A DNA stretch of 64,000 bases from Myxococcaceae bacterium JPH2 (GTDB lineage: Bacteria; Myxococcota; Myxococcia; Myxococcales; Myxococcaceae): NCBI GenBank assembly GCA_016458225.1, contig JAEMGR010000012.1:124001-188000 (forward strand), written 5' to 3'. Both the position numbers and the translations under genes were made by a program. This document shows positions 1 to 64,000 of the stretch, piece after piece. The notes beneath the pieces are model-generated. The model ran no database searches. It saw nothing but the letters and a program-made list of their open reading frames with translations, and was not told the origin of the DNA. Each line of letters begins with the position of its first letter. Within the stretch, counting starts at the first letter, position 1.

Positions 1-273
1 GGCCAGGAGCCGGGCTCGTCCGAGCAGATCGCCAAGTTCTGCGAGCTGCGCTTCAAGGTCACCTTCCCCATGTTCGAGAAGGTGAAGACGAAGGGCGACG
101 GCCAGTCCCCCGTCTACGAGTTCCTCGCCCGCGACCACGGCGCGCCCAAGTGGAACTTCCACAAGTACGTGGTGGGCAAGGACGGCAAGGTGAAGGCGGC
201 CTTCCCCAGCGCCATCACGCCGGACAGCGCCGAGCTGAAGGCCGCGCTCGACAGCGCGCTCGCCGCCAAGTAG
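1..273 (+). CDS. Glutathione peroxidase, C-terminal part (5' end outside window)
   Basis: The gene is cut by the window edge; frame 1 stays open for 90 codons and stops at TAG 271-273. The visible part is the second half of the thioredoxin-like fold of glutathione peroxidases: a segment GQEPGSSEQI (the FxxQEPG region), an FCELRFKVTFPMF stretch, and KWNFHKYVV, the W-N-F-x-K block whose Trp and Asn complete the catalytic tetrad in this family. The redox Cys and Gln must lie upstream. Known role of the family: reduction of hydroperoxides with thioredoxin or glutathione, in the cytoplasm or periplasm; a signal peptide cannot be judged here. Family assignment is firm, substrate is not. Confidence 0.9.
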   Translation, partial: GQEPGSSEQIAKFCELRFKVTFPMFEKVKTKGDGQSPVYEFLARDHGAPKWNFHKYVVGKDGKVKAAFPSAITPDSAELKAALDSALAAK

Positions 274-303
274 CGCTCGAGGTCGCGCTGCAAGGCCTGA
301 CTC

Positions 304-330
304 GCCGCCGCGCCCCTGGGACGCGGCGGC
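304..330. terminator. Convergent hairpin terminator
   Basis: A perfect 9-bp stem (GCCGCCGCG 304-312, CGCGGCGGC 322-330) closes a 9-nt loop between the stop codons of two converging genes. There is no U-tract on either side, so it would be a bidirectional hairpin of the kind common in high-GC genomes. Confidence 0.5.
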
Positions 331-343
331 GTCAGGCATGTCG

Positions 344-1066
344 CTAGTAGCGAAGGCCGAACATGATGGGGATGTACTCACCGTTCGCGCGCTTCGTCGA
401 GCCGTCCTGCGCGGTGAATTTCGGTCCGAAGATGTAGTGGTAGCGGCCCTCCACGTACAAACGCAGCGGCCCGTAGATGCGCAGCGTGACGCCCACGCCG
501 CCATTGAGCCCGAAGTCCGTGGAGCTGCGCGAGCCGACCACTTGCGTGACGGCCACGGGCTCGGCTGAGCACACCAGGAGCCAGGGGTCGCAGAACGGGA
601 CGAGCCCCACGCCGTCCACCCGGTTGAGCTGCACCTGGCGGTAGTAGATGCCCGGGCCGCCAATGGCATACACGCCCACGGGCCGCGCATGCATCACGTC
701 CACCACCGCGTCGAGCGCGCCGTATTGCATGGTGTGGTCGCCGTCGAGGCCCGTGGTGTTGAGCACGTCGTTCTTCAAGCCGTAGGACGTGTAGACGTAT
801 TCGACCTCCACGCCCAGGCGCGGCAGGAACTTGAAGCCCGCGCCGAGCTGGAAGCCGCCGCCCACCTGGAAGTGGTCCGCGGAGTCCGCGAGCGGGAAGG
901 ACACGCCGCCGCCCACGTTGAACATGAATCGCTGCGTCGGGTACAGGTCCTCCTCCGTGAAGCCCGAGGTGGAGGACGCCGCGGTGGAGCCCTCGGAGGG
1001 AGAGGCCGCCAGGGCAGGTGCCGCGAGCGCCAAGAGACCGAGAGGCAGCAGGCGCGTGAGTCGCAT
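344..1066 (-). CDS. Outer-membrane beta-barrel protein (OmpA/OMP_b-brl type)
   Basis: The product has 240 residues. The ATG at 1066 is preceded by AAGGAG at good spacing and opens a clear Sec signal peptide (MRLTRLLPLGLLALAAPALA); the frame continues upstream but that part has no signal and odd composition, so it was not used. The mature protein shows alternating hydrophobic/polar strands such as FMFNVGGGVSFPL, LGVEVEYVYTSYGL and LRLYVEGRYHYIFG, and ends in an aromatic residue (GLRY), the usual barrel-insertion signal. Two cysteines in a short central loop (PFCDPWLLVCS) could form a disulfide. It is a single gene, divergent from the lipoprotein at 1323 across a 256-bp gap in which I see no recognisable site. 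Specific function is unknown. Confidence 0.8.
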   Translation of the reverse strand: MRLTRLLPLGLLALAAPALAASPSEGSTAASSTSGFTEEDLYPTQRFMFNVGGGVSFPLADSADHFQVGGGFQLGAGFKFLPRLGVEVEYVYTSYGLKNDVLNTTGLDGDHTMQYGALDAVVDVMHARPVGVYAIGGPGIYYRQVQLNRVDGVGLVPFCDPWLLVCSAEPVAVTQVVGSRSSTDFGLNGGVGVTLRIYGPLRLYVEGRYHYIFGPKFTAQDGSTKRANGEYIPIMFGLRY

Positions 1067-1322
1067 GGGATGCTCCTTGGTTTGACGTGACGGACCCGCT
1101 CCCGCGGGCTCGATGAGGCACGCAGGGCGCTCGCCGCCCTTGCGCCGGGAAGGATGGGGGCCGCCCGCGAGGTCGCCCACCGCCCTCGGGGGAGTGCCGG
1201 ACGGGGAGGCGGGGCGTCGCGCGAACGGGCCGAGCCCCTGGCTTCGTTCACTGGCAGGCGTCTGCCTGCGCCCACGGGGATGCTCGGCGGGCCCTGGCCC
1301 GATGCGCAGCTTGCGCCCGCCC

Positions 1323-2480
1323 ATGGCGACTCATATCCGGAGCCCGCGCCTCGTGCTCGGTGTGGTGCTCGCGCTGGGGCTGGCGGCGTGCGCGTCCGTG
1401 CAGCCTCCTCGTTCCGAGCTGGCCGAGCGGGTGGGGCGCTCGGACCTGTCCGTGGGCGTGCTGCGCACGCGGGTGCGAGACCTGGCGCGCCGCTTCTCCG
1501 GGCTCATCGAGGCGATGGCGGATGGCCTCGCCGAACGCTCGGACTCACCCGAGGTGGCGCGGGCGATGCTCACGTTCAAGGCGAACGCGGTGCCCGCCAT
1601 GCAGGGCGCGCTGTTCCATGCGGATCCCGTGGCGGCCTTGGTGGATGCCTGGGCCTTGCTCGCGCAGTTGGAGGACGCGCTGCCTGCGTGGGCGGATCGC
1701 GCCCCGCCTGAACTCCTCGCCCAGGCCACGCGCTCGCTGAAGGACATGGAGGCGCAGGTCGAGGCCCAGTGGCGGGAGGTCACCGGCCGTTCGGATGTCT
1801 CGCCCGCGCGCGCGCATGTGCACGCGTGGGCCCAGGCACATCCGCTCACGGGGCCGCTCGTCACGCGCGAGTCCACCGCGTCGCTGCTCGCCGCCGTCGC
1901 GGACGTCTCCGGCGGAGGCCTACTCCAGAGCGCGGCCGGGCTCGTCGAGGACACGCAAGAGCTCACCGCGCGCGTGGACCTCTACGCCGCGAGCCTGCCG
2001 CGTCAGGCGCGATGGCAGGCGGAGTTGGTGGCGGTGGACGCGCTGGAGTCGCCCGCGCTGCGCACCTCCGTCTCCGAGCTGTCGCGCACGGTGGACATCC
2101 TCGCCAGCATGGGGGAGCGGATGGCGGACCTGCCCGCCCTGGTGGATCGCGAGCGCGTCGCCGTGACGGCGGCGGTCGACCGCGAGCGCGTGGCGCTCCA
2201 GGAGTTCCTCACCGGGGAGCGGCAAGCGGTGCTCGCGGACCTGAGCGGTGAGCGCGTCGCCATCATGGTGGGGCTGCACAGCGAGCGCGTGGCGACGCTG
2301 GAGCAACTCGACGGAGTGGGACGCGGGTGGGTGGAGCAGTCGTTCGCGAGCGCCACGCGGTTGGTGGATCGCGTCTTCTTGTGGCTGTTCGCGCTCGTGG
2401 GGCTGGGCCTCGCCGGTGGCTTCGTGGTGGGGCTCGTGCTCGTGCGCGCGTGGCGTCAGGCGGGGCGACACCAGGGCTGA
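1323..2480 (+). CDS. Lipoprotein with C-terminal transmembrane helix, function unknown
   Basis: The 385-residue product starts at the ATG at 1323, which opens a lipoprotein signal (LALGLAAC, lipid-bearing Cys23). The body is helical and Ala/Glu/Arg rich. Around residues 275-340 there is a run of short repeats built on ERVA (DRERVAV, DRERVAL, GERQAVL, GERVAIM, SERVATL), likely an amphipathic helix or coiled coil. A hydrophobic helix (VFLWLFALVGLGLAGGFVVGL) lies close to the C-terminus, so the protein probably spans the periplasm with both ends membrane-attached. I recognise no catalytic family. The Shine-Dalgarno is weak. It stands alone, with gadB following 200 bp downstream. Confidence 0.75.
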   Translation: MATHIRSPRLVLGVVLALGLAACASVQPPRSELAERVGRSDLSVGVLRTRVRDLARRFSGLIEAMADGLAERSDSPEVARAMLTFKANAVPAMQGALFHADPVAALVDAWALLAQLEDALPAWADRAPPELLAQATRSLKDMEAQVEAQWREVTGRSDVSPARAHVHAWAQAHPLTGPLVTRESTASLLAAVADVSGGGLLQSAAGLVEDTQELTARVDLYAASLPRQARWQAELVAVDALESPALRTSVSELSRTVDILASMGERMADLPALVDRERVAVTAAVDRERVALQEFLTGERQAVLADLSGERVAIMVGLHSERVATLEQLDGVGRGWVEQSFASATRLVDRVFLWLFALVGLGLAGGFVVGLVLVRAWRQAGRHQG

Positions 2481-2681
2481 GTGGCTCGCCTGTCCATCCC
2501 CGGACGCTGGAGCGGAGGTCCGCTCGCGTGCCTGGCTCCTGGCGGTCGCACTGGTGGGAGGGGCGGGCAGGGCACGCGGGGCCTCTTCGTGAGGCGGGTC
2601 GCTTGTCGGTGCCTGACGCGAGCCCAACCATGAAGCATGCCGCCCCCTGGGGCGCGATTCCCGATGACGACGAGGTGAGCC

Positions 2682-4073
2682 ATGGCCCTGCACAGCAAGG
2701 ACGAAGCGGAGCACGCGGAGTTCGATGACGTCTATGCGTCCACGGACCTGTCCGTCGCGATGCCCAAGTACCGCATGCCGGACGATGAGCACAGCGCCGC
2801 GCATGCCTACGCCGTCGTGCACGACGAGCTGATGCTGGACGGCAACTCCCGTCAGAATCTGGCCACGTTCTGCCAGACGTGGAGCGAGCCGGAAGTCCAC
2901 AAGCTCATGGACGAGTGCCTCGACAAGAACATGATCGACAAGGACGAGTACCCGCAGACCGCGGAGATTGAAACGCGCTGCGTGAACATGCTCGCCGACT
3001 TGTGGCACTCGCCGGAGGCCGCGAACGCGATGGGCTGCTCCACCACGGGCTCCAGCGAGGCGGCGATGCTGGGCGGCCTCGCGATGAAGTGGCGTTGGCG
3101 CAAGCGCCGCGAGGCGGAGGGCAAGCCCACCGACAAGCCCAACCTCATCTGCGGCCCGGTGCAGATCTGCTGGCACAAGTTCGCGCGCTACTTCGACGTG
3201 GAGCTGCGCGAGGTGCCCATGGCGCACGGCCGGATGATGCTGTCGCCCGAGGAGGTGCTGAAGCGCTGCGACGAGAACACCATCGGTGTGGTGCCCACGC
3301 TCGGGTTGACCTTCACGCTCCAGTACGAGCCTGTCGAGGCCATCAGCCAGGCGCTCGATGATCTCCAGAAGCGCACGGGCCTGGACATCCCCATCCACGT
3401 GGATGCGGCCAGCGGCGGCTTCCTCGCGCCCTTCATCCACAAGGATGTCGTCTGGGACTTTCAGCTCCCGCGCGTGAAGTCCATCAACACGTCGGGCCAC
3501 AAGTTCGGCCTGACGCCGCTGGGATGCGGGTGGGTCGTCTGGCGCGACCGCGTGGACCTGCCGCAGGAACTCATCTTCTGGGTGAACTACCTGGGCGGGA
3601 ACATGCCGACCTTCGCGCTCAACTTCTCGCGGCCCGGCGGGCAGATCGTCATCCAGTACTACAACTTCCTGCGCCTGGGCCGTGAGGGCTACCGCAAGGT
3701 GCAGCAGTCGTGCGCGGACGTGGGCCAGTACCTCGCGCGGGAGATCGCCAAGGCCGGTCCGTTCGAGATCGTCTACGACGGCAAGGGCGGCATCCCGGGC
3801 GTGTGCTGGAAGCTGAAGGATGGCGCCAAGCCGGGCTACACCTTGTTCGACCTGGCGGACCGGCTGCGTGAGCGCGGCTGGCAGGTGCCCGCGTACTCAC
3901 TGCCCAAGGACTGCCAGGACATTGTCGTGCAGCGCATCCTCGTGCGCCACGGCGTCAGCATGGACCTGGCGAGCATGCTGATGAACGACATCCGGACCAG
4001 CCTGGAGTTCCTCCGCAAGCACCCGGTGGCCAAGTCGCTGTCCGCGGCCGAGGGCTCGGGCTACCACCACTGA
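2682..4073 (+). CDS. gadB: Glutamate decarboxylase (PLP-dependent)
   Basis: The 463-residue product is almost the same length as E. coli GadB (466). It decarboxylates L-glutamate to GABA, consuming a proton. Family landmarks are present: [20 protein letters not shown] (substrate/PLP phosphate region, about 119-138), HVDAASGGF (239-247, the Asp contacting the PLP pyridine nitrogen) and [11 protein letters not shown] with Lys274 as the Schiff-base lysine. The chain ends in YHH; E. coli GadB uses a penultimate His to lock the enzyme at neutral pH, so a similar pH switch is possible (inference). The start has GAGGTGAGCC just upstream. No GadC antiporter lies next to it, so GABA export would depend on a gene elsewhere. 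Confidence 0.96.
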
Positions 4074-4099
4074 GTCACGGGGCGGGGGGGACGGCGCGC

Positions 4100-4606
4100 T
4101 CAGTCGTCCCCCCCGCGCTCCGCCTTCCACGGGAGCTTCATGTCTCGGCCGTTGCCCGCGCGCGCGAGTGCCAGCGCCAGCCGCGCTCGCTTCTGGGCGG
4201 GCAGCTCCTTGGCCAGCGCCGCGTACAGGTCGCGGTCCATCGCGAGAATCTGCGCGCGCGCCTCGAAGGCTCGCTGGGCCGCGGCGTCGGCCTGAGCCAG
4301 CGCTGCGTTGTCGCCCTGGGCCGCGAGGATGAGCGTGCGCGCGGCCTCGCGCACCTGCTCGCGCAAGGGCCGGCGCTTCTCATCGAAGCGTCGCAGCGTG
4401 TCCTCCACCTTCAGCGCTTGGGCGTTGTCCAACTCCAGCGCGTCCGTCAGCTCCAGCACGCGACGCAGCCGGCTGCGCTGCTCGGAGCGCTCCAGTCGCT
4501 CCGCGCGGCGTTCTTCACGCCGCTCCTCGCGTGGGGTCGCCATCGGCGCCTGGGCCCAGACCATCGTCGGCAGCAGCACCGTCGCCGCCAGCACCACGCC
4601 TCTCAT
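4100..4606 (-). CDS. Spy/CpxP-like periplasmic protein of an ECF sigma operon
   Basis: The 168-residue product begins with a Sec signal peptide (MRGVVLAATVLLPTMVWAQA) and is then almost wholly helical and charged, with LRRVLELTDALELDNAQA followed by long Arg/Glu-rich helices, the pattern of Spy/CpxP/ZraP proteins that bind misfolded proteins or metals in the periplasm. It is the third gene of a leftward operon: sigma factor, anti-sigma factor, then this gene 8 nt after the anti-sigma stop. In Cnr/Zra-type systems the third protein senses the periplasmic signal; that role here is inference from gene order. The longer open frame upstream was rejected because it overlaps the anti-sigma gene completely. 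Confidence 0.75.
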   Translation of the reverse strand: MRGVVLAATVLLPTMVWAQAPMATPREERREERRAERLERSEQRSRLRRVLELTDALELDNAQALKVEDTLRRFDEKRRPLREQVREAARTLILAAQGDNAALAQADAAAQRAFEARAQILAMDRDLYAALAKELPAQKRARLALALARAGNGRDMKLPWKAERGGDD

Positions 4607-4614
4607 CGTCGTCC

Positions 4615-5142
4615 TCACAGCGTCTCTCCCATGTCCAGGTCCAGGCTGCCGTCCTCGTCGTCCCAGGGCAGGCCGTCGTCGGTCTCCAGCTCGTCGGTCA
4701 GCGGTTCCAGGCCCGCCCAGGCCTCGAAGTCCGCCACCGTCTGCGTATCCACCGGCTGCGCCGGCGAAGTGGCCTCCACCGGAGGCGTGGGCACCACCGG
4801 CCGAGGCGCCAGCGGCGAGTGGCCCGTGACGGCGAGCATCAGTGCCACGCCCGCCGCCGCGGCCATGAGTCCTCCCGCCGCGCGTCGCCATCCGTCCCGG
4901 CGTGAGCGCTCGCGTCGCCACGCGGCCTGGGTCCGTGCGGGCAGGGCCTCCCACTCGCGCGCCTCGGCGGGGCTGCGCGCCGGGAGCGCGACCAGGCCCA
5001 GCACTTGGGCGGCCTCGGCGGCTTCGGCGCGGCAGGCGGCGCACGTCTCCAGGTGCGCGCGCACCTGCGCGGCCTCCTCGCCTTCCAGCGCTCCCGCCGC
5101 GTGGAGGCTCAATCGTTCCTCGTACTCCGCGCACGCACCCAT
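4615..5142 (-). CDS. Zinc-finger anti-sigma factor
   Basis: The 175-residue product starts with a cytoplasmic zf-HC2-type module: CAEYEERLSLHAAGALEGEE then HLETCAACRAE, giving the His-x3-Cys-x2-Cys metal site typical of ZAS-family anti-sigma factors. One transmembrane helix follows near residues 88-106 (AAGGLMAAAAGVALMLAVTG) and a Pro-rich, then very acidic periplasmic tail. The ATG at 5142 is preceded by GGGGAG at 6-7 nt and shares one base with the TGA of the sigma gene; a GTG one codon earlier is possible. Tight coupling to the sigma gene is normal for such pairs. It should hold the sigma factor inactive until a periplasmic signal arrives. Confidence 0.85.
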   Translation of the reverse strand: MGACAEYEERLSLHAAGALEGEEAAQVRAHLETCAACRAEAAEAAQVLGLVALPARSPAEAREWEALPARTQAAWRRERSRRDGWRRAAGGLMAAAAGVALMLAVTGHSPLAPRPVVPTPPVEATSPAQPVDTQTVADFEAWAGLEPLTDELETDDGLPWDDEDGSLDLDMGETL

Positions 5143-5768
5143 CACGCGCTCCCCTCGTTCAGCTCCGTCACGCTCGCGCGCAGGCGCTTCACCGCGTGGT
5201 GGAACTGCACCTTCGCATTGTTCTCGGTGATGCCCAGCGTCTCGGCGATGTCCTTGAACGGCAGCTCCCCGTCCACTCGCAACGTCAGGACCTCGCGTTG
5301 GCGGTGGGGCAGGGTGAGCACCGCCGCGCGCACCCGCCGCGCCCGCTCGGCGCGCTCGAGCGCCTCGTGCGCGCCCTCCGTGCCGTCCGCGGCCACGTCA
5401 TCCGCCACCGCCTCCACCAGCACCGGGCGCCAGCGCAGTCCCTGGCGCGCGTGGTTCTTCGCCAGGTTGAGCGTCACGCGCACCAGCCACGCGCGGAACG
5501 GCGCGGACGTGAGCGGCGTGAAGCGGGCGAACACCCGACGCGAGGCCTCCAGCGCGCGAAGGAACGCCTGCTGCGCCAGGTCCGAGGCGTCCTCCGGGCG
5601 CGTCACATAGCGGCGCACCAGCGAGAGGACGAGCGTGCGGTGCCGCTCCACCAGCCGGCCGAACGCGGCCGAATCCCCCGCCAGGAAGGCCTCACACAGG
5701 GCTTCGTCGGAGGGCGGGTCCACCCGTCCTCCCGCCACTGCCGCCAGCCCTGGGTGTGTGCCACTCAC
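5142..5768 (-). CDS. ECF-family RNA polymerase sigma factor
   Basis: The 208-residue product has region 2 (LVRRYVTRPEDASDLAQQAF, core and -10 binding) and region 4 (LPHRQREVLTLRVDGELPFK then DIAETLGITENNAKVQFHHA, a helix-turn-helix for -35 binding), with no region 3, as in ECF sigmas. I chose the GTG at 5768 because it follows AAGG by a few bases and gives a normal ECF N-terminus; a longer frame starts at 5855 but adds a non-sigma-like leader. It is first in an operon with an anti-sigma factor and a Spy-like protein, so it probably controls an envelope or metal stress response and its own operon. Confidence 0.9.
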   Translation of the reverse strand: MSGTHPGLAAVAGGRVDPPSDEALCEAFLAGDSAAFGRLVERHRTLVLSLVRRYVTRPEDASDLAQQAFLRALEASRRVFARFTPLTSAPFRAWLVRVTLNLAKNHARQGLRWRPVLVEAVADDVAADGTEGAHEALERAERARRVRAAVLTLPHRQREVLTLRVDGELPFKDIAETLGITENNAKVQFHHAVKRLRASVTELNEGSA

Positions 5769-5801
5769 GCCGCCTTCAACCCGCCATGGGGGCAAAAGGT
5801 T

Positions 5802-5820
5802 ATTTCCGCTGCATTTCCGC
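5802..5820 (-). promoter_or_regulatory. Direct repeat upstream of the ECF sigma gene
   Basis: On the minus strand GCGGAAAT occurs twice with an 11-bp period (complements at 5802-5809 and 5813-5820), 34 bp upstream of the sigma start. One helical turn between copies and the GGAA core resemble an ECF -35 region or an activator site. Which one it is cannot be told by eye. Confidence 0.3.
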
Positions 5821-5945
5821 GCCGCCCGAGCGCCGGAGAGTGGCCACTGTCGCACGTTGGCTCGGACTGGAAGGCAGGGTGATTGCCGCCTGTCCGGACG
5901 CTCGGGGACACTCCGGCGGACCCTCGCTGGACCCGAGGAGGGGGC

Positions 5946-6524
5946 ATGGATGCCAGAGGGACAGGCTCACGCATCAAGGGAGGCGTGCTCGTCTCCCGGC
6001 TGAACATGCTGCGCCAACTGGGAGGACAGGCCCGCGTGGATGAGGTGCTCCGCCGCCTCCCCCCGGAGGACCAGGCCATCCTGCGCACGCTCCTCGTGCC
6101 CGCGGCGTGGTACCCGCTGTCGCTGAACCTGCGCCTGGACGCGACCATCGCCGAGGTGGTGTCACCCGAGGACACCCCCCGGGCCTTCGTGGACATGGGC
6201 CGCGCCTCCGCCGAGGAGAACCTCCACGGCGCGCACCAGGTCTTCCTCCGGCCCGGGGATCCGCACTTCCTCTTGAGCCAGGCGCCGCGCATCTACCGGT
6301 TCTATTACGCGGTGGGCTCGCGCGAGTACGAGAAGACGGGGCCCAACTCAGCGGTGCTGCGCACGCTCGGCGCGGAGAGCGTCACCGCCACGGACTGCCT
6401 CACCGTCGTCGGCTGGCACGAGCGCGCCATCGAGCTGTCTGGCGGGCGCGACGTGCGCGTGGCCCATCCGGTGTGCCGAGCGCTCGGCGCGGCGCATTGC
6501 GAGTACACGTGCGCGTGGCGCTGA
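5946..6524 (+). CDS. Myxobacterial V4R/TIGR02265-like sensory domain protein
   Basis: The 192-residue product starts at ATG 5946 behind GAGGAGGGGGC. It looks like a single ligand-binding domain of the type expanded in myxobacteria: GVLVSRLNMLRQLGG, the AWYPLSLNLRLD segment, an FLLSQAPRIYRFYYAVGSRE block and a C-terminal Cys-containing tail (GAAHCEYTCAW). The final A-x-H-C-E-Y-x-C arrangement is like the end of V4R domains, which bind small hydrophobic molecules. I am sure it is a compact conserved domain, less sure of the family name. It is transcribed divergently from the ECF sigma operon and ends 5 bp before the convergent peroxiredoxin gene. Confidence 0.6.
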   Translation: MDARGTGSRIKGGVLVSRLNMLRQLGGQARVDEVLRRLPPEDQAILRTLLVPAAWYPLSLNLRLDATIAEVVSPEDTPRAFVDMGRASAEENLHGAHQVFLRPGDPHFLLSQAPRIYRFYYAVGSREYEKTGPNSAVLRTLGAESVTATDCLTVVGWHERAIELSGGRDVRVAHPVCRALGAAHCEYTCAWR

Positions 6525-6529
6525 CGGAC

Positions 6530-7009
6530 TCAGGCCGGCGCGGGCTCGTCCTCGGCGGGCAGCGGGTGCTGGCGCAGGTAGCGCAGCACGTCGTCCAGGT
6601 GACGGTACACGCGCACCTCGTGGTGGATGATGTGCTCCACGAGGCCCGCGGGGGACAGGATGTACGTGACGCGCCGGTCCACGTTGAGCACGGGCCACAG
6701 CACGTCATAGGCGCGGCTGATGCGCCGGTCCTCGTCGCCCACCAGGGCGAAGTGGATGTCCTCCTGCTGCGCGAACTCGCACTGCGTCTTCACGGTGTCC
6801 ACCGAGACGCCCACCAACTCCGCGCCCAGCCCTCGAATCAACTCGTGGTTGTCTCGAAACGCACGGTTTTCGATGGTGCAGCCGATGGTGAATGTCTTGG
6901 GGAAGAAGAAGAGGACGACGCGTCGCCCGCGCAGGGCGGACAGGTGCACGGGCTGCCCGTGACAGTCCGTCGCGGCGAAGTCCGGCGCGAGGTCTCCAAT
7001 GGCAATCAT
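6530..7009 (-). CDS. bcp: Peroxiredoxin of the Bcp/AhpC-TSA family
   Basis: The 159-residue product has the peroxiredoxin core: GDLAPDFAATDCHGQPVHL, the FFFPKTFTIGCTIENRAF active-site loop with peroxidatic Cys44 and the supporting Thr/Arg, then GVSVDTVKTQCEFA. The usual P-x-x-x-T-x-x-C pattern is kept although the common PG before the Cys reads IG. There is no second Cys five residues after Cys44, as found in many PrxQ enzymes; Cys77 could serve as resolving residue. It reduces hydrogen and organic peroxides using thioredoxin, in the cytoplasm. It is a single gene divergent from the YcaO gene. Confidence 0.9.
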   Translation of the reverse strand: MIAIGDLAPDFAATDCHGQPVHLSALRGRRVVLFFFPKTFTIGCTIENRAFRDNHELIRGLGAELVGVSVDTVKTQCEFAQQEDIHFALVGDEDRRISRAYDVLWPVLNVDRRVTYILSPAGLVEHIIHHEVRVYRHLDDVLRYLRQHPLPAEDEPAPA

Positions 7010-7126
7010 GCGATTCCGGCTCCTGGGGCAACCCGGCGGGCCACCCCTACCACGTTTCGCGCACGTTCCGACGACGGCATTCGCGCGTGTGTCGGGCGGA
7101 AAGTTTTCTGATTAAGGTCCGCCGCC

Positions 7127-8296
7127 GTGTCGCCTCCCAGGGACGTCCCCGCCCCGCAGCCTTCCGCCCAACAACTGGCCCGAGCCCTGGGTGTCACACG
7201 CGTGGCGCGAGTCACCGGGCTCGACCGCACGGGCGTCGAGGTGGCGTGCGCGGTGCGCCCGGGCGGCCATGTGCTCCAGGTGTGCAATGGCAAGGGTCGC
7301 TCGTTCGCCGAGGCGGCCTGGGGCGCCCTGCTGGAGACGGCGGAGCTGTGGGCGGCGGAGACGGTTCCGCAGGAGCGCCTGCGTTGGGGCGCTCGGGCCC
7401 ACCTGGAGGGGCGGCTGGGGACGCTGTGGGGCGCGGACCGGCTGGGTTCGGCCGGCGCGGTGGTGGTGCCTCGGCTGTGGAACGACCGGGTGAGTTGTGC
7501 GTGGCGCGAGGCCACGGACCTGGGCTCGGGCGAGCCGGTGTGGGTGCCCGCGCAAGGCGTGTATTGCCCGCCCGCGGGGGCGACGGCGCTCGGTCCCGTG
7601 GCGGTGGCGTGGACGAGCAATGGCTCGGGCGCGCATCCGGAGTCCTCGCGCGCGCTGCTGCATGCGTTGTGCGAGGCCATCGAGCGGGATCAGCTCGCGC
7701 GGGCGTTGCCGGACGGTTGGACGGAGGAGGGGGTGATGCGGCGGCTCTTGCAGCCCAAGGGGCTGGAGACCGCGGCCCCTCGTGCGGCGGAGCTGGTGGC
7801 GTCGCTGCGGGAGCGAGGCTTCGACGCCTACCTCTTCGATGCGACCCCGCCCGGGCGAACGTCGGGCACGGTGGGGCTGCCCGTGGCGGCGGCGGTGCTG
7901 GTGGACCGGGACGGCGGGCCGGTGCCGCTCACCGCGGGATATGCCTGCGCGCTCCGGCGTGACGACGCGCTGTGCAAGGCGCTGCTGGAGGCGGCCCAGT
8001 CGCGGCTGACGGACATCCACGGCGCCCGTGAGGACGTGGCCGCGACGGATCGCGAGGCGGCGCTGGGGTTCGCGCAGGCGCTCGCGGAGGTGGTGCCGGG
8101 GCGGGCGGCGCGCGAGGTGCCGGACTTGCCAGCCGAGGCCGCGCGTCCGGTGGCGGCCCAGGTGAAGCGGGTGCTCGCGCGGCTGGCTCGGGCGGGCTTC
8201 CGGGACGTGGCCGGCGTGGCGATGGATGCACCCGTGCCGGGCCTGCACGTGTGGAAGGTGATCATCCCAGGCATGCGGGTCTCGGAGCTGCTGTGA
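7127..8296 (+). CDS. YcaO-domain ATP-dependent cyclodehydratase / backbone-modifying enzyme
   Basis: The 389-residue product starts at GTG 7127 behind TTAAGG. YcaO enzymes phosphorylate the peptide backbone with ATP to install azolines or, with TfuA, thioamides. ATP/Mg-binding elements are visible: GKGRSFAEAAWGALLETAEL (residues 55-74) and SNGSGAHPESSRALLHALCE then AIERD (164-188), which carries the conserved Glu residues. The C-terminus ends PGMRVSELL rather than the proline-rich PxPxP tail of azoline-forming YcaOs, which fits the TfuA-associated group (inference). Its stop codon overlaps the start of the TfuA gene by 4 bp, so the two are translated together. No precursor-peptide gene was identified nearby. 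Confidence 0.9.
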   Translation: MSPPRDVPAPQPSAQQLARALGVTRVARVTGLDRTGVEVACAVRPGGHVLQVCNGKGRSFAEAAWGALLETAELWAAETVPQERLRWGARAHLEGRLGTLWGADRLGSAGAVVVPRLWNDRVSCAWREATDLGSGEPVWVPAQGVYCPPAGATALGPVAVAWTSNGSGAHPESSRALLHALCEAIERDQLARALPDGWTEEGVMRRLLQPKGLETAAPRAAELVASLRERGFDAYLFDATPPGRTSGTVGLPVAAAVLVDRDGGPVPLTAGYACALRRDDALCKALLEAAQSRLTDIHGAREDVAATDREAALGFAQALAEVVPGRAAREVPDLPAEAARPVAAQVKRVLARLARAGFRDVAGVAMDAPVPGLHVWKVIIPGMRVSELL

Positions 8297-9474
8297 AGCG
8301 TCGCGAAGGGGAACTGGTCGTCTTCCTGGGGCCGTCGCTGCCCGTGGCGGAGGCGCGGAGGCTCGCGCCGGGCTGCACGGTGTTGCCGCCCGCGCGCCAG
8401 GGTGATGTGTGGCGGGCGATGTCGCTGCGGCCCCGAGTCATCGCGCTCATCGACGGCGTCTTCGAGTCCCAGCCCTCCGTCTGGCACCACGAACTGCTGG
8501 CCGCGATGGAAGAGGGCGTGGCCGTCTTCGGCGCCTCCAGCATGGGCGCGCTGCGCGCCGCGGAGCTGGCCCCGCACGGCATGGTGGGCGTGGGACAGAT
8601 TTTCGCGTGGTACCGCGACGGCGTCGTGGTGGACGACGCGGAGGTGGCGCTGCTCCACGCCGACGCCGAGCACGACTGGCGCCCGCTCACGTTGCCGCTC
8701 GTCAACGTGCGGCACGCGGCGGCGTGTGCTCGCAAGGCGCGTGCACTGGGCCCCGCGGCGGCCCGTGCGCTCGTGGAGGCCGCGGGCGCGCTGTTCTACC
8801 AGGACCGCACCTGGCCCCGCGTGCTGGAGGCCGTGCGGCCCGCCTGGTCCGCGGCCTCGCTCCGTGCGTGGGACGCGTGGTTCGCGCGTGGCGTGGAGGA
8901 CCTCAAGCGCAAGGACGCCATCGCCTGCCTTCAGGCCGCGCGCGAGTTCGTCGCCTCGGCGCCCGCTCCGAGCCCGGGGCCGCGCAGCAACCCGTCCTCG
9001 CTGGTGCGGCGGCGTCGGCTCCTGGAGGACGTGACGCGGGTGGGGGGGCGGGCGGTGGAGTCCGCTCGGGTATTGGACCTGTTGCGTCGGGCGCCGGACG
9101 CCTCGGCCTGGGCGGAGGCGGGGCTGCGTCGGGCGCTGCTCACGGCCTGGGCGCGGACGCTGGGCCTGGTGGCCACGGACGACGAGGTGGCCGCCGAGGA
9201 GGCCGCGTGGTGGCGCGAGCGGGGCGTGCGTCCGGCTCGACGCGCCGCGTTCCTCGCGGCCTGCGGCCTGGATGGCGCCGGGGTGAGGCGGCTGTGCGAG
9301 GAGCTTGCCCTGGAGCGGCTCGCGCTGGCGCATGCGTCGCGGTTGCTGCCGGATGGGCCGTCTTGGGACGAAGCCTTGGCCACCGAGGCGCGCCTGCGGG
9401 GGCACTGGGAAGAGGCCGCGCGCGCCCTGGCGGAGGCCGACGCGCAAACACCTGATTCGCCGGACGTGGACTGA
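8293..9474 (+). CDS. TfuA-like protein, YcaO partner
   Basis: The 393-residue product starts at GTG 8293, which overlaps the YcaO stop (GTGA). The N-terminal 200 residues are the TfuA domain: VVFLGPSLP, VIALIDGVFESQPSVWHHE, and VFGASSMGALRAAELAPHGM (78-97), the signature block of the family. TfuA proteins work with YcaO to deliver sulfur for peptide thioamidation (known for methyl-coenzyme M reductase and thioviridamide-type peptides). The second half (about 220-393) is helical with many Arg and Ala residues and is not part of the minimal domain; it resembles no family I can name. The gene ends 23 bp before a strong inverted repeat. Confidence 0.88.
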   Translation: MKRREGELVVFLGPSLPVAEARRLAPGCTVLPPARQGDVWRAMSLRPRVIALIDGVFESQPSVWHHELLAAMEEGVAVFGASSMGALRAAELAPHGMVGVGQIFAWYRDGVVVDDAEVALLHADAEHDWRPLTLPLVNVRHAAACARKARALGPAAARALVEAAGALFYQDRTWPRVLEAVRPAWSAASLRAWDAWFARGVEDLKRKDAIACLQAAREFVASAPAPSPGPRSNPSSLVRRRRLLEDVTRVGGRAVESARVLDLLRRAPDASAWAEAGLRRALLTAWARTLGLVATDDEVAAEEAAWWRERGVRPARRAAFLAACGLDGAGVRRLCEELALERLALAHASRLLPDGPSWDEALATEARLRGHWEEAARALAEADAQTPDSPDVD

Positions 9475-9496
9475 GGCGTCCCGGCTCGAAAAGATC

Positions 9497-9542
9497 CCAC
9501 CAGGTTGGGTTCGCGTACGCGATGACCCACCCTGGCAGGTGG
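9497..9542. repeat. Long imperfect inverted repeat with a 12-bp palindromic core
   Basis: CCACCAGG 9497-9504 pairs with CCT 9531-9533 and GGTGG 9538-9542, GGGT 9507-9510 with ACCC 9525-9528, around the perfect palindrome TCGCGTACGCGA (9511-9522). As RNA it is a long hairpin that could end the YcaO-TfuA transcript. As DNA the palindrome could be an operator for the kinase promoter just downstream. There is no U-tract. Confidence 0.5.
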
Positions 9543-9552
9543 TGAAGAAAAC

Positions 9553-9580
9553 GTGACAAGCCCGTATGAGTAGATAGGGT
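9553..9580 (+). promoter_or_regulatory. Possible sigma-70 promoter for the small ORF and kinase
   Basis: GTGACA (9553-9558) and TAGGGT (9575-9580) are separated by 16 bp, 21 bp before the small ORF at 9602. The -35 is good and the -10 is poor, so this is only a candidate. Confidence 0.25.
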
Positions 9581-9601
9581 CAACCTCGGAGGTTTCCTTC
9601 G

Positions 9602-9754
9602 ATGAGACCCGCTTCCTGGGTGGTTCCCGCGAACGTGCCGACGCCTGGATGGGCGTGGGTGGCTCGCGCTTGCCGCCATGCTGGGGAGTCGGATGCCGGC
9701 CCGCAGATGGGGACTGGAGCGGTAGGGCCGCTCCTGGAAGGTGTTCACCGATGA
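9602..9754 (+). CDS. Possible 50-residue leader peptide coupled to the kinase gene
   Basis: An ATG at 9602 follows GGAGG at about 9 bp and opens a 50-codon frame rich in Trp, Val, Ala and Gly (begins MRPASWVVPANVPTPGWAWV). Its stop codon TGA overlaps the ATG of the kinase gene by 4 bp (ATGA), the arrangement used for translational coupling. No homologue is known to me and no signal peptide is evident. It could be a real small protein, a leader controlling kinase translation, or chance. The strong Shine-Dalgarno is the main reason for listing it. It lies between a YcaO-TfuA pair and a kinase, but nothing in it marks it as a RiPP precursor. Confidence 0.35.
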   Translation: MRPASWVVPANVPTPGWAWVARACRHAGESDAGPQMGTGAVGPLLEGVHR

Positions 9755-11859
9755 CGACGCCTCTTCATCCGGATCAGCTCGGTCCGGACAACCACGTGGG
9801 CCCCTGGCGCATCGTGGGCTCGTTGGGTGCGGGAGGGTTCGGCCGGGTCTTCAAGGTGGAGCGCGGCCGCCAGTACTTCGCGCTGAAGATGGCGCTGAGG
9901 CCGGCGGGTCCGCACGCCTCCGAGGAAGAGGACATCAACGGTCGGCTCGCGCGCGAGGTGGCGGCCCTCCTGGCGTGTTCTCCCCACCCGCAGCTCCCCC
10001 GCGTGCACGCGGTGGACCGCTGGCCGGACCCACCCAACGGGTACTTCTACTTCGTCACCGACTTCGTGGACGGCGAGACGTTCCACGAGTGGCGCTGGCG
10101 CGTGAAGCCCACCGCGGCGCACCTGCTCTCCGTCTACACCGAGATTGTCCGAGGCGTGGCGGACCTGCACCGGCGCGGCGTGCACCACCGCGACCTCAAG
10201 GGCGACAACCTGCTGGTGCGCCGCGAGGACGAGCGGCCCGTCCTCATCGACCTGGGCACCGTGCGCATGCCGGGCGTGTCCACGCTGACGGTGGGCGTGG
10301 CGCCTGCATCCCCGCACCTGTTGCCCCCCGAGTGCGTGGCCTTCCTGCGCGAGGGCTCGTGGCAGAAGGGCGCGCACTTCGATGCGGGCGTCCCGGGTGA
10401 CTTGTATGCGCTGGGCGCGCTGCTCTACGAGGCGCTGACGGACGGGTACGCGTTCGATCCGAAGCTCCCGTATGACCGCCTGCTGCCGGCCATCGAGACG
10501 GTGACGCCTCGGCCGCCGCACGTGCTCAACCCCAAGGTTCCGCCCGTGCTGGGGGACATCGCGCTGCGGCTGCTGGCCAAGCGCCCCGAGGACCGCTACC
10601 TGAGCGCCGAGGCGCTCTTGCAGGCCCTGTGGGACGCGGCGAAGGAGAAGCGGCAGCCCGCGTGGCGGGTGTCCCTGGACGTGCCAGGGGAGGGGCCAGG
10701 GCTGCGGCTCGCGCCCCAGATGGAAGAGGACGACGACGAGGCCGAGGGCCCGCTGTCTCCATCGGAGTCCCTGGCTCCCCCGACGGGCGCCCCCGGACTT
10801 GAGGAGTCCGAGGCCCCCACGCCCGCCCCTCTCCGAGCCCGTCCCGCAGAAGAACGTCCTCGCAGTCCCGCGGAAGAGCAGGTCGTCAGTCCCGCGGAAG
10901 AGCACCTCAGCCGTCCCGCGGAAGAACGTCCTCGCAGTCCCGCGGAAGAGCAGGTCGTCAGTCCCGCGGAAGAGCACCTCAGCCGTTTCGCGGAAGAGCA
11001 CCTCAGCAGTCTCGCTGACGCGCGCCCCGAGCGGTCTGCTCCGGGCCGTGAGCGCCGCCGTGCCGCCGTGAGGCTGGGTGCGAGCGCGCTGCTTGTCCTG
11101 GGGTTGGTGACGCTGGGGTGGATTCGCCTCGCCCCGAACTCCGGAGGTGCGACGGCGCCTGTTGCCCCCAAGAAAGGAATTGCCCCCGTGACCCGTGCCT
11201 TCCCTCCCGCAAACGCCGCGCTCGTGGCGGCGCCGCCCGCCGATGCCGGGACGGCGCTCCCCGAGCCGCTTGATGCGTCCTTCGTCCGCACGTCTGACTC
11301 GGTGGAGCCCGCTCCCGAGCCCATCGCGAAGAAGCGCCGGCCGGAGTCGCATGGCGCGCTCAAGAAGGCCTCGGGAGCCGCTGTCGCCGCGTGTCTGGGT
11401 GCCGCGTGCGCCACCGCGCCCGTCAAGCTCGCTGCCGAGCAGCCCTTGGAGCCATGCCCCGCCGGCGCTATCGAGGCGATGCGCTCGGTGGGGCTCAAGC
11501 GCCACCAGCAGATGGACATCCTGCTCATCAACGGCCGCAACGAGGCTGTCACCGTCAAGGAAGGCCCCATCTTCGCCCTGCAACTCGGGGACTACTCCTG
11601 GCACTCACTCCCCGAGGGGACGCGCTACGTCGGAAGGATTTTCTTCACCGCCGATGCGACGCACATGTGGGTCAACGAGGCCCAGTTGCCGGATGGCCGG
11701 CGCATCCCCGTCTGCATGCAAGCCTTCTTCCGAGGCACGAACCGCTTCGGCTATCCGCTCAGCAAGGGCGACACCAACATCGAGCGCGAGTTCTTCAACC
11801 CGATCGTCCTGCTGCCAGTCCCCAGATTCGGGCAGGATTACGATGCTTTTGTGAGATAG
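9751..11859 (+). CDS. Transmembrane Ser/Thr protein kinase with repeat-rich juxtamembrane segment
   Basis: The 702-residue product starts at ATG 9751 behind GGAAGG. The kinase domain (about 19-290) has an intact Gly loop GAGGFGRVF (26-34), Lys46 in FALKMAL, HHRDLKGDN with catalytic Asp148, and DLG in place of DFG at 167-169. Residues 360-430 form an acidic/proline linker with an octapeptide repeat (SPAEEQVV, SPAEEHLS, RPAEERPR). A transmembrane helix follows (ASALLVLGLVTLGWIRL, about 445-462), then a roughly 230-residue outer domain containing LKRHQQMDILLINGRNEAV and FTADATHMWVNEAQLPDGRR. This outer domain is common in myxobacterial kinases that sit next to DUF2381 genes, as here. It probably senses an envelope signal and phosphorylates cytoplasmic targets. 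All catalytic residues are present. Confidence 0.9.
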   Translation: MTTPLHPDQLGPDNHVGPWRIVGSLGAGGFGRVFKVERGRQYFALKMALRPAGPHASEEEDINGRLAREVAALLACSPHPQLPRVHAVDRWPDPPNGYFYFVTDFVDGETFHEWRWRVKPTAAHLLSVYTEIVRGVADLHRRGVHHRDLKGDNLLVRREDERPVLIDLGTVRMPGVSTLTVGVAPASPHLLPPECVAFLREGSWQKGAHFDAGVPGDLYALGALLYEALTDGYAFDPKLPYDRLLPAIETVTPRPPHVLNPKVPPVLGDIALRLLAKRPEDRYLSAEALLQALWDAAKEKRQPAWRVSLDVPGEGPGLRLAPQMEEDDDEAEGPLSPSESLAPPTGAPGLEESEAPTPAPLRARPAEERPRSPAEEQVVSPAEEHLSRPAEERPRSPAEEQVVSPAEEHLSRFAEEHLSSLADARPERSAPGRERRRAAVRLGASALLVLGLVTLGWIRLAPNSGGATAPVAPKKGIAPVTRAFPPANAALVAAPPADAGTALPEPLDASFVRTSDSVEPAPEPIAKKRRPESHGALKKASGAAVAACLGAACATAPVKLAAEQPLEPCPAGAIEAMRSVGLKRHQQMDILLINGRNEAVTVKEGPIFALQLGDYSWHSLPEGTRYVGRIFFTADATHMWVNEAQLPDGRRIPVCMQAFFRGTNRFGYPLSKGDTNIEREFFNPIVLLPVPRFGQDYDAFVR
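10841..11008 (+). repeat. 24-bp tandem repeat (7 copies) inside the kinase gene
   Basis: Seven 24-bp units, each beginning GTCCCGC or a close variant, run in phase with the kinase reading frame and encode octapeptides of the type PAEExxxS. They form a 72-bp higher-order unit of three variants present twice and nearly identical, followed by a seventh, diverged unit. This points to recent expansion by slippage or unequal crossover. Confidence 0.85.
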
Positions 11860-11942
11860 ACCGCCTCCGCAGATACGCGTTGTCAGCCCTCCGTGATAGA
11901 GCCCCGTACGTTCCGTAGGTTCTTGCGAGGAGCCTCTCCATC

Positions 11943-12893
11943 GTGCGCTTCCGGTGTCTGATCGCGTTCGCGGTCCTCCTTGGCTCCAGGGTCGAGGCTG
12001 TCGCTCCCCCGGTCTCGCAGGACGCGCCCGTGCGTCGCATCGAACTGACCTCTGGGAGCGGTGGGGTGGTTCCGGAGGTGGTGATTGGTCCGGGGTTGTC
12101 CACCACCTTCCTCTTCGATGCGGACATCCAGGCGGATCGACTGGACCTGGAGGGGCGCGAGCGCTTCGCGCGGCTGGCGGGCGGGGCGTCTCATGTCGTG
12201 GTGCTGCCGTCCGCCGACCTACGGCCCGGTGAGCGGCTGCGCTTCAGCGTGTCCTATCGGGACGGCGCCGCGCCCACGCGCGCGACCTTCCTGCTGAGGG
12301 CCGCCGAGCCCGGTCAGCCCGTGGAGCGGCAGGTGGAGGTCAACCGCCGACCTCGGACGGTGGAGTCCTACCGGGTGGAGGTGGCGCAGCTGGAGGCCCA
12401 GGTGGAGTCGCTCCGGACCGAGCTGCGCCAGGTCCAGGGGGCCGCTCCGTCGGCGTGTGAGCGGACCCCTCCGGCCACGACGGAAGACACCGGGCCCTTG
12501 ATGGACCTGCTGAGTCGCACGGTGGTGGGCCCGCTCTCGCTCAACCTGGTGAGGCAGCCTTCGGTGGTGTGCCGGGGGGCATGTACGGCGCAGGTCCTCT
12601 CTGTCACGCGCTACGTGATGCTCCCGCATCTGGCCGTGCGGCTGGTGATCCAGGCCAAAGGCGCGGAGCGCTGGTCCACCGGGCGTCCGGTGTTGTTGGA
12701 CCGGCGAGGCCGGGAGGTGAAGCACCGCTTCCAGTGGCAGTCCGGTGTCGATGTGCCCCACCTGTTCACGAGCCTCCTCGTGGAGACGCTGGTGGAGGAT
12801 GGGAGGCTCGAGGACTTCAACCTGCTCACGCTGAAGCTCTCGGATGCGGACGGCGGGGGACAGGCCTCGTTCGAAGTGGTGTTCTCCTCGTAG
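11943..12893 (+). CDS. DUF2381 family protein (TIGR02268-like)
   Basis: The 316-residue product starts at GTG 11943 behind GAGGAG. It has a signal peptide (RCLIAFAVLLGSRVEAVA), a beta-rich N-terminal half (RIELTSGSGGVVPEVVIGPG, TTFLFDADIQ) and a coiled coil at about 140-165 (YRVEVAQLEAQVESLRTEL), followed by a second beta domain with two cysteines (VVCRGACTAQVL). This matches the Myxococcus paralogous family DUF2381, whose members usually sit beside Ser/Thr kinases, as here 83 bp downstream of one. It is probably periplasmic and may act with the kinase's outer domain; that partnership is inferred from gene order only. Confidence 0.8.
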   Translation: MRFRCLIAFAVLLGSRVEAVAPPVSQDAPVRRIELTSGSGGVVPEVVIGPGLSTTFLFDADIQADRLDLEGRERFARLAGGASHVVVLPSADLRPGERLRFSVSYRDGAAPTRATFLLRAAEPGQPVERQVEVNRRPRTVESYRVEVAQLEAQVESLRTELRQVQGAAPSACERTPPATTEDTGPLMDLLSRTVVGPLSLNLVRQPSVVCRGACTAQVLSVTRYVMLPHLAVRLVIQAKGAERWSTGRPVLLDRRGREVKHRFQWQSGVDVPHLFTSLLVETLVEDGRLEDFNLLTLKLSDADGGGQASFEVVFSS

Positions 12894-12959
12894 ACTCCGA
12901 GGTGGGCGTGCCGCGGCACCCGAGCCGCGCGCCTCCTTGGCACAGGAGAGCTCCACCGC

Positions 12960-13724
12960 ATGAAGCTTGGCTGTGACGCGCGCGTCGAGGACGGCCCTGG
13001 CTTGCTGGTGGACCGCGAGGTGTGCGCCCGGCTGCGCGCCACCGTGGGCCCTGACTTCGTGGCCCATCGCGGCTACGCCGTGGCGGCGGAGCGGGGCGAC
13101 TGCAGCTTCCTGGAGACCGAGGGCACGCGGCACTTCGCCGGCGAGGTGGCCCTCTACGTGGACGAGCCCGCGCCGGCCACCGCGGCCCAGTATGCGCGCG
13201 TGTCCCGCACGGGGCTGTGGCTCCGGGCGCCCTCGGGGCGGCTGTGGCTGGTGGGCGTGGGCGCGGTGTCCGGGAGCACGCCCGAGGACGCGCCGCCGCT
13301 CTTGGACGTGGAGGTGCCGCCGGGTGACTGCTCGGTGGACCTCTACGTGTACACCCCTCACGCGGTGCGGCTGGAGGAGGAGGGCTTTCCGGGCGAGCCG
13401 CCCCCGAGCCGCTGGACGGCGCCCTTGCACGTGTCCGGGTGCCTGGTGGCCGTGCTCGTGGCGGTGGGCGGGCTGGGCGCGGCCGTGCTCGCGTGGCGCG
13501 GGACGGCGGGCGCGTGGGAGTGGCCCCTGGGGCTGGGCGCGGCGCTGTGGCTCGCGTGGGGGCTCGTGTATCGCCTGTCCGGTGAGGCGTCCCGGGAGCG
13601 CGGGCGCGAGGCGTCGCTCCGGCGGGCGCTCGCCGAGCTGCCGCCCATTCCCCGCTATGCCATCGTGGTGCGCACGGGGTTCAGCCCTCCCGCGGACGCT
13701 CATGGCGGCGGGGTGCGCGGCTGA
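12960..13724 (+). CDS. Two-helix membrane protein, function unknown
   Basis: The 254-residue product starts at ATG 12960 behind AGGAGAG. About 160 residues of mixed alpha/beta sequence (VCARLRATVGPDFVAHRGYA, WLVGVGAVSGSTPEDAPPLL) come first, then two hydrophobic helices (HVSGCLVAVLVAVGGLGAAV and WPLGLGAALWLAWGLVYRL) joined by a short turn, and a basic C-terminal tail. This frame was preferred over the overlapping longer frame from 12967 because that one reads as an Arg/Trp-rich shadow until the methyltransferase start. I do not recognise the family. It may be a membrane-anchored accessory protein. Confidence 0.65.
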   Translation: MKLGCDARVEDGPGLLVDREVCARLRATVGPDFVAHRGYAVAAERGDCSFLETEGTRHFAGEVALYVDEPAPATAAQYARVSRTGLWLRAPSGRLWLVGVGAVSGSTPEDAPPLLDVEVPPGDCSVDLYVYTPHAVRLEEEGFPGEPPPSRWTAPLHVSGCLVAVLVAVGGLGAAVLAWRGTAGAWEWPLGLGAALWLAWGLVYRLSGEASRERGREASLRRALAELPPIPRYAIVVRTGFSPPADAHGGGVRG

Positions 13725-13788
13725 GGGCGGCTGTCACCATGCGGGCCTTGAGCCTCGCGCGGCGACGTGTAGGGTGGGGCCCCTCACG

Positions 13789-14562
13789 ATGACTGCCGAC
13801 CTGACGCCCGAGTCCTTGCGCTGCGTCCGCGCCGACGCGCGCGAGCCGGAGGGCTACCTCGCCGCCCTTGGCGACACCCGCGCCACCCTGCTGCACACGG
13901 ATCCGCCGTATTGCCTGCTCACGCGGCGGCGCAAGGGCGGGGACCTGAGAGACCCGCGCGCGAACAAGAAGATTGATCGCAACCCCATCGTCCGGTTCGA
14001 GACAGTGCGCGACTACCGCACGTTCTCCGAGGCGTGGCTCGGGCGCGCCGTGGCGCACCTGACGCCGGACGCGCCGCTCGTCATCTGGACGAACCTCTTG
14101 GGCAAGGAGCCCATCCTCACCGCCGCGCGCGGCGTGGGCTACGGGCACCTGTGGGGCGAGTACACCTGGGGCAAGCGCACCACGGACAAGAACGCCAACG
14201 AGCAGCTCTTGCGCGTGTACGAAGTCGCGCTCGTCATCGCGCGCGCGCCGCCCGCGCCGCTGGCCCCGGGAGACGTGTCGCCCGTGTGGGCTGTCGTCGG
14301 AGGCTATGACGACGACGCGGAGGCCGCGCGCTGGGGCGGACACCCGCACCACAAGCCCTTCTCCGTGCTGGAGCCGCTGGTGCGCGCGTACAGCCGGCCC
14401 GGCGACACGGTGTTGGATCCGTTCGCGGGCAGCGGCTCCATGCCCTCGGCGGCGCTGCGCCTGGGGCGACGCCCCGCGTGCATGGAGGTCGAGCCGGAGT
14501 GGGCGGAGCGGATTACCCACCGCCTGCGCGAGACGGCCCGTCAGATGGCCAGCGCGCGGTAG
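13789..14562 (+). CDS. Orphan beta-class DNA methyltransferase (N6-A or N4-C)
   Basis: The 257-residue product starts at ATG 13789 behind GGGTGGGG. The catalytic motif DPPY (HTDPPYCLL, residues 35-43) comes before the AdoMet-binding motif (DTVLDPFAGSGSMPSAALRL, about 206-225), the order of beta-class amino-methyltransferases (PF01555 type). The region between (about 50-190) would hold target recognition. No restriction endonuclease is adjacent, so it is an orphan enzyme that may mark DNA for regulation rather than defence. The last 22 bp overlap the 3' end of the convergent oxygenase gene. The target sequence cannot be read from the protein. Confidence 0.9.
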   Translation: MTADLTPESLRCVRADAREPEGYLAALGDTRATLLHTDPPYCLLTRRRKGGDLRDPRANKKIDRNPIVRFETVRDYRTFSEAWLGRAVAHLTPDAPLVIWTNLLGKEPILTAARGVGYGHLWGEYTWGKRTTDKNANEQLLRVYEVALVIARAPPAPLAPGDVSPVWAVVGGYDDDAEAARWGGHPHHKPFSVLEPLVRAYSRPGDTVLDPFAGSGSMPSAALRLGRRPACMEVEPEWAERITHRLRETARQMASAR

Positions 14563-15179
14563 TGCCGCGTCGACGCCCACGTCGGCACGTCCGTGGGGCG
14601 CGCGGTCCACCAGTTCATCACCAGCGTGCGGCGCTCCCGCGCGGTGCCGGGCAACCGGCCCTCGGGGATGTCGTTGTTCGCATCCAGCACGCCGTGCGTG
14701 AGCGTCCCGTCGAAGACGACGAGCCGGTTGGGGCGCGGCGCCACCAGCGTCAGGTCGTCCAGCCGCGAGGGCGCGAGCGAGGGGTTGTCCTCGCACGGCA
14801 GCTCGCGCGTCACCGCCAGCGCGCCGCCGCGCACGCGGTTGAGGAACAGCACCGAGGAGATGCGCGGATGCACCAGAGGTCCACCCGCGCGCGCGAGCCG
14901 CTCATCCAGGTCCTGATGGAAGTCCACCCGCACGTCCTTGGGGCTCATGCGTGACAACCACCACTCCACGCCCGCGATGCGCCGGCGCGCGGCGATGGCG
15001 GGACGCAGCGTGTGGATGACCTGCTCCACCACGTTGGTGGGCGGGCCGAAGTCGTACCAGAAGGTGGTCTGGTAGGTGTGGCGCAGGCGCTCCTGCCCCA
15101 CGGCGCCCACGCGTCGCAGCAGGCGGTGGAAGAGGGGAGCAGGCAGGGCGGCTTCGGTGAGCTGGACGAGGGTTCGCAC
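14541..15179 (-). CDS. 2-oxoglutarate/Fe(II)-dependent oxygenase-like protein
   Basis: The 212-residue product, from GTG 15179 behind GGAAAG, carries the jelly-roll iron triad: His and Asp in VDFHQDLDE and the distal His in DGTLTHGVLDANN, followed by an Arg-bearing strand (ERRTLVMNWW) that would bind 2-oxoglutarate. It resembles prolyl-4-hydroxylase-like enzymes; the substrate is unknown. The frame is open further upstream, but that part runs into the divergent symporter gene, so the shorter start was chosen; a GTG at 15257 is an alternative. The 3' end overlaps the convergent methyltransferase gene by 22 bp. Confidence 0.75.
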   Translation of the reverse strand: MRTLVQLTEAALPAPLFHRLLRRVGAVGQERLRHTYQTTFWYDFGPPTNVVEQVIHTLRPAIAARRRIAGVEWWLSRMSPKDVRVDFHQDLDERLARAGGPLVHPRISSVLFLNRVRGGALAVTRELPCEDNPSLAPSRLDDLTLVAPRPNRLVVFDGTLTHGVLDANNDIPEGRLPGTARERRTLVMNWWTARPTDVPTWASTRHYRALAI

Positions 15180-15285
15180 GCGGGGCGCAAGCTTTCCGTC
15201 GAAGTGAGGGTGGGCGCCACTCCCTTTCGTCGCTAGGCTGCGCGGCCCAATGCCCACCGGACAGGGTGGGCGCGGAGATTCTCGG

Positions 15286-16566
15286 ATGAAGCCGCACCAG
15301 AAGATGCTCCTCGGCATGTCCATCGGCGCGGTGACGGGCCTCTCCGCTCGCGCGCTGGCGGGCAAGGCCGCTCCCTGGCTGGACTGGTGCATCACCAACC
15401 TCACCCAGCCGGTGGGGCAGATCTTCATCAGCCTGCTGCTCATGTTGGTGGTGCCGCTGCTCTTCGCCGCGCTGGTGATGGGGGTGGCGGAGTTGGACGT
15501 GAAGCAGGTGGGCCGGCTGGGGGCGCGCACGCTCGGCTATACCGTCGTCTTCTCCGTCATCTCGGTGCTCATCGGGCTGGTGCTCGTCAACACGCTCAAG
15601 CCGGGCGTGGGCTTGAGCGACGAGGCGAGGGCCCTGGCCCACGGCGGCGTTCCGGTGAGCGCGGCGCCGGCCCTGGAGAGCACGTCGCCGGCGGCCATCC
15701 TGGTGTCGATGGTTCCGAAGAACCCCATCAAGGCCGCGGCGGACGGCGACATGATTGGCCTCATCGTCTTCTCGCTGCTCTTCGGCATCGGGTTGGCGCT
15801 GACGCCCGGCGAGCCGGCGGTGCGCCTGCGAGAGACCATCCAGGGCCTCTATGACGTGATGATGCGGCTCATCGACATGGTGCTGCGACTGGCGCCGGTG
15901 GGCGTGGGCGCGCTCATGTTCTCCATGACGGCGCGCCTGGGCTTCGACATCCTCCGGCAGCTCGCGTCCTACGTGGGCGTGGTGTTGCTGGCGCTCGGGC
16001 TGCACATGTTCGTCGTGTACTCGCTGTCCGTGCGCTTCCTGGGCGGGCGCAATCCCATCCAGTTCTTCCGTGACTGCCGGCTGGCCATCATCACCGCCTT
16101 CTCCACGTCCTCCTCCAGCGCCACGCTGCCCACCGCGCTGAAGGTGGCCGAGGAGAACCTGAAGCTGCCGCGCAACGTGTCGCGCTTCGTCCTCACCGCC
16201 GGCTCGGCCATGAACCAGAACGGCACCGCGCTCTTCGAGGGCGTGACGGTGCTCTTCCTCGCGCAGGTCTACGGCGTGCCGCTCAGCCTCCAGCAGCAGG
16301 CCATCATCATGTTCATCTGTGTGATGGCGGGCATTGGCACGGCCGGTGTGCCGGCGGGCTCCATCCCCGTCATCGCGATGATTCTGGGCATGTTCAAGAT
16401 TCCGGTGGAGGGCCTGGGCCTCATCCTCGGCGTGGACCGGTTCCTGGACATGTGTCGCACGGTGCTCAATGTCACCGGCGATCTGGCCGCAGCCGTCTAC
16501 GTGGCGCGCGCGGAACCGGCTGCTCCCTCGGATGCAGAGGGAGCGTCGGAGCCCACTTCGCCCTGA
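15286..16566 (+). CDS. Dicarboxylate/amino acid:cation symporter (DAACS family)
   Basis: The 426-residue inner-membrane protein has eight or so hydrophobic helices, the serine-rich re-entrant loop (STSSSSATLPTALKVAEENL), the NxxGTA motif (GSAMNQNGTALFEGVTVLFL), the second hairpin loop (GIGTAGVPAGSIPVIAMILG) and the C-terminal DRFLDMCRTVLNVTGDLAAA block. These are all diagnostic of GltP/DctA-type sodium- or proton-driven carriers for glutamate, aspartate or C4-dicarboxylates. The start at ATG 15286 gives MKPHQKMLLGMSIG, typical for the family; an in-frame ATG at 15250 is possible. It is divergent from the oxygenase gene and followed by slyD. Confidence 0.93.
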   Translation: MKPHQKMLLGMSIGAVTGLSARALAGKAAPWLDWCITNLTQPVGQIFISLLLMLVVPLLFAALVMGVAELDVKQVGRLGARTLGYTVVFSVISVLIGLVLVNTLKPGVGLSDEARALAHGGVPVSAAPALESTSPAAILVSMVPKNPIKAAADGDMIGLIVFSLLFGIGLALTPGEPAVRLRETIQGLYDVMMRLIDMVLRLAPVGVGALMFSMTARLGFDILRQLASYVGVVLLALGLHMFVVYSLSVRFLGGRNPIQFFRDCRLAIITAFSTSSSSATLPTALKVAEENLKLPRNVSRFVLTAGSAMNQNGTALFEGVTVLFLAQVYGVPLSLQQQAIIMFICVMAGIGTAGVPAGSIPVIAMILGMFKIPVEGLGLILGVDRFLDMCRTVLNVTGDLAAAVYVARAEPAAPSDAEGASEPTSP

Positions 16567-16635
16567 CGGAATGCGCGCCCACCCCCACCTTCCACGCAGC
16601 AGTCCCGCAGTCGTCGCCCACGCAAGGAGCCGTCC

Positions 16636-17124
16636 ATGAAGGTCGCGAAGGACCGAGTCGTCTCGCTGGAGTACCGCCTGCACCTGGGCGACGGGCAGGT
16701 CATCGACCAGAGCGCGCCCGGCAAGCCGCTCGCCTACCTGCACGGCCATCGGCAGATTGTCCCGGGGCTGGAGAACGCCCTGGAGGGCGTGGAATCGGGG
16801 ACGAGCCGCACCGTGGTGGTGCCCCCGGGGCAGGGCTACGGGGAGCATGATCCGCAGGGCGTGCGCACCGTGGCGCGGGCCATGCTGCCTCAGGGCATGG
16901 AGCCCAAGGCGGGCATGACGCTGATGGCCCAGACGGACCAGGGTGACCTGCCGCTGCTCATCAAGGAAGTGCACCCGGACTCGGTGGTCATCGACATGAA
17001 CCACCCGCTGGCGGGCAAGACGCTGCACTTCGACGTCACCGTGCAGGAGGTTCGGGACGCCTCCGTCGAGGAGCGCTCCCATGGTCACGCGCACGGCCCG
17101 GACGGCCACCACCACCCGGCTTGA
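16636..17124 (+). CDS. slyD: FKBP-type peptidyl-prolyl isomerase, SlyD-like
   Basis: The 162-residue product starts at ATG 16636 behind AAGGAG. It has the split FKBP fold of SlyD: VSLEYRLHLGDGQVIDQSAP, then LAYLHGHRQIVPGLENALEG, the inserted IF chaperone domain (about 70-130) and a C-terminal strand (GKTLHFDVTVQEVRDA). The tail is His-rich (HGHAHGPDGHHH), as expected for the metal-binding C-terminus. It catalyses cis-trans isomerisation of prolines, binds unfolded proteins and handles nickel. It is a single cytoplasmic gene, convergent with the barrel gene at 17165; the 40-bp gap is almost pure G+C and could form a terminator. Confidence 0.95.
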   Translation: MKVAKDRVVSLEYRLHLGDGQVIDQSAPGKPLAYLHGHRQIVPGLENALEGVESGTSRTVVVPPGQGYGEHDPQGVRTVARAMLPQGMEPKAGMTLMAQTDQGDLPLLIKEVHPDSVVIDMNHPLAGKTLHFDVTVQEVRDASVEERSHGHAHGPDGHHHPA

Positions 17125-17164
17125 GGCCCGGTCCGCCGGCCCGGTCCGCGCGCGGCCGGGCTAC

Positions 17165-18136
17165 TCAGTCCACCTTGTCCGTCGCGAAGGATGCGCCCGC
17201 GACGAAGCGGAAGGTGGGCGTGTCGAGTCCCGCGCCCACGCCCGGGCCGCCCATGACGTACAGGTCCAGGCCCGGGAGCGTGTGGCGGCGGATGGCCACC
17301 AGCAGCTCCGCGCCGATGCGGCCACCCTGCAGGGGCAGGCCCACCAGCGCGCTCACCTCGCCGCGCGTCGTCTCGCCCTCGCGCGACGTCACGGTCGCGG
17401 CCAGCCGCAGCTCGTTGCCGACGATGTCCTTGTTCTCATAGGAGACCGGCGTGAGGTCCCGCTTCTGGCGCAAGTAGAGGCTGGCCTCGCCGCCCACCTG
17501 GAAGCCCTCGCCCACGTACCCGAGCTGCAGGCGCGGTTGATACACGTGGTCCTCGCGGCCGAGCGCGGCCTCGCTGCCCACCGGCAGCCCCGCGGTCATC
17601 GCCAGCGCGAGGTTGAGCGGCGCCTGATGCGTCATGCGCAGCAGCGCCACGCGCGCGCTCAGCCACGGGGTGGCGAGCCCACTCGACTGCGGCTGCGAGT
17701 ACGCCAGCGTGGGCTGACCATTCTGGGAGATGATGAAGGGCAGCTCGGCGCCCACGTCCAGCCACGAGAAGACGCCGTACGCCGCGGTGAGCGACAGCGT
17801 CATCTTGTTCTCCACCAACCCCACGCCCGCGCCCGGCTCCCAGCGCGTCTGGAAGCGCATGGGCAGGTTCTCATAGTGGAAGTTGAACGAGACGCGCGCC
17901 ATGCCCTGCGGCAGCGTCCGTCCCGTCCCCACCATCAGCGAGCCCAGCGCCGACGGATCCATCCGCAGTCGCTGGAGGTCGAACCGGGGCAGGGAATTCA
18001 GACTTTCGCCGCCTTCCGCTCGCGCGGCGGTGGGGGCGAAAGCGAGAGACAGGGCAGCGACCAGGAACGCGAACGGGGAGCGGGGCACTGAGGGGAACTC
18101 CTTCTTCGAACGGAACAGAGTGCGGGGCCGGGGCAT
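17165..18136 (-). CDS. Outer-membrane beta-barrel protein, function unknown
   Basis: The 323-residue product starts at ATG 18136 behind GGAGG at 8 bp. After a basic leader there is a signal peptide ([20 protein letters not shown]) and then a run of amphipathic strands: [71 protein letters not shown]. This style of barrel forms the N-terminal half of several myxobacterial OmpA/thrombospondin-repeat proteins, but here the OmpA part is missing, so it is a stand-alone barrel. The much longer open frame upstream is antisense to the permease gene and was ignored. Confidence 0.75.
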
Positions 18137-18325
18137 GGTCCGCACCTCCGGAACACATACGTGGCGAGTCACCACGGCTGGTCGTTTTTTGAATTTCTGT
18201 TGTTCATTTCGTGGAGACATGACGCGGCAAGCCGCTCGGAGGTTGTTCGAGAAATCACGCGGTTCTCGGGCAATGGGGAGGGGCGTCGCGCCGTAGGCAC
18301 CGCACCAGCTCCGAGGTGCCCCACC

Positions 18326-20779
18326 ATGACGAAGTTGTACGAGGACCTTCGCTTCGCTTGCCGCGTGTTGCTCAAGAACCGCGGCTTCACCCTCGTGGCC
18401 GTGCTCACGCTCGCGCTGGCCATCGGAGCGAACACCGCCATCTTCAGCGTGGTGAACGGCGTCCTCCTGCGTCCGCTGCCGTATCGCAACCCCGAGCAGC
18501 TCGTGCAGGTGGTTCGCCGAGGCGTGCATGGCACGAATACCTCGCAATCCGTCGTGGGCCTGGCGTGGTGGCAGGCGCACGCGACGTCGGTGATGACGAA
18601 GGTCACGGCGTTCGAGGTGCTCCTCGTCGGCTTCAACATGGTGGGGGAGGGGGTGCCGAGGCGGCTGGCGGGCTCGCGGGTGACGCAGTCGTTCTTCGAC
18701 ACGATGGGCACACGGTTGGAGCTGGGGCGTGACTTCCTCCCGGAGGAGGATGTGCCGGGCGCGGCGAAGGTGGCCATCATCAGCTACGGCCTGTGGCAGC
18801 GGCAGTTCGGTGGGGCGGCGAACGTGCTGGGCCGCTCGATGACGCTCAATGACGAGCCGTACACGGTGGTGGGCGTGGCCGCGAAGGGCTTCGCCTATCC
18901 CGCGGGCGCCGAACTCTGGACGCCGCTCCAGCTCGACATGACCAACCGGGACCGCTCCAATTACTTGTTTTTCACGGCGCGACTGAAGCCGGACCTGTCT
19001 CGCAAGCAGTTGGACGCGGCGTTGAACACGCTGTCCATCCAGCTCCGCGCCGACGAGCCGAAGGTCCTCGAGGAGAAGATGGACCTCGTGGTGGAGGACT
19101 TGCGCGACTTCCTCGTGGGCGACTTGCAGTCGGCGATGTGGGTCTTGCTCGGGGCGGTGTCGCTGGTGTTGCTCATCGCGTGTGTGAATCTGGCGAACCT
19201 CCAGTTGGCGCGCTCGGCGGCCCGGCAGCGCGAGTTGGTGGTGCGCGCGGCGTTGGGCGCCTCGTCCGGGCGGATCATCCGGCAGATGCTCACCGAGAGC
19301 ATCCTCTTGTCCTTGGTGGGCTCGGTGTTGGGGTTGGGGCTCGCCGTGGTGAGCTTGCCGTTGCTCTTGTCGCTCGCTCCCTCGGAGATGCTCGTCGGCG
19401 AGTCGGTGAGCATCGACGGGACCGTGTTGGCCTTCACGATGGTGGCGGGGGTGATGACGGGGCTGCTCTTCGGCTTGTTGCCGGCGATCCAGGCTTCGCG
19501 GCCGGAGTTGTCGGGGGCGCTGCGTGAGGGCGCGCAGCGGGCCACCGCGGGTCGCGCGGGAGGGCGGACGCGGGCGTGGCTGGTGTCGGGGCAGGTGGCG
19601 CTCGCGGTGGTGTTGCTGGTGGGCGCGGCGCTGCTCATCCGCGGCTTCATGTCCTTGAGCCAGAAGAACCCGGGCTTCGAGCCGAAGAACGTGCACGTGA
19701 TGCGCATGTCATTGCCCGAGACGCGCTACGCGCAGCCCGCGGTCCTGGAGCGTTTCCAGCGGCAGGTGGTGGAGCGGGTGCGGGCCTTGCCGGGCGTGGA
19801 GGCCGCGGGCTTCACCACCACGCTGCCCATGGAGCAGGGGCCGAGCATGAGCTTCAGCATCGAGGGCAAGTACGACGGCAACGATAACGGCCCGGGCGCG
19901 GGAGGCGCGCAGTATCGCCCGGTGACCCATGACTACTTCTCCGCGATGGGCATCGTGCTCGTGTCGGGCCGCTTGTTGACGGAGTCGGACGGGGCTGGCT
20001 CGGAGCCCGTGGTGGTCATCAACGAGCACATGGCGCGCAAGCACTGGCCGGGCGAGGAGGTGGTGGGGCAGCACATCCGCCTGGCGCACTCGGTGCCGTT
20101 CGGAGATCAGGTGCCGCGTCGCATCGTGGGCGTGGTGCGCGACGTGTACGAGCGCGGGCTGGATGAGGAGGTGCCCAACATCACCTACATCCCGTCGGGA
20201 CAGATGTCCGACAAGCTCGCGCAGATGCTCGTGCACTTGTTGCCGCAGTGCCTGGTGGTGAGGTCCAAGGGGACGCACGCGGCGGTGATGGCGGATGCGC
20301 AGCGCGAGATGTGGTCGGTGGACTCGCAGCAGCCGGTGACGGAGACGCTGAAGCTGGAGTCGCATGTGGAGCGCTCGCTCGGCTCGGAGCGCTTCAACAT
20401 GGTGCTCCTGGGGCTCATGGCCGGGCTCGCGTTGGTGCTCGCGGCCGTGGGCATCTATGGCGTGCTGTCGTACCTGGTGAGCCAGCGGACGCGGGAGATG
20501 GGCGTGCGGCTCGCGCTCGGCGCGACGAAGGGGCAGGTGGTGTTGCTGGTGCTGCGCCAGGGCTTCGTCTCGGTGGCGGTGGGCGCGGCGGTCGGCGTGG
20601 CGGGCGCGCTGGCGCTCACGCGGGTGGTGTCCAGCGTGGTCCATGGCGTCAGCGCCCTGGACCCCTGGTCATTCGTCAGCGCACCGCTGCTCCTCTTGAG
20701 CGTGGCGCTGGTGTCCATCTGGTTGCCGGCGCGGCGCGCCTCGCGTGTCGACCCCATCATCGCGCTCCGCTACGACTGA
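18326..20779 (+). CDS. Duplicated MacB/FtsX-type ABC permease (ADOP family)
   Basis: The 817-residue product starts at ATG 18326 behind GAGG. It contains two MacB-periplasmic-core plus FtsX modules in tandem: first [34 protein letters not shown], then four helices around 275-435 ([20 protein letters not shown]); second from about 435 with [40 protein letters not shown] and a final helix pair. This is the architecture of the acidobacterial duplicated orphan permeases (ADOP). No ABC ATPase or membrane-fusion protein is adjacent, in keeping with 'orphan'. It probably moves or extracts a substrate such as a peptide, lipid or lipoprotein; the substrate is unknown. Confidence 0.88.
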
Positions 20780-20815
20780 CGTGGTGACGAAGGGCAGGGG
20801 GCTGGCGGGACGGCG

Positions 20816-22747
20816 CTACGCGGCGCCGCTCGCCAGGTCCTGCAGCTCCTGCCAGCGGGCGTAGAGGCGGTCGACCTCGGTGGCGGCCGTCTCCAGCGCC
20901 TGGTTCACCTCGGCCACCTTGGCGCCGTTGCTGTAGACGGCGGGGTCGGCGAGCTGGGCCTCCAGTCCGGCCTTGCGCTGCTCAGCCGCTTCGATGGTGG
21001 CCTCCATGCCGTCCAGTTCGCGCTGGTCCTTGTAGGACAGCTTGCCCGGCTTGCGTGCCTGCTTCGCCGCCGGGGCCGCCGCGACGGGCTCCTCTTTCTT
21101 CGGCGCGGGCTTGGTGGCGGGGGAGGCGCCCGCGGGCGCGGCCTGCTCCTTCAGCCGCTTGTACATCTCGTAGTTGCCCTCGTACCGGACGACGCGGCCG
21201 CTGCCCTCGAAGGACAGGATGGACGTGGCCACCTTGTCGAGGAAGTACCGGTCGTGCGTGACGAGCAGCGTGCTGCCCTGGAAGCCCAGCAGCAGCCGCT
21301 CCAGGACGTTGAGGGTGACGATGTCCAGGTCGTTGGTGGGCTCGTCCAGCACCAGCACGTTGGCGCCCTCGATGAACAGGCGCGCCAGCAGCAGCCGGTT
21401 GCGCTCACCGCCGGACAGCGCGCCCACCTTCATGCGCTGCATGGGCACCGGGAAGAGCAGGTCGTCCAGGTAGTCGCGCAGGGCGATCTTCTCGTCGCCC
21501 AGCTCCACCCACTCCTCGCCCTGCGAGGCGGCCTCGTACACCGTCTGCTCGGGGTCGAGCTGGGTGCGCTGCTGATCGTAGTAGGCGACCTTCGTGTTCT
21601 TCCCGATGACGAGCTTGCCGCCGTCCGGAGGCAGCTCTCCCAGCAGCACGCGCAGGAACGTCGTCTTGCCCACGCCGTTGGGCCCCACCAGGCCCACGCG
21701 CTCGCCGCGCTGGAGCAGCAGGCTGACGTCGTCCAGCACCTTGCGCTCGCCAAAGGACTTCTGGAGCCCCTCGGCCTCGATGACGGTGTGGCCCAGCCGG
21801 GGCGCGGCCACCACGCGCAGCTCGGCCACCTTGGGGCGCTGGAAGCCCTTCTCGGCCATCAGCTTCTGGGCGCGCTCGATGCGGGCCTTGCTCTTGGTGC
21901 GCCGCGCCTCCACGCCTTTGCGCAGCCACGCCACTTCCTGGGAGATCCACCGCTCGCGCTTGTGCTGGGCGACCTCGGCGTTCTGCTGCGCCACCAGCTT
22001 CTGCTCCACGTAGGCCGCGTAGTTGCCGGGGTAGGACGTCACGCCCCCGCCCGGTTGGATCTCCACGATGCGGTCCACCAGGTCGTCGAGGAAGTAGCGG
22101 TCGTGGGTGACGAGCAGCAGCGAGCCGGGCAGCTTGTCCAGCTCGTCCTCCAGCCAGTCCACCGTGTCCGCGTCCAGGTGGTTGGTGGGCTCGTCCAACA
22201 GCAGCAGGTCCGGCCGCGTCAGCAGCGCGCGGGCAATGGCCACGCGCTTGCGCAGGCCTCCGGAGAGCTGCGCCACCGGCAGGTCCCACTCGCGCACGCC
22301 CAGCCGATCCAACAGCGTCTTCGCGTGGTGCTCGGTGTCCCAGCCTCCGAGCTGCTCGATGCGGTCGCTCACCGCGGAGAGCTGCTCCAGGAGCTTCTCG
22401 TGGGCCTCGGGGGGCGCGGCCTCCAGGCGGCGGGTGAGCTCGGCCTGCGTGGCCAGGGCCTCCTTGAGCGGGGCCTGGGACACGGACAGCTCGGAGGCCA
22501 CGGTGGCGCCCGGCTCGAACACGGGCTCCTGGGGCAGGTAGGTGACGCGGGCGCCGCGCCGAAGCTGCAGCTCGCCCGTGTCCGGACGGGCCGCGCCCGC
22601 CAGGATCTTCATCAGCGAGGACTTGCCCGAGCCGTTGACGCCCACCAGTCCCACCCGCTCGCCCTCCTCGAGCGTGAGCGTGAGGCCCTGGAAGACGGTG
22701 CGGCTGCCGAAGCTGAGCTGGACATTGGCGGCGCGAAGCAGCGTCAC
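20816..22747 (-). CDS. uup: ABC-F ATPase, Uup-like
   Basis: The 643-residue product has two complete ATPase domains: Walker A GVNGSGKSS (36-44) and GPNGVGKTT, ABC signatures LSGGLRKRVAIARAL and LSGGERNRLLLARL, Walker B with DEPTNHLD and DEPTNDLD. A charged linker between the domains (KRERWISQEVAWLRKGVEAR) and a C-terminal coiled-coil domain (KLSYKDQRELDGMEATIEAA) are as in Uup. There is no membrane domain. ABC-F proteins act on ribosomes or, for Uup, also on branched DNA intermediates. It starts at GTG 22747 behind GGAGG. It lies 88 bp downstream of fusA in the same direction with a terminator hairpin between, so transcription is probably mostly separate. Confidence 0.93.
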   Translation of the reverse strand: MTLLRAANVQLSFGSRTVFQGLTLTLEEGERVGLVGVNGSGKSSLMKILAGAARPDTGELQLRRGARVTYLPQEPVFEPGATVASELSVSQAPLKEALATQAELTRRLEAAPPEAHEKLLEQLSAVSDRIEQLGGWDTEHHAKTLLDRLGVREWDLPVAQLSGGLRKRVAIARALLTRPDLLLLDEPTNHLDADTVDWLEDELDKLPGSLLLVTHDRYFLDDLVDRIVEIQPGGGVTSYPGNYAAYVEQKLVAQQNAEVAQHKRERWISQEVAWLRKGVEARRTKSKARIERAQKLMAEKGFQRPKVAELRVVAAPRLGHTVIEAEGLQKSFGERKVLDDVSLLLQRGERVGLVGPNGVGKTTFLRVLLGELPPDGGKLVIGKNTKVAYYDQQRTQLDPEQTVYEAASQGEEWVELGDEKIALRDYLDDLLFPVPMQRMKVGALSGGERNRLLLARLFIEGANVLVLDEPTNDLDIVTLNVLERLLLGFQGSTLLVTHDRYFLDKVATSILSFEGSGRVVRYEGNYEMYKRLKEQAAPAGASPATKPAPKKEEPVAAAPAAKQARKPGKLSYKDQRELDGMEATIEAAEQRKAGLEAQLADPAVYSNGAKVAEVNQALETAATEVDRLYARWQELQDLASGAA

Positions 22748-22771
22748 GTGCGAAGACCTCCGAAAGCGCGA

Positions 22772-22801
22772 AAGGCGCCCCCCAACCTCGGGGAGCGCCT
22801 T
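22772..22801 (-). terminator. Terminator of fusA
   Basis: A 7-bp outer stem (AAGGCGC 22772-22778 with GCGCCTT 22795-22801) plus a 4-bp inner GC stem form a hairpin just after the fusA stop. On the minus strand it is followed by TTTCGCGCTTTC, a weak U-rich tail. Confidence 0.6.
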
Positions 22802-22835
22802 CCCTACTGCCAGAGCCGCGTCGCGGAAGCCCGGA

Positions 22836-24950
<2,115 letters not shown>

Positions 24951-25096
24951 GATCCGGTCCTTCTTTTATTGAAAATGACTGAGCGAACAGGGCAGGCGGG
25001 GCCCTTACTTCCCACAGGCCGCAGTTTCCAGCCAAATCCGCATGACGGTGTGCATACCTGCACCTACCTTCCCTGTTCCCAGGGATATTTCTAACC

Positions 25097-25459
25097 ATGA
25101 GTGCGAGCGAAAACTTCTCCTTGGCGCGCGCCTGGCTGCGCGCTTTCAACGCCCACGACGTGACGGCCCTGGTGGCCCTCTATGCCGAGGACGCCACCCA
25201 CACCTCCCCCAAGATTCGGGTGCTGCACCCCCAGACGGGAGGGCGGCTGGTCGGCCGGTCGGCCCTGGAGACCTGGTGGCGGGACGCGATCGCCCGGCTT
25301 CCGGGCCTGCGCTATGAGGAGACGGCCCTCACGGCGGACGGGGATCGGGTCTTCATGGAGTACGTGCGGCACGCTCCAGGCGAGCCGCCCATGCCCGTGG
25401 CCGAGGTCCTGGACGTCCAGGACGGCCGCATCGTCGCCTCGCGCGTGTACCACGGGTGA
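25097..25459 (+). CDS. SnoaL/NTF2-like domain protein
   Basis: The 120-residue product is a single NTF2-fold domain: an N-terminal helix pair (FSLARAWLRAFNAHDVTALV), ALYAEDATHTSPK, then GRSALETWWRDAIARLPGLR and the central sheet (RVFMEYVRHAPGEPP, VAEVLDVQDGRIVASRVYHG). Proteins of this kind are small isomerases, hydrolases or ligand binders; the sequence does not say which. The start ATG 25097 follows AGGGA by about 10 bp, inside a small inverted repeat (TCCCTG/CAGGGA, 25070-25085) in the divergent region shared with fusA. The next gene starts 25 bp downstream and is probably cotranscribed. Confidence 0.85.
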   Translation: MSASENFSLARAWLRAFNAHDVTALVALYAEDATHTSPKIRVLHPQTGGRLVGRSALETWWRDAIARLPGLRYEETALTADGDRVFMEYVRHAPGEPPMPVAEVLDVQDGRIVASRVYHG

Positions 25460-25484
25460 GCGCGCCCCTCTGACGGAGAACCCC

Positions 25485-25790
25485 ATGGCCCTGGATCCGA
25501 GCGCCTTCGACAAGGACTTTGGCTACCTGATGCCCTTCCTGGACAAGGTGGCCCAGGCGGCCGCTGGCCTGGAGGATGGGCCCGCCCGCGAGGAGCTGGG
25601 CCGCCTGCTCTCCGACGAGAAGGTGCGGTGGGAGCGCATCCGCGCGCTGCTGCGGGGCGCCCCGGCCCAGGCGCCTGAGTCCATGCCGGAGGCCCCGAGC
25701 CGCCGCGCGGACGAGGCGCCGGCCCGTCGCGTGGGCCCGTCGGTGCCCGCCAGCGGCCTCACCGTGGGGCCGCTGAAGCGCACGCCCTGA
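25485..25790 (+). CDS. Small hypothetical protein (101 residues)
   Basis: The product starts at ATG 25485 behind GGAGAA. The first 60 residues look like a helical domain (FDKDFGYLMPFLDKVAQAAA, EELGRLLSDEKVRWERIRAL) and the last 40 are a Pro/Ala/Arg-rich tail. I do not recognise a family. It follows the SnoaL-like gene by 25 bp and converges on the transhydrogenase gene, so it is likely the second gene of a two-gene operon. Confidence 0.65.
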   Translation: MALDPSAFDKDFGYLMPFLDKVAQAAAGLEDGPAREELGRLLSDEKVRWERIRALLRGAPAQAPESMPEAPSRRADEAPARRVGPSVPASGLTVGPLKRTP

Positions 25791-25821
25791 GGCCCGGCCC
25801 CCGAAGGTCAGGCTCCGAGGC

Positions 25822-27228
25822 TCAGTCCGTGGCCCGGCCGTCCAGTCGCGCCAGCGCGTCGTAGGTGGCGGCCTTGTACGCCTCGGACAGCGTCGGGTAG
25901 TTGAAGCACATCTCCACGAAGAGCCGCGTGGTGGCTCCGGCGTGCAGCGCCGTGAGCCCCACGTGGACCAGCTCCGTGGCCTGCTCTCCCAGGACGTGCA
26001 CGCCGAGCAGCTTGCGGCTCTCGCGGTGGAAGAGGAGCTTGAGCAGGCCCTGGCGCTCTCCAATGATTTGCCCGCGCGGGTTGCTGTCGAAGCTGGCGCG
26101 TCCGCACACGTAGGGGATGCCCTTCTGGCGCAGGGACTCCTCTGTCTCCCCGGCCATGGAGACCTCGGGGATGGTATAGATGCCGAACGGCAGGATGGGC
26201 GCGAGCACCCGCTCACTGGCCCCGAAGGCGTGCTCCACCGCGATGCGGGCCTGCTCCATGGACGTGGACGCGAGCGCCGGGAAGCCGATGACGTCGCCCA
26301 CCGCGTAGATGTGGGGCACGGCGGTCTGGTAGTCCGGCCCCACCTCCACCTGCCCTCGGGCGCCCAGCTTCACGCCCACGGCTTCCAGTCCCAGGCCGGC
26401 CGTGTTGGCCGAGCGCCCCGAGGCCACCAGCACCTGGTCGGCCTCCAGCACCTCGCCGGTGGCGAGCGTGAGGCGGATGGGCTCGGCGTGGAGTTCAGGG
26501 ACGTGGACGGACTGCACCGTGTGGCCCATGCGCATCCGGACGCCGAGCGCCTCCATGCACTGCGCGAGGCGCGCGGAGAACTCGTCGTCCAGGAAGGGCA
26601 ACAGCTCGGCCTTCACCTCCACCAGCGTGACGGGGATGCCCAGCGCGGCGAACATGCAGGCGTACTCGCAGCCGATGACGCCGCCGCCCACTACCACGAG
26701 GGAGCGGGGCAGCGCGCCGATGTCGAGCACCTCGTCCGAGTCGTGCACGCGCGGATCGCCGAAGGGGTAGAGCGGCGGGCGGAAGGGCGAGGAGCCCGTG
26801 GCCACCATCACGAAGTCGGCGGTGAGCCGCGTCTCCGGCGTGCCCGCGCGCGTCACCGCCACCGTGTGCGCGTCCACGAGCGAGGCCACGCCCTGATACA
26901 GCGTCACGCCGTGCCGCTGGAGGTTCTGGGCGATGCGCTCGCGCTCGGTGAGCTTCACGCGCCGCTCCCGGTAGAGGAAGTCGGACACGGTGGCCTCATG
27001 CCGGAGCGTGGCCTCCACGCTGTAGAGGCCGCGGGCCCGGAAGCCGGAGAGGTGGAGCGCCGTCTCCCGGAGCGTCTTGGAGGGCAGGGTGCCGGTGTTG
27101 GCCGCGGTGCCGCCCAGCACGGGCTCGCGCTCCACCACCGCCACGCGCTTGCCCTGCAGGGCCGCCTGTACCGCGCCCCATTCCCCCGCGGGGCCAGAGC
27201 CCATCACCACGAGATCGAAGTCCGCCAT
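25822..27228 (-). CDS. sthA: Soluble pyridine nucleotide transhydrogenase-like flavoprotein
   Basis: The 468-residue product belongs to the pyridine nucleotide-disulfide oxidoreductase fold: FAD site GSGPAGEWGAVQAALQGKRV at the N-terminus, second GxGxxG around VVVGGGVIGCEYACMFAALG, the FAD-contacting IYAVGDVIGFPALASTSMEQ and the C-terminal dimer domain ending CFNYPTLSEAYKAATYDALA, all typical of SthA. Where disulfide reductases have a redox Cys pair this protein reads LGGTAANTGTLPSKTLRE, with no Cys at all, so it cannot act as a disulfide reductase. SthA enzymes transfer hydride between NADPH and NAD+. I used ATG 27228 behind AGGGTG; a GTG three codons earlier is possible. Confidence 0.9.
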   Translation of the reverse strand: MADFDLVVMGSGPAGEWGAVQAALQGKRVAVVEREPVLGGTAANTGTLPSKTLRETALHLSGFRARGLYSVEATLRHEATVSDFLYRERRVKLTERERIAQNLQRHGVTLYQGVASLVDAHTVAVTRAGTPETRLTADFVMVATGSSPFRPPLYPFGDPRVHDSDEVLDIGALPRSLVVVGGGVIGCEYACMFAALGIPVTLVEVKAELLPFLDDEFSARLAQCMEALGVRMRMGHTVQSVHVPELHAEPIRLTLATGEVLEADQVLVASGRSANTAGLGLEAVGVKLGARGQVEVGPDYQTAVPHIYAVGDVIGFPALASTSMEQARIAVEHAFGASERVLAPILPFGIYTIPEVSMAGETEESLRQKGIPYVCGRASFDSNPRGQIIGERQGLLKLLFHRESRKLLGVHVLGEQATELVHVGLTALHAGATTRLFVEMCFNYPTLSEAYKAATYDALARLDGRATD

Positions 27229-27281
27229 GCCGGGCACCCTATGCGAGCCACCCTCGGCTTAGAAGACTCCGTGCGGAGCGC

Positions 27282-28082
27282 TCAGGGCTCGCTGGGCTCC
27301 CGCCCCGCGTAGCGCAGGCCCTCGCGGACCTCGTCCTCCGTCAGCAGCCGGAAGCCGCCCTCGGGGATGTCTCGCAGCTCGATGCTCCCCACGGCCTCGC
27401 GGTGGAGCGCATGGGTGGGCAGCCCCACGGCGCCGAGCATCCGCTTCACCTGGTGGTGGCGGCCCTCGGTGATGCTGACCTCGACGGTGCGCGCGTCCCT
27501 CACGCGCACCTCGGCCGGTCGGGCGGGGCCGTCATCCAGCGGCATGCCCTGGCGCAAGGGCTCCACCTTCGCGTCGTCCGCGCCGCCATAGACGGTGGCC
27601 ACGTAGCGCTTGGGCAGGTGCGTGTCCGGCGAGGTGGCGTGGGCCACCAGTTTGTCATCGTTGGTGAAGAGCAGCAGCCCGGTGGTGTCCACGTCGAGCC
27701 GACCCACCGCGTGCCACGTGAAGCCCGTGAGTTCGTCCGGGAGCTGGGGCAGCAGCAGCTCGAAGACGGTGCCCACGCGGTGCTGCCTCGCGGTGGAGGA
27801 CAGCACGCCCGCGGGCTTGTGGAACGCGAGCACGTGCGTGGGCGCCTCGGTCGACACCAACTTGCCGTCCACGCGCAGCACGGCGCCCGGAGGCACGGGG
27901 GCCAGGTGCATGCGCACCACGCGGCCGTTGACGCTCACGCGGCCGGCCTGGATGGCGGCCTCGGCCTCCGCTTGGGGCAGGGCGCCTGCCCGCGCCAGCG
28001 CGCGCGACAGCCAGTCGGGCTTCTCCCGGCCCTCCCAACGGCTGACTCGAGGGGGCTTCGGCTTGTCGGGTTTGCGGGACAT
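27282..28082 (-). CDS. Pseudouridine synthase of the RsuA/RluB/E/F family
   Basis: The 266-residue product has an N-terminal S4 RNA-binding domain (LSRALARAGALPQAEAEAAI, QAGRVSVNGRVV) and a catalytic domain with the family motif GRLDVDTTGLLLFTNDD, whose first Asp is the catalytic residue, plus KRYVATVYGG and EGRHHQVKRMLGAVGLPTHA. It isomerises uridine to pseudouridine in rRNA; the site cannot be decided between the RluB, RluE, RluF and RsuA groups by eye. An ATG five codons earlier (28097) is an alternative start. The Arg-rich, Lys/Pro-rich N-terminus is normal for this family. Confidence 0.93.
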   Translation of the reverse strand: MSRKPDKPKPPRVSRWEGREKPDWLSRALARAGALPQAEAEAAIQAGRVSVNGRVVRMHLAPVPPGAVLRVDGKLVSTEAPTHVLAFHKPAGVLSSTARQHRVGTVFELLLPQLPDELTGFTWHAVGRLDVDTTGLLLFTNDDKLVAHATSPDTHLPKRYVATVYGGADDAKVEPLRQGMPLDDGPARPAEVRVRDARTVEVSITEGRHHQVKRMLGAVGLPTHALHREAVGSIELRDIPEGGFRLLTEDEVREGLRYAGREPSEP

Positions 28083-28145
28083 GGGGGGCGGCACCATACC
28101 CGCCCCGGTGGCCGGGCGTTGGACAATGACGCGTCCGACGTGCGC

Positions 28146-30116
28146 TCACGGCGACTCGGGGGCGGGCTCCTCCATGGCCTCCTGGTGGACAGGGGACACT
28201 CCCACGGTGGTTCCCTGCTTCTGGGCGCGGCGGGCCTGCTCGATGGAGACGATGGCGTGGATGAGCCCCACGTGGCTGAAGGCCTGCGGCATGTTGCCCA
28301 GCATCTCCTGGCGCTCCGGGTCGATCTCCTCGGACAAGAGCCCCAGGTCATTGACGTAGGACAGCACCTGGCCGAGCCGCTCCTCGGCCCGCTCCACCTC
28401 GCCGCTCAGCGCGAAGCAGCTCGTGAGCCACAGCGTGCAGAACACGAAGGTGCCTTCTCCGCCCGGCAGTCCGTCCTTGCGGTCCAGGTAGCGGTACACA
28501 TGGCCGTCGCGGGTCAGCTCCGCGTCAATGCGCTCCACCGTGGCGCGCACGCGGCGGTCGTCCGGTGGCAGGAAGCCCGTCAGCAGCACCTGCAGCGCCG
28601 AGGCGTCCAGCGCCGTGCTGCCGAAGGCCTGCACGAAGGCGCCCGTCTTGGGGTCCACGCCGCGCGTCTCGATGGCCTGGCGCAGCTCGTCTCGGGCGCG
28701 CCCCCAGCCTGTCAGGTCCGCGGGAATCTCCGGCACGCGCTCGAAGAGCTGGATGGCGCGATCCAACGCCATCCACGCCATCAACTTGGAGAACACGAAG
28801 TGCTGCCGGCCGCCGCGCGTCTCCCAGATGCCGTCGTCCGGCTCCTTCCAGCGGCGCGCCGCGGTGTCGGCCACCTGCCGGATGAACTCCATCCAGTAGC
28901 GGCTGATGGGGTTGGCCTGCTGGACCGAGTACGTGAGGCCCAGGCGCTTCACGAGGAAGAACATCAGCCCGATGAGTTCCCCGTAGGTGTCCATCTGGAA
29001 CTGGTCGAACGCGCCGTTGCCCGTGCGCACGGGCTTGCTGCCTCGGTAGCCATCCAGGAACCCGAGGTTCGTCTCCTGGAGCAGCCGCTCGCCGTTGATG
29101 CCGTAGAGAATCTGGAGTTCGTCGGTGCGGCCCGCGGTGGTGCGCAGGAGGAACCGCGCGAAGTCTCGGGCCTCGTCCTCGTAGCCGAACGCGCCGAGCG
29201 CCCACAGCAGGGCCGACGAGTCGCGCAGCCAGCTGAAGCGATAGTCCCAGTTGCGCACGCCCCCGATTTCCTCGGGGAGAGACGTGGTGCCCGCGGCGAT
29301 GACGGCGCCTGTCTCCGCGTACGTCAGGCCCTTGAGCACCAACAGGCTGCGCACCACCACGTCCCGGTGCGCTCCCTCGTACGTGCAGCGCCCCGCCCAC
29401 GAGCGCCAGAAGTCGGCGGTCCGCTCCACCCGCGTGCGCAGGTCATCGGCCTCCAGCCGCTCGGCCTTCATGTCCTGGGGATGTCTCCAGGTGAGCGCCA
29501 CCTCGCGCGTGTCGCCCGCCTTGAGCACCGCGCGCGAGTCCGCGCCGCCCTTCGCGTCCGACACGAGCGGGCCCAGGTTGCTCTGCAGCAACAGGGAGTC
29601 CGCGCCACCGAAGATGACCGCGAGGTCATCCGCCAGCCGATGGAGGAACGGCGTGGTGCGACCGAAGTCGAAGCGGGGCGAGAACGTCAACGCCACGTCC
29701 ACCTCGCCCTGCTCGCAGCGCACCAGGCGGATCAGCAGGTGTCGAGGATTCGAGATGACGAACTTCCCGGGCTGGCGCTCGTCCTCCCAGCACGGCAGGC
29801 AGTCCGTCACGGTCAGCACGCCGGTGTCGGTGACGAAGCGCGTCTCCAGGATGTTCGTGTCCGGCAGGTAGCGGCGGGAGACGCGAGCCTCGCCCACGGG
29901 CGCGATGCGGAAGAAGCCTCCCTGCTCGCGGTCGAGCATGCAGGCGAAGACGGGGCTGGCGTCGAACCGGTGGAAGCACATCCACTCCCACGTTCCGTCC
30001 CGAGCCACCAGCCCGAGCGAGTGGCAATCGCTCACGAAGGCATAGTCGGAGATGGGGGGGTAGTCGTTCCCCACCGGTCGCGTGAACTTCGTCTTCTCGG
30101 AGGTCATGCGCGACAT
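28146..30116 (-). CDS. Glycoside hydrolase family 15 (glucoamylase/trehalase-like)
   Basis: The 656-residue product has the GH15 plan: an N-terminal beta-sandwich (YPPISDYAFVSDCHSLGLVA, FDASPVFACMLDREQGGFFR) and an (alpha/alpha)6 barrel with GGVRNWDYRFSWLRDSSALL, GNGAFDQFQMDTYGEL and the late CTLWLTSCFALSGEVERAEE. Similar bacterial enzymes hydrolyse trehalose, glucodextran or short alpha-glucans. It has no signal peptide, so it probably acts in the cytoplasm on storage trehalose or glycogen-derived glucan (inference). The start is uncertain by a few codons (ATG 30116 or 30107); neither has a strong Shine-Dalgarno. The frame continues to 30377 but overlaps trmJ. Confidence 0.9.
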   Translation of the reverse strand: MSRMTSEKTKFTRPVGNDYPPISDYAFVSDCHSLGLVARDGTWEWMCFHRFDASPVFACMLDREQGGFFRIAPVGEARVSRRYLPDTNILETRFVTDTGVLTVTDCLPCWEDERQPGKFVISNPRHLLIRLVRCEQGEVDVALTFSPRFDFGRTTPFLHRLADDLAVIFGGADSLLLQSNLGPLVSDAKGGADSRAVLKAGDTREVALTWRHPQDMKAERLEADDLRTRVERTADFWRSWAGRCTYEGAHRDVVVRSLLVLKGLTYAETGAVIAAGTTSLPEEIGGVRNWDYRFSWLRDSSALLWALGAFGYEDEARDFARFLLRTTAGRTDELQILYGINGERLLQETNLGFLDGYRGSKPVRTGNGAFDQFQMDTYGELIGLMFFLVKRLGLTYSVQQANPISRYWMEFIRQVADTAARRWKEPDDGIWETRGGRQHFVFSKLMAWMALDRAIQLFERVPEIPADLTGWGRARDELRQAIETRGVDPKTGAFVQAFGSTALDASALQVLLTGFLPPDDRRVRATVERIDAELTRDGHVYRYLDRKDGLPGGEGTFVFCTLWLTSCFALSGEVERAEERLGQVLSYVNDLGLLSEEIDPERQEMLGNMPQAFSHVGLIHAIVSIEQARRAQKQGTTVGVSPVHQEAMEEPAPESP

Positions 30117-30216
30117 GCTGCGCACGCAAGGACGCGACGAGCGCCCGGGCCGCTCGGGCTGGCTGGCTTCCAGGACGCCGCGAGGAGGATCGCTCGCCGG
30201 GCTCCTGTCGTGGCCG

Positions 30217-30969
30217 TCAGTCCTCTCGCGCGTCTGTCTCCTCGGCGGTCGGAGAGGGCAGGCGCTTGCGCACGGTGTGCAGCGCGGACAGCCACAAGCG
30301 GGCCTCCTGGCGCGTGAGTCGCGAGCGGCGCAGCGGCGCGAACAGGTCGCGCACGGCGGTGCGGCCTGGATGCGCATCGACGAGGAACCCGCCGGACGTC
30401 AGCAGGGTCTCCAGGGTCTCCTCCACGCGCGCCAGCTCCGCGTCCGTGGCCGCGACGGGCAGGGGACCCGGCGGAGGCGCGGACCGCTCCAGCACGGCCA
30501 TCCGGACCTCGTAGGCGTACAGGAGCACGGCCTGCGCCAGGTTGATGGACGGCTGCTCGGGTGCGGTGGGCACGGCGGACAGGTCATGACAGCGCTCGAC
30601 CTCCGCGTTGGTCAGGCCGCTGCGCTCATCTCCGAAGACGAGCGCCACGGGGCCCTGCGCCGCGCGGGCGACCAGCTCCTCGCCCACCGCGCGAGGCGAC
30701 ATCCGCCGCTTGCCCTCCACCTTGCGAGAGCTGGTGCCCACCACCCAGACGCAATCGGAGACAGCCGCCTCCAGCGAATCTGGGCGCTTCACGCCCTCCA
30801 GCAAGTCCTCCGCGTGGACCGCGAGGCGCCGCGCAGGAGCGAGGTCCTCGGCCTCGGGCGTCACCCAGGCCCAGTCCGCCAGGCCGCAGTTCTTCAGCGC
30901 GCGGGCGGCGGCACCGAGGTTCTCCGCGTTGCGCGGGCGCATCAGGACGAATCGGATGGGAAGCACCAT
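30217..30969 (-). CDS. trmJ: TrmJ/TrmH-family SPOUT RNA methyltransferase
   Basis: The 250-residue product shows the knotted SPOUT methyltransferase: RFVLMRPRNAENLGAAARAL at the N-terminus (motif 1 Asn/Arg), VALVFGDERSGLTNAEVERC (motif 2) and PSINLAQAVLLYAYEVRM (motif 3). This is the TrmJ arrangement; TrmJ methylates the 2'-O of the wobble nucleotide at position 32 of tRNAs. A C-terminal helical extension (ARVEETLETLLTSGGFLVDA) matches TrmJ better than LasT or TrmH. It starts at ATG 30969, is in the same direction as the GH15 gene and 100 bp upstream of it. Confidence 0.9.
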   Translation of the reverse strand: MVLPIRFVLMRPRNAENLGAAARALKNCGLADWAWVTPEAEDLAPARRLAVHAEDLLEGVKRPDSLEAAVSDCVWVVGTSSRKVEGKRRMSPRAVGEELVARAAQGPVALVFGDERSGLTNAEVERCHDLSAVPTAPEQPSINLAQAVLLYAYEVRMAVLERSAPPPGPLPVAATDAELARVEETLETLLTSGGFLVDAHPGRTAVRDLFAPLRRSRLTRQEARLWLSALHTVRKRLPSPTAEETDARED

Positions 30970-31201
30970 ACGGCGCGCACCTTATCGCCACCCTCCGGAA
31001 GAGGACGCGCCCGAGTGAGCCCTGTCCGCAAGGGGCCGCTGCGCCGAGTACACCGCAGGGCTTGCTCGCCGCCTCGCCCACCGGACCCGGGCAGCCGGTC
31101 ATCCCCGGAGTGGAGGGCGTCCGGGCGAGCGGCGGAGCGCGGCGGCCTCGCGATGCCAGGCGCGAGGGGGCCGCCCTACTTTTGAGGCGACGGGGGACAG
31201 A

Positions 31202-31225
31202 CCTCCTCCGTGTTCACGGAGGGAG
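31202..31225 (+). promoter_or_regulatory. Hairpin covering the Shine-Dalgarno of the next gene
   Basis: CCTCCG (31205-31210) pairs with CGGAGG (31217-31222) around a 6-nt loop, and the flanking bases allow a longer stem with one bulge. The right arm contains the GGAGG that lies 8 bp before the ATG at 31231, so the stem would hide the ribosome binding site. Confidence 0.45.
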
Positions 31226-31230
31226 GCGCG

Positions 31231-31701
31231 ATGGAGACGTGGAACCAGATGTCATCGGATGCCGTGCGGACCCACACGCCGACGCAGGTGAACCGGCGCA
31301 TCGACGCGCACGTGGAGGCCTGCGTCCGCTCCATGGCGGAGCGCGGCGACCGCGTCGCGATGAGCCAGTACCTCGCGAAGCTGGAGCGGGAGTGGGACCT
31401 CAACCGCGCCGTGTCCGTGGGGGCATCGGCGCTGGCGGTGCTGGGCCTGATGATGGGCCGCCAGGACGGCGGCCGGTGGCGCGTGCTCAGCGGCGTCGCC
31501 GCGGGGCTCCTCCTTCAGCACGGGCTCTTGGGCTTCGGGCCGCTCGCCGGGGTGATGCGCGCGCTCGGGGTGCGCACGCGCCGGGAGATCGACCTGGAGA
31601 AGTTCGCCCTCAAGGCGCTGCGCGGCGACTTCGAGCGCATCCCCAGCGACGGGGGGCCGCTGGCTCGCGCCAACGCCGCCCTCGTCGCCGCTCAGTCCTG
31701 A
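31231..31701 (+). CDS. Small membrane protein, DUF2892-like
   Basis: The 156-residue product starts at ATG 31231 after a strong GGAGG. It has a helical N-terminal part (VNRRIDAHVEACVRSMAERG, YLAKLEREWDLNRAVSVGAS) and two hydrophobic stretches (ALAVLGLMMGRQDGGRWRVL SGVAAGLLLQHGLLGF), which fits the DUF2892/YgaP-like membrane module often found with sulfur or heavy-metal genes. The remaining C-terminus is basic. The role is unknown. It ends 7 bp before the stop of the convergent fusion-protein gene. Confidence 0.7.
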   Translation: METWNQMSSDAVRTHTPTQVNRRIDAHVEACVRSMAERGDRVAMSQYLAKLEREWDLNRAVSVGASALAVLGLMMGRQDGGRWRVLSGVAAGLLLQHGLLGFGPLAGVMRALGVRTRREIDLEKFALKALRGDFERIPSDGGPLARANAALVAAQS

Positions 31702-31708
31702 GCCTGCT

Positions 31709-34700
31709 TCAGGGCACCCCAGGCGTGAGGTATCCGCCCCCCAGCGCGGGCAGGGACGCTCGGTTGACAGGGGGCGCCTGCCGTCCCGTGTCTCGCTGAT
31801 CGAAGAAGCCGTTGAGCCCCGCGATGCCGAGCGAGAAGTTCGTCACCCAGCCGGGGTCGGGCTTGCCCGCCGCGGCGTTGATGTCGAACGGCCGCGCGAA
31901 GTGCAGGCGCAGCAGCAAGGGCCCCAGGGACACGTTGAAGCCGACCACGGCATTGAGGACGCGGTGGTCCCACAGGTCCTTCGCGCCGTCGCCCACGCCG
32001 CCGGTGTCCATCGCCACGATGGCCTCCAGGTCGCTGAGGAACGCGACGCGGATGATGTCGTTGAGGGGCAGCTGCATCTCGACCGTGGAGTAGACGAAGT
32101 GCCGGCCGAGCAGCCACCGCTCGTCACCGAAGTTCACGCCGCGCAGGGTGTCGAAGCTGGAGAGGTAGTACGAGCGCGCGTACCGCCCGCCCAGCGTCGT
32201 GCCCGTGCCCAGGCGCGCGAAGATGTTCGTCCGCCCGTAGATAGGGAAGTAGCGCTCCGCGTCGAGCCGCACGTTGCTGTACGCCTCGTCGTTGAAGGGC
32301 TGCACGCCCACCGTGGCCTCCATCAACACGCTGCTGCCGGACAGCGGCCCTGTGGCGTAGTGGTACTTGATGCTGTCGTACCCCAGGCGCCCGCTCAGTT
32401 CGGTCTGGAAGCGGATGGCCTGGTTCTTCGCCCGCCACTCGCCGAGCAGCGCCTGGTTCGCCTCGTTGCGCTCGGGGAATGCCAGGTAGAACTCGACGGG
32501 GTCATCCAGGAAGTACTTCGTGCCGCCCAGACTCAGGTCGCCCTGGAGGTACAGGAAGGTACTGAGCGGATAGCGGTAGCTGCCCAACACGCCGAAGTAG
32601 CGCTCGGCGGACGTGAAGAAGAGGTCCTTGTTCACGTCCTTGAACGTCTGATCCACGCGGAAGCGGAGCGATTGGAAGAGACCGCCGCCCCACGTCGCGC
32701 GCTTCTCGTCGTTCACGTAGAGCAGCAGGCCGTCCGTCAGCTCGAACGAGCCGTACACCGCCAGGGTGAGGATCATCTGGTGGTTGCGCAGTCGGTCCGT
32801 GGCGGAGGCGAAGACCTGTCCCACGAAGCCGCCACCGCCTGCTCCGGCGAAGCCGAAGATGGGCCCGAACTCCAGGTTCTGCCGGGCGAACGGCCGATAC
32901 TGCTGCGCGTCCGTCAGGGGACGGATCGCCAGCGGACCGGGAGGCTCGGCGGGCGGCTCCTTCTCTTCCTCCAGCGCCAGCATGCGCGGCGGGCGCAGCA
33001 GGGACGGGCGTCGCTCGCCGGACAGGTGGAACAACATCCAGAGGGAGCCCTCGGGGCCGGGGCCTGGTTCGAACACGCCGGTGGTCAGGTCGGTGCGACG
33101 CACCAGCCGTCCATCGGGCAGTCGCTCATGCAGGTCCGAGCTGCTGTGCGTGTACGCGACGAAGAAGATGCGCCCGTCCGGAAGCGCGACGGGATCCGCC
33201 TCGTCGCGGTCCTCGGAGGTGAGGCGCTCGGCGGGGCCCGGCGCGTCGGGCTTGATGCGGAACAGGTTGTACTTGCGATGCGACGTGGCGTCCGACGTGT
33301 AGATGATGCCGGTGGGACCCCAGGTGAGCTGCCGCTCCGCGAACACGTCGTCCGTGAGCTTGCGCGGCGCCGCCTTGTCACCCGCGGCCAGGTCCACCAT
33401 GTAGACATCGCGCAGGCCCTTGTCGTCGATGCCGATGAACGCCAGGTAGCGCTCGTCCGGTGAGAACGCGGGCGAGTACACGGCGACGATGCCTTGCTTG
33501 TCGATGCGGACCGCGCGCCGACCGCCGGTCTCCAGCTTCACCGCGAGGCTCGGGTCGCGATCGATGCCAGTCCGGATCGCCGAGCGTCGGACGAGCACAT
33601 CCGTGGCGTGTTTCTCCGCGGAGTGACCGTAGTCCTGCACGTAGAGCACGTCGCGCCCTGTCACCTCCGCGACGAACGCGAGTTTGTCTTTGCCCACCGC
33701 GAAGTTTCGGCCGGAGACCGGATGCAGCGATTCGATGCCGGGTTGGCCGTCCGCGGCCACCTGGACCGTCTTCTCGGGCATGCGCGGATCCAACAGGTAC
33801 AGGCGGCTCTCTCCCGTCTCCGGGATGATGGTGCGCACGGCCAGCACGTACCCATCCGGGCCGCTCGCCATCGCGGTGACGATGCCGGGCAGGTCGGAGA
33901 GTGAGTCGAGCGCGGGCGCGGACTGCTCCGAGCCCAGGTACGTCTTGAACGCGCGCCGCTTCAGCCAGTTCTCGAAGCGCGCCGCCAGCCGCTTCGGATC
34001 ATCTCCCGTCAGCCGCTCCAGCAGCTCCTCGAACTTGAGCGACGGCGAGTCGCGCGAGCCGCCCACCAGCCGCGGCGACTCCTCCAGGATGCGCTGCGAG
34101 ATCCCGTCGCCGTACTCGTCCTCGAGGAAGGCGACGCGGGTCTGGCCCACCTTGTAGATCCACAGGTAGCCGTAGGGCCCGGGCGAGAAGAAGTCGAGGA
34201 ACGCATAGCCCTTCATCAGGTCCGGGTTGACCAGCAGGTCGCGCACCAGCATCTCGGTCTCGGGGTCCAGGCCGCGCTTGGCGTAGAACTCGGCGAGCCC
34301 TTCGATGAACCACAGGGGCATGTTGCTCAGCGGATCCCCGAAGACCTTGGCCTGCTCGGCCACGGTGCGGACCTTCTGGATGGTGAACTGGTGGGTCAGC
34401 TCGTGGCTGCTGATCTCCTCGAAGAGGCGATGGTCCCCCAGGTACGGCAGGGTCAGCTTGAGGTCCTCGGTGCTGGTGACACCCAGCGTTCCCTCGGACA
34501 CGGGGAACACGTTGGTCTGAAGGAACTCGGCGTAGCTGTTGTAGAGGATGTACGGGAACGTCTGGGTGGGGACGTACTTGAAGCGCCCCACGAGGTAGCG
34601 GTATGCCTCCTCGATGACGGGCACGGCGCGCTCGGCGACCTCGCGCTCGCGCTCGTAGAAGTAGAAGCGCACGCCGCCGGTCTTCGCGCCCAGCGTCTTC

Positions 34701-35209
34701 GCGTAGGTGTAGTTGAAGCCTCCGTCCGAGTCGCCCAGCAGCAGCGGGCCGCTCACCACCGAGGTCCCTCCGTCACCTCCCGCCTGCGCCAGGACGCCAC
34801 CATCGGCGTTGGGCACGCCGCCATCCGGGCCCGCGTTGGCCGCGGCGATCTCCTGGGGCAGCGGGCCCGCGTCGGACGTGTCGACGGGGATGTTCGCGCT
34901 GGGGATGGGCTTGCTGTCCGCTGGCGGCGCGATCGGCGGGGTGGCGTCGCTCGACTTCGTCGCGATGGGGGCCGCGGCTTTGCTCGCATCCTGGGGGGCC
35001 CCAGGCTGATCATGCGCGGTGTGCTCCGGGGGCTTGGCGAGTCCCTCCGCGTCCGGGCCCACGAGGATGTCCACGTGGCGCCAGGCGAGATCGAACGTGT
35101 TGACGGGGGTCTTGCCCGCCTGACGGGGGATGACGAACACCTGGGCGGCGGCCACCCCCGGAAGGAGGAGGGCCAGCAGCAAGGCGGTCAGGCTGGAACG
35201 GGGGTTCAC
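31709..35209 (-). CDS. Gluzincin protease / beta-propeller / outer-membrane barrel fusion protein
   Basis: The 1166-residue product starts at GTG 35209 behind GAGGTG and has a signal peptide (LTALLLALLLPGVAAAQV). After a Pro/Ala/Asp-rich linker (60-165) comes a metalloprotease module: SSHELTHQFTI with zinc ligands His269 and His273, and FIEGLAEFYAKRG with Glu307 as third ligand (peptidase-MA type). A TolB/WD40-like propeller follows (about 440-760; AVYSPAFSPDERYLAFIGID, TWGPTGIIYTSDATSHRKYN). The last 350 residues are a surface-antigen barrel (FGFAGAGGGGFVGQVFASAT, FDTLRGVNFGDERW, LRLHFARPFDINAAAG). It is probably anchored in the outer membrane with the protease facing the periplasm; orientation and substrate are inferred or unknown. 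Confidence 0.85.
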   Translation of the reverse strand: MNPRSSLTALLLALLLPGVAAAQVFVIPRQAGKTPVNTFDLAWRHVDILVGPDAEGLAKPPEHTAHDQPGAPQDASKAAAPIATKSSDATPPIAPPADSKPIPSANIPVDTSDAGPLPQEIAAANAGPDGGVPNADGGVLAQAGGDGGTSVVSGPLLLGDSDGGFNYTYAKTLGAKTGGVRFYFYEREREVAERAVPVIEEAYRYLVGRFKYVPTQTFPYILYNSYAEFLQTNVFPVSEGTLGVTSTEDLKLTLPYLGDHRLFEEISSHELTHQFTIQKVRTVAEQAKVFGDPLSNMPLWFIEGLAEFYAKRGLDPETEMLVRDLLVNPDLMKGYAFLDFFSPGPYGYLWIYKVGQTRVAFLEDEYGDGISQRILEESPRLVGGSRDSPSLKFEELLERLTGDDPKRLAARFENWLKRRAFKTYLGSEQSAPALDSLSDLPGIVTAMASGPDGYVLAVRTIIPETGESRLYLLDPRMPEKTVQVAADGQPGIESLHPVSGRNFAVGKDKLAFVAEVTGRDVLYVQDYGHSAEKHATDVLVRRSAIRTGIDRDPSLAVKLETGGRRAVRIDKQGIVAVYSPAFSPDERYLAFIGIDDKGLRDVYMVDLAAGDKAAPRKLTDDVFAERQLTWGPTGIIYTSDATSHRKYNLFRIKPDAPGPAERLTSEDRDEADPVALPDGRIFFVAYTHSSSDLHERLPDGRLVRRTDLTTGVFEPGPGPEGSLWMLFHLSGERRPSLLRPPRMLALEEEKEPPAEPPGPLAIRPLTDAQQYRPFARQNLEFGPIFGFAGAGGGGFVGQVFASATDRLRNHQMILTLAVYGSFELTDGLLLYVNDEKRATWGGGLFQSLRFRVDQTFKDVNKDLFFTSAERYFGVLGSYRYPLSTFLYLQGDLSLGGTKYFLDDPVEFYLAFPERNEANQALLGEWRAKNQAIRFQTELSGRLGYDSIKYHYATGPLSGSSVLMEATVGVQPFNDEAYSNVRLDAERYFPIYGRTNIFARLGTGTTLGGRYARSYYLSSFDTLRGVNFGDERWLLGRHFVYSTVEMQLPLNDIIRVAFLSDLEAIVAMDTGGVGDGAKDLWDHRVLNAVVGFNVSLGPLLLRLHFARPFDINAAAGKPDPGWVTNFSLGIAGLNGFFDQRDTGRQAPPVNRASLPALGGGYLTPGVP

Positions 35210-35391
35210 GAAGGCACCTCTGGGGTAGAGGAGACAGGCGTATCGACGGCTTGGGAGAAGGCTCGCTCGCCTCCTCGGAACGTACAAGCGGCTCGATTGT
35301 TTCTTTGCGTTACGGTGTACGTCCAGCGGGCCGGCTTGCTCGGCTTGACGGGACTTTCGTTGGGTCGGCCCGCCCGGTATGGATGGGGGTC

Positions 35392-36834
35392 ATGAAGAAC
35401 AGCCTTCTTGCATTGACTGGCACCGTGGCGCTCGTCGTGGGTTGCGGCAAGGACTCCACCCCCCAAACGAAGGCCGAGTGTCAGCTTGACGCCATCGACC
35501 TGTCGGCCTGTGACCGTTCCAGCCTCGCGTCTCTGCAGAGCGAGGGCATCTGGAACATGAACCTCACGTTCGAGGACGGGCTCATCGCGCCCGCGACCCT
35601 GCGCTATTCGCCGGGGGCGCCGTTGATCATCGGACTGGCGGTCTCCAGCAAGCAGGTCACTCCGGACACGGTGTTCCTCACCAGTGAGCTGGCGGCGACG
35701 GATGGGACGCCGCTGACGTACGCCTTCGCGGGCTGCCGCGCGACGAGCCCGACCCATATGTCCGGCATCATGCGCGTGTGCCGTGATGGCGCCCTGACGC
35801 GCCGTGGCACCTTCGAGGCCACGCGCGTCGTGCGCAAGGCGGGCGAGTCCGTGGGCTCCGGGGTGGACCTGGTCTCCGAGACGGCGCTGCCCCACGGCGC
35901 GGCGTCGAGTGTCTTCGTCTCCGGCAACTACGCCTACGTGACGGCGCGCGAGGAAGGCCTCTTCATCTACAACGTGTCCGACCCGGCGCATCCGGTGCAA
36001 GTGGCCGAGCAGAAGATCTCCGGCGAGACCTGGAACGACGCGGTGGCGACGGGCACCACGCTCTACGTGGGCACCAATGGCAAGGGGATCCGGATCTGCG
36101 ACGTGGCGGACCCCACGAAGCCGCGCTGCGACAAGTCGCTCCTGGCCGACAAGTCGGTCGCGGTCGAGTCGATGGTGCTGGACGGCAACCTGCTGTACTC
36201 GGCGTCGCCCACGCCGAACGCGGACGTCATCATCCACGACGTGAGCACGCCCGCGTCGCCGGTGCTGGTGGCGCGGTACACGGTGGAGGGCAGCCAGCCG
36301 CTGGTGGGTGACCGGCCGCTGAGCCTCGCGGTGGTGAACAAGAAGCTCTACGTGAGCCATTGGACGTTCGGGCTCACGGTCTCGGATGTGACCACGCCGA
36401 AGACGCCGAAGCTGGTGGGGCGCTTCGCGGGCCCGGCGACGAACTCGCTGGCGGTGGGCGCGATTGGCGACCGCATGGTGGCCTTCCAGGGCTCGGATGC
36501 GTGGGGCGGCACGGTGCTGTCGCTGGACGTGACGACGCCGACCTCCATCGCGCAGGTCTCGCAGTTCGCGTCGCGCCCGGAGGTCTCGGTGAGCGGGATG
36601 GCGATGTCGGGCACGACGCTGTACGTCGCCAACTTCCAGGATGGTCTGCGCGTCTATGACGTCGCGGCCCCGGGGGCGCCCAAGCTGACCGGTTACTTCA
36701 ACACGTGGGAAGAGAACGAGAAGCGCGGGGCGGCGTACTACGAGGGACTGGCTGCCGTCCGCGTGGCGCCGGACGGGCTCGTGTACGGCGTGGACACGGC
36801 TCGCGGCATGCTCGTGTTTCGCAAGGCGCAGTAA
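35392..36834 (+). CDS. LVIVD-repeat beta-propeller lipoprotein
   Basis: The 480-residue product starts at ATG 35392 behind GGATGGGGG and opens with a lipoprotein signal (LTGTVALVVGCGKD, lipid Cys18). A disulfide-prone N-terminal domain (TKAECQLDAIDLSACDRSSL) is followed, from about residue 170, by five or more propeller blades of the LVIVD type: YAYVTAREEGLFIYNVSDPA, TLYVGTNGKGIRICDVADPT, LYVSHWTFGLTVSDVTTPKT, TLYVANFQDGLRVYDVAAPG. Such lipoproteins are surface or periplasmic binding scaffolds in myxobacteria. Transcription is divergent from the fusion-protein gene across a 182-bp gap that would hold both promoters; none is clear by eye. Confidence 0.85.
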   Translation: MKNSLLALTGTVALVVGCGKDSTPQTKAECQLDAIDLSACDRSSLASLQSEGIWNMNLTFEDGLIAPATLRYSPGAPLIIGLAVSSKQVTPDTVFLTSELAATDGTPLTYAFAGCRATSPTHMSGIMRVCRDGALTRRGTFEATRVVRKAGESVGSGVDLVSETALPHGAASSVFVSGNYAYVTAREEGLFIYNVSDPAHPVQVAEQKISGETWNDAVATGTTLYVGTNGKGIRICDVADPTKPRCDKSLLADKSVAVESMVLDGNLLYSASPTPNADVIIHDVSTPASPVLVARYTVEGSQPLVGDRPLSLAVVNKKLYVSHWTFGLTVSDVTTPKTPKLVGRFAGPATNSLAVGAIGDRMVAFQGSDAWGGTVLSLDVTTPTSIAQVSQFASRPEVSVSGMAMSGTTLYVANFQDGLRVYDVAAPGAPKLTGYFNTWEENEKRGAAYYEGLAAVRVAPDGLVYGVDTARGMLVFRKAQ

Positions 36835-36845
36835 TCGCGGGCGCT

Positions 36846-36874
36846 GTTCCTCGGCGCGTCAGCGCTCGAGGAAC
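36846..36874. terminator. Convergent hairpin terminator
   Basis: GTTCCTCG (36846-36853) pairs with CGAGGAAC (36867-36874), extended inward by GCGC/GCGC with one bulged T, giving a 12-bp stem. It sits 12 bp after the propeller lipoprotein stop and includes the stop codon of the convergent gene. Confidence 0.6.
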
Positions 36875-38073
36875 GTGTTGCTCGAACCGGGACGGTCCAG
36901 GCTGGCGGCGCGAGCCTGGGCCAACTCGTAGCCCGCGCTCTGCAGGGCGACCCGCGCGGCATAGACATCCTGTCGCGCGGCGGCTTCCCGGGCCGTCTCG
37001 ATGAGCGCGCGGGCCCGCTCGGAGTGGACGACGACGAGCCCCTGTCCCGCGCCGGAGGCGCTCTCACGGACCGAGGCGAAGCTCTGGTCCGCGACATCGA
37101 GGGCGTGGCCCACGTCCACCTCGCCTTGCTCCAGGGCTTGATCGGCCGCGACCATCCACTGTCCCGCGGACTGGATGCCTGCGAGCCGCCCCTGCCTCGC
37201 CCGCTCATCGGTGTAGGCGCGCTGCTCGTAGGTATCCACCTGGCCTTGCACGGCATCCGTGCGCGCCTGGGCCTGGGCATCGCGCTGGGCCACGTCTTGT
37301 TCCAACTCCTTCACGCGAGCGCGCAGTCGCGCGACCTCGTCTTGAGTCGCGGGAGCGTTCTCGGGCTTGGTGGCGGGCGAGGCCGTGGGCGCGCCCGGCT
37401 GCGTGGGCTCGATGACTTCCGCGCCACCGAAGCCCACCGCGTTCGAGTCTTGAGGCGCGGCGTTCGGTCCCGTGGCGGTAGCGGCGTTCGCCTGGGGAGT
37501 GGCACCGCTCTGCGCCGTGCCGGATCCGCCCGTGCCCGCAGCTTGCGCCGCGGACTCCTGAGTTGCGGTGGACGATGCACCGCTCGTCGCCGGAGTCGTG
37601 CCGGACTGCTCGGTGCCGCCATTCGAAGTCTGCGCGGAGGTGTCCGACGGCGCGCCGTATCCACCCGACGCCGGTGACTGCTCCGTGTCCGTGCCGGTCG
37701 TCGCTTCGGTGCCCGAAGGATTCGCGGTGGTGTCCGTGGATCCACTTCCGCCGGTGGCGGGCTCACGGACAACGGGTGGGGCGATGGGGGCCGCGGCCTC
37801 TTGATTGGCGATCTCGCCCGTCGTGACAGGCGGCTCGCCATTGGGGAGCAGGGGAACGACGGCCCCCGCGGCCATATAGGGATCCATGGGGACCTGCACC
37901 GTGTAGCCCTCGGGCGGGCGATAGCCGTCCACGGCGTCCCGTGCCTGCTCATAGGAATCCTGGAGCGCGGCAGCGGCGGGGTCGCGGATGCCTGGGTCCT
38001 CGGGCGGGCTGGGAGGCGTGTCCTGCGTCTGGCCGAGGCACAGGCTGGCGGCGATGGCGATCCACAGAGGCAT
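36859..38073 (-). CDS. Periplasmic low-complexity/coiled-coil protein
   Basis: The 404-residue product has a signal peptide (MPLWIAIAASLCLGQTQ), an N-terminal stretch with YEQARDAVDGYRPPEGYTVQ, then about 150 residues of Gly/Ser/Thr/Ala/Gln-rich disordered sequence (SGTEATTGTDTEQSPASGGY), and from about 250 a coiled coil (TQDEVARLRARVKELEQDVA) followed by a helical domain of the DUF4398 type (AADQALEQGEVDVGHALDVA, YAARVALQSAGYELAQARAA). The last helices resemble tetratricopeptide-like envelope proteins. It is the last gene of the leftward export operon, 88 bp after the barrel gene, and may be a late member or separately expressed. Function unknown. Confidence 0.7.
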   Translation of the reverse strand: MPLWIAIAASLCLGQTQDTPPSPPEDPGIRDPAAAALQDSYEQARDAVDGYRPPEGYTVQVPMDPYMAAGAVVPLLPNGEPPVTTGEIANQEAAAPIAPPVVREPATGGSGSTDTTANPSGTEATTGTDTEQSPASGGYGAPSDTSAQTSNGGTEQSGTTPATSGASSTATQESAAQAAGTGGSGTAQSGATPQANAATATGPNAAPQDSNAVGFGGAEVIEPTQPGAPTASPATKPENAPATQDEVARLRARVKELEQDVAQRDAQAQARTDAVQGQVDTYEQRAYTDERARQGRLAGIQSAGQWMVAADQALEQGEVDVGHALDVADQSFASVRESASGAGQGLVVVHSERARALIETAREAAARQDVYAARVALQSAGYELAQARAASLDRPGSSNTFLER

Positions 38074-38161
38074 GCCGCGAAGGTGTTCACGCGGCGACGC
38101 TCTCGCCCATCGGCGAGGGCCGCTCCGCCCGCTTGTCGCGCGGGGGAGCGAGCCCGGAACG

Positions 38162-39793
38162 TCAGATGTTGATGCGCAGGCCCACGCCCAGGTCGAACGT
38201 GGGGGCAGGCACGGAGGTCTGCTTCAAGATGACCTCCGACTGCTGGGTCTCCGGATTGAAGCGGCGGATCTCCGGCAGATCCATCGCGAGTCGGAACGTG
38301 CCGCCCTTCTGGCCGTAGTACACCGAGCCGTAGGCCTCCACCGTGAGGTAGGAGAGCGCGCGATGCACCACGTTCAACCGCGTGGTGAAGGAGCGGTCGG
38401 ACAGGTTGCCGAGCGTGAACAGGTTGAACGTCGTCTTGTCCAGGGACCCCGGCTGGGCCAGCAGCACGTAGAGCGCCGCGTAGTGCCGAGCCGCGTAGAA
38501 CGGATCGAACTGGTTGACGAACAGCAGGTACGGATACGCCTCGCGAGTGGTGTAGCCGGTGGAGTTGTAGAAGTACTCCACGCCCACCACGGCGGTGTCG
38601 TTCTCCGAATAGGCAAACGTGTGGTTCGCGCCCAGGGTCGCCTGGGGCGTGAGTCCCGTCGGCGTGTCCTCGGTGATGAGGCCGAGGTTGCCGCTGCTCA
38701 GCACGTCATGAACGGAGACGCCATCGGGCAACTTGTAGACCGGCAAGTCAGACCCGCGCTTGAGCGCGAGTTCACCGTACATGTCGATAGGGCCTACCGC
38801 CGACGACACGTCGATGCCGAGCCGCGTCTTGCGCCCCTTCTGCGCCACCGCGCTGACGCCCACCTCGGCGGGGCCGAACACGGCTTCCGCGCGCAGCGCG
38901 CCACCAATCTTGCCCAGGCTGTCCGCCGGCCCCGCGTTGTCCAGCATCGCGATGCCGTAGAAGTTCCAGCCCTTGGACTCCCAGGGCACGTGCACCTTGA
39001 TCATGGACGCGCCGGTGCGCAGGTCCACGAAGGCCAGCGGATCCCTGCGCTGTGGCGACAGGAAGTCGGTGGGATTCCAGATGGTGCCCGTGCCCCACTT
39101 CACGTGCTGCTTGCCCACGGTGAGGAACACCGTGCGCTCGATGTCGAAGCGCAGCCACGCTTGATCCAACAGCACGCGCGGATTCGCCGCCGCCGCGCCG
39201 GAGAGCGACAAGGCGCTGCCGCCCGTGGCCGTGGCGCCCGAGGGCCGGGTGGGGTCGTAGCTCAACCGGCCCACCACCATGCCGCGCAGCCGCTCGGTGG
39301 GGCGGGCATCGAAATACCCATCCACCAACGTGGGCGCGGTGAGGCTCGTATCGGAGAACGAGCGCCCCGCCGCGCCAGACGCGCTGGCGCGCAGGTAGAA
39401 CTGACCGCCAATCTTCAGCGGATCATCCGTGGACTCCGCGGTATCGAACGCGTTGCGGGCGGCGCCCCCAGACAGCGATGCCGCGTCGCGATCCACCAGG
39501 TCCGGCGACTGCGCGGACCCGGTCCGATCCGGCGCCGAGTCCGAGCCATTCGTATCCGCGGGCGCTGCCGCGGCCTCGGCGGGGGACGCCGAATTGCCTC
39601 CCGACCCTGCTCCAAAGAGGTTGTCCTCGGAGGGGCGAGCGTCGGAAGAGGTCGCGGCCGGAGCGGGCGCCGGCGCGTCGCCGCCGAACAGCGCGCTCTC
39701 ATCCGGCCGAGACGCCGGCTCCTGGGCCTGCGCGCCCACGTGCGCGAGCACCAGGGCCAGCGCGGTGGCCCTGCCAAGGGTGCGGGAGCTCAT
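38162..39793 (-). CDS. Outer-membrane barrel/porin of the export operon (DUF1302-like)
   Basis: The 543-residue product has a signal peptide (LGRATALALVLAHVGAQAQ), then a disordered, Ala/Pro/Ser/Asp-rich segment with a repeated DESALFGGDAP / SEDNLFGAGSG motif, and from about 110 a large barrel: GQFYLRASASGAAGRSFSDT, DQAWLRFDIERTVFLTVGKQ, HVKWGTGTIWNPTDFLSPQR. The 'GKQHVKWGTGTIWNPTDFL' block is typical of DUF1302-like outer-membrane proteins that accompany LolA-like carriers and lipid exporters. The C-terminus ends in I (GVGLRINI). It overlaps the LolA-like gene by 4 bp (ATGA), so the two are translationally coupled and likely act as one pathway. Confidence 0.8.
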   Translation of the reverse strand: MSSRTLGRATALALVLAHVGAQAQEPASRPDESALFGGDAPAPAPAATSSDARPSEDNLFGAGSGGNSASPAEAAAAPADTNGSDSAPDRTGSAQSPDLVDRDAASLSGGAARNAFDTAESTDDPLKIGGQFYLRASASGAAGRSFSDTSLTAPTLVDGYFDARPTERLRGMVVGRLSYDPTRPSGATATGGSALSLSGAAAANPRVLLDQAWLRFDIERTVFLTVGKQHVKWGTGTIWNPTDFLSPQRRDPLAFVDLRTGASMIKVHVPWESKGWNFYGIAMLDNAGPADSLGKIGGALRAEAVFGPAEVGVSAVAQKGRKTRLGIDVSSAVGPIDMYGELALKRGSDLPVYKLPDGVSVHDVLSSGNLGLITEDTPTGLTPQATLGANHTFAYSENDTAVVGVEYFYNSTGYTTREAYPYLLFVNQFDPFYAARHYAALYVLLAQPGSLDKTTFNLFTLGNLSDRSFTTRLNVVHRALSYLTVEAYGSVYYGQKGGTFRLAMDLPEIRRFNPETQQSEVILKQTSVPAPTFDLGVGLRINI

Positions 39794-40572
39794 CGGCTCT
39801 TGCTCTCGAGCCAGGCCTTGGTGAAGAGGTTCGCCTCCAGCGAGTGGAGGTCCACGCTCTTGATGGCGATGACGGTGGAGTTGGCCTTCTCCACCTCGTC
39901 ATAGATGCGAATCTGGTCCGGGAACCACACGTCGGCGTTCTTGGACTCGCTGAACAGCTTGCGCCACGTCGGATAGTACAGCGTGCGCATCAGCCGGCCG
40001 GACAGCGCGAACTCCTGGCGCTTGAGGATGTTGCCCGAGTCCATGTCCACCCACAGCTCCACCATGGGGTAGGCCACATCGACGTTGGCCTTCGCCTTGA
40101 GGATGAGGTGGTGGACCTTGTACTTGCCGAGCGTCTCCTCGCCCTTGTCCGAGGGGTCGAACTCCTCGGCCAGACGAGACTCGTCGAAGTCGGCGCGGCG
40201 GCTGTCGGTGCCCGCAATGCGCTCGCGCTCCGTGCGCCGCTCCCACTTGCCCACGTTGGGGTCGTAGCTCCAGAGGTTCTTGTCCAGCCGCAGGTAGCCC
40301 TTGCCGGCCTCTCCCTTGGGCTTGGAGAAGAGGATCATCAGCTTGTCGTCCGCGTCGCGCCGGTACACCCACGCCTCGCGGGCCACGTCTGTCTTGTCCT
40401 TCTCCTTCTGCTCCAAATAGACGAGCGCCTTGTAGTCGCCGCCATTGCGCTGCCGGTCATCAATGACCTGCAGCATCTTCGTCATCGTGGGCGTGTCCAG
40501 AGCGGACGCCACGCGGGCGGACAGCAGCGCCGCGGCCACCACCGCGGCGGACAGCAGTTTCGAGAGCGACAT
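39790..40572 (-). CDS. LolA-like outer-membrane lipoprotein-sorting protein
   Basis: The 260-residue product has a signal peptide (SKLLSAAVVAAALLSARVAS) and the half-barrel of the LolA/LolB superfamily: GDYKALVYLEQKEKDKTDVA, REAWVYRRDADDKLMILFSK, YLRLDKNLWSYDPNVGKWER, VELWVDMDSGNILKRQEFAL. It matches the 'outer membrane lipoprotein-sorting protein' group found next to FtsX permeases rather than canonical LolA. In the periplasm it would pick up a lipid or lipoprotein from the ABC transporter encoded just upstream (5-bp gap) and pass it to the barrel encoded downstream. The substrate is unknown. Confidence 0.85.
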   Translation of the reverse strand: MSLSKLLSAAVVAAALLSARVASALDTPTMTKMLQVIDDRQRNGGDYKALVYLEQKEKDKTDVAREAWVYRRDADDKLMILFSKPKGEAGKGYLRLDKNLWSYDPNVGKWERRTERERIAGTDSRRADFDESRLAEEFDPSDKGEETLGKYKVHHLILKAKANVDVAYPMVELWVDMDSGNILKRQEFALSGRLMRTLYYPTWRKLFSESKNADVWFPDQIRIYDEVEKANSTVIAIKSVDLHSLEANLFTKAWLESKSR

Positions 40573-40577
40573 GGGAT

Positions 40578-41879
40578 TCACCCGATGTGGTGCATCGCCG
40601 TGACTGGCTTGAGCCGCGCGGCGAGGAAGGAGGGGATGAGCGAAATGGCGGTGGTGCACGCGGTGATGAACAGCATCGAGCCCAGCATCACCTTCGGACT
40701 CACGGCGAGGGTCAGCGTCTCACTGAGGATGAACACCGCGACCACCTTGGGCACGGCGATCTGCGCGGCGTTGACGAGGGTGCACACGAGCAGGCCCAGC
40801 CCGGCGCCCGCCAGCGTCCCCAGGGCGCCCAGCGTCAGGGCCTCCATGAGGAACATCCAGACGACGCGCGAGCGCTGCATGCCAATGGCGCGCAGGGTGC
40901 CAATCTCTCGCGTGCGCTCGCGGATGGCGATCCACAGCGTGTTCATGATGCCCACGCAGATGATGACGAGCAGGATGGCGATGAGCAGGCCGGAGAGGAT
41001 GTTGAGCGCGGTCAATGTCCACTTGACGAAGGAGATCTCGTCCTCCCAGTTGGTGATGTCCAGCTTCTGCCCGGTCCACGCCTCGCGGTTGACGGTGTCG
41101 AACTTCATCCAGAACGCGCGCGGATCATTGTCCATCAACTCGTAGCCGGCGGCCGCGAGCGTCTGACGCAGCCGCGCCTGCACGGCGGGCACCTGCTTGA
41201 GGTCCTTCAAGTACAGGAGGATGGCGCCGGTGGTGTCGTCCTTCAGCCGGTAGAGCGCGCGCAGCGTCGCGGACGGGACGTAGACGTTGAAGCTGCTCAG
41301 CATGCCCACGTTGGCCGCGATGGCCACCACGCGCACGTCCACCGTGTTGTTGATGCCGCGCATCGTGGGCGCCACGATGGTGACGGTGTCGCCCACCTTC
41401 ACGCCGAGCTTCTCGGCCTGCTGCTGGAAGATGAGCAGCGTGTTGGGCTCATTCAGTCCATCCAGGGTGCCCTCGCGAATCTGGAGCACCTTGCGGAAGC
41501 CCGTCTCGGTGGTCACGTCGATTCCGCCGATACCGGCCTGCACGGAGCCGGTCTCGCTGACGACCTTGGCCCAGCCGCGCCCGCGCTGCACCGCGTAGTC
41601 CAGCTCGGGCACGTCCTTGCGAATCTGCTCCATCACCTTGGGGAAGTTGGTGACGACCGGCGCGGACTGGCCGGCGGCGAGCTTGTAGAAGCCGCCCACG
41701 TTGACGTGGCCGGTCATCAGCGTGGTGGCCGAGCGCAGCATCGACTCCTGCATGCCGCTGGACAGGCCTTGCAGGATGACGAGCAGCGCGGTGACGCCCG
41801 CGATGGCGCCGCCCAACAGCAGCGTGCGCCGGCGATGGGTGCCGAGGTTGCGGAAGGCAATCAGGAAGAGTTGGAACAT
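40578..41879 (-). CDS. LolC/E-like ABC transporter permease 1
   Basis: The 433-residue product has the FtsX/MacB-PCD plan: one N-terminal transmembrane helix (RTLLLGGAIAGVTALLVILQ), a periplasmic domain of about 230 residues (GHVNVGGFYKLAAGQSAPVV), then three helices (LSGLLIAILLVIICVGIMNT, the REIGTLRAIGMQRSRVVWMF coupling helix, and a final pair ending AISLIPSFLAARLKPVTAMH). The coupling sequence between helices 2 and 3 is what docks on the ATPase. It starts 3 bp after the stop of the second permease and probably pairs with it in one complex. Confidence 0.9.
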   Translation of the reverse strand: MFQLFLIAFRNLGTHRRRTLLLGGAIAGVTALLVILQGLSSGMQESMLRSATTLMTGHVNVGGFYKLAAGQSAPVVTNFPKVMEQIRKDVPELDYAVQRGRGWAKVVSETGSVQAGIGGIDVTTETGFRKVLQIREGTLDGLNEPNTLLIFQQQAEKLGVKVGDTVTIVAPTMRGINNTVDVRVVAIAANVGMLSSFNVYVPSATLRALYRLKDDTTGAILLYLKDLKQVPAVQARLRQTLAAAGYELMDNDPRAFWMKFDTVNREAWTGQKLDITNWEDEISFVKWTLTALNILSGLLIAILLVIICVGIMNTLWIAIRERTREIGTLRAIGMQRSRVVWMFLMEALTLGALGTLAGAGLGLLVCTLVNAAQIAVPKVVAVFILSETLTLAVSPKVMLGSMLFITACTTAISLIPSFLAARLKPVTAMHHIG

Positions 41880-41882
41880 GGC

Positions 41883-43985
41883 TCACTCGTCCGTCTGCAT
41901 CGCCCGGAGGGGCGACACGCGCGCCGCGAGGAACGCGGGGTAGAGGGTGGACAGCGCGGACACCACCAGCACGATGACGAACGCAGCCACGAGGATTCCC
42001 AGGCTGAGCGTCGGGTGGAGGCGGGGACCGGAGAAGAAGAAGTACAGGGTGGGGTTGCCCGCGGGGATGCCCGAGTGCCCCCACATCGCCATGAGGCCAC
42101 TGCCGAGGAGCGCGCCGGCCGCCCCGAAGACGAGCCCCAGCACCAGCGTCTCCACCAGCACCATGCTGAGCACCAGCGAGCGCTGCGCTCCGATGGCGCG
42201 CATGGTGCCAATCTCCCGCACGCGCTGGAGGGTGGCCATCATCATGGCGTTGTTGATGATGACCAGGGCCACCACGAAGATGATGAGCACGGCGATGGCG
42301 AGCACCATCTTCGCCATCATCACGAACTGCCCGATGATGCCCGCGGCCTGCTGCCACGACACCACGCGCAGGGGCAGCTTGGCGTCCTTCGCGGACTGCT
42401 GAAGCTCGGCCAGCGTCTCCTTCAACTTCGAGGGGTCCTTGAGGATGACGGCCGCGCTCAGCACCATTCCCTTCTCGACCTCCTGCTGGTTGTAGACGCG
42501 CTCGGCCAGGTCCTCGCGCCGCAGGTGGCCCATGCCGTCCATGCCGTCCTTCTCGTTGAGCAGGCCCGGCGTCGCATCCGCCACCAGGGGCGCGGCGGCG
42601 CTGCCGAAGAGGGTGTCCTCGGCGTTCTCGCGAGCCACCGCCGTCACGCCGCTCTTCTTCTGGATCTCGGCGATCTCCGCCTTCCGGTCCGGCGTGAGGT
42701 AGCCGTACAGGTCGCGGAAGGTCATCAGGTCCATGAGGTTCAGCCCGCCCGCGAGCTGCGACTCCTCCAGTCCCTTGAACTGGTAGGTGCCGTAGATGCG
42801 GACGTTCACGCTCTGCACGTAGCCCGTGCGCGTGAAGGCGGTGATGGTGAGCGCGTCACCCAGCCGCAGCCGGTACAGCTCCAGGAGCGGCGCCAGGTCC
42901 TTGTAGAACGTGGCGTAGCGGGCATCGAAGTTCTCGTCGGTCGTGGCGAGGAACGAGGCCAGGAGCTTCTCCAGGTTGGGCTCCTTCGTCCCGAGGTGGT
43001 TCTGCAGCCGCTCGATGGCCAGCTTCGTCTTGAGCGGATCCAACTGCAGGGCGAACTCGCGAAGCTGCTGCGTGTTCTCCTTCACCCAGCGCTGCATCTC
43101 CGGGTCCTTGGCGATGAGCTTCTTGTTGATGTCGCGCTCGCGCTTGATGAGGTCCAGGCGGCGCGCCGTCTTCAGCTTGAGGAACTCCTCGTAGAAGTAC
43201 TTGGACAGCAGCATGCCGCGCTTGCCCGGCGGCACCGGCTGGCCGTCCACCAGCTCCATGCGATCGAAGCTCTTCTGGAAGGCCTCCAGGTCCGTGCCCG
43301 CGTAGCGCAGGTAGAGGATGGAGCCGTCCGGGAGCAGGGGAGCGATGCGGTTCTCCAGGAACTCCAGCGAGCTGAAGGGGTCCTGCTCGAAGCCGACCCA
43401 GAACGCATCCGAGCGGGCCTTCGCGATGGCCTCTTCCTCCACGGGCTCCAGGGCTCCGTCGGACAAGAGGGCATCCTTGTTGGCCAGGTCGGACTCCAGC
43501 AGCGTGACGATGTGCCGCACGTGGCCCTTGAGGCTGTCGAGCTTCTCGCGCAGCTCGGGCGTCTCGCCGTGGTCCGCGCGCTGGCGGTACAGCTCACGCA
43601 GCCGCGCGAGCAGCAGGTCCACGGTGTTGCCGGAGGTCACCATGGCGCCGCTGGTGCCCATGGGCACCACCGTCTTCACGTTGGGGTGCTTCTCCAGCAG
43701 CGGCTTGATGACGCTGAAGTCATCCACCGCCGCCAGGTCCGGCTCGCCGCCCATCTGACCGAAGAGGCCCAGCTCGTCCTTGGAGTGGTCCGAGTAGACC
43801 TGCAGGTGTCCGGCGATGCTGCCGATGATGCTGCGGCTCATGGCCGTGTCGACGCTGTCCACCAGGCCGCCGCCCACGACGACGAGCAGGGTGCCGAAGA
43901 AGATGATGGCCCCGATGAGCAGGTTGATGCGGCTGGCGAACAGGTTGCGAAACGCGACCTGGATGAGGAGTTTGAGCTGTCCCAT
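41883..43985 (-). CDS. LolC/E-like ABC transporter permease 2 with enlarged periplasmic domain
   Basis: The 700-residue product shares the permease plan: N-terminal helix (ASRINLLIGAIIFFGTLLVV), C-terminal three helices (MAKMVLAIAVLIIFVVALVI, RVREIGTMRAIGAQRSLVLS, LGILVAAFVIVLVVSALSTL) and the Ala-Ala-Arg-x-x-Pro-Leu ending. The periplasmic part is about 490 residues, twice the usual size, and contains long charged helices (LDLIKRERDINKKLIAKDPE, AIERLQNHLGTKEPNLEKLL) that look like a coiled-coil hairpin. That insert could reach across the periplasm or hold the LolA-like carrier (inference). It ends 3 bp before the next gene of the operon. Confidence 0.9.
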   Translation of the reverse strand: MGQLKLLIQVAFRNLFASRINLLIGAIIFFGTLLVVVGGGLVDSVDTAMSRSIIGSIAGHLQVYSDHSKDELGLFGQMGGEPDLAAVDDFSVIKPLLEKHPNVKTVVPMGTSGAMVTSGNTVDLLLARLRELYRQRADHGETPELREKLDSLKGHVRHIVTLLESDLANKDALLSDGALEPVEEEAIAKARSDAFWVGFEQDPFSSLEFLENRIAPLLPDGSILYLRYAGTDLEAFQKSFDRMELVDGQPVPPGKRGMLLSKYFYEEFLKLKTARRLDLIKRERDINKKLIAKDPEMQRWVKENTQQLREFALQLDPLKTKLAIERLQNHLGTKEPNLEKLLASFLATTDENFDARYATFYKDLAPLLELYRLRLGDALTITAFTRTGYVQSVNVRIYGTYQFKGLEESQLAGGLNLMDLMTFRDLYGYLTPDRKAEIAEIQKKSGVTAVARENAEDTLFGSAAAPLVADATPGLLNEKDGMDGMGHLRREDLAERVYNQQEVEKGMVLSAAVILKDPSKLKETLAELQQSAKDAKLPLRVVSWQQAAGIIGQFVMMAKMVLAIAVLIIFVVALVIINNAMMMATLQRVREIGTMRAIGAQRSLVLSMVLVETLVLGLVFGAAGALLGSGLMAMWGHSGIPAGNPTLYFFFSGPRLHPTLSLGILVAAFVIVLVVSALSTLYPAFLAARVSPLRAMQTDE

Positions 43986-43988
43986 GAC

Positions 43989-44729
43989 CTAGTGGCCCCC
44001 GCCAGCGGCCATGGCGCGCTGGGCTTCCGCGGAGGAGATCCGGTCGAGGATCTTCCCGTCCGCCAATCGCACGACGGCGTTCGCGTGGTTCATCACCTTC
44101 GCGTCGTGGGTGGAGAAGATGAAGGTGGTGCCTTCCTTCTGGTTCAGCTCCTTCATCAGGTCGATGATGTGCTGGCCCGTCACCGAGTCCAGGTTGGCCG
44201 TCGGCTCGTCCGCGAGCACGAGCTGCGGCCGGGTGACGAGCGCGCGCGCCACGGCGACACGCTGGCGCTGACCGCCGGACAGCTCGTTGGGGCGGTGCTT
44301 CGCGTGCTGCGCGAGCCCGACCTGCTCGAGCAGTTGCATCACGCGGTCCTTGCGCTCGGCCTTGTTCAGCTTGCGCTGCAGGAGCAGCGGGAACTCCACG
44401 TTCTGGAAGACGCTCAGCACCGACACCAGGTTGAAGCTCTGGAAGATGAACCCGATGGTGTGGAGCCGCAGGTTCGTCAGCTCCTTCTCCGTCAGCTTCT
44501 TGGTGTCCTGGCCCGCCACGCTCACCACGCCCGCGGTGGCCGTGTCCACGCAGCCAATGAGGTTCAGCAGCGTCGTCTTTCCGCTACCCGAGGGGCCCGC
44601 GATGGAGATGAACTCCCCGGGGAACACCTGCAGGTCCACGCCCCGCAGCGCGGGAACCACCACCTTCCCCAGGCTGTAGTCCTTCGTGACATCGGCGATG
44701 GAAACAATGGGGGACTGTCCGGCGTTCAT
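43989..44729 (-). CDS. LolD/MacB-type ABC transporter ATPase
   Basis: The 246-residue product has Walker A GPSGSGKTT, Q-loop FQSFNLVSVLSVFQNVEFPL, signature LSGGQRQRVAVARALV, Walker B VLADEPTANLDSVTG and H-loop STHDAKVM. The IGFIFQSFNL and NVEFPLLL segments are typical for the LolD/MacB/FtsE group that works with FtsX-fold permeases by mechanotransmission. The start ATG 44729 is behind AAAGGA and overlaps the regulator stop by 4 bp. It powers the two permeases encoded immediately downstream. Confidence 0.95.
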   Translation of the reverse strand: MNAGQSPIVSIADVTKDYSLGKVVVPALRGVDLQVFPGEFISIAGPSGSGKTTLLNLIGCVDTATAGVVSVAGQDTKKLTEKELTNLRLHTIGFIFQSFNLVSVLSVFQNVEFPLLLQRKLNKAERKDRVMQLLEQVGLAQHAKHRPNELSGGQRQRVAVARALVTRPQLVLADEPTANLDSVTGQHIIDLMKELNQKEGTTFIFSTHDAKVMNHANAVVRLADGKILDRISSAEAQRAMAAGGGH

Positions 44730-45202
44730 GACGTACGTCCTTTCGAGGCCTTCCCGCGAGTGGCGCGCCACCGCTCGGAAATGCCGGCCATCTCGGCCAG
44801 GTAGAATTCTCCAAAGTCATAGGCCTCGCGCACATGCGGCTTGTCGCCCAGCGCGGGGTTCTCCAGGGCTTCCTTGCACAGGCGGATGAAGCGCTTGAGG
44901 GACTCCTCCGCGCTGCGCATCCGCGTCTCCCAGCCCTGGGTGCTGATGACGTAGTAGTGCTTGCGGTCTCCGGGCACGCTCACCGGCTCCACCAGCCCCG
45001 CGGCCAGGCACTGGCGAATGTTGGTGGAGACCGACGCGGGGCTCACCTTGAGGAGCCGCCCGATGCGGTCCAGCGACAACGGCTCGTCCGCGAGCATCAG
45101 CAAGCCATGGATGCGCCCGGCGATGCGCGTGGCACCTTGCGACTCGAAGTGCAGCCCCATGGCCTCGACCAAGCGTTGCTCAGCCGCCTTCAACTGCTGC
45201 AT
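44726..45202 (-). CDS. GbsR/MarR-family transcriptional regulator of the export operon
   Basis: The 158-residue product starts with ERLVEAMGLHFESQGATRIA, then GRIHGLLMLADEPLSLDRIG and RLLKVSPASVSTNIRQCLAA, a winged helix-turn-helix; the wing is VEPVSVPGDRKHYYVISTQG. This is the GbsR subfamily of MarR-like repressors. A C-terminal helix pair would dimerise and bind ligand. It is the first gene of the operon and overlaps the ATPase gene by 4 bp. The 34-bp inverted repeat 56 bp upstream is the expected autoregulatory operator. The inducer is unknown but probably the transported molecule or an envelope signal. Confidence 0.9.
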   Translation of the reverse strand: MQQLKAAEQRLVEAMGLHFESQGATRIAGRIHGLLMLADEPLSLDRIGRLLKVSPASVSTNIRQCLAAGLVEPVSVPGDRKHYYVISTQGWETRMRSAEESLKRFIRLCKEALENPALGDKPHVREAYDFGEFYLAEMAGISERWRATRGKASKGRTS

Positions 45203-45248
45203 GTCGCCTCCGAGCCGCCCCTCGCGTCACTCAACGTCGAGGTCGGCA

Positions 45249-45275
45249 TTTATTGAGTTCAGTTCGTTCAGTCAA
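45249..45275 (-). promoter_or_regulatory. Promoter of the GbsR/export operon
   Basis: On the minus strand TTGACT (complement of 45270-45275) and AATAAA (complement of 45249-45254) are spaced by 15 bp. The -35 lies at the centre of the inverted repeat, so a bound repressor would block polymerase. Confidence 0.5.
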
Positions 45276-45291
45276 GACTGAATGAACTGAA
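45258..45291. promoter_or_regulatory. 34-bp operator upstream of the GbsR-type gene
   Basis: TTCAGTTCGTTCAGTC (45258-45273) and GACTGAATGAACTGAA (45276-45291) are inverted copies with one mismatch around AA. Each arm itself holds two TTCAGT-like half-sites 9 bp apart, giving four half-sites in total. It overlaps the operon promoter and is markedly AT-richer than its surroundings. Confidence 0.75.
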
Positions 45292-45328
45292 CGCCGTGTC
45301 ACGAAGGCGTGAACGGCGGACATTCGAA

Positions 45329-45359
45329 GCCCCTCGTCTCCAGAGCGAAGACGAGGGGC
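45329..45359 (-). terminator. Terminator of the Gly/Ser-rich secreted protein gene
   Basis: A perfect 11-bp stem (GCCCCTCGTCT 45329-45339 with AGACGAGGGGC 45349-45359) and 9-nt loop lie 31 bp after the stop of the gene at 45391. There is no U-tract. Confidence 0.65.
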
Positions 45360-45390
45360 CGGAAGTGCGGCGCGCGGCGTGAGCGAACCG

Positions 45391-46047
45391 CTAGTACGTG
45401 TCGGGCGAGGCCGAGGAGCCCGACTTCGTGTCGGGGTTCATGCCCTTGTCCTTGGTGGAGCCACCGGTGCCCTGGTCCTCGGGCGAGGTGCCCATCCCGG
45501 AGCCACCGGTGCCAGGGTGAACGGAGGAATCGGGCGAGGTGCCCTCCGGGGTGCTGGAGCCACCGGTGCCGGTGCTCGGCGCGCTGCTGGGCGCAATGCT
45601 CTTGGCCACGTTCTTGGTGTCCTTCACCTCGAAGCTGGCGCGGATCTCCTGGCCTTCCTTCAGGTTCTTGGCGGCCTTGAGGCTCGGGTCGGTGAACTGC
45701 GTCTTGCTGTCCACCTCGAGCGGGACGACGGCGCCCATGTGGTCCACCCAGACCATCTTGCTGTTCGCCTTGACGACCTTGCCGGTCAGCTCCTGCTGGC
45801 CCATCGAATCCCGAGTCATGCTGCTGGCGCTGCCCGCGCTGCCGCTGCCGCCCTGATCCATGGAGCCCGACGACGACGAGGTCCCGGACGCGCCCTGCAT
45901 GCTGTCCGAGCCCGCCGCGCCAGAGCCGCCTTGCGCCGCGCCGGAGGTCTGCTGCCGCGCGTCCTGGCTGGCGCTGTCTCCCTGCGCCAGCGCCGCGCCC
46001 GAGCCCAACATGGTCATCGATACGAACACCCCAACCAGCTTCTTCAT
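45391..46047 (-). CDS. Secreted Gly/Ser-rich protein with DUF5666-like domain
   Basis: The 218-residue product starts at ATG 46047 behind GGAGG and has a Sec signal (KKLVGVFVSMTMLGSGAALA). Residues 25-80 are Gly/Ser/Gln-rich and disordered. A small beta domain follows at about 85-150 (LTGKVVKANSKMVWVDHMGA, VVPLEVDSKTQFTDPS, EGQEIRASFEVKDTKNVAKS), like the OB-type DUF5666 repeat found in envelope proteins. The tail is again disordered and Gly/Ser/Thr/Pro-rich. It is a single leftward gene between the export operon and the secretion cluster. Function unknown. Confidence 0.7.
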   Translation of the reverse strand: MKKLVGVFVSMTMLGSGAALAQGDSASQDARQQTSGAAQGGSGAAGSDSMQGASGTSSSSGSMDQGGSGSAGSASSMTRDSMGQQELTGKVVKANSKMVWVDHMGAVVPLEVDSKTQFTDPSLKAAKNLKEGQEIRASFEVKDTKNVAKSIAPSSAPSTGTGGSSTPEGTSPDSSVHPGTGGSGMGTSPEDQGTGGSTKDKGMNPDTKSGSSASPDTY

Positions 46048-46348
46048 GGAAAGCCTCCTCGTGATGACATGGGACGGGAGGGGGGCGTGGGCCCCCCGCC
46101 AGATCGAGGGGGGCGTGGGCCCCCGCCACGTCAAAACTAGGTGCGGGGGCTTGCGGGCACAGCCCCCGAGCGCCCGGGTCGCGCGTCCGCCCCCACACCG
46201 GGCCACGGGCCAGGGGCCCGGCGTGCGTGTCGGCGAGTCGAACGCAGGCGCCTGGGTGGCTTGATGCGGACAGGGCTTTCCCCTACCGTTCGCAAGACGT
46301 GCATTCCCGGCCTCTTGGCCGGCACCTTGCCAGGAGACCGTTCCCGCG
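46048..46348. other. Intergenic region between divergent genes
   Basis: No gene is supported in this 301-bp gap. It contains a 23-bp direct repeat with a 28-bp period (A-GGGGGG-CGTGGG-C5/6-GCCA at 46079-46101 and 46107-46128). Each copy can fold on itself through its G and C runs. Promoters for both flanking genes should be here but none stands out. Confidence 0.6.
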
Positions 46349-46621
46349 ATGCCCCCGCCCGCCAAGCCGTCGCCCGCCCCGGAGCTGCCGGTTCCGTCCT
46401 ATCCCGCCATCGAGTCGTACATCGAGCGGGCCACCCCGGAGGAGGTCGGCGCCTTCTTCGGCTCGGTGAAGACGTCCCTCACGGACCTCAAGGGCCCGCG
46501 CGCCGAGCAGGGCAAGAAAGTCCAGGCTGCGATCGCCCGCTCCGAGGAGCTGCTCAGCATGCTCGTGGACGTCCGCGAGCGCCTCGTGGCGGAATCGAAG
46601 GGCGGTAAAGGCAGGAAATGA
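46349..46621 (+). CDS. Small helical protein at the left edge of the secretion cluster
   Basis: The 90-residue product starts at ATG 46349, 12 bp after AGGAGA. A Pro-rich N-terminus (PPPAKPSPAPELPVPSYPAI) leads into two amphipathic helices (ESYIERATPEEVGAFFGSVK; GKKVQAAIARSEELLSMLVD) and a basic tail. It has the size and helix-hairpin form of type III chaperones or export-apparatus accessory proteins, but I see no family signature. A hairpin terminator follows, so it is probably transcribed apart from the cluster genes. Confidence 0.6.
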   Translation: MPPPAKPSPAPELPVPSYPAIESYIERATPEEVGAFFGSVKTSLTDLKGPRAEQGKKVQAAIARSEELLSMLVDVRERLVAESKGGKGRK

Positions 46622-46630
46622 CTGAGGGTC

Positions 46631-46657
46631 GGGTGAGTCAGGCCACTTTTCTCACCC
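46631..46657 (+). terminator. Hairpin after the small helical protein gene
   Basis: GGGTGAG (46631-46637) pairs perfectly with CTCACCC (46651-46657) over a 13-nt loop, 10 bp after the stop codon. It separates this gene from the sigma-28-like element at 46685. Confidence 0.45.
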
Positions 46658-46684
46658 GCACCAAGCAACCCGAGAATCCCTCGG

Positions 46685-46694
46685 ACCGATAATC
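46685..46694 (+). promoter_or_regulatory. Sigma-28-like -10 element ACCGATAATC
   Basis: ACCGATAA differs by one base from the FliA -10 consensus GCCGATAA. It lies 66 bp before the rod/needle-like gene at 46761. The -35 position (15 bp upstream) reads CAAC, a poor match to TAAA. The same GATA[A/G]TC core occurs before two other cluster genes. Confidence 0.5.
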
Positions 46695-46760
46695 AGAAAA
46701 GAGCCATTGGATCATCCAGCGGCTCCCGGTTTTCGCTGGCACCAGCGCGTGGAGGCAGTG

Positions 46761-47324
46761 ATGAGCGTGAAGATTGACGGCGGTATGATGGGCCCCAGCA
46801 ACATGCGTCTCAACACCCAGATGACGACGGCGCGTCAGACCCCGAACACCACCTTCGGCGCTCGGGTTCAGTCGGGCCTGAACAACGCGGCGGGTGCGGT
46901 GGGCGCGGGTGTGGGCGCGGTGGCCGGAATGGTTCCCGGCGGCAGCATCGTTTCGGCGGCGGTTTCGTCCGCGCAGACGTTCTCCGGCAGCGCCGGCTCG
47001 GGTATCGCGGGCGGTCCGTACGCGGGCACCATGAGCGCGGGCGCGGGCTCGGCGTCGCTGCTGGCCGGCGCGGGCGCGGTGGCGTCCACCAACGTGGGCG
47101 GCTCCACGGGCAGCCCCAGCACGCTGGGCACCAGCGGCGTGGGCGGCAGCGTCGGTGACCAGGTCAACGGCAACTTCAGCCTGGGCCAGATGCAGAACGA
47201 CAACGTGAAGCTGCTGAACCTGCAGGCTGCGATGCAGCACGAGTCGCAGGTGTTCACGGCGGTTTCCAACGTGATGAAGTCGCGGCACGATACGATCAAG
47301 AACTCGATCGGCAACGTCCGCTAG
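46761..47324 (+). CDS. Rod/needle-like protein with Gly/Ala-rich extension
   Basis: The 187-residue product starts at ATG 46761, 5 bp after GGAGG. Residues 35-140 are extremely rich in Gly, Ala, Ser and Val (AGAVGAGVGAVAGMVPGGSI, SGSAGSGIAGGPYAGTMSAG) and have no charged residues for long stretches. The last 37 residues (151-187) form an amphipathic helix, LLNLQAAMQHESQVFTAVSN then VMKSRHDTIKNSIGNVR. It aligns without gaps to the C-termini of the SctI protein (48984) and the 73-residue protein (63609). No signal peptide is present, as expected for type III substrates. It is probably exported and polymerises through its C-terminal helix (inference). A TPR chaperone gene follows. Confidence 0.75.
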   Translation: MSVKIDGGMMGPSNMRLNTQMTTARQTPNTTFGARVQSGLNNAAGAVGAGVGAVAGMVPGGSIVSAAVSSAQTFSGSAGSGIAGGPYAGTMSAGAGSASLLAGAGAVASTNVGGSTGSPSTLGTSGVGGSVGDQVNGNFSLGQMQNDNVKLLNLQAAMQHESQVFTAVSNVMKSRHDTIKNSIGNVR

Positions 47325-47352
47325 CATCCCACGCTGGCGGCGACTGACCGGA

Positions 47353-47387
47353 GCAAGGAGGGCGGCCACGACGGCCGCCTTCCGTGC
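47353..47387 (+). terminator. Strong hairpin after the rod/needle-like gene
   Basis: GCAAGGAGGGCGGCC (47353-47367) folds with GGCCGCCTTCCGTGC (47373-47387) with one mismatch and one G-T pair, 29 bp after the stop. It lacks a U-tract and may act as a partial terminator that lets the first gene be expressed more than those behind it. Confidence 0.5.
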
Positions 47388-47419
47388 TTCCGGCCCTTGG
47401 AAAGGAAGCGCGGCGTCCC

Positions 47420-47851
47420 ATGGCGGAGACCTCGGAGATCTCGAACAGCTTCGTCCCCCTCACGCGCCAGCAGGCCATGGTGCTGTTGGAGTCGGGCTAC
47501 CTGTGGCTGGACATGGGCCACTACGACAAGGCGCGGGAGCTGTTCGCGGGCGCCGCCGTCCTGATGCCGCGCAGCGAGGTTCCCCAGATTGGCCTGGGCG
47601 CGGTGGAGTTCGCGCAGGGCAAGCATGACAAGGCCCTCCAGGCGTACCGCGCGGCCCAGCGGCTCGCGCCGCACTCCGCGCTGCCGCGCGCCCACGCCGG
47701 CGAGGCGCTCCTCTTCATGGGGAAGGTGCCCGAGGCGCTCAAGGAGCTGAAGTCCGCCATGGATCTGGATCCGGAAGGCGACGGCGGTCGTCTGGCCCAG
47801 GCGCTCATCCAGGCCAAGGACGCGGGGGCCCTGCCTCCGCCCAAGAAGTAA
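47420..47851 (+). CDS. TPR protein, probable type III chaperone
   Basis: The 143-residue product starts at ATG 47420 behind GGAAAGGAAG. It contains three tetratricopeptide repeats (VLLESGYLWLDMGHYDKARE, QIGLGAVEFAQGKHDKALQA, RAHAGEALLFMGKVPEALKE) and little else, the size and form of LcrH/SycD and PscG/YscG chaperones that hold translocator or needle subunits in the cytoplasm. Its position directly after the rod/needle-like gene suggests it protects that product (inference). It is followed by the FlgM-like candidate gene 12 bp downstream. Confidence 0.75.
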   Translation: MAETSEISNSFVPLTRQQAMVLLESGYLWLDMGHYDKARELFAGAAVLMPRSEVPQIGLGAVEFAQGKHDKALQAYRAAQRLAPHSALPRAHAGEALLFMGKVPEALKELKSAMDLDPEGDGGRLAQALIQAKDAGALPPPKK

Positions 47852-47863
47852 AGGGGTGCGCTG

Positions 47864-48259
47864 ATGGCTGTCGGTGGCGTCGGACGTGGGGGTGGAAAAG
47901 GCCGCGCGGGTGGCGCGAAGGGGGCGTCCGGCGGCGCACCCGCGGCGGGCGCGTCCTTCGGCGCCAAGGTGGACCGCGCGGAGTCTCTTGTCGGGCCCTC
48001 AGGTCTGGTAGGCTCCAGCAACGTTCAGGGCCCCCAGCCCATGGATCCGATCGCGGCGCAGGCGTTCGCCATCGCCCGGCGGCTGAAGAACGGGGGCTTC
48101 AAGAACAAGGAAGAGGCGACGAAGGCGCTCGTCTCCGAGGTGCTTGAGGAGAAACTGCGCATGAAGTCCGACGCCTTGACGAGCCGGATCGCGGATGCGT
48201 TGCAGGATGATCCCCGGCTGAACCAGGTTCTCGAGCGGCTGTGGTCCAAGGCCGAGTGA
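47864..48259 (+). CDS. Candidate anti-sigma-28 (FlgM-like) protein
   Basis: The 131-residue product starts at ATG 47864. The first 55 residues are Gly/Ala-rich and disordered, and the C-terminal half is helical. A segment RRLKNGGFKNKEEATKALVS then EVLEE follows the FlgM pattern of x-N-G-x-x-K, about 5-6 residues, A-x-x-L-[I/V]-x-E. Like FlgM it is small, N-terminally disordered and encoded immediately before a FliA-type sigma gene (9-bp gap). Similarity is short and found by eye only, so the call is a proposal. It could instead be an unrelated export substrate. Confidence 0.4.
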   Translation: MAVGGVGRGGGKGRAGGAKGASGGAPAAGASFGAKVDRAESLVGPSGLVGSSNVQGPQPMDPIAAQAFAIARRLKNGGFKNKEEATKALVSEVLEEKLRMKSDALTSRIADALQDDPRLNQVLERLWSKAE

Positions 48260-48268
48260 GCGCTCCGC

Positions 48269-49102
48269 TTGCCTCTGGGTGAAGACAGGAAGGTCATCCT
48301 GGAGAAGTACGGGCCCTACGTACGGTCGCTCGCGGCGACCGTGCGCAAGCAGTTCAGCGCCCAGCTCGAGCTGGATGAACTGATGGCCTACGGACAGATT
48401 GGCCTGCTGGAGGCCGCCGAGCGCTTCGACGCGAAGGTGGGCGCCAACTTCCTCACCTTTGCCCACTACCGCATCAAGGGCGCCATCTTCGACGGCCTGA
48501 GGAAGATGGGGGTGTTGCGGGGCGCGGACGCGCGCACGGCGTACCAAGGGGAGCGGGCGGCGGCCTATCTGGGAAATCTTTCCGATCGCGAGCAGGGCGC
48601 AAGCAACCGCGGCACCTCATTTGACGATGATGTCAGTGACATCTCGAATGCTGTCGCGGGCCTGGCCCTGGTTTTCGCTGCGGGTCAGGATGGGGCGGAG
48701 GCGGCGGGGTATGTGGATGAGTCTCTTCCGGCGGATCAGCGGATGGAGGCCGAGCAACTGAAGAACCGGGTCCGCTCGGCCATCGAGAAGCTGCCGGAGA
48801 AGGAGCGCAAGCTCCTGCAGGGGTATTACTTCCAGGGCCGTACACTGGAAGAAGCGGGCGCGGAGATTGGGCAATCGAAGAGCTGGGCGTCGCGGCTTCA
48901 TGCGCGCGCCATTGATAAGCTCAAGGAACTTTTGACCGAGGAAGAGGAACTCCCTCCCTCGGCGGATGCAAGGAGGGTGTCACATGGCGGCTCCGATGAG
49001 CGGCATCTCCGCGGGTCAGGTAGCGCAGCAAAAGCTGCAGGACCAGGGCGCGCAGCAGACGAACAAGCAGGGCGCCTCGAAGTTCGACGGAGTTCTCGCT
49101 AA
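48269..49102 (+). CDS. FliA/sigma-28-type RNA polymerase sigma factor
   Basis: The 277-residue product starts at TTG 48269; an in-frame stop at 48257 leaves no earlier start. Region 2 (LDELMAYGQIGLLEAAERFD, FAHYRIKGAIFDGLRKMG) and region 4 (LPEKERKLLQGYYFQGRTLE, EAGAEIGQSKSWASRLHARA) are those of FliA/WhiG factors, with a spacer region 3 between that is partly acidic. FliA directs late flagellar genes and is held by FlgM until the export machine is complete. Finding one inside a non-flagellar type III cluster suggests checkpoint control of late substrates. The last 40 codons run through the start of sctI (119-bp overlap). Confidence 0.88.
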   Translation: MPLGEDRKVILEKYGPYVRSLAATVRKQFSAQLELDELMAYGQIGLLEAAERFDAKVGANFLTFAHYRIKGAIFDGLRKMGVLRGADARTAYQGERAAAYLGNLSDREQGASNRGTSFDDDVSDISNAVAGLALVFAAGQDGAEAAGYVDESLPADQRMEAEQLKNRVRSAIEKLPEKERKLLQGYYFQGRTLEEAGAEIGQSKSWASRLHARAIDKLKELLTEEEELPPSADARRVSHGGSDERHLRGSGSAAKAAGPGRAADEQAGRLEVRRSSR

Positions 49103-49550
49103 CAAGGCCCAGGGCGCGGGGCAGGTGGACGCGGCCCAGGGCGTGAACAAGGCCCAGGCGGCTCAGGCCACGCAGCGCGCGGATGCCGTGCGCCAGGTGG
49201 AGACCGTCAACAAGACGGAGAAGGCCGGCCTGAACAAGGTCAGCGGCGCGGCGCAGGAGCCGGCGACCGCTCGCGGCGCCGAGGCCGTGGACGCCAAGTC
49301 CGAGACGGCGAAGGCCGGCACGTCGCGCGGCGGCGAGATGATGTCGAAGATGGTGGGTGACCTGGAGAAGGGTCAGCTCAACCTCGAGAAGCTCATCAGC
49401 CAGGCCGGCTCCGGCAAGAACTTCTCCAACGGCGAGCTGCTGTCGCTCCAGGCGTCCATGTACAAGTACTCCCAGGAGATGGACCTGACCTCCAAGGTCG
49501 TGGAGAAGGCCACCAGCGGCCTGAAGGACGTCGTCAAGACGCAGGTCTGA
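48984..49550 (+). CDS. sctI: Type III inner rod protein SctI-like
   Basis: The 188-residue product starts at ATG 48984 behind AGGAGGG. The N-terminal 130 residues are Ala/Gln/Lys-rich and low in hydrophobics (AQKLQDQGAQQ-like stretches). The C-terminus has GKNFSNGELLSLQASMYKYS then QEMDLTSKVVEKATSGLKDV, the LLxLQ...SKVVxKxTSGLxxLxxxQ pattern of SctI/YscI/PrgJ. SctI forms the short helical rod connecting export gate and needle. Standard SctI proteins are 80-140 residues, so the long N-terminal extension is unusual. It has no signal peptide. A hairpin terminator separates it from sctJ. Confidence 0.82.
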   Translation: MAAPMSGISAGQVAQQKLQDQGAQQTNKQGASKFDGVLANKAQGAGQVDAAQGVNKAQAAQATQRADAVRQVETVNKTEKAGLNKVSGAAQEPATARGAEAVDAKSETAKAGTSRGGEMMSKMVGDLEKGQLNLEKLISQAGSGKNFSNGELLSLQASMYKYSQEMDLTSKVVEKATSGLKDVVKTQV

Positions 49551-49583
49551 GTCATCCACCCGCCGGTCCCTGGCGGAAGCGAA

Positions 49584-49624
49584 GGGCGGTCCCTCGGACA
49601 CGAGGGGTCGCCCTTCCGCGTTTT
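49584..49624 (+). terminator. Intrinsic terminator between sctI and sctJ
   Basis: GGGCG (49584-49588) with CGCCC (49609-49613) and CCCTCG (49591-49596) with CGAGGG (49601-49606) form a stem with a small internal loop and a GACA tetraloop. TT and TTTT (49621-49624) follow, the best U-rich tail seen in the window. Confidence 0.6.
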
Positions 49625-49653
49625 CCAGGGCGCCTGTAAGCTACGTTCCGCCC

Positions 49654-50469
49654 ATGAATCGCCGACCGTCCGCGTTTGCCGCGCCGCTCCTCGCCTTGCT
49701 GTTCGTCACGGGTTGCTCCATCGAGCTTCAGCATGAGCTGAACGAGGCGGACGCCAACGAGATCTACGTCCTGCTCAGCAAGAACGGCATCAACGCCAAG
49801 AAGGAGAAGGAGGAGGGAGGCAACGAAGTCCGGTTCATGATCACCGTGCCCAAGACGGACGCGGCGCAGGCCGCGGAGCTGCTCAAGCTCAACTCGTTGC
49901 CTCGGCCGGTGGAGAAGGGCCTGTCTCACTTCGCCAAGGGCAGCATGGTGCCCACCGCCACGGAGGAGCGCGCGATGCTCCTCAAGGCCATGGGCGGCGA
50001 GGTCTCCAACGCGCTCAACCAGATCGACGGCGTGCTGGAAGCGCGGGCCATCGTGATGGTGCCGGAGAACAACGACCTCACCCAGCCGGAGAACCGACCC
50101 ATGCCGTCGGCTTCCGTGTTCATCAAGTACCGGCCCGGAGATGGCGGCAAGCCGCCCATCGAGCCGACCGCGGTCAAGCAGTTCGTGGCCACCGCGGTGC
50201 CGGAGATGAAGCCGGACGCGGTGACGGTGCTGATGACGCAGGCGTTGCCGCCGGCGGCGGAGACGGACTCGGAGAGCCGGCTTCAGGACGTGCTGGGCCT
50301 GCGCATGACGGCCTCCAGCGCGGGGACGTTCAAGATGATGATGGGCGGGGCCTTCCTGCTCGTCCTGGCGATGCTGGGCCTCACGGCGTGGACCTTCATG
50401 CGCGGAGGCGCGAGCGCCGCTCCCGCCGCGCGGCCGGCTCGGGGTCGCGGCCGTCCTCCGGAGGGATGA
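49654..50469 (+). CDS. sctJ: Type III inner-membrane ring lipoprotein SctJ
   Basis: The 271-residue product has a lipoprotein signal (LLALLFVTGC, Cys21), the two YscJ/FliF ring-building domains (IELQHELNEADANEIYVLLS, GINAKKEKEEGGNEVRFMIT; then GEVSNALNQIDGVLEARAIV and PMPSASVFIKYRPGDGGKPP) and one transmembrane helix near residues 228-250 (MMMGGAFLLVLAMLGLTAWT). It oligomerises into the inner-membrane ring around the export gate. The length matches injectisome SctJ (about 250) rather than the 550-residue FliF. No SctD partner is in the window. Confidence 0.93.
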   Translation: MNRRPSAFAAPLLALLFVTGCSIELQHELNEADANEIYVLLSKNGINAKKEKEEGGNEVRFMITVPKTDAAQAAELLKLNSLPRPVEKGLSHFAKGSMVPTATEERAMLLKAMGGEVSNALNQIDGVLEARAIVMVPENNDLTQPENRPMPSASVFIKYRPGDGGKPPIEPTAVKQFVATAVPEMKPDAVTVLMTQALPPAAETDSESRLQDVLGLRMTASSAGTFKMMMGGAFLLVLAMLGLTAWTFMRGGASAAPAARPARGRGRPPEG

Positions 50470-50561
50470 CGCGAGCCCTTCCGCCGGGCACCCACCGCGG
50501 CTCCTTCCCGAGCCGCATCTCCCCCCTCCAGCGGGCTCCAGCCGGGCCCGCGAGGTGACCG

Positions 50562-52754
50562 TTGGACACGTTCTTCACCTCGCTCAACAAGCGCCAGACG
50601 ATGCTCTTGCTGACCGCCGTCACGTTCGGTGGACAGGAGAGCCTGTCGGCGCTGGAGCATCTCCCGGAGGAGGAGGGGGACCTCTTGCGCCATCGCGCGC
50701 AGGAACTCCTCCAGGTCCCCCGTGAGAAGCGCCTCCCGGCGCTGGTGCAGGAGATCAAGCGGCTGGTGAAGGACCGCCGAGGCCAGCTCTGGAGCGCGGA
50801 TCCGGAGCGGGTGGCGGCGCTGCTCCAGCGCGAACGAGGCGCCCTGGCCGAGGTGGTGCTGCGCGCGCTGCCGGGCTCGGTGGCGGAGGCCGTTCGTTCT
50901 CACCTGCCGCCGTCTCGCGTGAAGCTCACGCGGGAGATCCGGCCGCAGGTCCTCGACATCGTCCGGTGGAAGCTCGAGGAGGTCCTGGCCCGGCAATCGG
51001 GAGGGGCCGCCGCGGCGGGCTTCAAGTTCGTGGACGTGTTGCTGCTCCAGACGCGCGAACTCCTGACGGTGAGTGATCGGCTCGGGGCCCGTGTGCTGGG
51101 GCCCGCCCTCGCGGGCTTGCCCGATGGCGAGCGCGACGGGGCCATCGAGCAGTTGCCTCCAGACCTGCGCGTGCTCGCGACCAAGTCCGTGGCCGCCAAT
51201 GCCCCGCGCAAGCTCCCCGAGGAGGAATCGCGGGCGCAGCTCGATGCGCATGGAGGCGTGACGAGCCTGGCGAGTGCCATCCGCAGCGCGGGTGTCCAGC
51301 GCGTCGCGCGCGCGTGTGTGGCTCAGAACCCCGAGTTCGCCGCGCGCATGTTGGAGAAGCATCGCGGAGAGTTCGGGCAGTTGCTCGCGCGCTGGGTTCG
51401 TGAGGAGCGCTCGCGTCCGACGGCGCGTGGAGATGGCGGACGCACGGACATCGTGATGGACCTGGAGCGGCTCGTGACGCGTGGCCTCATCGAGCGCCCC
51501 GTGCGGCTCACGGCGCCGCCTCCGCGGCCCATCGCTGTCCTTCCTCCTCCTCCCGGTGCACGCAAGCCCGCGGCCGCTGCTCCGCGTGCGGAGGCTCCTC
51601 GCGCGGAGGCTCCTGGGCCTGCTCCTGCGCGTCCCGCGTCAGCTGCTCCTGGGGGCGATGCGGAGCGTGGGGCCAGCGCCGTGGCACGAGGGCCGGGTGG
51701 AGCCCTGCGCGCACCCGCTGGGGCGTTGCGAGGCCCGGCGGGGGCCCTGCGGCCGCCTTCCGCCCAGCGTGGCGGAGGCGCGCGCGGTGGTGAGGCCGCG
51801 AGCGGCGCGGAAGGCGAGCCTCGCCGTGACTTCATGGCCGAGCGCGCCGCGCGCCGAGCCGGAGCTGCTTCGTTCCGCCCAGGACGTCCTGAGGGCGAGG
51901 CGGATGAGGCGCGCCCGCGCCCGTCGGCGGATCGTGGCTCGGCGGTCTCGGCGATGCCGCGCCCCGCGGGCGAGGGCGCGGCGGATGGCTCGCGGGTGCG
52001 TCGGCCCCCGCCTCCCGAGCGAGGCTCGGCGGTCTCCTCGATGCCCCGACAGGACGACGCGGAGGGCTCGCGGGTGCGGCGTCCTCTCCCGGAGCGGGGC
52101 TCGGCGGTATCGGCGATGCCTCGACCGGAGGGCGAAGGCGCGGCGGATGGTTCTCGCGTGCGTCGTCCTCCGCCTCCCGAGCGGGGCTCGGCGGTATCGG
52201 CGATGCCTCGGCCGGAGGGCGAAGGGGCGGCGGATGGCTCGCGCGTGCGTCGTCCTCCGCCGCCTGATCGAGGTTCGTCGATAGGCCCTCCGCCTCGCCG
52301 CGAGCCGCCGTCTCGTGAGGGGCGCGCCGCTCGACCGGATCCCGATGGCGCTCGCATCGGCCCGCCGCCGTCTCGGCTTGGCGCCGCGCGGGGGGCTCCT
52401 CCCAGTCGTGAAGAGGGAGCGGAGTCTCGAGTCGGGCGACCGGGTCGTCCCAGTGCGGCCGACGCCGGCTCTCGCGTCCAGCGGCGTCCGGATGCGCCGG
52501 CTCCCGAGGGCGATCCAGATGGCTCGCGGGTGTTCCGCTCGCGCAGCGGCTCTCGCCCCGTGGCGCGCCCGGCGGAGGAGCCCGAGCGGCCGCCTCGGGT
52601 GGTGGCGGGGCGCTCCGCCACGTCGGCGTCCATGGCGGCGCTTCGTCCGGGTCACGAGGGGACCTCGGTGGGGAGGCGCCGCGGGAGTTCGGGAGTCGAG
52701 CGGCCGGGACCTCCGCCTCCAGGAGGGCGTGGACCGCGCGGCGGAACGCGCTAG
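50562..52754 (+). CDS. FliG-slot protein with FliG-N-like region and Arg/Pro repeat tail
   Basis: The 730-residue product starts at TTG 50562 behind GAGGTGA. Residues 1-60 (KRQTMLLLTAVTFGGQESLS, ALEHLPEEEGDLLRHRAQEL) and 75-140 (DPERVAALLQRERGALAEVV, LRALPGSVAEAVRSHLPPSR) resemble FliG N/M-domain helices: L-L-L...L-x-H-L-x-E-E-E and A-A-L-L...V-L-x-x-L-P. The gene sits between sctJ (FliF) and sctL (FliH), exactly where fliG stands in flagellar operons and sctK in injectisomes. Residues 340-730 are a disordered Pro/Arg/Ala/Gly tail with four long repeats. No torque-helix motif is evident, so a role as cytoplasmic adaptor or sorting platform part is more likely than rotation (inference). Confidence 0.65.
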   Translation: MDTFFTSLNKRQTMLLLTAVTFGGQESLSALEHLPEEEGDLLRHRAQELLQVPREKRLPALVQEIKRLVKDRRGQLWSADPERVAALLQRERGALAEVVLRALPGSVAEAVRSHLPPSRVKLTREIRPQVLDIVRWKLEEVLARQSGGAAAAGFKFVDVLLLQTRELLTVSDRLGARVLGPALAGLPDGERDGAIEQLPPDLRVLATKSVAANAPRKLPEEESRAQLDAHGGVTSLASAIRSAGVQRVARACVAQNPEFAARMLEKHRGEFGQLLARWVREERSRPTARGDGGRTDIVMDLERLVTRGLIERPVRLTAPPPRPIAVLPPPPGARKPAAAAPRAEAPRAEAPGPAPARPASAAPGGDAERGASAVARGPGGALRAPAGALRGPAGALRPPSAQRGGGARGGEAASGAEGEPRRDFMAERAARRAGAASFRPGRPEGEADEARPRPSADRGSAVSAMPRPAGEGAADGSRVRRPPPPERGSAVSSMPRQDDAEGSRVRRPLPERGSAVSAMPRPEGEGAADGSRVRRPPPPERGSAVSAMPRPEGEGAADGSRVRRPPPPDRGSSIGPPPRREPPSREGRAARPDPDGARIGPPPSRLGAARGAPPSREEGAESRVGRPGRPSAADAGSRVQRRPDAPAPEGDPDGSRVFRSRSGSRPVARPAEEPERPPRVVAGRSATSASMAALRPGHEGTSVGRRRGSSGVERPGPPPPGGRGPRGGTR
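51933..52268 (+). repeat. Four tandem 75-87-bp repeats in the FliG-slot gene
   Basis: Units at 51933-52019, 52020-52094, 52095-52181 and 52182-52268 encode 29, 25, 29 and 29 residues that each start RGSAVS and carry GSRVRRP. Units 3 and 4 are almost identical in DNA, so expansion looks recent. The encoded tail is basic and disordered. Confidence 0.8.
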
Positions 52755-52778
52755 CATCCACCCCCCAAGGAGCAGCCC

Positions 52779-53450
52779 ATGGCGATCGGCAAGGTAATCA
52801 AGGGGGATGGGACCGCGGAGCCGGCCATTCCGGCGGAGCGGCCCGTGCTGCGTCCGCCCCGCGCCGGCGTGATGAACGCCGAGGTCTTCGAGGCCCGCCA
52901 GGGCGCGCATGGCATCCTGGAAGATGCCCAGCGCGAGAAGGAGCGCATCCTCGCGGAGGCCCAGCGCGAGCGCGAGGAGACGATCGCTCGGGCTCGGGAG
53001 CAGGGCCGCCAGGAGGGGCTCGCCCAGGCCTCGGAGATCATCCTCCGCGCGAAGATGCAGGCCGGGGAGATCCTCGCCTCGCACGAGCGGGACGTCATCG
53101 AGCTGGCGCTCAAGGTGGCCCAGAAGATTCTCGGCCGCGACCTGGAGCGCGACCCGGACCTGCTGGTGGACATGTGCGCGTCCGCCATCGACAACCTGCG
53201 CAACGCCCGCTCCATGGTCCTGCGCGTCCACCCCAAGACGGCGGCCGTGCTGCGCGCCAAGAAGCCGGTGCTGATGGAGCTCATCGGCCGCGCGGTGGAC
53301 CTGGCCATCAAGGAGGACCAGGAGGTCGCTCCGGTGGGCTGCATCGTCCAGACGGAGTTCGGCACGGTGGACGCGCAGCTGCCCACCCAGTTCGAGATGC
53401 TCCAGAACATCCTCCTGCCGGACTCGGCCAAGAAGGAAGGGCCGGCCTAG
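52779..53450 (+). CDS. sctL: Type III ATPase stator SctL (FliH-like)
   Basis: The 223-residue product starts at ATG 52779 behind AAGGAG. After a Pro-rich N-terminus there is a long charged helix (LEDAQREKERILAEAQRERE, ETIARAREQGRQEGLAQASE) and then the globular FliH/SctL domain (VIELALKVAQKILGRDLERD, ALRAKKPV-like segment, VGCIVQTEFGTVDAQLPTQF). SctL dimers bind the N-terminus of SctN and link it to the SctQ ring, regulating ATP hydrolysis. The QREREE-type heptads are typical. The gene is 19 bp ahead of sctN. Confidence 0.93.
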   Translation: MAIGKVIKGDGTAEPAIPAERPVLRPPRAGVMNAEVFEARQGAHGILEDAQREKERILAEAQREREETIARAREQGRQEGLAQASEIILRAKMQAGEILASHERDVIELALKVAQKILGRDLERDPDLLVDMCASAIDNLRNARSMVLRVHPKTAAVLRAKKPVLMELIGRAVDLAIKEDQEVAPVGCIVQTEFGTVDAQLPTQFEMLQNILLPDSAKKEGPA

Positions 53451-53469
53451 GCCGGCGGAGGCGACCGTC

Positions 53470-54780
53470 ATGGCCATCGACCTGTCGCGCTACTTCGAGC
53501 TGATCAAGGACGCCTCGCTCGTACGCGTCCGTGGCCGCGTCACCGAGCTGACCGGACTGGTCATCAAGGCGAGCGTGCCCAACGTCCGCGTGGGCGAGCT
53601 GGTCCTCATCAAGAGCCGCACGCGCGGCGCCGTGAAGGCCGAGGTCGTGGGCTTCCAGGGCGATGAGGTCATGCTCATGCCCCTGGGCGAGCTGTTCGGC
53701 ATCGGGCCCGACAGCGAGGTCATCCCCACCGGGCGCCCCTTGAGCATCAAGTGCGGCGAGGGACTCCTGGGGCGCGTGCTCAACGGCATCGGCGAGCCCA
53801 TGGACGGCAGCCCCCTGCCGGAAGGGATGATTGACTGGTCCGTGGACCGCGATTGCCCGGACCCCTTCACGCGCCAGCGCATCGAGCGCCCGCTGCCCCT
53901 GGGCGTGCGCTGCATCGACGGCCTGCTCACCGTGGGCGAGGGCCAGCGCGTGGGACTCTTCGCCGGCTCCGGCGTCGGCAAGTCCACCCTCATGGGGCAG
54001 ATCGCTCGCAACACCCAAGCCGACCTCTGCGTGGTCGCGCTGATCGGCGAGCGTGGTCGCGAGGTTCGCGAGTTCATCGAAGACGCCATGGGCGAGGAGG
54101 GCATGAAGCGCTCCGTGCTCGTGTGCGCCACCTCGGACCAGCCGAGCCTCGTGCGTCTGCGCGCCGCCTACGTCGCCACCGCCATCGCCGAGTACTTCCG
54201 CGAGCGGGGCGGCAACGTGCTGTTCATGCTCGACACGGTGACGCGTCTGGCGCGTGCCCAGCGTGAGATTGGCCTCGCGGTGGGCGAGCCCCCGGCCCGC
54301 CAAGGCTACCCGCCGAGTGTGTTCTCCATGCTGCCGCGCATCCTGGAGCGCACGGGCAACTCGGAGAAGGGCAAGTGCACCGCCATCTACACCTGCCTCG
54401 TGGCCGGCGGTGACATGGAGGAGCCCATCGCGGACGAGGTTCGCGGTATTCTCGACGGTCACTTCATCCTCAACCGCGCCCTGGGCGAGCGAAACCAGTG
54501 GCCCGCCATGGACGTGCTGGCCAGCCTCAGCCGTGTGATGAGCGGCATCGTCTCCAAGGACCACAAGAAGGCGGCCGGGAAGCTGCGCGAGACGCTCGCC
54601 ACCTACGAGAAGCAGCGCGACCTCATCCTGCTGGGCGCCTACCAGTCCGGCGCCGACGCGCGCACCGACTACGCCATCGAGAAGTACGACTCCATCATCG
54701 AGTTCCTCAAGCAGGACACCCACTCGAACTCGGCCTACGAGGACACGGTGGAGCAGCTCATCCAGTTGTTCCAGGACTGA
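53470..54780 (+). CDS. sctN: Type III secretion ATPase SctN (FliI-like)
   Basis: The 436-residue product starts at ATG 53470 behind GGAGG. It has the F1-beta-like plan: N-terminal barrel (RVRGRVTELTGLVIKASVPN), Walker A AGSGVGKST (165-173), ALIGERGREVREF with catalytic Glu194, Walker B VLFMLDTVTRLA (Asp255), AQREIGLAVGEPPARQGYPP and the C-terminal chaperone-binding helices. The hexamer unfolds substrates and energises export at the base of the machine. All key residues are intact. Confidence 0.97.
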   Translation: MAIDLSRYFELIKDASLVRVRGRVTELTGLVIKASVPNVRVGELVLIKSRTRGAVKAEVVGFQGDEVMLMPLGELFGIGPDSEVIPTGRPLSIKCGEGLLGRVLNGIGEPMDGSPLPEGMIDWSVDRDCPDPFTRQRIERPLPLGVRCIDGLLTVGEGQRVGLFAGSGVGKSTLMGQIARNTQADLCVVALIGERGREVREFIEDAMGEEGMKRSVLVCATSDQPSLVRLRAAYVATAIAEYFRERGGNVLFMLDTVTRLARAQREIGLAVGEPPARQGYPPSVFSMLPRILERTGNSEKGKCTAIYTCLVAGGDMEEPIADEVRGILDGHFILNRALGERNQWPAMDVLASLSRVMSGIVSKDHKKAAGKLRETLATYEKQRDLILLGAYQSGADARTDYAIEKYDSIIEFLKQDTHSNSAYEDTVEQLIQLFQD

Positions 54781-54843
54781 GGGCCCGCCCCCGTCCACGG
54801 GGAGGCCCGCGCGCGCCGCAATCCGGGATAGGATGGGGACCCC

Positions 54844-55332
54844 ATGCCCCCGTACCGGTTGCAAGCCCTGTTGGACATGCGCTCCAAGGCCAAGGAGGAG
54901 GCGGAGCAGGCCTTCTCCGCCGCCATCAAGGTCCTGGAGAAGGAAAAGGTCGAGCAGCAGCGCCTGGAGGCAGAGCTGGAGCGCCGCAAGCGCGAGCGCA
55001 AGGCGCGCGTGACCGAGTACCTCCAGCAGGTGATGGCCAAGGGGGCCGGCATCAACGGCATGAACCTGATGAACCGGTTCGAGGAGCGCCTCAAGGACGA
55101 AGAGGCGCAGGTGGCGCTCCAGATCGATCACCAGAAGGAAGTGGTGAAGGCCGCCGAACGGGCCGTGGAGCAGCGCCGGTACGTCATGGCCGAGGCCGCC
55201 AAGGAGCTGAAGGCCATCGAGAAGAACAAGGAGACCTGGCAGAAGCAGGTCCGCGCCGAGCGCCAGCAGCGCGAGGAGCTGACGCAGGAGGAGATTGGCA
55301 ATGCCTTGTTCCTGGCACGCCAGCGCAAGTAA
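54844..55332 (+). CDS. sctO: Type III stalk protein SctO (FliJ/YscO-like)
   Basis: The 162-residue product is one long coiled-coil hairpin with almost no hydrophobic core: YRLQALLDMRSKAKEEAEQA, KEKVEQQRLEAELERRKRER, a turn around GAGINGMNLMNR, then EVVKAAERAVEQRRYVMAEA and a final charged helix. This is the FliJ/YscO form; the hairpin sits in the ATPase hexamer like the gamma subunit of F1 and contacts the export gate. The assignment rests on shape and position directly after sctN, as sequence conservation in this family is always low. Confidence 0.85.
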   Translation: MPPYRLQALLDMRSKAKEEAEQAFSAAIKVLEKEKVEQQRLEAELERRKRERKARVTEYLQQVMAKGAGINGMNLMNRFEERLKDEEAQVALQIDHQKEVVKAAERAVEQRRYVMAEAAKELKAIEKNKETWQKQVRAERQQREELTQEEIGNALFLARQRK

Positions 55333-55368
55333 CCTCCCCGCGCTCCCCTCGTACCCGGGTATGACGCC

Positions 55369-56313
55369 ATGAGCCGAGTCGACGACGATCGCGATGCAGC
55401 GAGGCTGGCCGAGCGCCTCATCCAGGAGCGCAAGCTCGCCGAGGCCAAGACCAAGAAGCGCCAGGAAGGCGAGTCCGTCTTCTCCAAGCTGGTCCAGCAG
55501 GGCCAGGCGGAGAAGGCCACTCAGACACACCAGCCTCAGGGCCTGGCCCGCGCGGTGCTCGCGCGCGCCACGCAGAGCGGGCTGACCCAGGGGAAGACCT
55601 TCGACGAGCGCGTGGCCCAGAAGCAGGCCGGCGAGTCCGAGCGCGCCAACCAGGGGGGCAAGTCCCAGACGGAGAGCACCGCCGGGCGCGAGGGCACCAG
55701 CAGCGCCAGCCAGCAGGCCTCCGCCAACGCGAGCAGCGCCGAGGCGCGCGCCGAATCCCGCCACGTCGAGTCGCGCGAGGACCGCCGCAGCACCGAGACC
55801 CGCGACGGCGACCTCTCCAAGGCCAGCGCCAGCGCCGGCCGGGCCAGCTCGGAGAAGGGCGAACTCAAGGCCGAGTCGGACTCGGGCGGGAGCAAGGGCG
55901 GTGGTGGTGGGAGCAAGGACGGCAAGAAAGAGGGCGGCGGCGAGGTGGCGGCGGGTTTCCGCTTCAACCCCGCGCTGATGGCGCCCGTGCCGGTGGCCAA
56001 GCCCAAGCCGTCCGCGGCGGGCTCGGAGCGGCTGCGCGCCATGGCGAGCGAGATCGCCCAGAAGATCGTGGAGCGCGTGCGCATCGGCACCAACGCGGCG
56101 GGCAACGCGGAGTTCCAGCTCGACCTGCGCGGCGACGTGCTCAACGGCCTGTCCATCAAGGTCAGCGCTCGCAACGGGAAGATCAGCGCGGTCTTCAGCG
56201 GCAGCGATCGCCAGGTGCTGAAGATGCTGGAGGAGCAGGGTGAAGGCCTCCGCAGCGCGCTGGGTGGCCGCGGCCTGACCCTCGAGCAGTTGAAGTTCGA
56301 GGCCAAGGCATGA
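55369..56313 (+). CDS. sctP: FliK/SctP-like length-control protein
   Basis: The 314-residue product starts at ATG 55369. Residues 1-200 are disordered, rich in Ser, Ala, Lys, Glu and Gly (ASQQASANASSAEARAESRH, a GGSKGGGGGSKDGKKEGGG-type run). The C-terminal domain (about 225-314) has FQLDLRGDVLNGLSIKVSAR, NGKISAVFSGSDRQVLKMLE and EGLRSALGGRGLTLEQLKFE, the FliK hook-length-control (Flg_hook) fold. Such proteins measure needle or hook length and trigger SctU/FlhB to switch substrates. This copy is shorter than FliK (about 400) and about the size of SctP. The gene overlaps sctQ by 4 bp. Confidence 0.85.
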   Translation: MSRVDDDRDAARLAERLIQERKLAEAKTKKRQEGESVFSKLVQQGQAEKATQTHQPQGLARAVLARATQSGLTQGKTFDERVAQKQAGESERANQGGKSQTESTAGREGTSSASQQASANASSAEARAESRHVESREDRRSTETRDGDLSKASASAGRASSEKGELKAESDSGGSKGGGGGSKDGKKEGGGEVAAGFRFNPALMAPVPVAKPKPSAAGSERLRAMASEIAQKIVERVRIGTNAAGNAEFQLDLRGDVLNGLSIKVSARNGKISAVFSGSDRQVLKMLEEQGEGLRSALGGRGLTLEQLKFEAKA

Positions 56314-57659
56314 GCATGGGCGGGCCCGACGAGGAGCCTGGAGTCAACGAGCGCACCATGCTGGTGGACCTCCGGAAGCTGCGGCCTCCGGAGAAGGCGT
56401 GGCGGCCCTTCACGTTCCAGAACCTGGAGAAGGTGTCGCGCGAGCAGGGCCTCCTGGCGGAGCGCCTGCGCTGGTTGCGGCCCGCCGAGGGGACGCTGGC
56501 GGCGGTGGCCGCGCGCCTCAAGGGCCTCTTCGACGTGGAGGTGCGCCTGTCGGTGGAGTCCGTGCAGGTGCGGCCCATGGCGGAGCTGCGCCGATTCTTG
56601 GGAGACCCCGCGTTCCTCGCGGTGCTGGCCCCGGGCGCCCTCAAGGGCCGCGCGGTGATGGAGGTCGAGCTGGCGCTGGCGCACGCGACCGTGGACCTGC
56701 TCCTGGGCGGCGCCGGTGAGACGGTGGGCCTGCGGCCGCTGTCCGACATCGAGGAGGGCGTGATGGGCTACGTCATCCTCGAGGCGCTCAAGGTGCTTTC
56801 TCCTGGGCTCCAGCCCGGTGTGCCCCGGCCTCGGCTGGATGGCATGGCGCGAGGCGTGGACGAGGTCTCCGCGCGGCTGGGCGAGGACGGCCCCATGCTG
56901 GCCGTGCACCTGCACGCGTCCCTCGGGGCGCATTCCGGGATGATTCGGTTCGTGGTGCCGTCGGCGGTGCTGGCGGCGGCCGAGCCGTCGGTGGAGAGCG
57001 AGCAGCGGCGGACCCAGGCTCGGGCGGATTGGGCGGCCCATGCCCGGCGACTGTCCACGCTGCGCGACTGGCTGCGCGCGGAGATTGGCGTGGCGGAGAT
57101 CTCCGGGCAGGACCTGGCGAGCCTCCGCATCAAGGACGTGCTGCTGGTGGACGCGCTGTCGGCGCGGCCCGACCGGGGCGAGAACGGCACCGCGGAGCTG
57201 CGGCTGGGTTCCGGACGGGCCGGGTACATGGCCGCCGAGGTCTTCCTCGAGGACGGGCAGTACCAGGCGCGCATCACGGACGTCATCCTCGGCGAGCCGG
57301 GCCATCCGCGCGCGGTGGCGGAGGCCGAGGCGAGCGCGCCGGGCGAAGAAGACGAGGACTTCACCAACCCGGAGCTGGACATGCCTCCGGAACTCGAAGG
57401 GGCGGCCTTGGACGACGTGAACAAGCCGGAGGGAAGCGACTTGCTTGGCGATGTGCCCCTGCAGGTCGCCGTGGAGCTGGCGCGGGTGCCGGTCACCGCC
57501 GAGCAGGTGGTGGGGTTGCGCTCGGGGCAGGTCATCGAGCTGCATCGCGGGCCGGGCGAGCCCGTGGAGCTGTCCGTCAACGGCAAGGTCGTGGCGCGCG
57601 GCGAGCTGGTGGAGATGGAGGGCCAGCTTGGCGTGCGGATCCTCTCCCTGGCGGGGTGA
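56310..57659 (+). CDS. sctQ: Type III C-ring/sorting-platform protein SctQ
   Basis: The 449-residue product overlaps the SctP stop (ATGA). The N-terminal half is FliM/YscQ-like (RPFTFQNLEKVSREQGLLAE, VDLLLGGAGETVGLRPLSDI, EEGVMGYVILEALKVLSPGL). The last 70 residues are a SpoA domain (VPLQVAVELARVPVTAEQVV, LSVNGKVVARGELVEMEGQL), which packs into the cytoplasmic ring. An acidic linker lies between (EEDEDFTNPELDMPPELEGA). An internal translation start giving a free SpoA fragment, as in other SctQ genes, would be possible but is not obvious. It connects SctL/SctN to the export gate. Confidence 0.92.
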   Translation: MSMGGPDEEPGVNERTMLVDLRKLRPPEKAWRPFTFQNLEKVSREQGLLAERLRWLRPAEGTLAAVAARLKGLFDVEVRLSVESVQVRPMAELRRFLGDPAFLAVLAPGALKGRAVMEVELALAHATVDLLLGGAGETVGLRPLSDIEEGVMGYVILEALKVLSPGLQPGVPRPRLDGMARGVDEVSARLGEDGPMLAVHLHASLGAHSGMIRFVVPSAVLAAAEPSVESEQRRTQARADWAAHARRLSTLRDWLRAEIGVAEISGQDLASLRIKDVLLVDALSARPDRGENGTAELRLGSGRAGYMAAEVFLEDGQYQARITDVILGEPGHPRAVAEAEASAPGEEDEDFTNPELDMPPELEGAALDDVNKPEGSDLLGDVPLQVAVELARVPVTAEQVVGLRSGQVIELHRGPGEPVELSVNGKVVARGELVEMEGQLGVRILSLAG

Positions 57660-57753
57660 GCCCGGTGGACCCGGGCAGGCGGCCAGGACTGCTCGGGAAG
57701 GGTGGGGGACCGTGGCGGTCCGTCGTCCGGTGAACTAGGCTCGCCCCCCAGCC

Positions 57754-58434
57754 ATGGCAGTGTTCCGTCTCTTCTTGTCGCGCCTGTCGCTCGGCGCCGC
57801 GCTGGTGCTCGCTCCGTCGGGTGTGCTGGCTCAGGCTCCCGCCCCAGGCGCATCCGCGGCCCGACCCTCGGTTCCCGCTCCTGTTCCCACCGCGGTCGCG
57901 GATGCCGGCGTCGGCGAGGCCCGTGCGTTGGCAACCTCCCCGGTGGCGTCGCCCTCGACGACGGACGGGGCGAACTCAGCGGCGGCTCGGCAGGCGGAGC
58001 TGGCCCAGGAGCTGGGCACGGGCGCTCCCGCGGGCATGAGCGAGGAGCCCGAGAGCCTCGCCTGGACGCTGGTGCGCACGCTGGCCGTGCTGGGTGCGGT
58101 GGTGGCGTCCATCTACCTGACGCTGAACGTGGGCCTGCGCCGGCTGATGGGCCTGCAGGGCGTGCCCATGGGGCGTCCCTCGGTCATCTTAGTGCTGGAG
58201 CGCGTCCCGTTGGATCAGCGCCGCACGCTGTTCGTGGTGAAGGCCGCGGACGAATACCTGCTCGTGGGCGGCGGAGGCGGCGAGAGCGGCCTCCAGTTGT
58301 TGTCGAAGTTGGACCGGGAGGCCGTGGAGCGCATCCGCGCCGAGCGCCCGCCCTCCAACGTGGTGTCCCTGAGTCCCTTCCTCCAGAAGCTCCTCTCCCG
58401 CCGGACCGGTGGCTCGACGCCGCCGGGAGTCTGA
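57754..58434 (+). CDS. FliO-like export-gate assembly protein
   Basis: The 226-residue product has a signal peptide (LGAALVLAPSGVLAQAPA), a Pro/Ala/Val-rich periplasmic segment, one transmembrane helix (VRTLAVLGAVVASIYLTLNV, about 108-127) and a cytoplasmic beta domain, VILVLERVPLDQRRTLFVVK then AADEYLLVGG, that matches the FliO core L-x-L-G-x-x-R-x-x-x-x-V-x-x-x-x-x-x-L-L-[L/V]-G. FliO helps assemble the FliP pore in flagella and is normally missing from injectisomes. It lies directly before sctR as fliO precedes fliP. The start ATG 57754 has only a weak ribosome site. Confidence 0.8.
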   Translation: MAVFRLFLSRLSLGAALVLAPSGVLAQAPAPGASAARPSVPAPVPTAVADAGVGEARALATSPVASPSTTDGANSAAARQAELAQELGTGAPAGMSEEPESLAWTLVRTLAVLGAVVASIYLTLNVGLRRLMGLQGVPMGRPSVILVLERVPLDQRRTLFVVKAADEYLLVGGGGGESGLQLLSKLDREAVERIRAERPPSNVVSLSPFLQKLLSRRTGGSTPPGV

Positions 58435-58444
58435 AGGTCGTCAC

Positions 58445-59275
58445 GTGAACTCCTCGTCGCCCGCAGCCCGCCGTGTCTCCCGCGTCTCGCCGTGGCTGTT
58501 CGCGGCCGCTGTCTCGCTGCACCCCCTCGTCGCGCTGGCGGCCAAGAAGCCCGGGGGAGGACCGGTGGTGCCGGACCACGTCGTCAACGAGACAGTGAGC
58601 TCCGACTCGTTCACGTCGCGCCCGCTCATCCTCGTCCTGGCGCTCGCGGCGCTGTCGCTGGTGCCGTTCGCGCTGATGATGGTCACCAGCTTCGTGAAGA
58701 TTTCGGTGGTGCTCTCCATCGTCCGCTCGGCGCTCGGCACCCAGCAGATTCCGCCCACCCAGGTCATCACCGGCCTGGCGGTCATCCTCACCGTCTACAT
58801 CATGGCCCCCGTGGGACAGGAGATGTACCGGGCGGGTGGCGTGGACATCTGGGCGCGCGGCCCCGGAGTGTTCTCGTCGGAGACGGTGGGCACCATGCTC
58901 AGCGCGGCCGACCGCTCGAAGGAGCCCCTGCGCGACTTTCTCTTGAAGAAAGTCACGCTGAAGGACCGCACGCTCTTCTACAGCCTCGCCAAGAAGATGC
59001 GCAAAGAGGAGGATCGCCAGGACGTCCAGGAGAAGGACTTCATGGTCATCGTCCCGGCCTTCGTCGTCTCCGAGCTGAAGGAGTCCTTCCAGATCGGCTT
59101 CCTGCTCTTCGTGCCGTTCATCGTCATCGACATGGTGGTGGCCAACATCCTGCTCGCCCTGGGCATGCACATGCTCTCGCCGACCACCATCTCCATGCCC
59201 TTCAAGCTGTTGCTCTTCGTGCTCGTGGATGGCTGGTACCTCATCGCCAAGGGCCTGGTCATCGGCTACCTGTAA
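58445..59275 (+). CDS. sctR: Export-gate protein SctR (FliP-like)
   Basis: The 276-residue product starts at GTG 58445 behind GAAGG. It has four transmembrane helices and the FliP signature blocks VPFALMMVTSFVKISVVLSI, ALGTQQIPPTQVITGLAVIL and ELKESFQIGFLLFVPFIVID, then MHMLSPTTISMPFKLLLFVL. Five copies would form the core of the export pore. An N-terminal signal peptide (SPWLFAAAVSLHPLVALAAK) precedes the first helix. Cleaved signals are a trait of flagellar FliP and absent from most injectisome SctR proteins, which fits the adjacent FliO-like gene. Confidence 0.96.
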   Translation: MNSSSPAARRVSRVSPWLFAAAVSLHPLVALAAKKPGGGPVVPDHVVNETVSSDSFTSRPLILVLALAALSLVPFALMMVTSFVKISVVLSIVRSALGTQQIPPTQVITGLAVILTVYIMAPVGQEMYRAGGVDIWARGPGVFSSETVGTMLSAADRSKEPLRDFLLKKVTLKDRTLFYSLAKKMRKEEDRQDVQEKDFMVIVPAFVVSELKESFQIGFLLFVPFIVIDMVVANILLALGMHMLSPTTISMPFKLLLFVLVDGWYLIAKGLVIGYL

Positions 59276-59290
59276 GGAGCACTCGCCCCC

Positions 59291-59557
59291 ATGAATCAGC
59301 TCACGGTCGTCACCCAGGAGGCGCTGTTCCTGGTGCTCGTCGTCTCGGCGCCGCCGGTGCTCATCAGCTTGCTGGTGGGCTTCCTCATCTCGCTGTTCCA
59401 GGCCACCACGCAGATCCAAGAGCAGACGCTCACGTTCGCGCCCAAGGTCATCATCGTCTTCGGGGTGCTGGCGATGACGGGGCCGTGGATTGGCAGTCAG
59501 CTGCTGCGCTTCACGTTCCACGTGTTTGACCGGTTCCCGGCCCTCATTTCTCGATGA
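59291..59557 (+). CDS. sctS: Export-gate protein SctS (FliQ-like)
   Basis: The 88-residue product, behind AAGGAG, consists of two long membrane helices (EALFLVLVVSAPPVLISLLV and KVIIVFGVLAMTGPWIGSQL) joined by the cytoplasmic loop FQATTQIQEQTLTFAPK, the conserved FliQ/SctS signature. Four copies complete the export pore around SctR/SctT. The length is standard (86-90). Its stop overlaps the sctT start by 4 bp. Confidence 0.97.
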   Translation: MNQLTVVTQEALFLVLVVSAPPVLISLLVGFLISLFQATTQIQEQTLTFAPKVIIVFGVLAMTGPWIGSQLLRFTFHVFDRFPALISR

Positions 59558-60372
59558 ACGTCGCGGAAGCCCTCGCCCAGCTCAGCGGGCGCACCAACCT
59601 CTCGCTCGTCATCTTCACGGTGGCGTTGGTGATGTGCCGGGTGATGCCCGTGCTCATCTTCAGCCCCTTCCTGGGCGGGGAAATCGTCCCGTCCGAAGTG
59701 AAGATGGGCGTGGGCCTCTTGCTCGCCGTGGTGCTCTTCCCGGTGGCCAGCGAGGGCATGCAGAACATCCCCGTGCGCGCGCTGCCGTACATGGCGCTGC
59801 TGATCAAAGAGGTCTTCCTCGGCACGGCGCTGGCGTTCATCGTCAACACCGTCTTCGACGCGGCCCGAGTCGCGGGGACGCTCGCGGACACGATGGCGGG
59901 CAGCAACAACGCGCAGCTCTACGTGCCGCAGCTCGGGCAGCAGGTCTCGCTCTTCTCCAGCCTCAACGTGCAGCTCTCCGTGGTGCTTTTCCTCACCTTG
60001 GATGGCCACCACATGGTCATCCGGGCGCTGGCGGAGAGCTTCATGACGGTGCCGCTGCATGGCTTCCCGCACTTCAGCCACGGCTTCTGGCCGTTCTTCG
60101 ACCTCATCATCCGCGTGTTCGCGGACCTGCTGCGGGTGAGCCTCGCGCTGGCCGCGCCGTCCATGCTGGCCACGTTCCTGACGGACCTGGCGCTGGGGGC
60201 CATCAACCGCGTGGCGCCGCAGATCCAGGTCTTCTTCATCTCCATGTCCATCAAGCCGCTGGTGGGCGTGCTCATCGCGTTCATCGCCATCCAGCTCGTC
60301 ATCGAGCGGATGCAGACGGAGATGGCCGGCATGCTGCGCATGCTGCAGGACGCCATCCGGCTGCTCGCCTAG
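59554..60372 (+). CDS. sctT: Export-gate protein SctT (FliR-like)
   Basis: The 272-residue product overlaps sctS (ATGA). It has six or so membrane helices: LVIFTVALVMCRVMPVLIFS, PSEVKMGVGLLLAVVLFPVA, LIKEVFLGTALAFIVNTVFD, LNVQLSVVLFLTLDGHHMVI, ADLLRVSLALAAPSMLATFL and the NRVAPQIQVFFISMSIKPLV block typical of FliR/SctT. It closes the export pore. The length is near the FliR average (260). It lies 20 bp before sctU. Confidence 0.96.
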   Translation: MNVAEALAQLSGRTNLSLVIFTVALVMCRVMPVLIFSPFLGGEIVPSEVKMGVGLLLAVVLFPVASEGMQNIPVRALPYMALLIKEVFLGTALAFIVNTVFDAARVAGTLADTMAGSNNAQLYVPQLGQQVSLFSSLNVQLSVVLFLTLDGHHMVIRALAESFMTVPLHGFPHFSHGFWPFFDLIIRVFADLLRVSLALAAPSMLATFLTDLALGAINRVAPQIQVFFISMSIKPLVGVLIAFIAIQLVIERMQTEMAGMLRMLQDAIRLLA

Positions 60373-60392
60373 GCGCTCCCGAGGGCTCTTCC

Positions 60393-61466
60393 ATGTCCGA
60401 CGAGAGTGGCGACAAAACAGAAGAACCGTCGCAAAAGAAGCTCGATGACGCGCGCAAGAAGGGGCAGGTCTGGAAGAGCAAGGACCTGACGGGCGTGGCC
60501 GTGTTCATCGCGGGCCTGGGCATCGTGAAGGGCACGTGGAGCACGGTGGAGCAAGAGGTCACCGCGCTGTTCCACTTCACGTTCGAGCACATCGCGCATC
60601 CCGAGACGCTGGCCGAGGCGACCTCGCAGTCCCTTTACCTGGCGGTGCGGACGTTGCTGCTGCTCACCGTCCCGGTGGCGGGGGGCGCGGCGGTGATGGG
60701 GGGGCTGCTGGAGTTTCTCCAGGTGGGCTCGCTCTTCACCATGGATCCGCTGATCCCCAAGTTCGACAAGCTCAACCCGCTGGCCGGCTTGAAGAACATG
60801 TTCAACAAGAAGGCCATCGTCGAGCTGCTCAAGAACCTCATCAAGATCAGCGTCGCGGCCTACGTCGTCTATGGCGTCGTGCGCGACGCGATGCCCATGG
60901 TGGTGGAGACGGTGCGTCAGGACACGCGCGCCATCATGGGCATCATGGGCGAGCTGGTGTACCGGGTCTGCGTCCGCATCGGCCTCCTGTTCCTCCTCTT
61001 CGGCATCTTCGACATCTGGTGGCAGCGCAAGTCCTTCATGAAGGACATGATGATGACGAAGGAGGAGGTGAAGAAGGAGTACAAGGAGAGCGAGGGCGAC
61101 CCCCATCACAAGGCCAAGCGCAAGGAACTCCATCAGGAAATCATGGAGGGCGCGCAGATGGAGGCCGTGAAGGACGCGGACGTCATCGTGACCAACCCGG
61201 ACCACGTCGCCGTGGCGCTCAAGTACGACCGGGATGCGGACGGCGCGCCCCGGGTGCTGGCCAAGGGCATGGACTCGCGGGCCGAGCGCATCAAGGCCAT
61301 TGCCCGCGACGCGGACGTGCCCGCCCTGCGCAACGTTCCCCTGGCCCACGCGCTCCTGCGCGTGGAGGTGGGCCATGAGGTCCCCGAGGAGCTGTATGAC
61401 GCGGTGGCCGAGGTCCTCAACTTCGTCTACGGGCTGAAGAACCCGCCGCCGGCCGCGCGCGCGTGA
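60393..61466 (+). CDS. sctU: Export-apparatus switch protein SctU (FlhB-like) with NPDH site
   Basis: The 357-residue product starts at ATG 60393 behind GAGGG. DKTEEPSQKKLDDARKKGQV at the N-terminus, four membrane helices (about 35-55, 88-108, 145-165, 190-210) and the linker RKSFMKDMMMTKEEVKKEYK are classic. The autocleavage site reads NPDH (Asn268-Pro-Asp-His271; context VIVTNPDHVAVALKYD) instead of NPTH. Asn and Pro, needed for cleavage chemistry, are kept; Thr to Asp may change cleavage rate or switching (inference). The C-terminal cytoplasmic domain is complete (ALLRVEVGHEVPEELYDAVA) and is duplicated as a separate gene 40 bp downstream. Confidence 0.96.
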   Translation: MSDESGDKTEEPSQKKLDDARKKGQVWKSKDLTGVAVFIAGLGIVKGTWSTVEQEVTALFHFTFEHIAHPETLAEATSQSLYLAVRTLLLLTVPVAGGAAVMGGLLEFLQVGSLFTMDPLIPKFDKLNPLAGLKNMFNKKAIVELLKNLIKISVAAYVVYGVVRDAMPMVVETVRQDTRAIMGIMGELVYRVCVRIGLLFLLFGIFDIWWQRKSFMKDMMMTKEEVKKEYKESEGDPHHKAKRKELHQEIMEGAQMEAVKDADVIVTNPDHVAVALKYDRDADGAPRVLAKGMDSRAERIKAIARDADVPALRNVPLAHALLRVEVGHEVPEELYDAVAEVLNFVYGLKNPPPAARA

Positions 61467-61506
61467 GTGGCCATGCGGCTATCATCGCCATCCGGAAGAG
61501 GGCGCC

Positions 61507-61788
61507 ATGAGCAGTGAAGACGAGGCCGAGCTTGCGATCGCGCTCAAGTACGACAAGCAGACCGACGGCGCCCCTCGCGTCGTGGCCAAGGGGATGCGCC
61601 TCAAGGCGGAGAAGATCCGCGAGATTGCCAAGCAGTACGGCATCCCGGTCATGCGCAACGTGTCCCTGGCCAACGCCCTGTACCGGGTGGACGTGGGACA
61701 AGAGGTTCCCGAAGAGCTGTACGACGCGGTCGCCGAGGTCCTCAACTTCGTCTTCGCCCTCCAGAATGAGCAGGCGGGCGGGAGCTGA
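61507..61788 (+). CDS. Stand-alone FlhB/SctU C-terminal domain protein
   Basis: The 93-residue product starts at ATG 61507 behind AGAGGG. It covers only the cytoplasmic FlhB domain: AELAIALKYDKQTDGAPRVV, AKGMRLKAEKIREIAKQYGI, PVMRNVSLANALYRVDVGQE, VPEELYDAVAEVLNFVFALQ. It is very close to the end of the SctU upstream (for example VPEELYDAVAEVLNFV is identical in both), so it arose by tandem duplication. The NP of the cleavage site is replaced (EDEAELA). Small FlhB-like proteins called FlhX are known in a few bacteria and can replace the FlhB C-fragment. Here it may compete with or replace that fragment in substrate switching (inference). Confidence 0.88.
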   Translation: MSSEDEAELAIALKYDKQTDGAPRVVAKGMRLKAEKIREIAKQYGIPVMRNVSLANALYRVDVGQEVPEELYDAVAEVLNFVFALQNEQAGGS

Positions 61789-61834
61789 ACGGGACTGGAC
61801 GCCACCCCCCCACCTGGAGTGAGGTTCTCCCACC

Positions 61835-62314
61835 ATGTCCAGAATCAATAACCAGCCTCCCAAGGCACCCCTGTGGCCCTGGGGGGGACCTCGCAGCGTG
61901 CGCGAGCGGCTGGTGGATCCGGCCCAGCTCGAGCGCAAGAAGCTCCGCAAGGCGGGCAACCCGAAGAACCCGGCGCTGGCCTCCGCGGCCCTGCTGGACT
62001 TCATCGGGCCGGCGCACTCCTCCGAGGAGCTGCGGCTGCCGCTGCCGCCGCACCCCGAGGGGCACGACGCGGACCTGGAGGGCTTCAGTGACCGGCCCCA
62101 GCTGGCCAGCGTAGCGGGTCGAGGCGATGGCGATCAGCGCCGGATGCTGGAGCGCGGGCTCGCCAAGGTGAACGCGCCGCCGGACCGCCTGGACCGCCTC
62201 AAGGCGCTGCTCAGCCGCGAGTCCGCCATGCTCAATCTGGTGGGCCAGGTGAACAGCGAGACGCAGGAGATCCTCCGCCGCATGTGGGCGGAGCAGAAGG
62301 ACGAGGGCTTTTGA
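61835..62314 (+). CDS. Hypothetical protein of the secretion cluster
   Basis: The 159-residue product starts at ATG 61835 behind GGAGTGAGG. It begins Pro/Trp-rich (NQPPKAPLWPWGGPRSVRER), continues with a basic helix (QLERKKLRKAGNPKNPALAS), an acidic/Pro linker and a C-terminal helix (RLDRLKALLSRESAMLNLVG, QVNSETQEILRRMWAEQ). It has no signal peptide or membrane segment. Its place between the SctU copies and the LcrH-like chaperone, with its stop 2 bp before the next start, indicates cotranslation. I recognise no family; a gatekeeper, substrate or chaperone cofactor is possible. Confidence 0.7.
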   Translation: MSRINNQPPKAPLWPWGGPRSVRERLVDPAQLERKKLRKAGNPKNPALASAALLDFIGPAHSSEELRLPLPPHPEGHDADLEGFSDRPQLASVAGRGDGDQRRMLERGLAKVNAPPDRLDRLKALLSRESAMLNLVGQVNSETQEILRRMWAEQKDEGF

Positions 62315-62316
62315 GC

Positions 62317-62793
62317 ATGGCGGTGCTGGACCCGGAGAATCCCCAGGACGAGGCGAAGCTCGTCGCGTCGCTGCAGCGGTGGGCGGATGGCAAGGCCACG
62401 CTGCGCGACGTCCGCGGCTACTCGGACGAGGAACTGCATGCCATCGCCAAGACTGCCTACTACTTCTTCTACCAAGGCCGGGTGAGCGAGGCGCGCACAC
62501 TCTTCCAGGGGCTGTACGCGGTGAACCCCACCGACGTGTACTTCGCCAAGGCGCTGGGCGTGGTGGAGATGGCCGCCGGAAACGGGCAGGGCGCGCTGGC
62601 CGCCTTCGACGTCGCCGCGAAGCTCGCCCCGCAGGACGCCTCCGTCTACGTCGGGCGTGCCGAGGTCAAGTTGGCCATGGGACAGAAGCAGCAGGCCATG
62701 GAAGACCTGCGGCGTGCTGCCGCGATGACCCCGCAGGACGATCCCGTCATCCGCAAGGCTGGTGCCATGCTCTCCGCCCTCGGGCGTCGGTGA
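62317..62793 (+). CDS. LcrH/SycD-like TPR chaperone
   Basis: The 158-residue product starts at ATG 62317 behind GAGGG; a TTG at 62311 overlapping the previous stop is an alternative. Three TPRs (ELHAIAKTAYYFFYQGRVSE, FAKALGVVEMAAGNGQGALA, VYVGRAEVKLAMGQKQQAME) follow an N-terminal helix. The A-Y-x-x-[F/Y]-x-x-G-[R/K]-x-x-x-A...F-x-x-L/Y pattern is that of LcrH/SycD class II chaperones, which keep the two pore-forming translocators soluble. A recognisable translocator is not in the window, so its client may be the 196-residue protein encoded next or a protein elsewhere. Confidence 0.82.
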   Translation: MAVLDPENPQDEAKLVASLQRWADGKATLRDVRGYSDEELHAIAKTAYYFFYQGRVSEARTLFQGLYAVNPTDVYFAKALGVVEMAAGNGQGALAAFDVAAKLAPQDASVYVGRAEVKLAMGQKQQAMEDLRRAAAMTPQDDPVIRKAGAMLSALGRR

Positions 62794-62817
62794 GCGCCGC
62801 GCGAATGAATGTGAGTC

Positions 62818-62827
62818 CAGGATAGTC
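62818..62827 (+). promoter_or_regulatory. Third copy of the GATA[A/G]TC element (CAGGATAGTC)
   Basis: It lies 41 bp before the gene at 62869 and shares GGATA-[A/G]-TCTG with the element at 63542 and GATA-[A/G]-TC with that at 46685. No -35 match is found at 15 bp upstream, so support is from the shared motif only. Confidence 0.35.
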
Positions 62828-62868
62828 TGTTAAGCTTGGAGTAATCACCTCAACCCATTGGAGAGGCA

Positions 62869-63459
62869 ATGACCACCCCGACGAATGCGAAACAGCCCCC
62901 CCCGCTTCCGCCGGAGCCGCCGGAACTGGCCGTGAAGCGCGAGAAGCTGCTGGTCGACCTGGAGGCCCAGGCCAAGGTGGCCACGGGGACCTTCCAGCAG
63001 GTGCTGCGCAACATGCGCAAGCTGGTGGCCGCGACGGCCCCCACCGCGCCGCTGGATCAGCAGCTCTACGGTGACGTGAAGGACGCGCTCAACCGCTTCA
63101 TGAAGGACCCCATCCTGCCGCCGCCGCCCATCCTCGGCCAGGTGGTGGAGTACCTGCAGTACCGCATCACCACCTACGGCATGACCATCCAGACCGCGGT
63201 CATGCAGATGAACCCCGAGATTGGCGCGAAGCTGGCGATCACGCCTCCCGCTGGCGCCGCTCCCGCCGCCCCGGCTCCGGCCGCGGGCACCCGTCCCGCC
63301 GCTGGTGCCAAGGACGGCTTCGAGTCGGGCGGTAAGCGTCCGATGTCGCTGGACGGCACCTCGACCGCGCCTCCGTCTGATCCCAAGGCGGAGCAGCAGC
63401 AGCTCGAGTCCTTCAAGGCGTGGATGAAGAACCCGAGCCTTGGAAAGTTGAAGGGTTAG
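62869..63459 (+). CDS. Hypothetical 196-residue protein, possible export substrate
   Basis: The product starts at ATG 62869 behind GGAGAGG. A Pro-rich N-terminus (TNAKQPPPLPPEPPELAVKR) leads to a helical region (EKLLVDLEAQAKVATGTFQQ, VLRNMRKLVAAT; DVKDALNRFMKDPILPPPPI) with a moderately hydrophobic segment (LGQVVEYLQYRITTYGMTIQ), followed by an Ala/Pro linker and a basic C-terminal peptide (LESFKAWMKNPSLGKLKG). It has no Sec signal. Its place between an LcrH-like chaperone and the needle-sized protein suggests a secreted component such as a tip or translocator subunit, but no family match supports that. Confidence 0.65.
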   Translation: MTTPTNAKQPPPLPPEPPELAVKREKLLVDLEAQAKVATGTFQQVLRNMRKLVAATAPTAPLDQQLYGDVKDALNRFMKDPILPPPPILGQVVEYLQYRITTYGMTIQTAVMQMNPEIGAKLAITPPAGAAPAAPAPAAGTRPAAGAKDGFESGGKRPMSLDGTSTAPPSDPKAEQQQLESFKAWMKNPSLGKLKG

Positions 63460-63522
63460 GCGTCCGGGACGCGGCTGGAGACCTGCTGAACGTGGGAAAG
63501 AAGAAAACTGGAAATTCCCCAC

Positions 63523-63551
63523 GAAACTCTCAGCAGCGTCCCCGGATAATC
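63523..63551 (+). promoter_or_regulatory. Sigma-28-like promoter for the needle-sized gene
   Basis: GAAA (63523-63526), 15 bp, then CCGGATAATC (63542-63551) resembles the FliA consensus TAAA-N15-GCCGATAA (3 of 4 and 6 of 8 bases). It lies 57 bp before the ATG at 63609. Of the three related elements this one has the best -35. Confidence 0.5.
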
Positions 63552-63608
63552 TGCTTGTAGCTTCCTCGCGTTCCAAACCACTCGCTGCACTTTTTGGAGG
63601 GTAGAACC

Positions 63609-63830
63609 ATGGCCAGCGGAATGAGCAACATCGTCTCCACCGCCATCTCGACGTCGTCGTCGCAGCGTTCCTCGATGGACGAGATGATCGCCCAGGCTCC
63701 TCCGGAGCAGCGTGGCTTCCTGGAGGCGCAGAAGAAGGTTCAGCAGGACTCGCAGGTGATGGAGATGATCACCAACCTGATGAAGAAGATGGACGAGATG
63801 GCGAAGGCGGCCATCGGCAACCTGAAGTAA
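63609..63830 (+). CDS. Needle-sized rod/needle-like protein (SctF candidate)
   Basis: The 73-residue product starts at ATG 63609 behind GGAGGG, one of the best ribosome sites in the cluster. Size and make-up fit type III needle subunits (75-85 residues, helix-turn-helix, no signal peptide, no Cys). The last 37 residues, FLEAQKKVQQDSQVMEMITN then LMKKMDEMAKAAIGNLK, align without gaps to the ends of the proteins at 46761 (13 identities) and, more weakly, SctI. The classic SctF Trp and Y-N-L-x-R-N-x-Q motif are absent, so the call rests on size, helix pattern, shared C-terminus, its own promoter-like element and terminator. Confidence 0.65.
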   Translation: MASGMSNIVSTAISTSSSQRSSMDEMIAQAPPEQRGFLEAQKKVQQDSQVMEMITNLMKKMDEMAKAAIGNLK

Positions 63831-63862
63831 TCCAGGTTCGAGTCGGCACCTCTGGCCCTGTT

Positions 63863-63906
63863 CCGGCGTCCCTTCGGGGAGGCTGGGGCGGGGCCGGCGG
63901 CGTTTT
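63863..63906 (+). terminator. Terminator after the needle-sized gene
   Basis: TCCC-TTCG-GGGA (63869-63880) forms a tetraloop hairpin extended by CCGGC/GCTGG (63863-63867, 63882-63886) with one mismatch. TTTT follows at 63903-63906 after a GC-rich spacer. It ends the cluster as seen here; no gene is supported from 63831 to 64000. Confidence 0.5.
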
Positions 63907-64000
63907 GGGGGCCCACGCAGTCGCAAGGCCCGAGGGCCTCGAGCTGATCCACGGGGTAGGGCGAAAAAGGCGGGGAAAATCGGGAGGACGCAACTCCTCC

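Follow-up and report, generated by a model that had tools for sequence, protein, structure and literature searches.

A four-half-site palindrome over the promoter of a GbsR/MarR-type regulator: a predicted operator of an envelope export operon in Myxococcaceae, with its core found in at least six bacterial phyla

Introduction

The closest described systems are GbsR-type repressors of Bacillus and Alishewanella. The dimeric GbsR of Bacillus subtilis binds an inverted repeat that has four bp between its half-sites, and works as a roadblock; OpcR sits over the -35 element with a half-site spacing different from that of GbsR (PMC7396694). OpuAR of B. infantis is a dimer in solution (PMC6207618), and CioR represses its own cio operon (PMC11837568). 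The footprint of the GbsR-type repressor CydE lies over TTTCAGAAATTTCTGAAA, with the same TTCAG-N6-CTGAA geometry as the core studied here (PMC6096048). A 2018 survey of GbsR proteins describes cyd, betaine synthesis, Opu uptake and a few importers as genomic contexts, and leaves 73 of 179 proteins without assignable context (PMC6207618); hence, context is not a defining feature of the GbsR family.

Here we analyse 64,000 nucleotides of Myxococcaceae bacterium JPH2 (assembly GCA_016458225.1, contig JAEMGR010000012.1, positions 124,001 to 188,000), referred to as the window. It encodes a GbsR-type regulator outside the surveyed context classes, its neighbours being exporters. The terms exporter, RND, multidrug, Myxo- and Chloroflex- do not occur in the main text of the survey (PMC6207618). 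In the open-access papers searched we found neither the four-half-site layout nor an export-linked GbsR group, and no reports on GbsR or on LolA-like/FtsX proteins in Myxococcus; the operator motif strings gave unrelated matches only.

Results

The palindrome and its half-sites

The full palindrome spans window positions 45257-45292. It is 36 bp long, with arms of 17 nt and a spacer of 2 nt, and reads GTTCAGTTCATTCAGTCTTGACTGAACGAACTGAAC on the minus strand, from 45292 down to 45257. The arms pair at 16 of 17 positions (94% complementary) with one mismatch. The first-pass annotation of this DNA placed a 34-bp palindrome at 45249-45291; the palindrome is real and its sequence agrees with the one quoted, but that interval begins 8 nt early and the 34-mer omits the outermost G/C pair. 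The four half-sites, two per arm and 9 bp apart, can be read from the sequence as claimed there, and over 37 clusters of relatives the outer half-sites peak at the same 9-bp step. The inner half-sites on the minus strand are TTCAGT (45282-45277) and ACTGAA (45272-45267), and together they form the core TTCAGTCTTGACTGAA. Their centres are 10 bp apart, which is usual for a winged-helix dimer, while the 9-bp step sets adjacent half-sites slightly less than one helical turn apart, a point against the reading proposed below. Coordinates of all features are given in Table 1.

Table 1. Features of the operator region, the operon and its neighbourhood (window coordinates).
Feature	Position	Strand	Basis and remarks
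36-bp palindromic operator (predicted), four half-sites	45257..45292		Sequence, inverted-repeat search, shuffles; single copy
Core operator (predicted), inner half-site pair, 4-bp spacer	45267..45282	-	Upstream of family orthologs and distant relatives
Outer half-site TTCAGT, 9 bp before inner	45286..45291	-	Sequence; offset 9 is the left maximum over 37 clusters
Outer half-site ACTGAA, 9 bp after inner	45258..45263	-	Sequence; offset 9 is the right maximum over 37 clusters
-35 element TTGACT inside operator	45270..45275	-	TTGAC kept even where it breaks the palindrome
-10 element TAAATG, 17-nt spacer	45247..45252	-	Aligned TA at same spacing in 29/37 clusters; poor by consensus
Perfect 11-bp GC-rich hairpin	45329..45359		Inverted-repeat search; between operator and upstream gene
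GbsR/MarR-type regulator, 158 aa (P0001)	44726..45202	-	MarR_2 above cut-off; PDB 4nb5, 5jbr, 1ku9
LolD/MacB-type ABC ATPase	43989..44729	-	Pfam/NCBIfam; start overlaps regulator stop (ATGA)
FtsX-type permease, 700 aa	41883..43985	-	Pfam
FtsX/MacB_PCD permease, 433 aa	40578..41879	-	Pfam
LolA_like periplasmic carrier	39790..40572	-	Pfam; start picked by eye from the ORF
543-aa protein, sixth gene of conserved set	38162..39793	-	No Pfam match
TPR protein	47384-47851	+	Among type III secretion-like genes
Sigma-70 family factor	48269-49102	+	Among type III secretion-like genes
YscI	48966-49550	+	Type III secretion-like; below cut-off
YscJ/FliF protein	49654-50469	+	Type III secretion-like
FliH/SctL stator	52779-53450	+	Type III secretion-like

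With at least 16 of 17 positions paired and a spacer of 0-20 nt, the window holds this one place, and 60 dinucleotide shuffles of the window yield one match in total (mean 0.017). By itself the symmetry is unusual, not extreme; conservation is the stronger evidence for the palindrome. The whole genome (8,994,968 bases, or 9.0 Mb, in 144 contigs) has no second place for the 26-base pattern GTTCAGTnnGTTCAGTnnnnACTGAA at up to 3 mismatches. A genome scan for the motif had been proposed as a way to a regulon. Run here, it brings up no good second site: the half-palindrome with 3 mismatches allowed finds this site alone, the core with 3 mismatches finds one weak additional place, and the arm repeat with 1 mismatch finds both arms of the site and 6 scattered others versus 7 for the backward control. 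We reject a wider regulon in this genome, as the three patterns give no convincing further sites.

The GC-rich hairpin that separates operator and upstream gene may, judging by its position, be the terminator of that gene; terminator prediction made no call near operator or hairpin. A GC-rich hairpin of differing sequence stands at a similar position in many family loci.

The promoter over the operator

The -35 element TTGACT (45275-45270) sits just past the dyad, in keeping with its proposed place at the operator centre, and the start codon ATG of the regulator at 45202 lies downstream of the -10 element. A plain sigma-70 consensus scan of 45100-45450 detects no promoter, presumably because the -10 element TAAATG is poor, so the promoter call in the window rests on the comparison of relatives. 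There, TA stands at the 17-nt spacer in 29 of 37 clusters, and in 0-5 clusters at spacers 14-16 and 18-21. In the family alignment TTGACT-17-TAnn is steady, and TTGAC is retained even where the opposing base (A for C) spoils the pairing, which argues for a promoter role of its own. The comparison across relatives thus supports the proposal that the palindrome is a predicted operator lying over the promoter of the GbsR/MarR-type gene.

The regulator

The regulator scores 32.1 bits against MarR_2 of Pfam (cut-off 27) and is matched by sequence to PDB entries 1ku9 (E 9.4e-8), 4nb5 and 5jbr. Its AlphaFold model (pLDDT 94.2) has helices, two strands and two long C-terminal helices. The fold search returns the same entries over nearly the whole chain: 4nb5 with Z 16.6, 1ku9 (Mj223) with Z 16.3 and 5jbr with Z 15.9, with VIA alignments of 143, 144 and 138 residues, respectively. 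The next matches listed have Z of 10.8 or below, many of them covering the winged helix alone. Judged by this model, the protein is a member of the GbsR family, with an N-terminal winged helix and C-terminal dimerisation helices like those of Mj223. The inverted repeat TTCAGT-N4-ACTGAA, with 4 bp between half-sites, also has the form of a GbsR-family operator. Binding and repression by a homodimer are predicted, and the position of the operator over the -35 element fits this. The choline regulator CudC (NCBIfam NF047500) was considered and rejected at 37.2 bits versus a curated cut-off of 218; the protein is related to CudC but is not CudC. The recognition-helix stretch around SVSTN does not separate carriers of the operator from non-carriers, so we draw no covariation claim from it.

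The operon and its neighbourhood

The regulator heads a six-gene operon on the minus strand, whose genes are joined by ATGA overlaps or few-base gaps. The 543-aa product of the last gene is a probable outer-membrane barrel. By tblastn the six genes occur in identical order in 14 loci, namely in Citreicoccus inhibens (L082), Myxococcus and Pyxidicoccus (L083, L085-L093), Archangium (L094, L095) and a MAG (L096); locus L084 ends too early for this comparison. The record of L090 is titled Comamonas sp. KCTC 72670 and holds a Myxococcus-type operon; it seems to be mislabelled.

On the other side of the operator, 45391-46048 of the minus strand encodes a protein rich in Ser and Gly. Its start resembles a signal peptide, repeated TGGS stretches can be seen by eye, and neither Pfam nor NCBIfam gives a match. 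Beyond this neighbour begins a set of type III secretion-like genes (46349-53450, plus strand). The 1192-aa protein encoded at 31709-35287 (minus) weakly matches M61-like peptidases and PD40 propellers, at scores barely over the cut-off.

Conservation in Myxococcaceae

We searched 96 genomes of the family with the regulator protein and with TTCAGTnTTGACTGAA at up to 1 mismatch. A strong ortholog was defined by E of 1.5e-28 or lower, the next-best match being at 3e-13. All 40 genomes with a strong ortholog carry the core (39 exactly, 1 with one mismatch). It shares contig and strand with the ortholog and lies 42-99 bp before the matched part of the gene. The remaining 56 genomes, many of them with weaker GbsR-like matches, contain no exact core and 2 one-mismatch matches with no GbsR match near. 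The association of exact cores with strong orthologs has a Fisher p of 3e-26, computed over related, not independent, genomes.

In the aligned family sites the core is almost fixed and the outer half-sites are variable. TTCAC is paired with GTGAA in locus L006, and TCAG with CTGA in Archangium types; the right outer half-site is lost in the M. xanthus group and the left one in Hyalangium-type loci. With the outer pair half lost in these groups, two-dimer occupancy may not be general.

Four half-sites across relatives

For a wider comparison we took the 89 sites that have the gene, 67 of them exact, 16 with one and 6 with two mismatches, and grouped them into 37 clusters at 60% protein identity; among these, L193 and L194 look near-identical in DNA, and one cluster is the reversed site of L207. 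On the right flank, agreement with ACTGAA at the 9-bp step is 3.95 of 6 positions, versus a mean of 1.52 and a maximum of 2.65 at the other offsets; for TTCAGT on the left flank the corresponding values are 3.68 of 6, 1.48 and 2.14. None of 5000 flank shuffles reaches the score of the 9-bp step on either side, and the result also holds in the 33 clusters outside the family. These maxima make the four-half-site reading a general feature.

The outer half-site is kept at 4 of 6 or better on the left in 20 clusters, on the right in 28, on both sides in 17 and on either side in 31 of the 37. The inner half-sites average 5.8 and 5.9 of 6, scores that are partly forced, the core having been the criterion for choosing sites. 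When loci are fetched by protein alone, the inner pair is again kept and the outer one is variable, pointing to a primary site for one dimer and a weaker second site.

The core beyond the family

A profile built from a 16-sequence alignment and scanned against genome contigs gave 56 loci, and in 43 of them a core of at least 12/15 lies upstream of the regulator. When nine close Myxococcaceae loci are left out, 47 relatives remain, or 48 loci with the window added. Their best core scores fall into two groups, 35 at 12-15 of 15 and 13 at 7-10, with none at 11; the reversed control pattern over the same 48 has a maximum of 11. The 13 relatives lacking the core are nine from Bacillota (L108, L109, L112, L114, L115, L117, L120, L123, L125) and L126, L130, L135 and L136. 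A further GbsR gene, this one with a one-mismatch core, is present in the genomes of both L135 and L136. In the Roseobacter MAG of L136 (6029-7429) two GbsR genes follow each other, with a one-mismatch operator before the first only.

Exact cores stand in records named Chloroflexi (L102), Roseisolibacter (Gemmatimonadota), Devosia, Arsenicitalea and Thermoanaerobaculia (Acidobacteriota), and one-mismatch cores in Trueperaceae (Deinococcota) and an Ignavibacteria MAG. Cores thus precede GbsR relatives also in Chloroflexota, Gemmatimonadota, Pseudomonadota and Acidobacteriota, and with one mismatch in Deinococcota. All told, regulators of this kind are preceded by nearly the same site in at least six bacterial phyla. 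Phylum names of MAGs are taken from record titles; those of L099 and L100 say Proteobacteria, but the genomes came from the sampled Thermanaerothrix phylum (Chloroflexota).

We also searched samples for the core regardless of the regulator. Exact cores number 5 in 200 genomes of the phylum of Roseisolibacter, 1 in 289 of the class of Devosia and 2 in 199 of the phylum of L129, each with 0 for the reversed control, and 41 in 193 Myxococcota genomes (39 of them the family sites; reversed control 1). The phylum of Thermanaerothrix, run at up to 1 mismatch, has 59 places in 53 of 350 genomes, of which 13 are exact, versus about 42 backward-control matches. Of one-mismatch cores, 16 of 52 fetched precede a GbsR gene, and no GbsR match lies within 2.2-3.0 kb of the one-mismatch sites in G018 and G050 or of the second sites in G060 and G072. 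As one-mismatch matches are mostly chance, only exact cores are used for claims of specificity outside the family.

The core is rare, and most sampled genomes outside the family do not have the site. Apart from the family and four genomes known beforehand (G098, G117, G116, G127), these scans yield 19 new exact cores, 17 of them with a GbsR gene just downstream on the same strand; at L207 the gene has the opposite orientation, and L220 has no GbsR gene. Among 69 distinct exact cores, a set that predates the scan of the phylum of L129 and comes partly from genomes chosen for having the gene, 67 are followed within 350 bp, on the same strand, by a GbsR HMM match. The exceptions are L207 and L166. 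The core of L207 (1493-1508) is reversed: it stands at a distance of 7 bp from the matched part of the GbsR gene, with its -35 element facing away from that gene. That of L166 (1501-1516, minus), in a Chloroflexales MAG, is exact, carries the promoter TTGACT-17-TATACT and precedes an alpha/beta-hydrolase gene, with no GbsR gene in 1.5 kb downstream. The same genome has GbsR genes in other places (L110, L150), and this site may be a second target there.

Transporters linked to the regulator and operator

The downstream pumps vary among LolCDE/MacB-like, ABC-2 and RND types, and regulator and operator are constant. Even within the family, Hyalangium (L097) has an RND pump and adaptor in place of the LolA-linked set, and L113 has an RND pump. 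On a regulator tree of 46 rows the checked labels are 10 MacB/LolCDE-like, 12 ABC-2 or ABC ATPase, 7 RND and 17 unlabelled; the ABC ATPase cargo is assigned to export by inference. The fewest cargo changes on this tree are 4, a rough minimum given 12 open forks among 43 inner branches, and operator presence changes 6 times. Two loci taken as RND by gene sizes were dropped, L137 for having no Pfam match and L128 for a pump 2.7 kb away; the recount with checked labels still gives 4. Outside the export theme, L131 has alcohol dehydrogenases, and an ORF 1 kb downstream at L136 encodes a periplasmic binding protein. The mechanically picked ORFs have no Pfam match at 1e-5 for both ORFs of L119 and L137 and for one each of L098, L104, L111, L132 and L134. 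These data support a regulator-operator pair that would behave as a portable unit, passed on by descent or transfer.

Discussion

We suggest with high confidence that the palindrome is the operator of the adjacent GbsR/MarR-type protein, a dimer of which would autorepress from the inner pair, with the outer pair probably serving a second dimer. What we computed is sequence, position, conservation, co-occurrence, promoter spacing, fold family and operon conservation; binding, repression, two-dimer occupancy and ligand release are the predicted steps. A dimer would occupy the inner pair TTCAGT-N4-ACTGAA, whose right half overlaps the -35 element, and would keep RNA polymerase off the promoter of the regulator's own operon. 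The set repressed in this way would comprise the regulator, the LolD-like ATPase, two FtsX permeases, the LolA-like carrier and the probable outer-membrane barrel. The outer pair, which flanks the inner one at a 9-bp step to left and right, would be a weaker second site, probably for a second dimer, making repression sharper. A ligand would free the protein from the operator, pump and repressor would both rise, and autoregulation would set the pump level. Autoregulation of the envelope export operon, put forward in the first-pass annotation, thus stays a prediction that the comparison favours. Of the tetramer or two dimers suggested there, two dimers are plausible, and the tetramer is unsupported, B. 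subtilis GbsR and B. infantis OpuAR being dimers in solution (PMC7396694, PMC6207618).

Other readings of the same site deserve weighing. It is possible, though we doubt it, that the core alone is functional, with one dimer on the inner pair and the outer repeats being extended flanking contacts, of wing or N-terminal arm, or partial leftovers. The inner half-sites score 5.8-5.9 of 6 over the 37 clusters versus 3.7-4.0 for the outer ones, a gap partly forced for the inner pair; among loci fetched by protein alone, the M. xanthus group and Hyalangium types have one of the outer half-sites degraded with the core intact; and the footprint of CydE, as described, holds one inner-type pair (PMC6096048). 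A wing contact, however, would not predict that in several phyla an identical outer hexamer recurs at a constant 9-bp step to left and right, kept at 4 of 6 or better on one side in 31 and on both in 17 of the 37 clusters. Two dimers might also overlap in register, on half-sites (1,3) and (2,4), each spanning 19 bp on different faces of the DNA, after the model of the double occupancy of DtxR or QacR. The four near-equal half-sites and symmetric layout of the window suit such an arrangement, but it expects equal constraint on all four, and in loci fetched by protein alone the inner two are near invariant while the outer two are not. Since the inner left half-site is near invariant too, though it has no promoter role, we consider overlapping registers unlikely.

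The link between site and protein is itself drawn from sequence, and the site of L166 has no adjoining GbsR gene, so another, unlinked regulator could be the one that binds. We find this very improbable: the GbsR gene is the one constant neighbour across phyla while the transporters change, and the exact site is absent from family genomes without a strong ortholog. Pairing at 16 of 17 positions would likewise allow an RNA hairpin, a terminator or a repeat element. This hardly merits belief, because the palindrome lies around the -35 element, upstream of any transcript from this promoter, receives no terminator call and is single copy in the genome, and a separate GC-rich hairpin (45329-45359) stands nearer the end of the upstream gene.

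Returning to the operator of the adjacent GbsR-type protein, a near-identical site before the same kind of regulator in at least six phyla gives it the look of an ancient off-switch that controls itself and has been joined to different export pumps. Operator sequences tend to drift from phylum to phylum; here the core, the promoter register and the step to the outer half-sites are all retained as the pump changes. We give about even credence to the broader idea of an undescribed deep module. It would be an export-associated GbsR subfamily with a four-half-site operator around the -35 element in at least six phyla, re-coupled to LolCDE/MacB-like, ABC-2 and RND exporters, with stepwise two-dimer binding and probably one shared class of membrane-active ligand. 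In practice, the 15-base signature finds the regulator gene in unannotated genomes. The site is also a convenient system for studying how one promoter might be shared by two MarR-type dimers, and an entry point to the signal that the LolA-linked envelope exporter of myxobacteria has in common with the RND pumps of Devosia.

Among known systems, CIRCE/HrcA is alike in that an inverted repeat is kept across phyla before repressor-linked operons, but it differs in protein family, sequence and heat-shock targets. Mj223 (1ku9), 4nb5 and 5jbr share nearly the full-length fold of the regulator, and the titles of these structures name no DNA complex. GbsR, OpcR and OpuAR of Bacillus are likewise MarR-type dimeric repressors, with the four-bp spacing in GbsR and the -35 overlap in OpcR (PMC7396694). 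The Bacillus sites, as described, are unlike ours in being highly A/T-rich and in controlling osmoprotectant uptake or synthesis, not export; moreover, B. subtilis GbsR acts as a roadblock downstream of the start, and the passages on its operator mention no outer pair (PMC7396694). CydE of Alishewanella differs in controlling cydAB (cytochrome bd) and in a second footprint of another sequence, with no four-half-site layout in the passages that describe it, but it is alike in binding the promoter of its own operon, where site 1 has TTTCAG/CTGAAA half-sites at the spacing of the core (PMC6096048).
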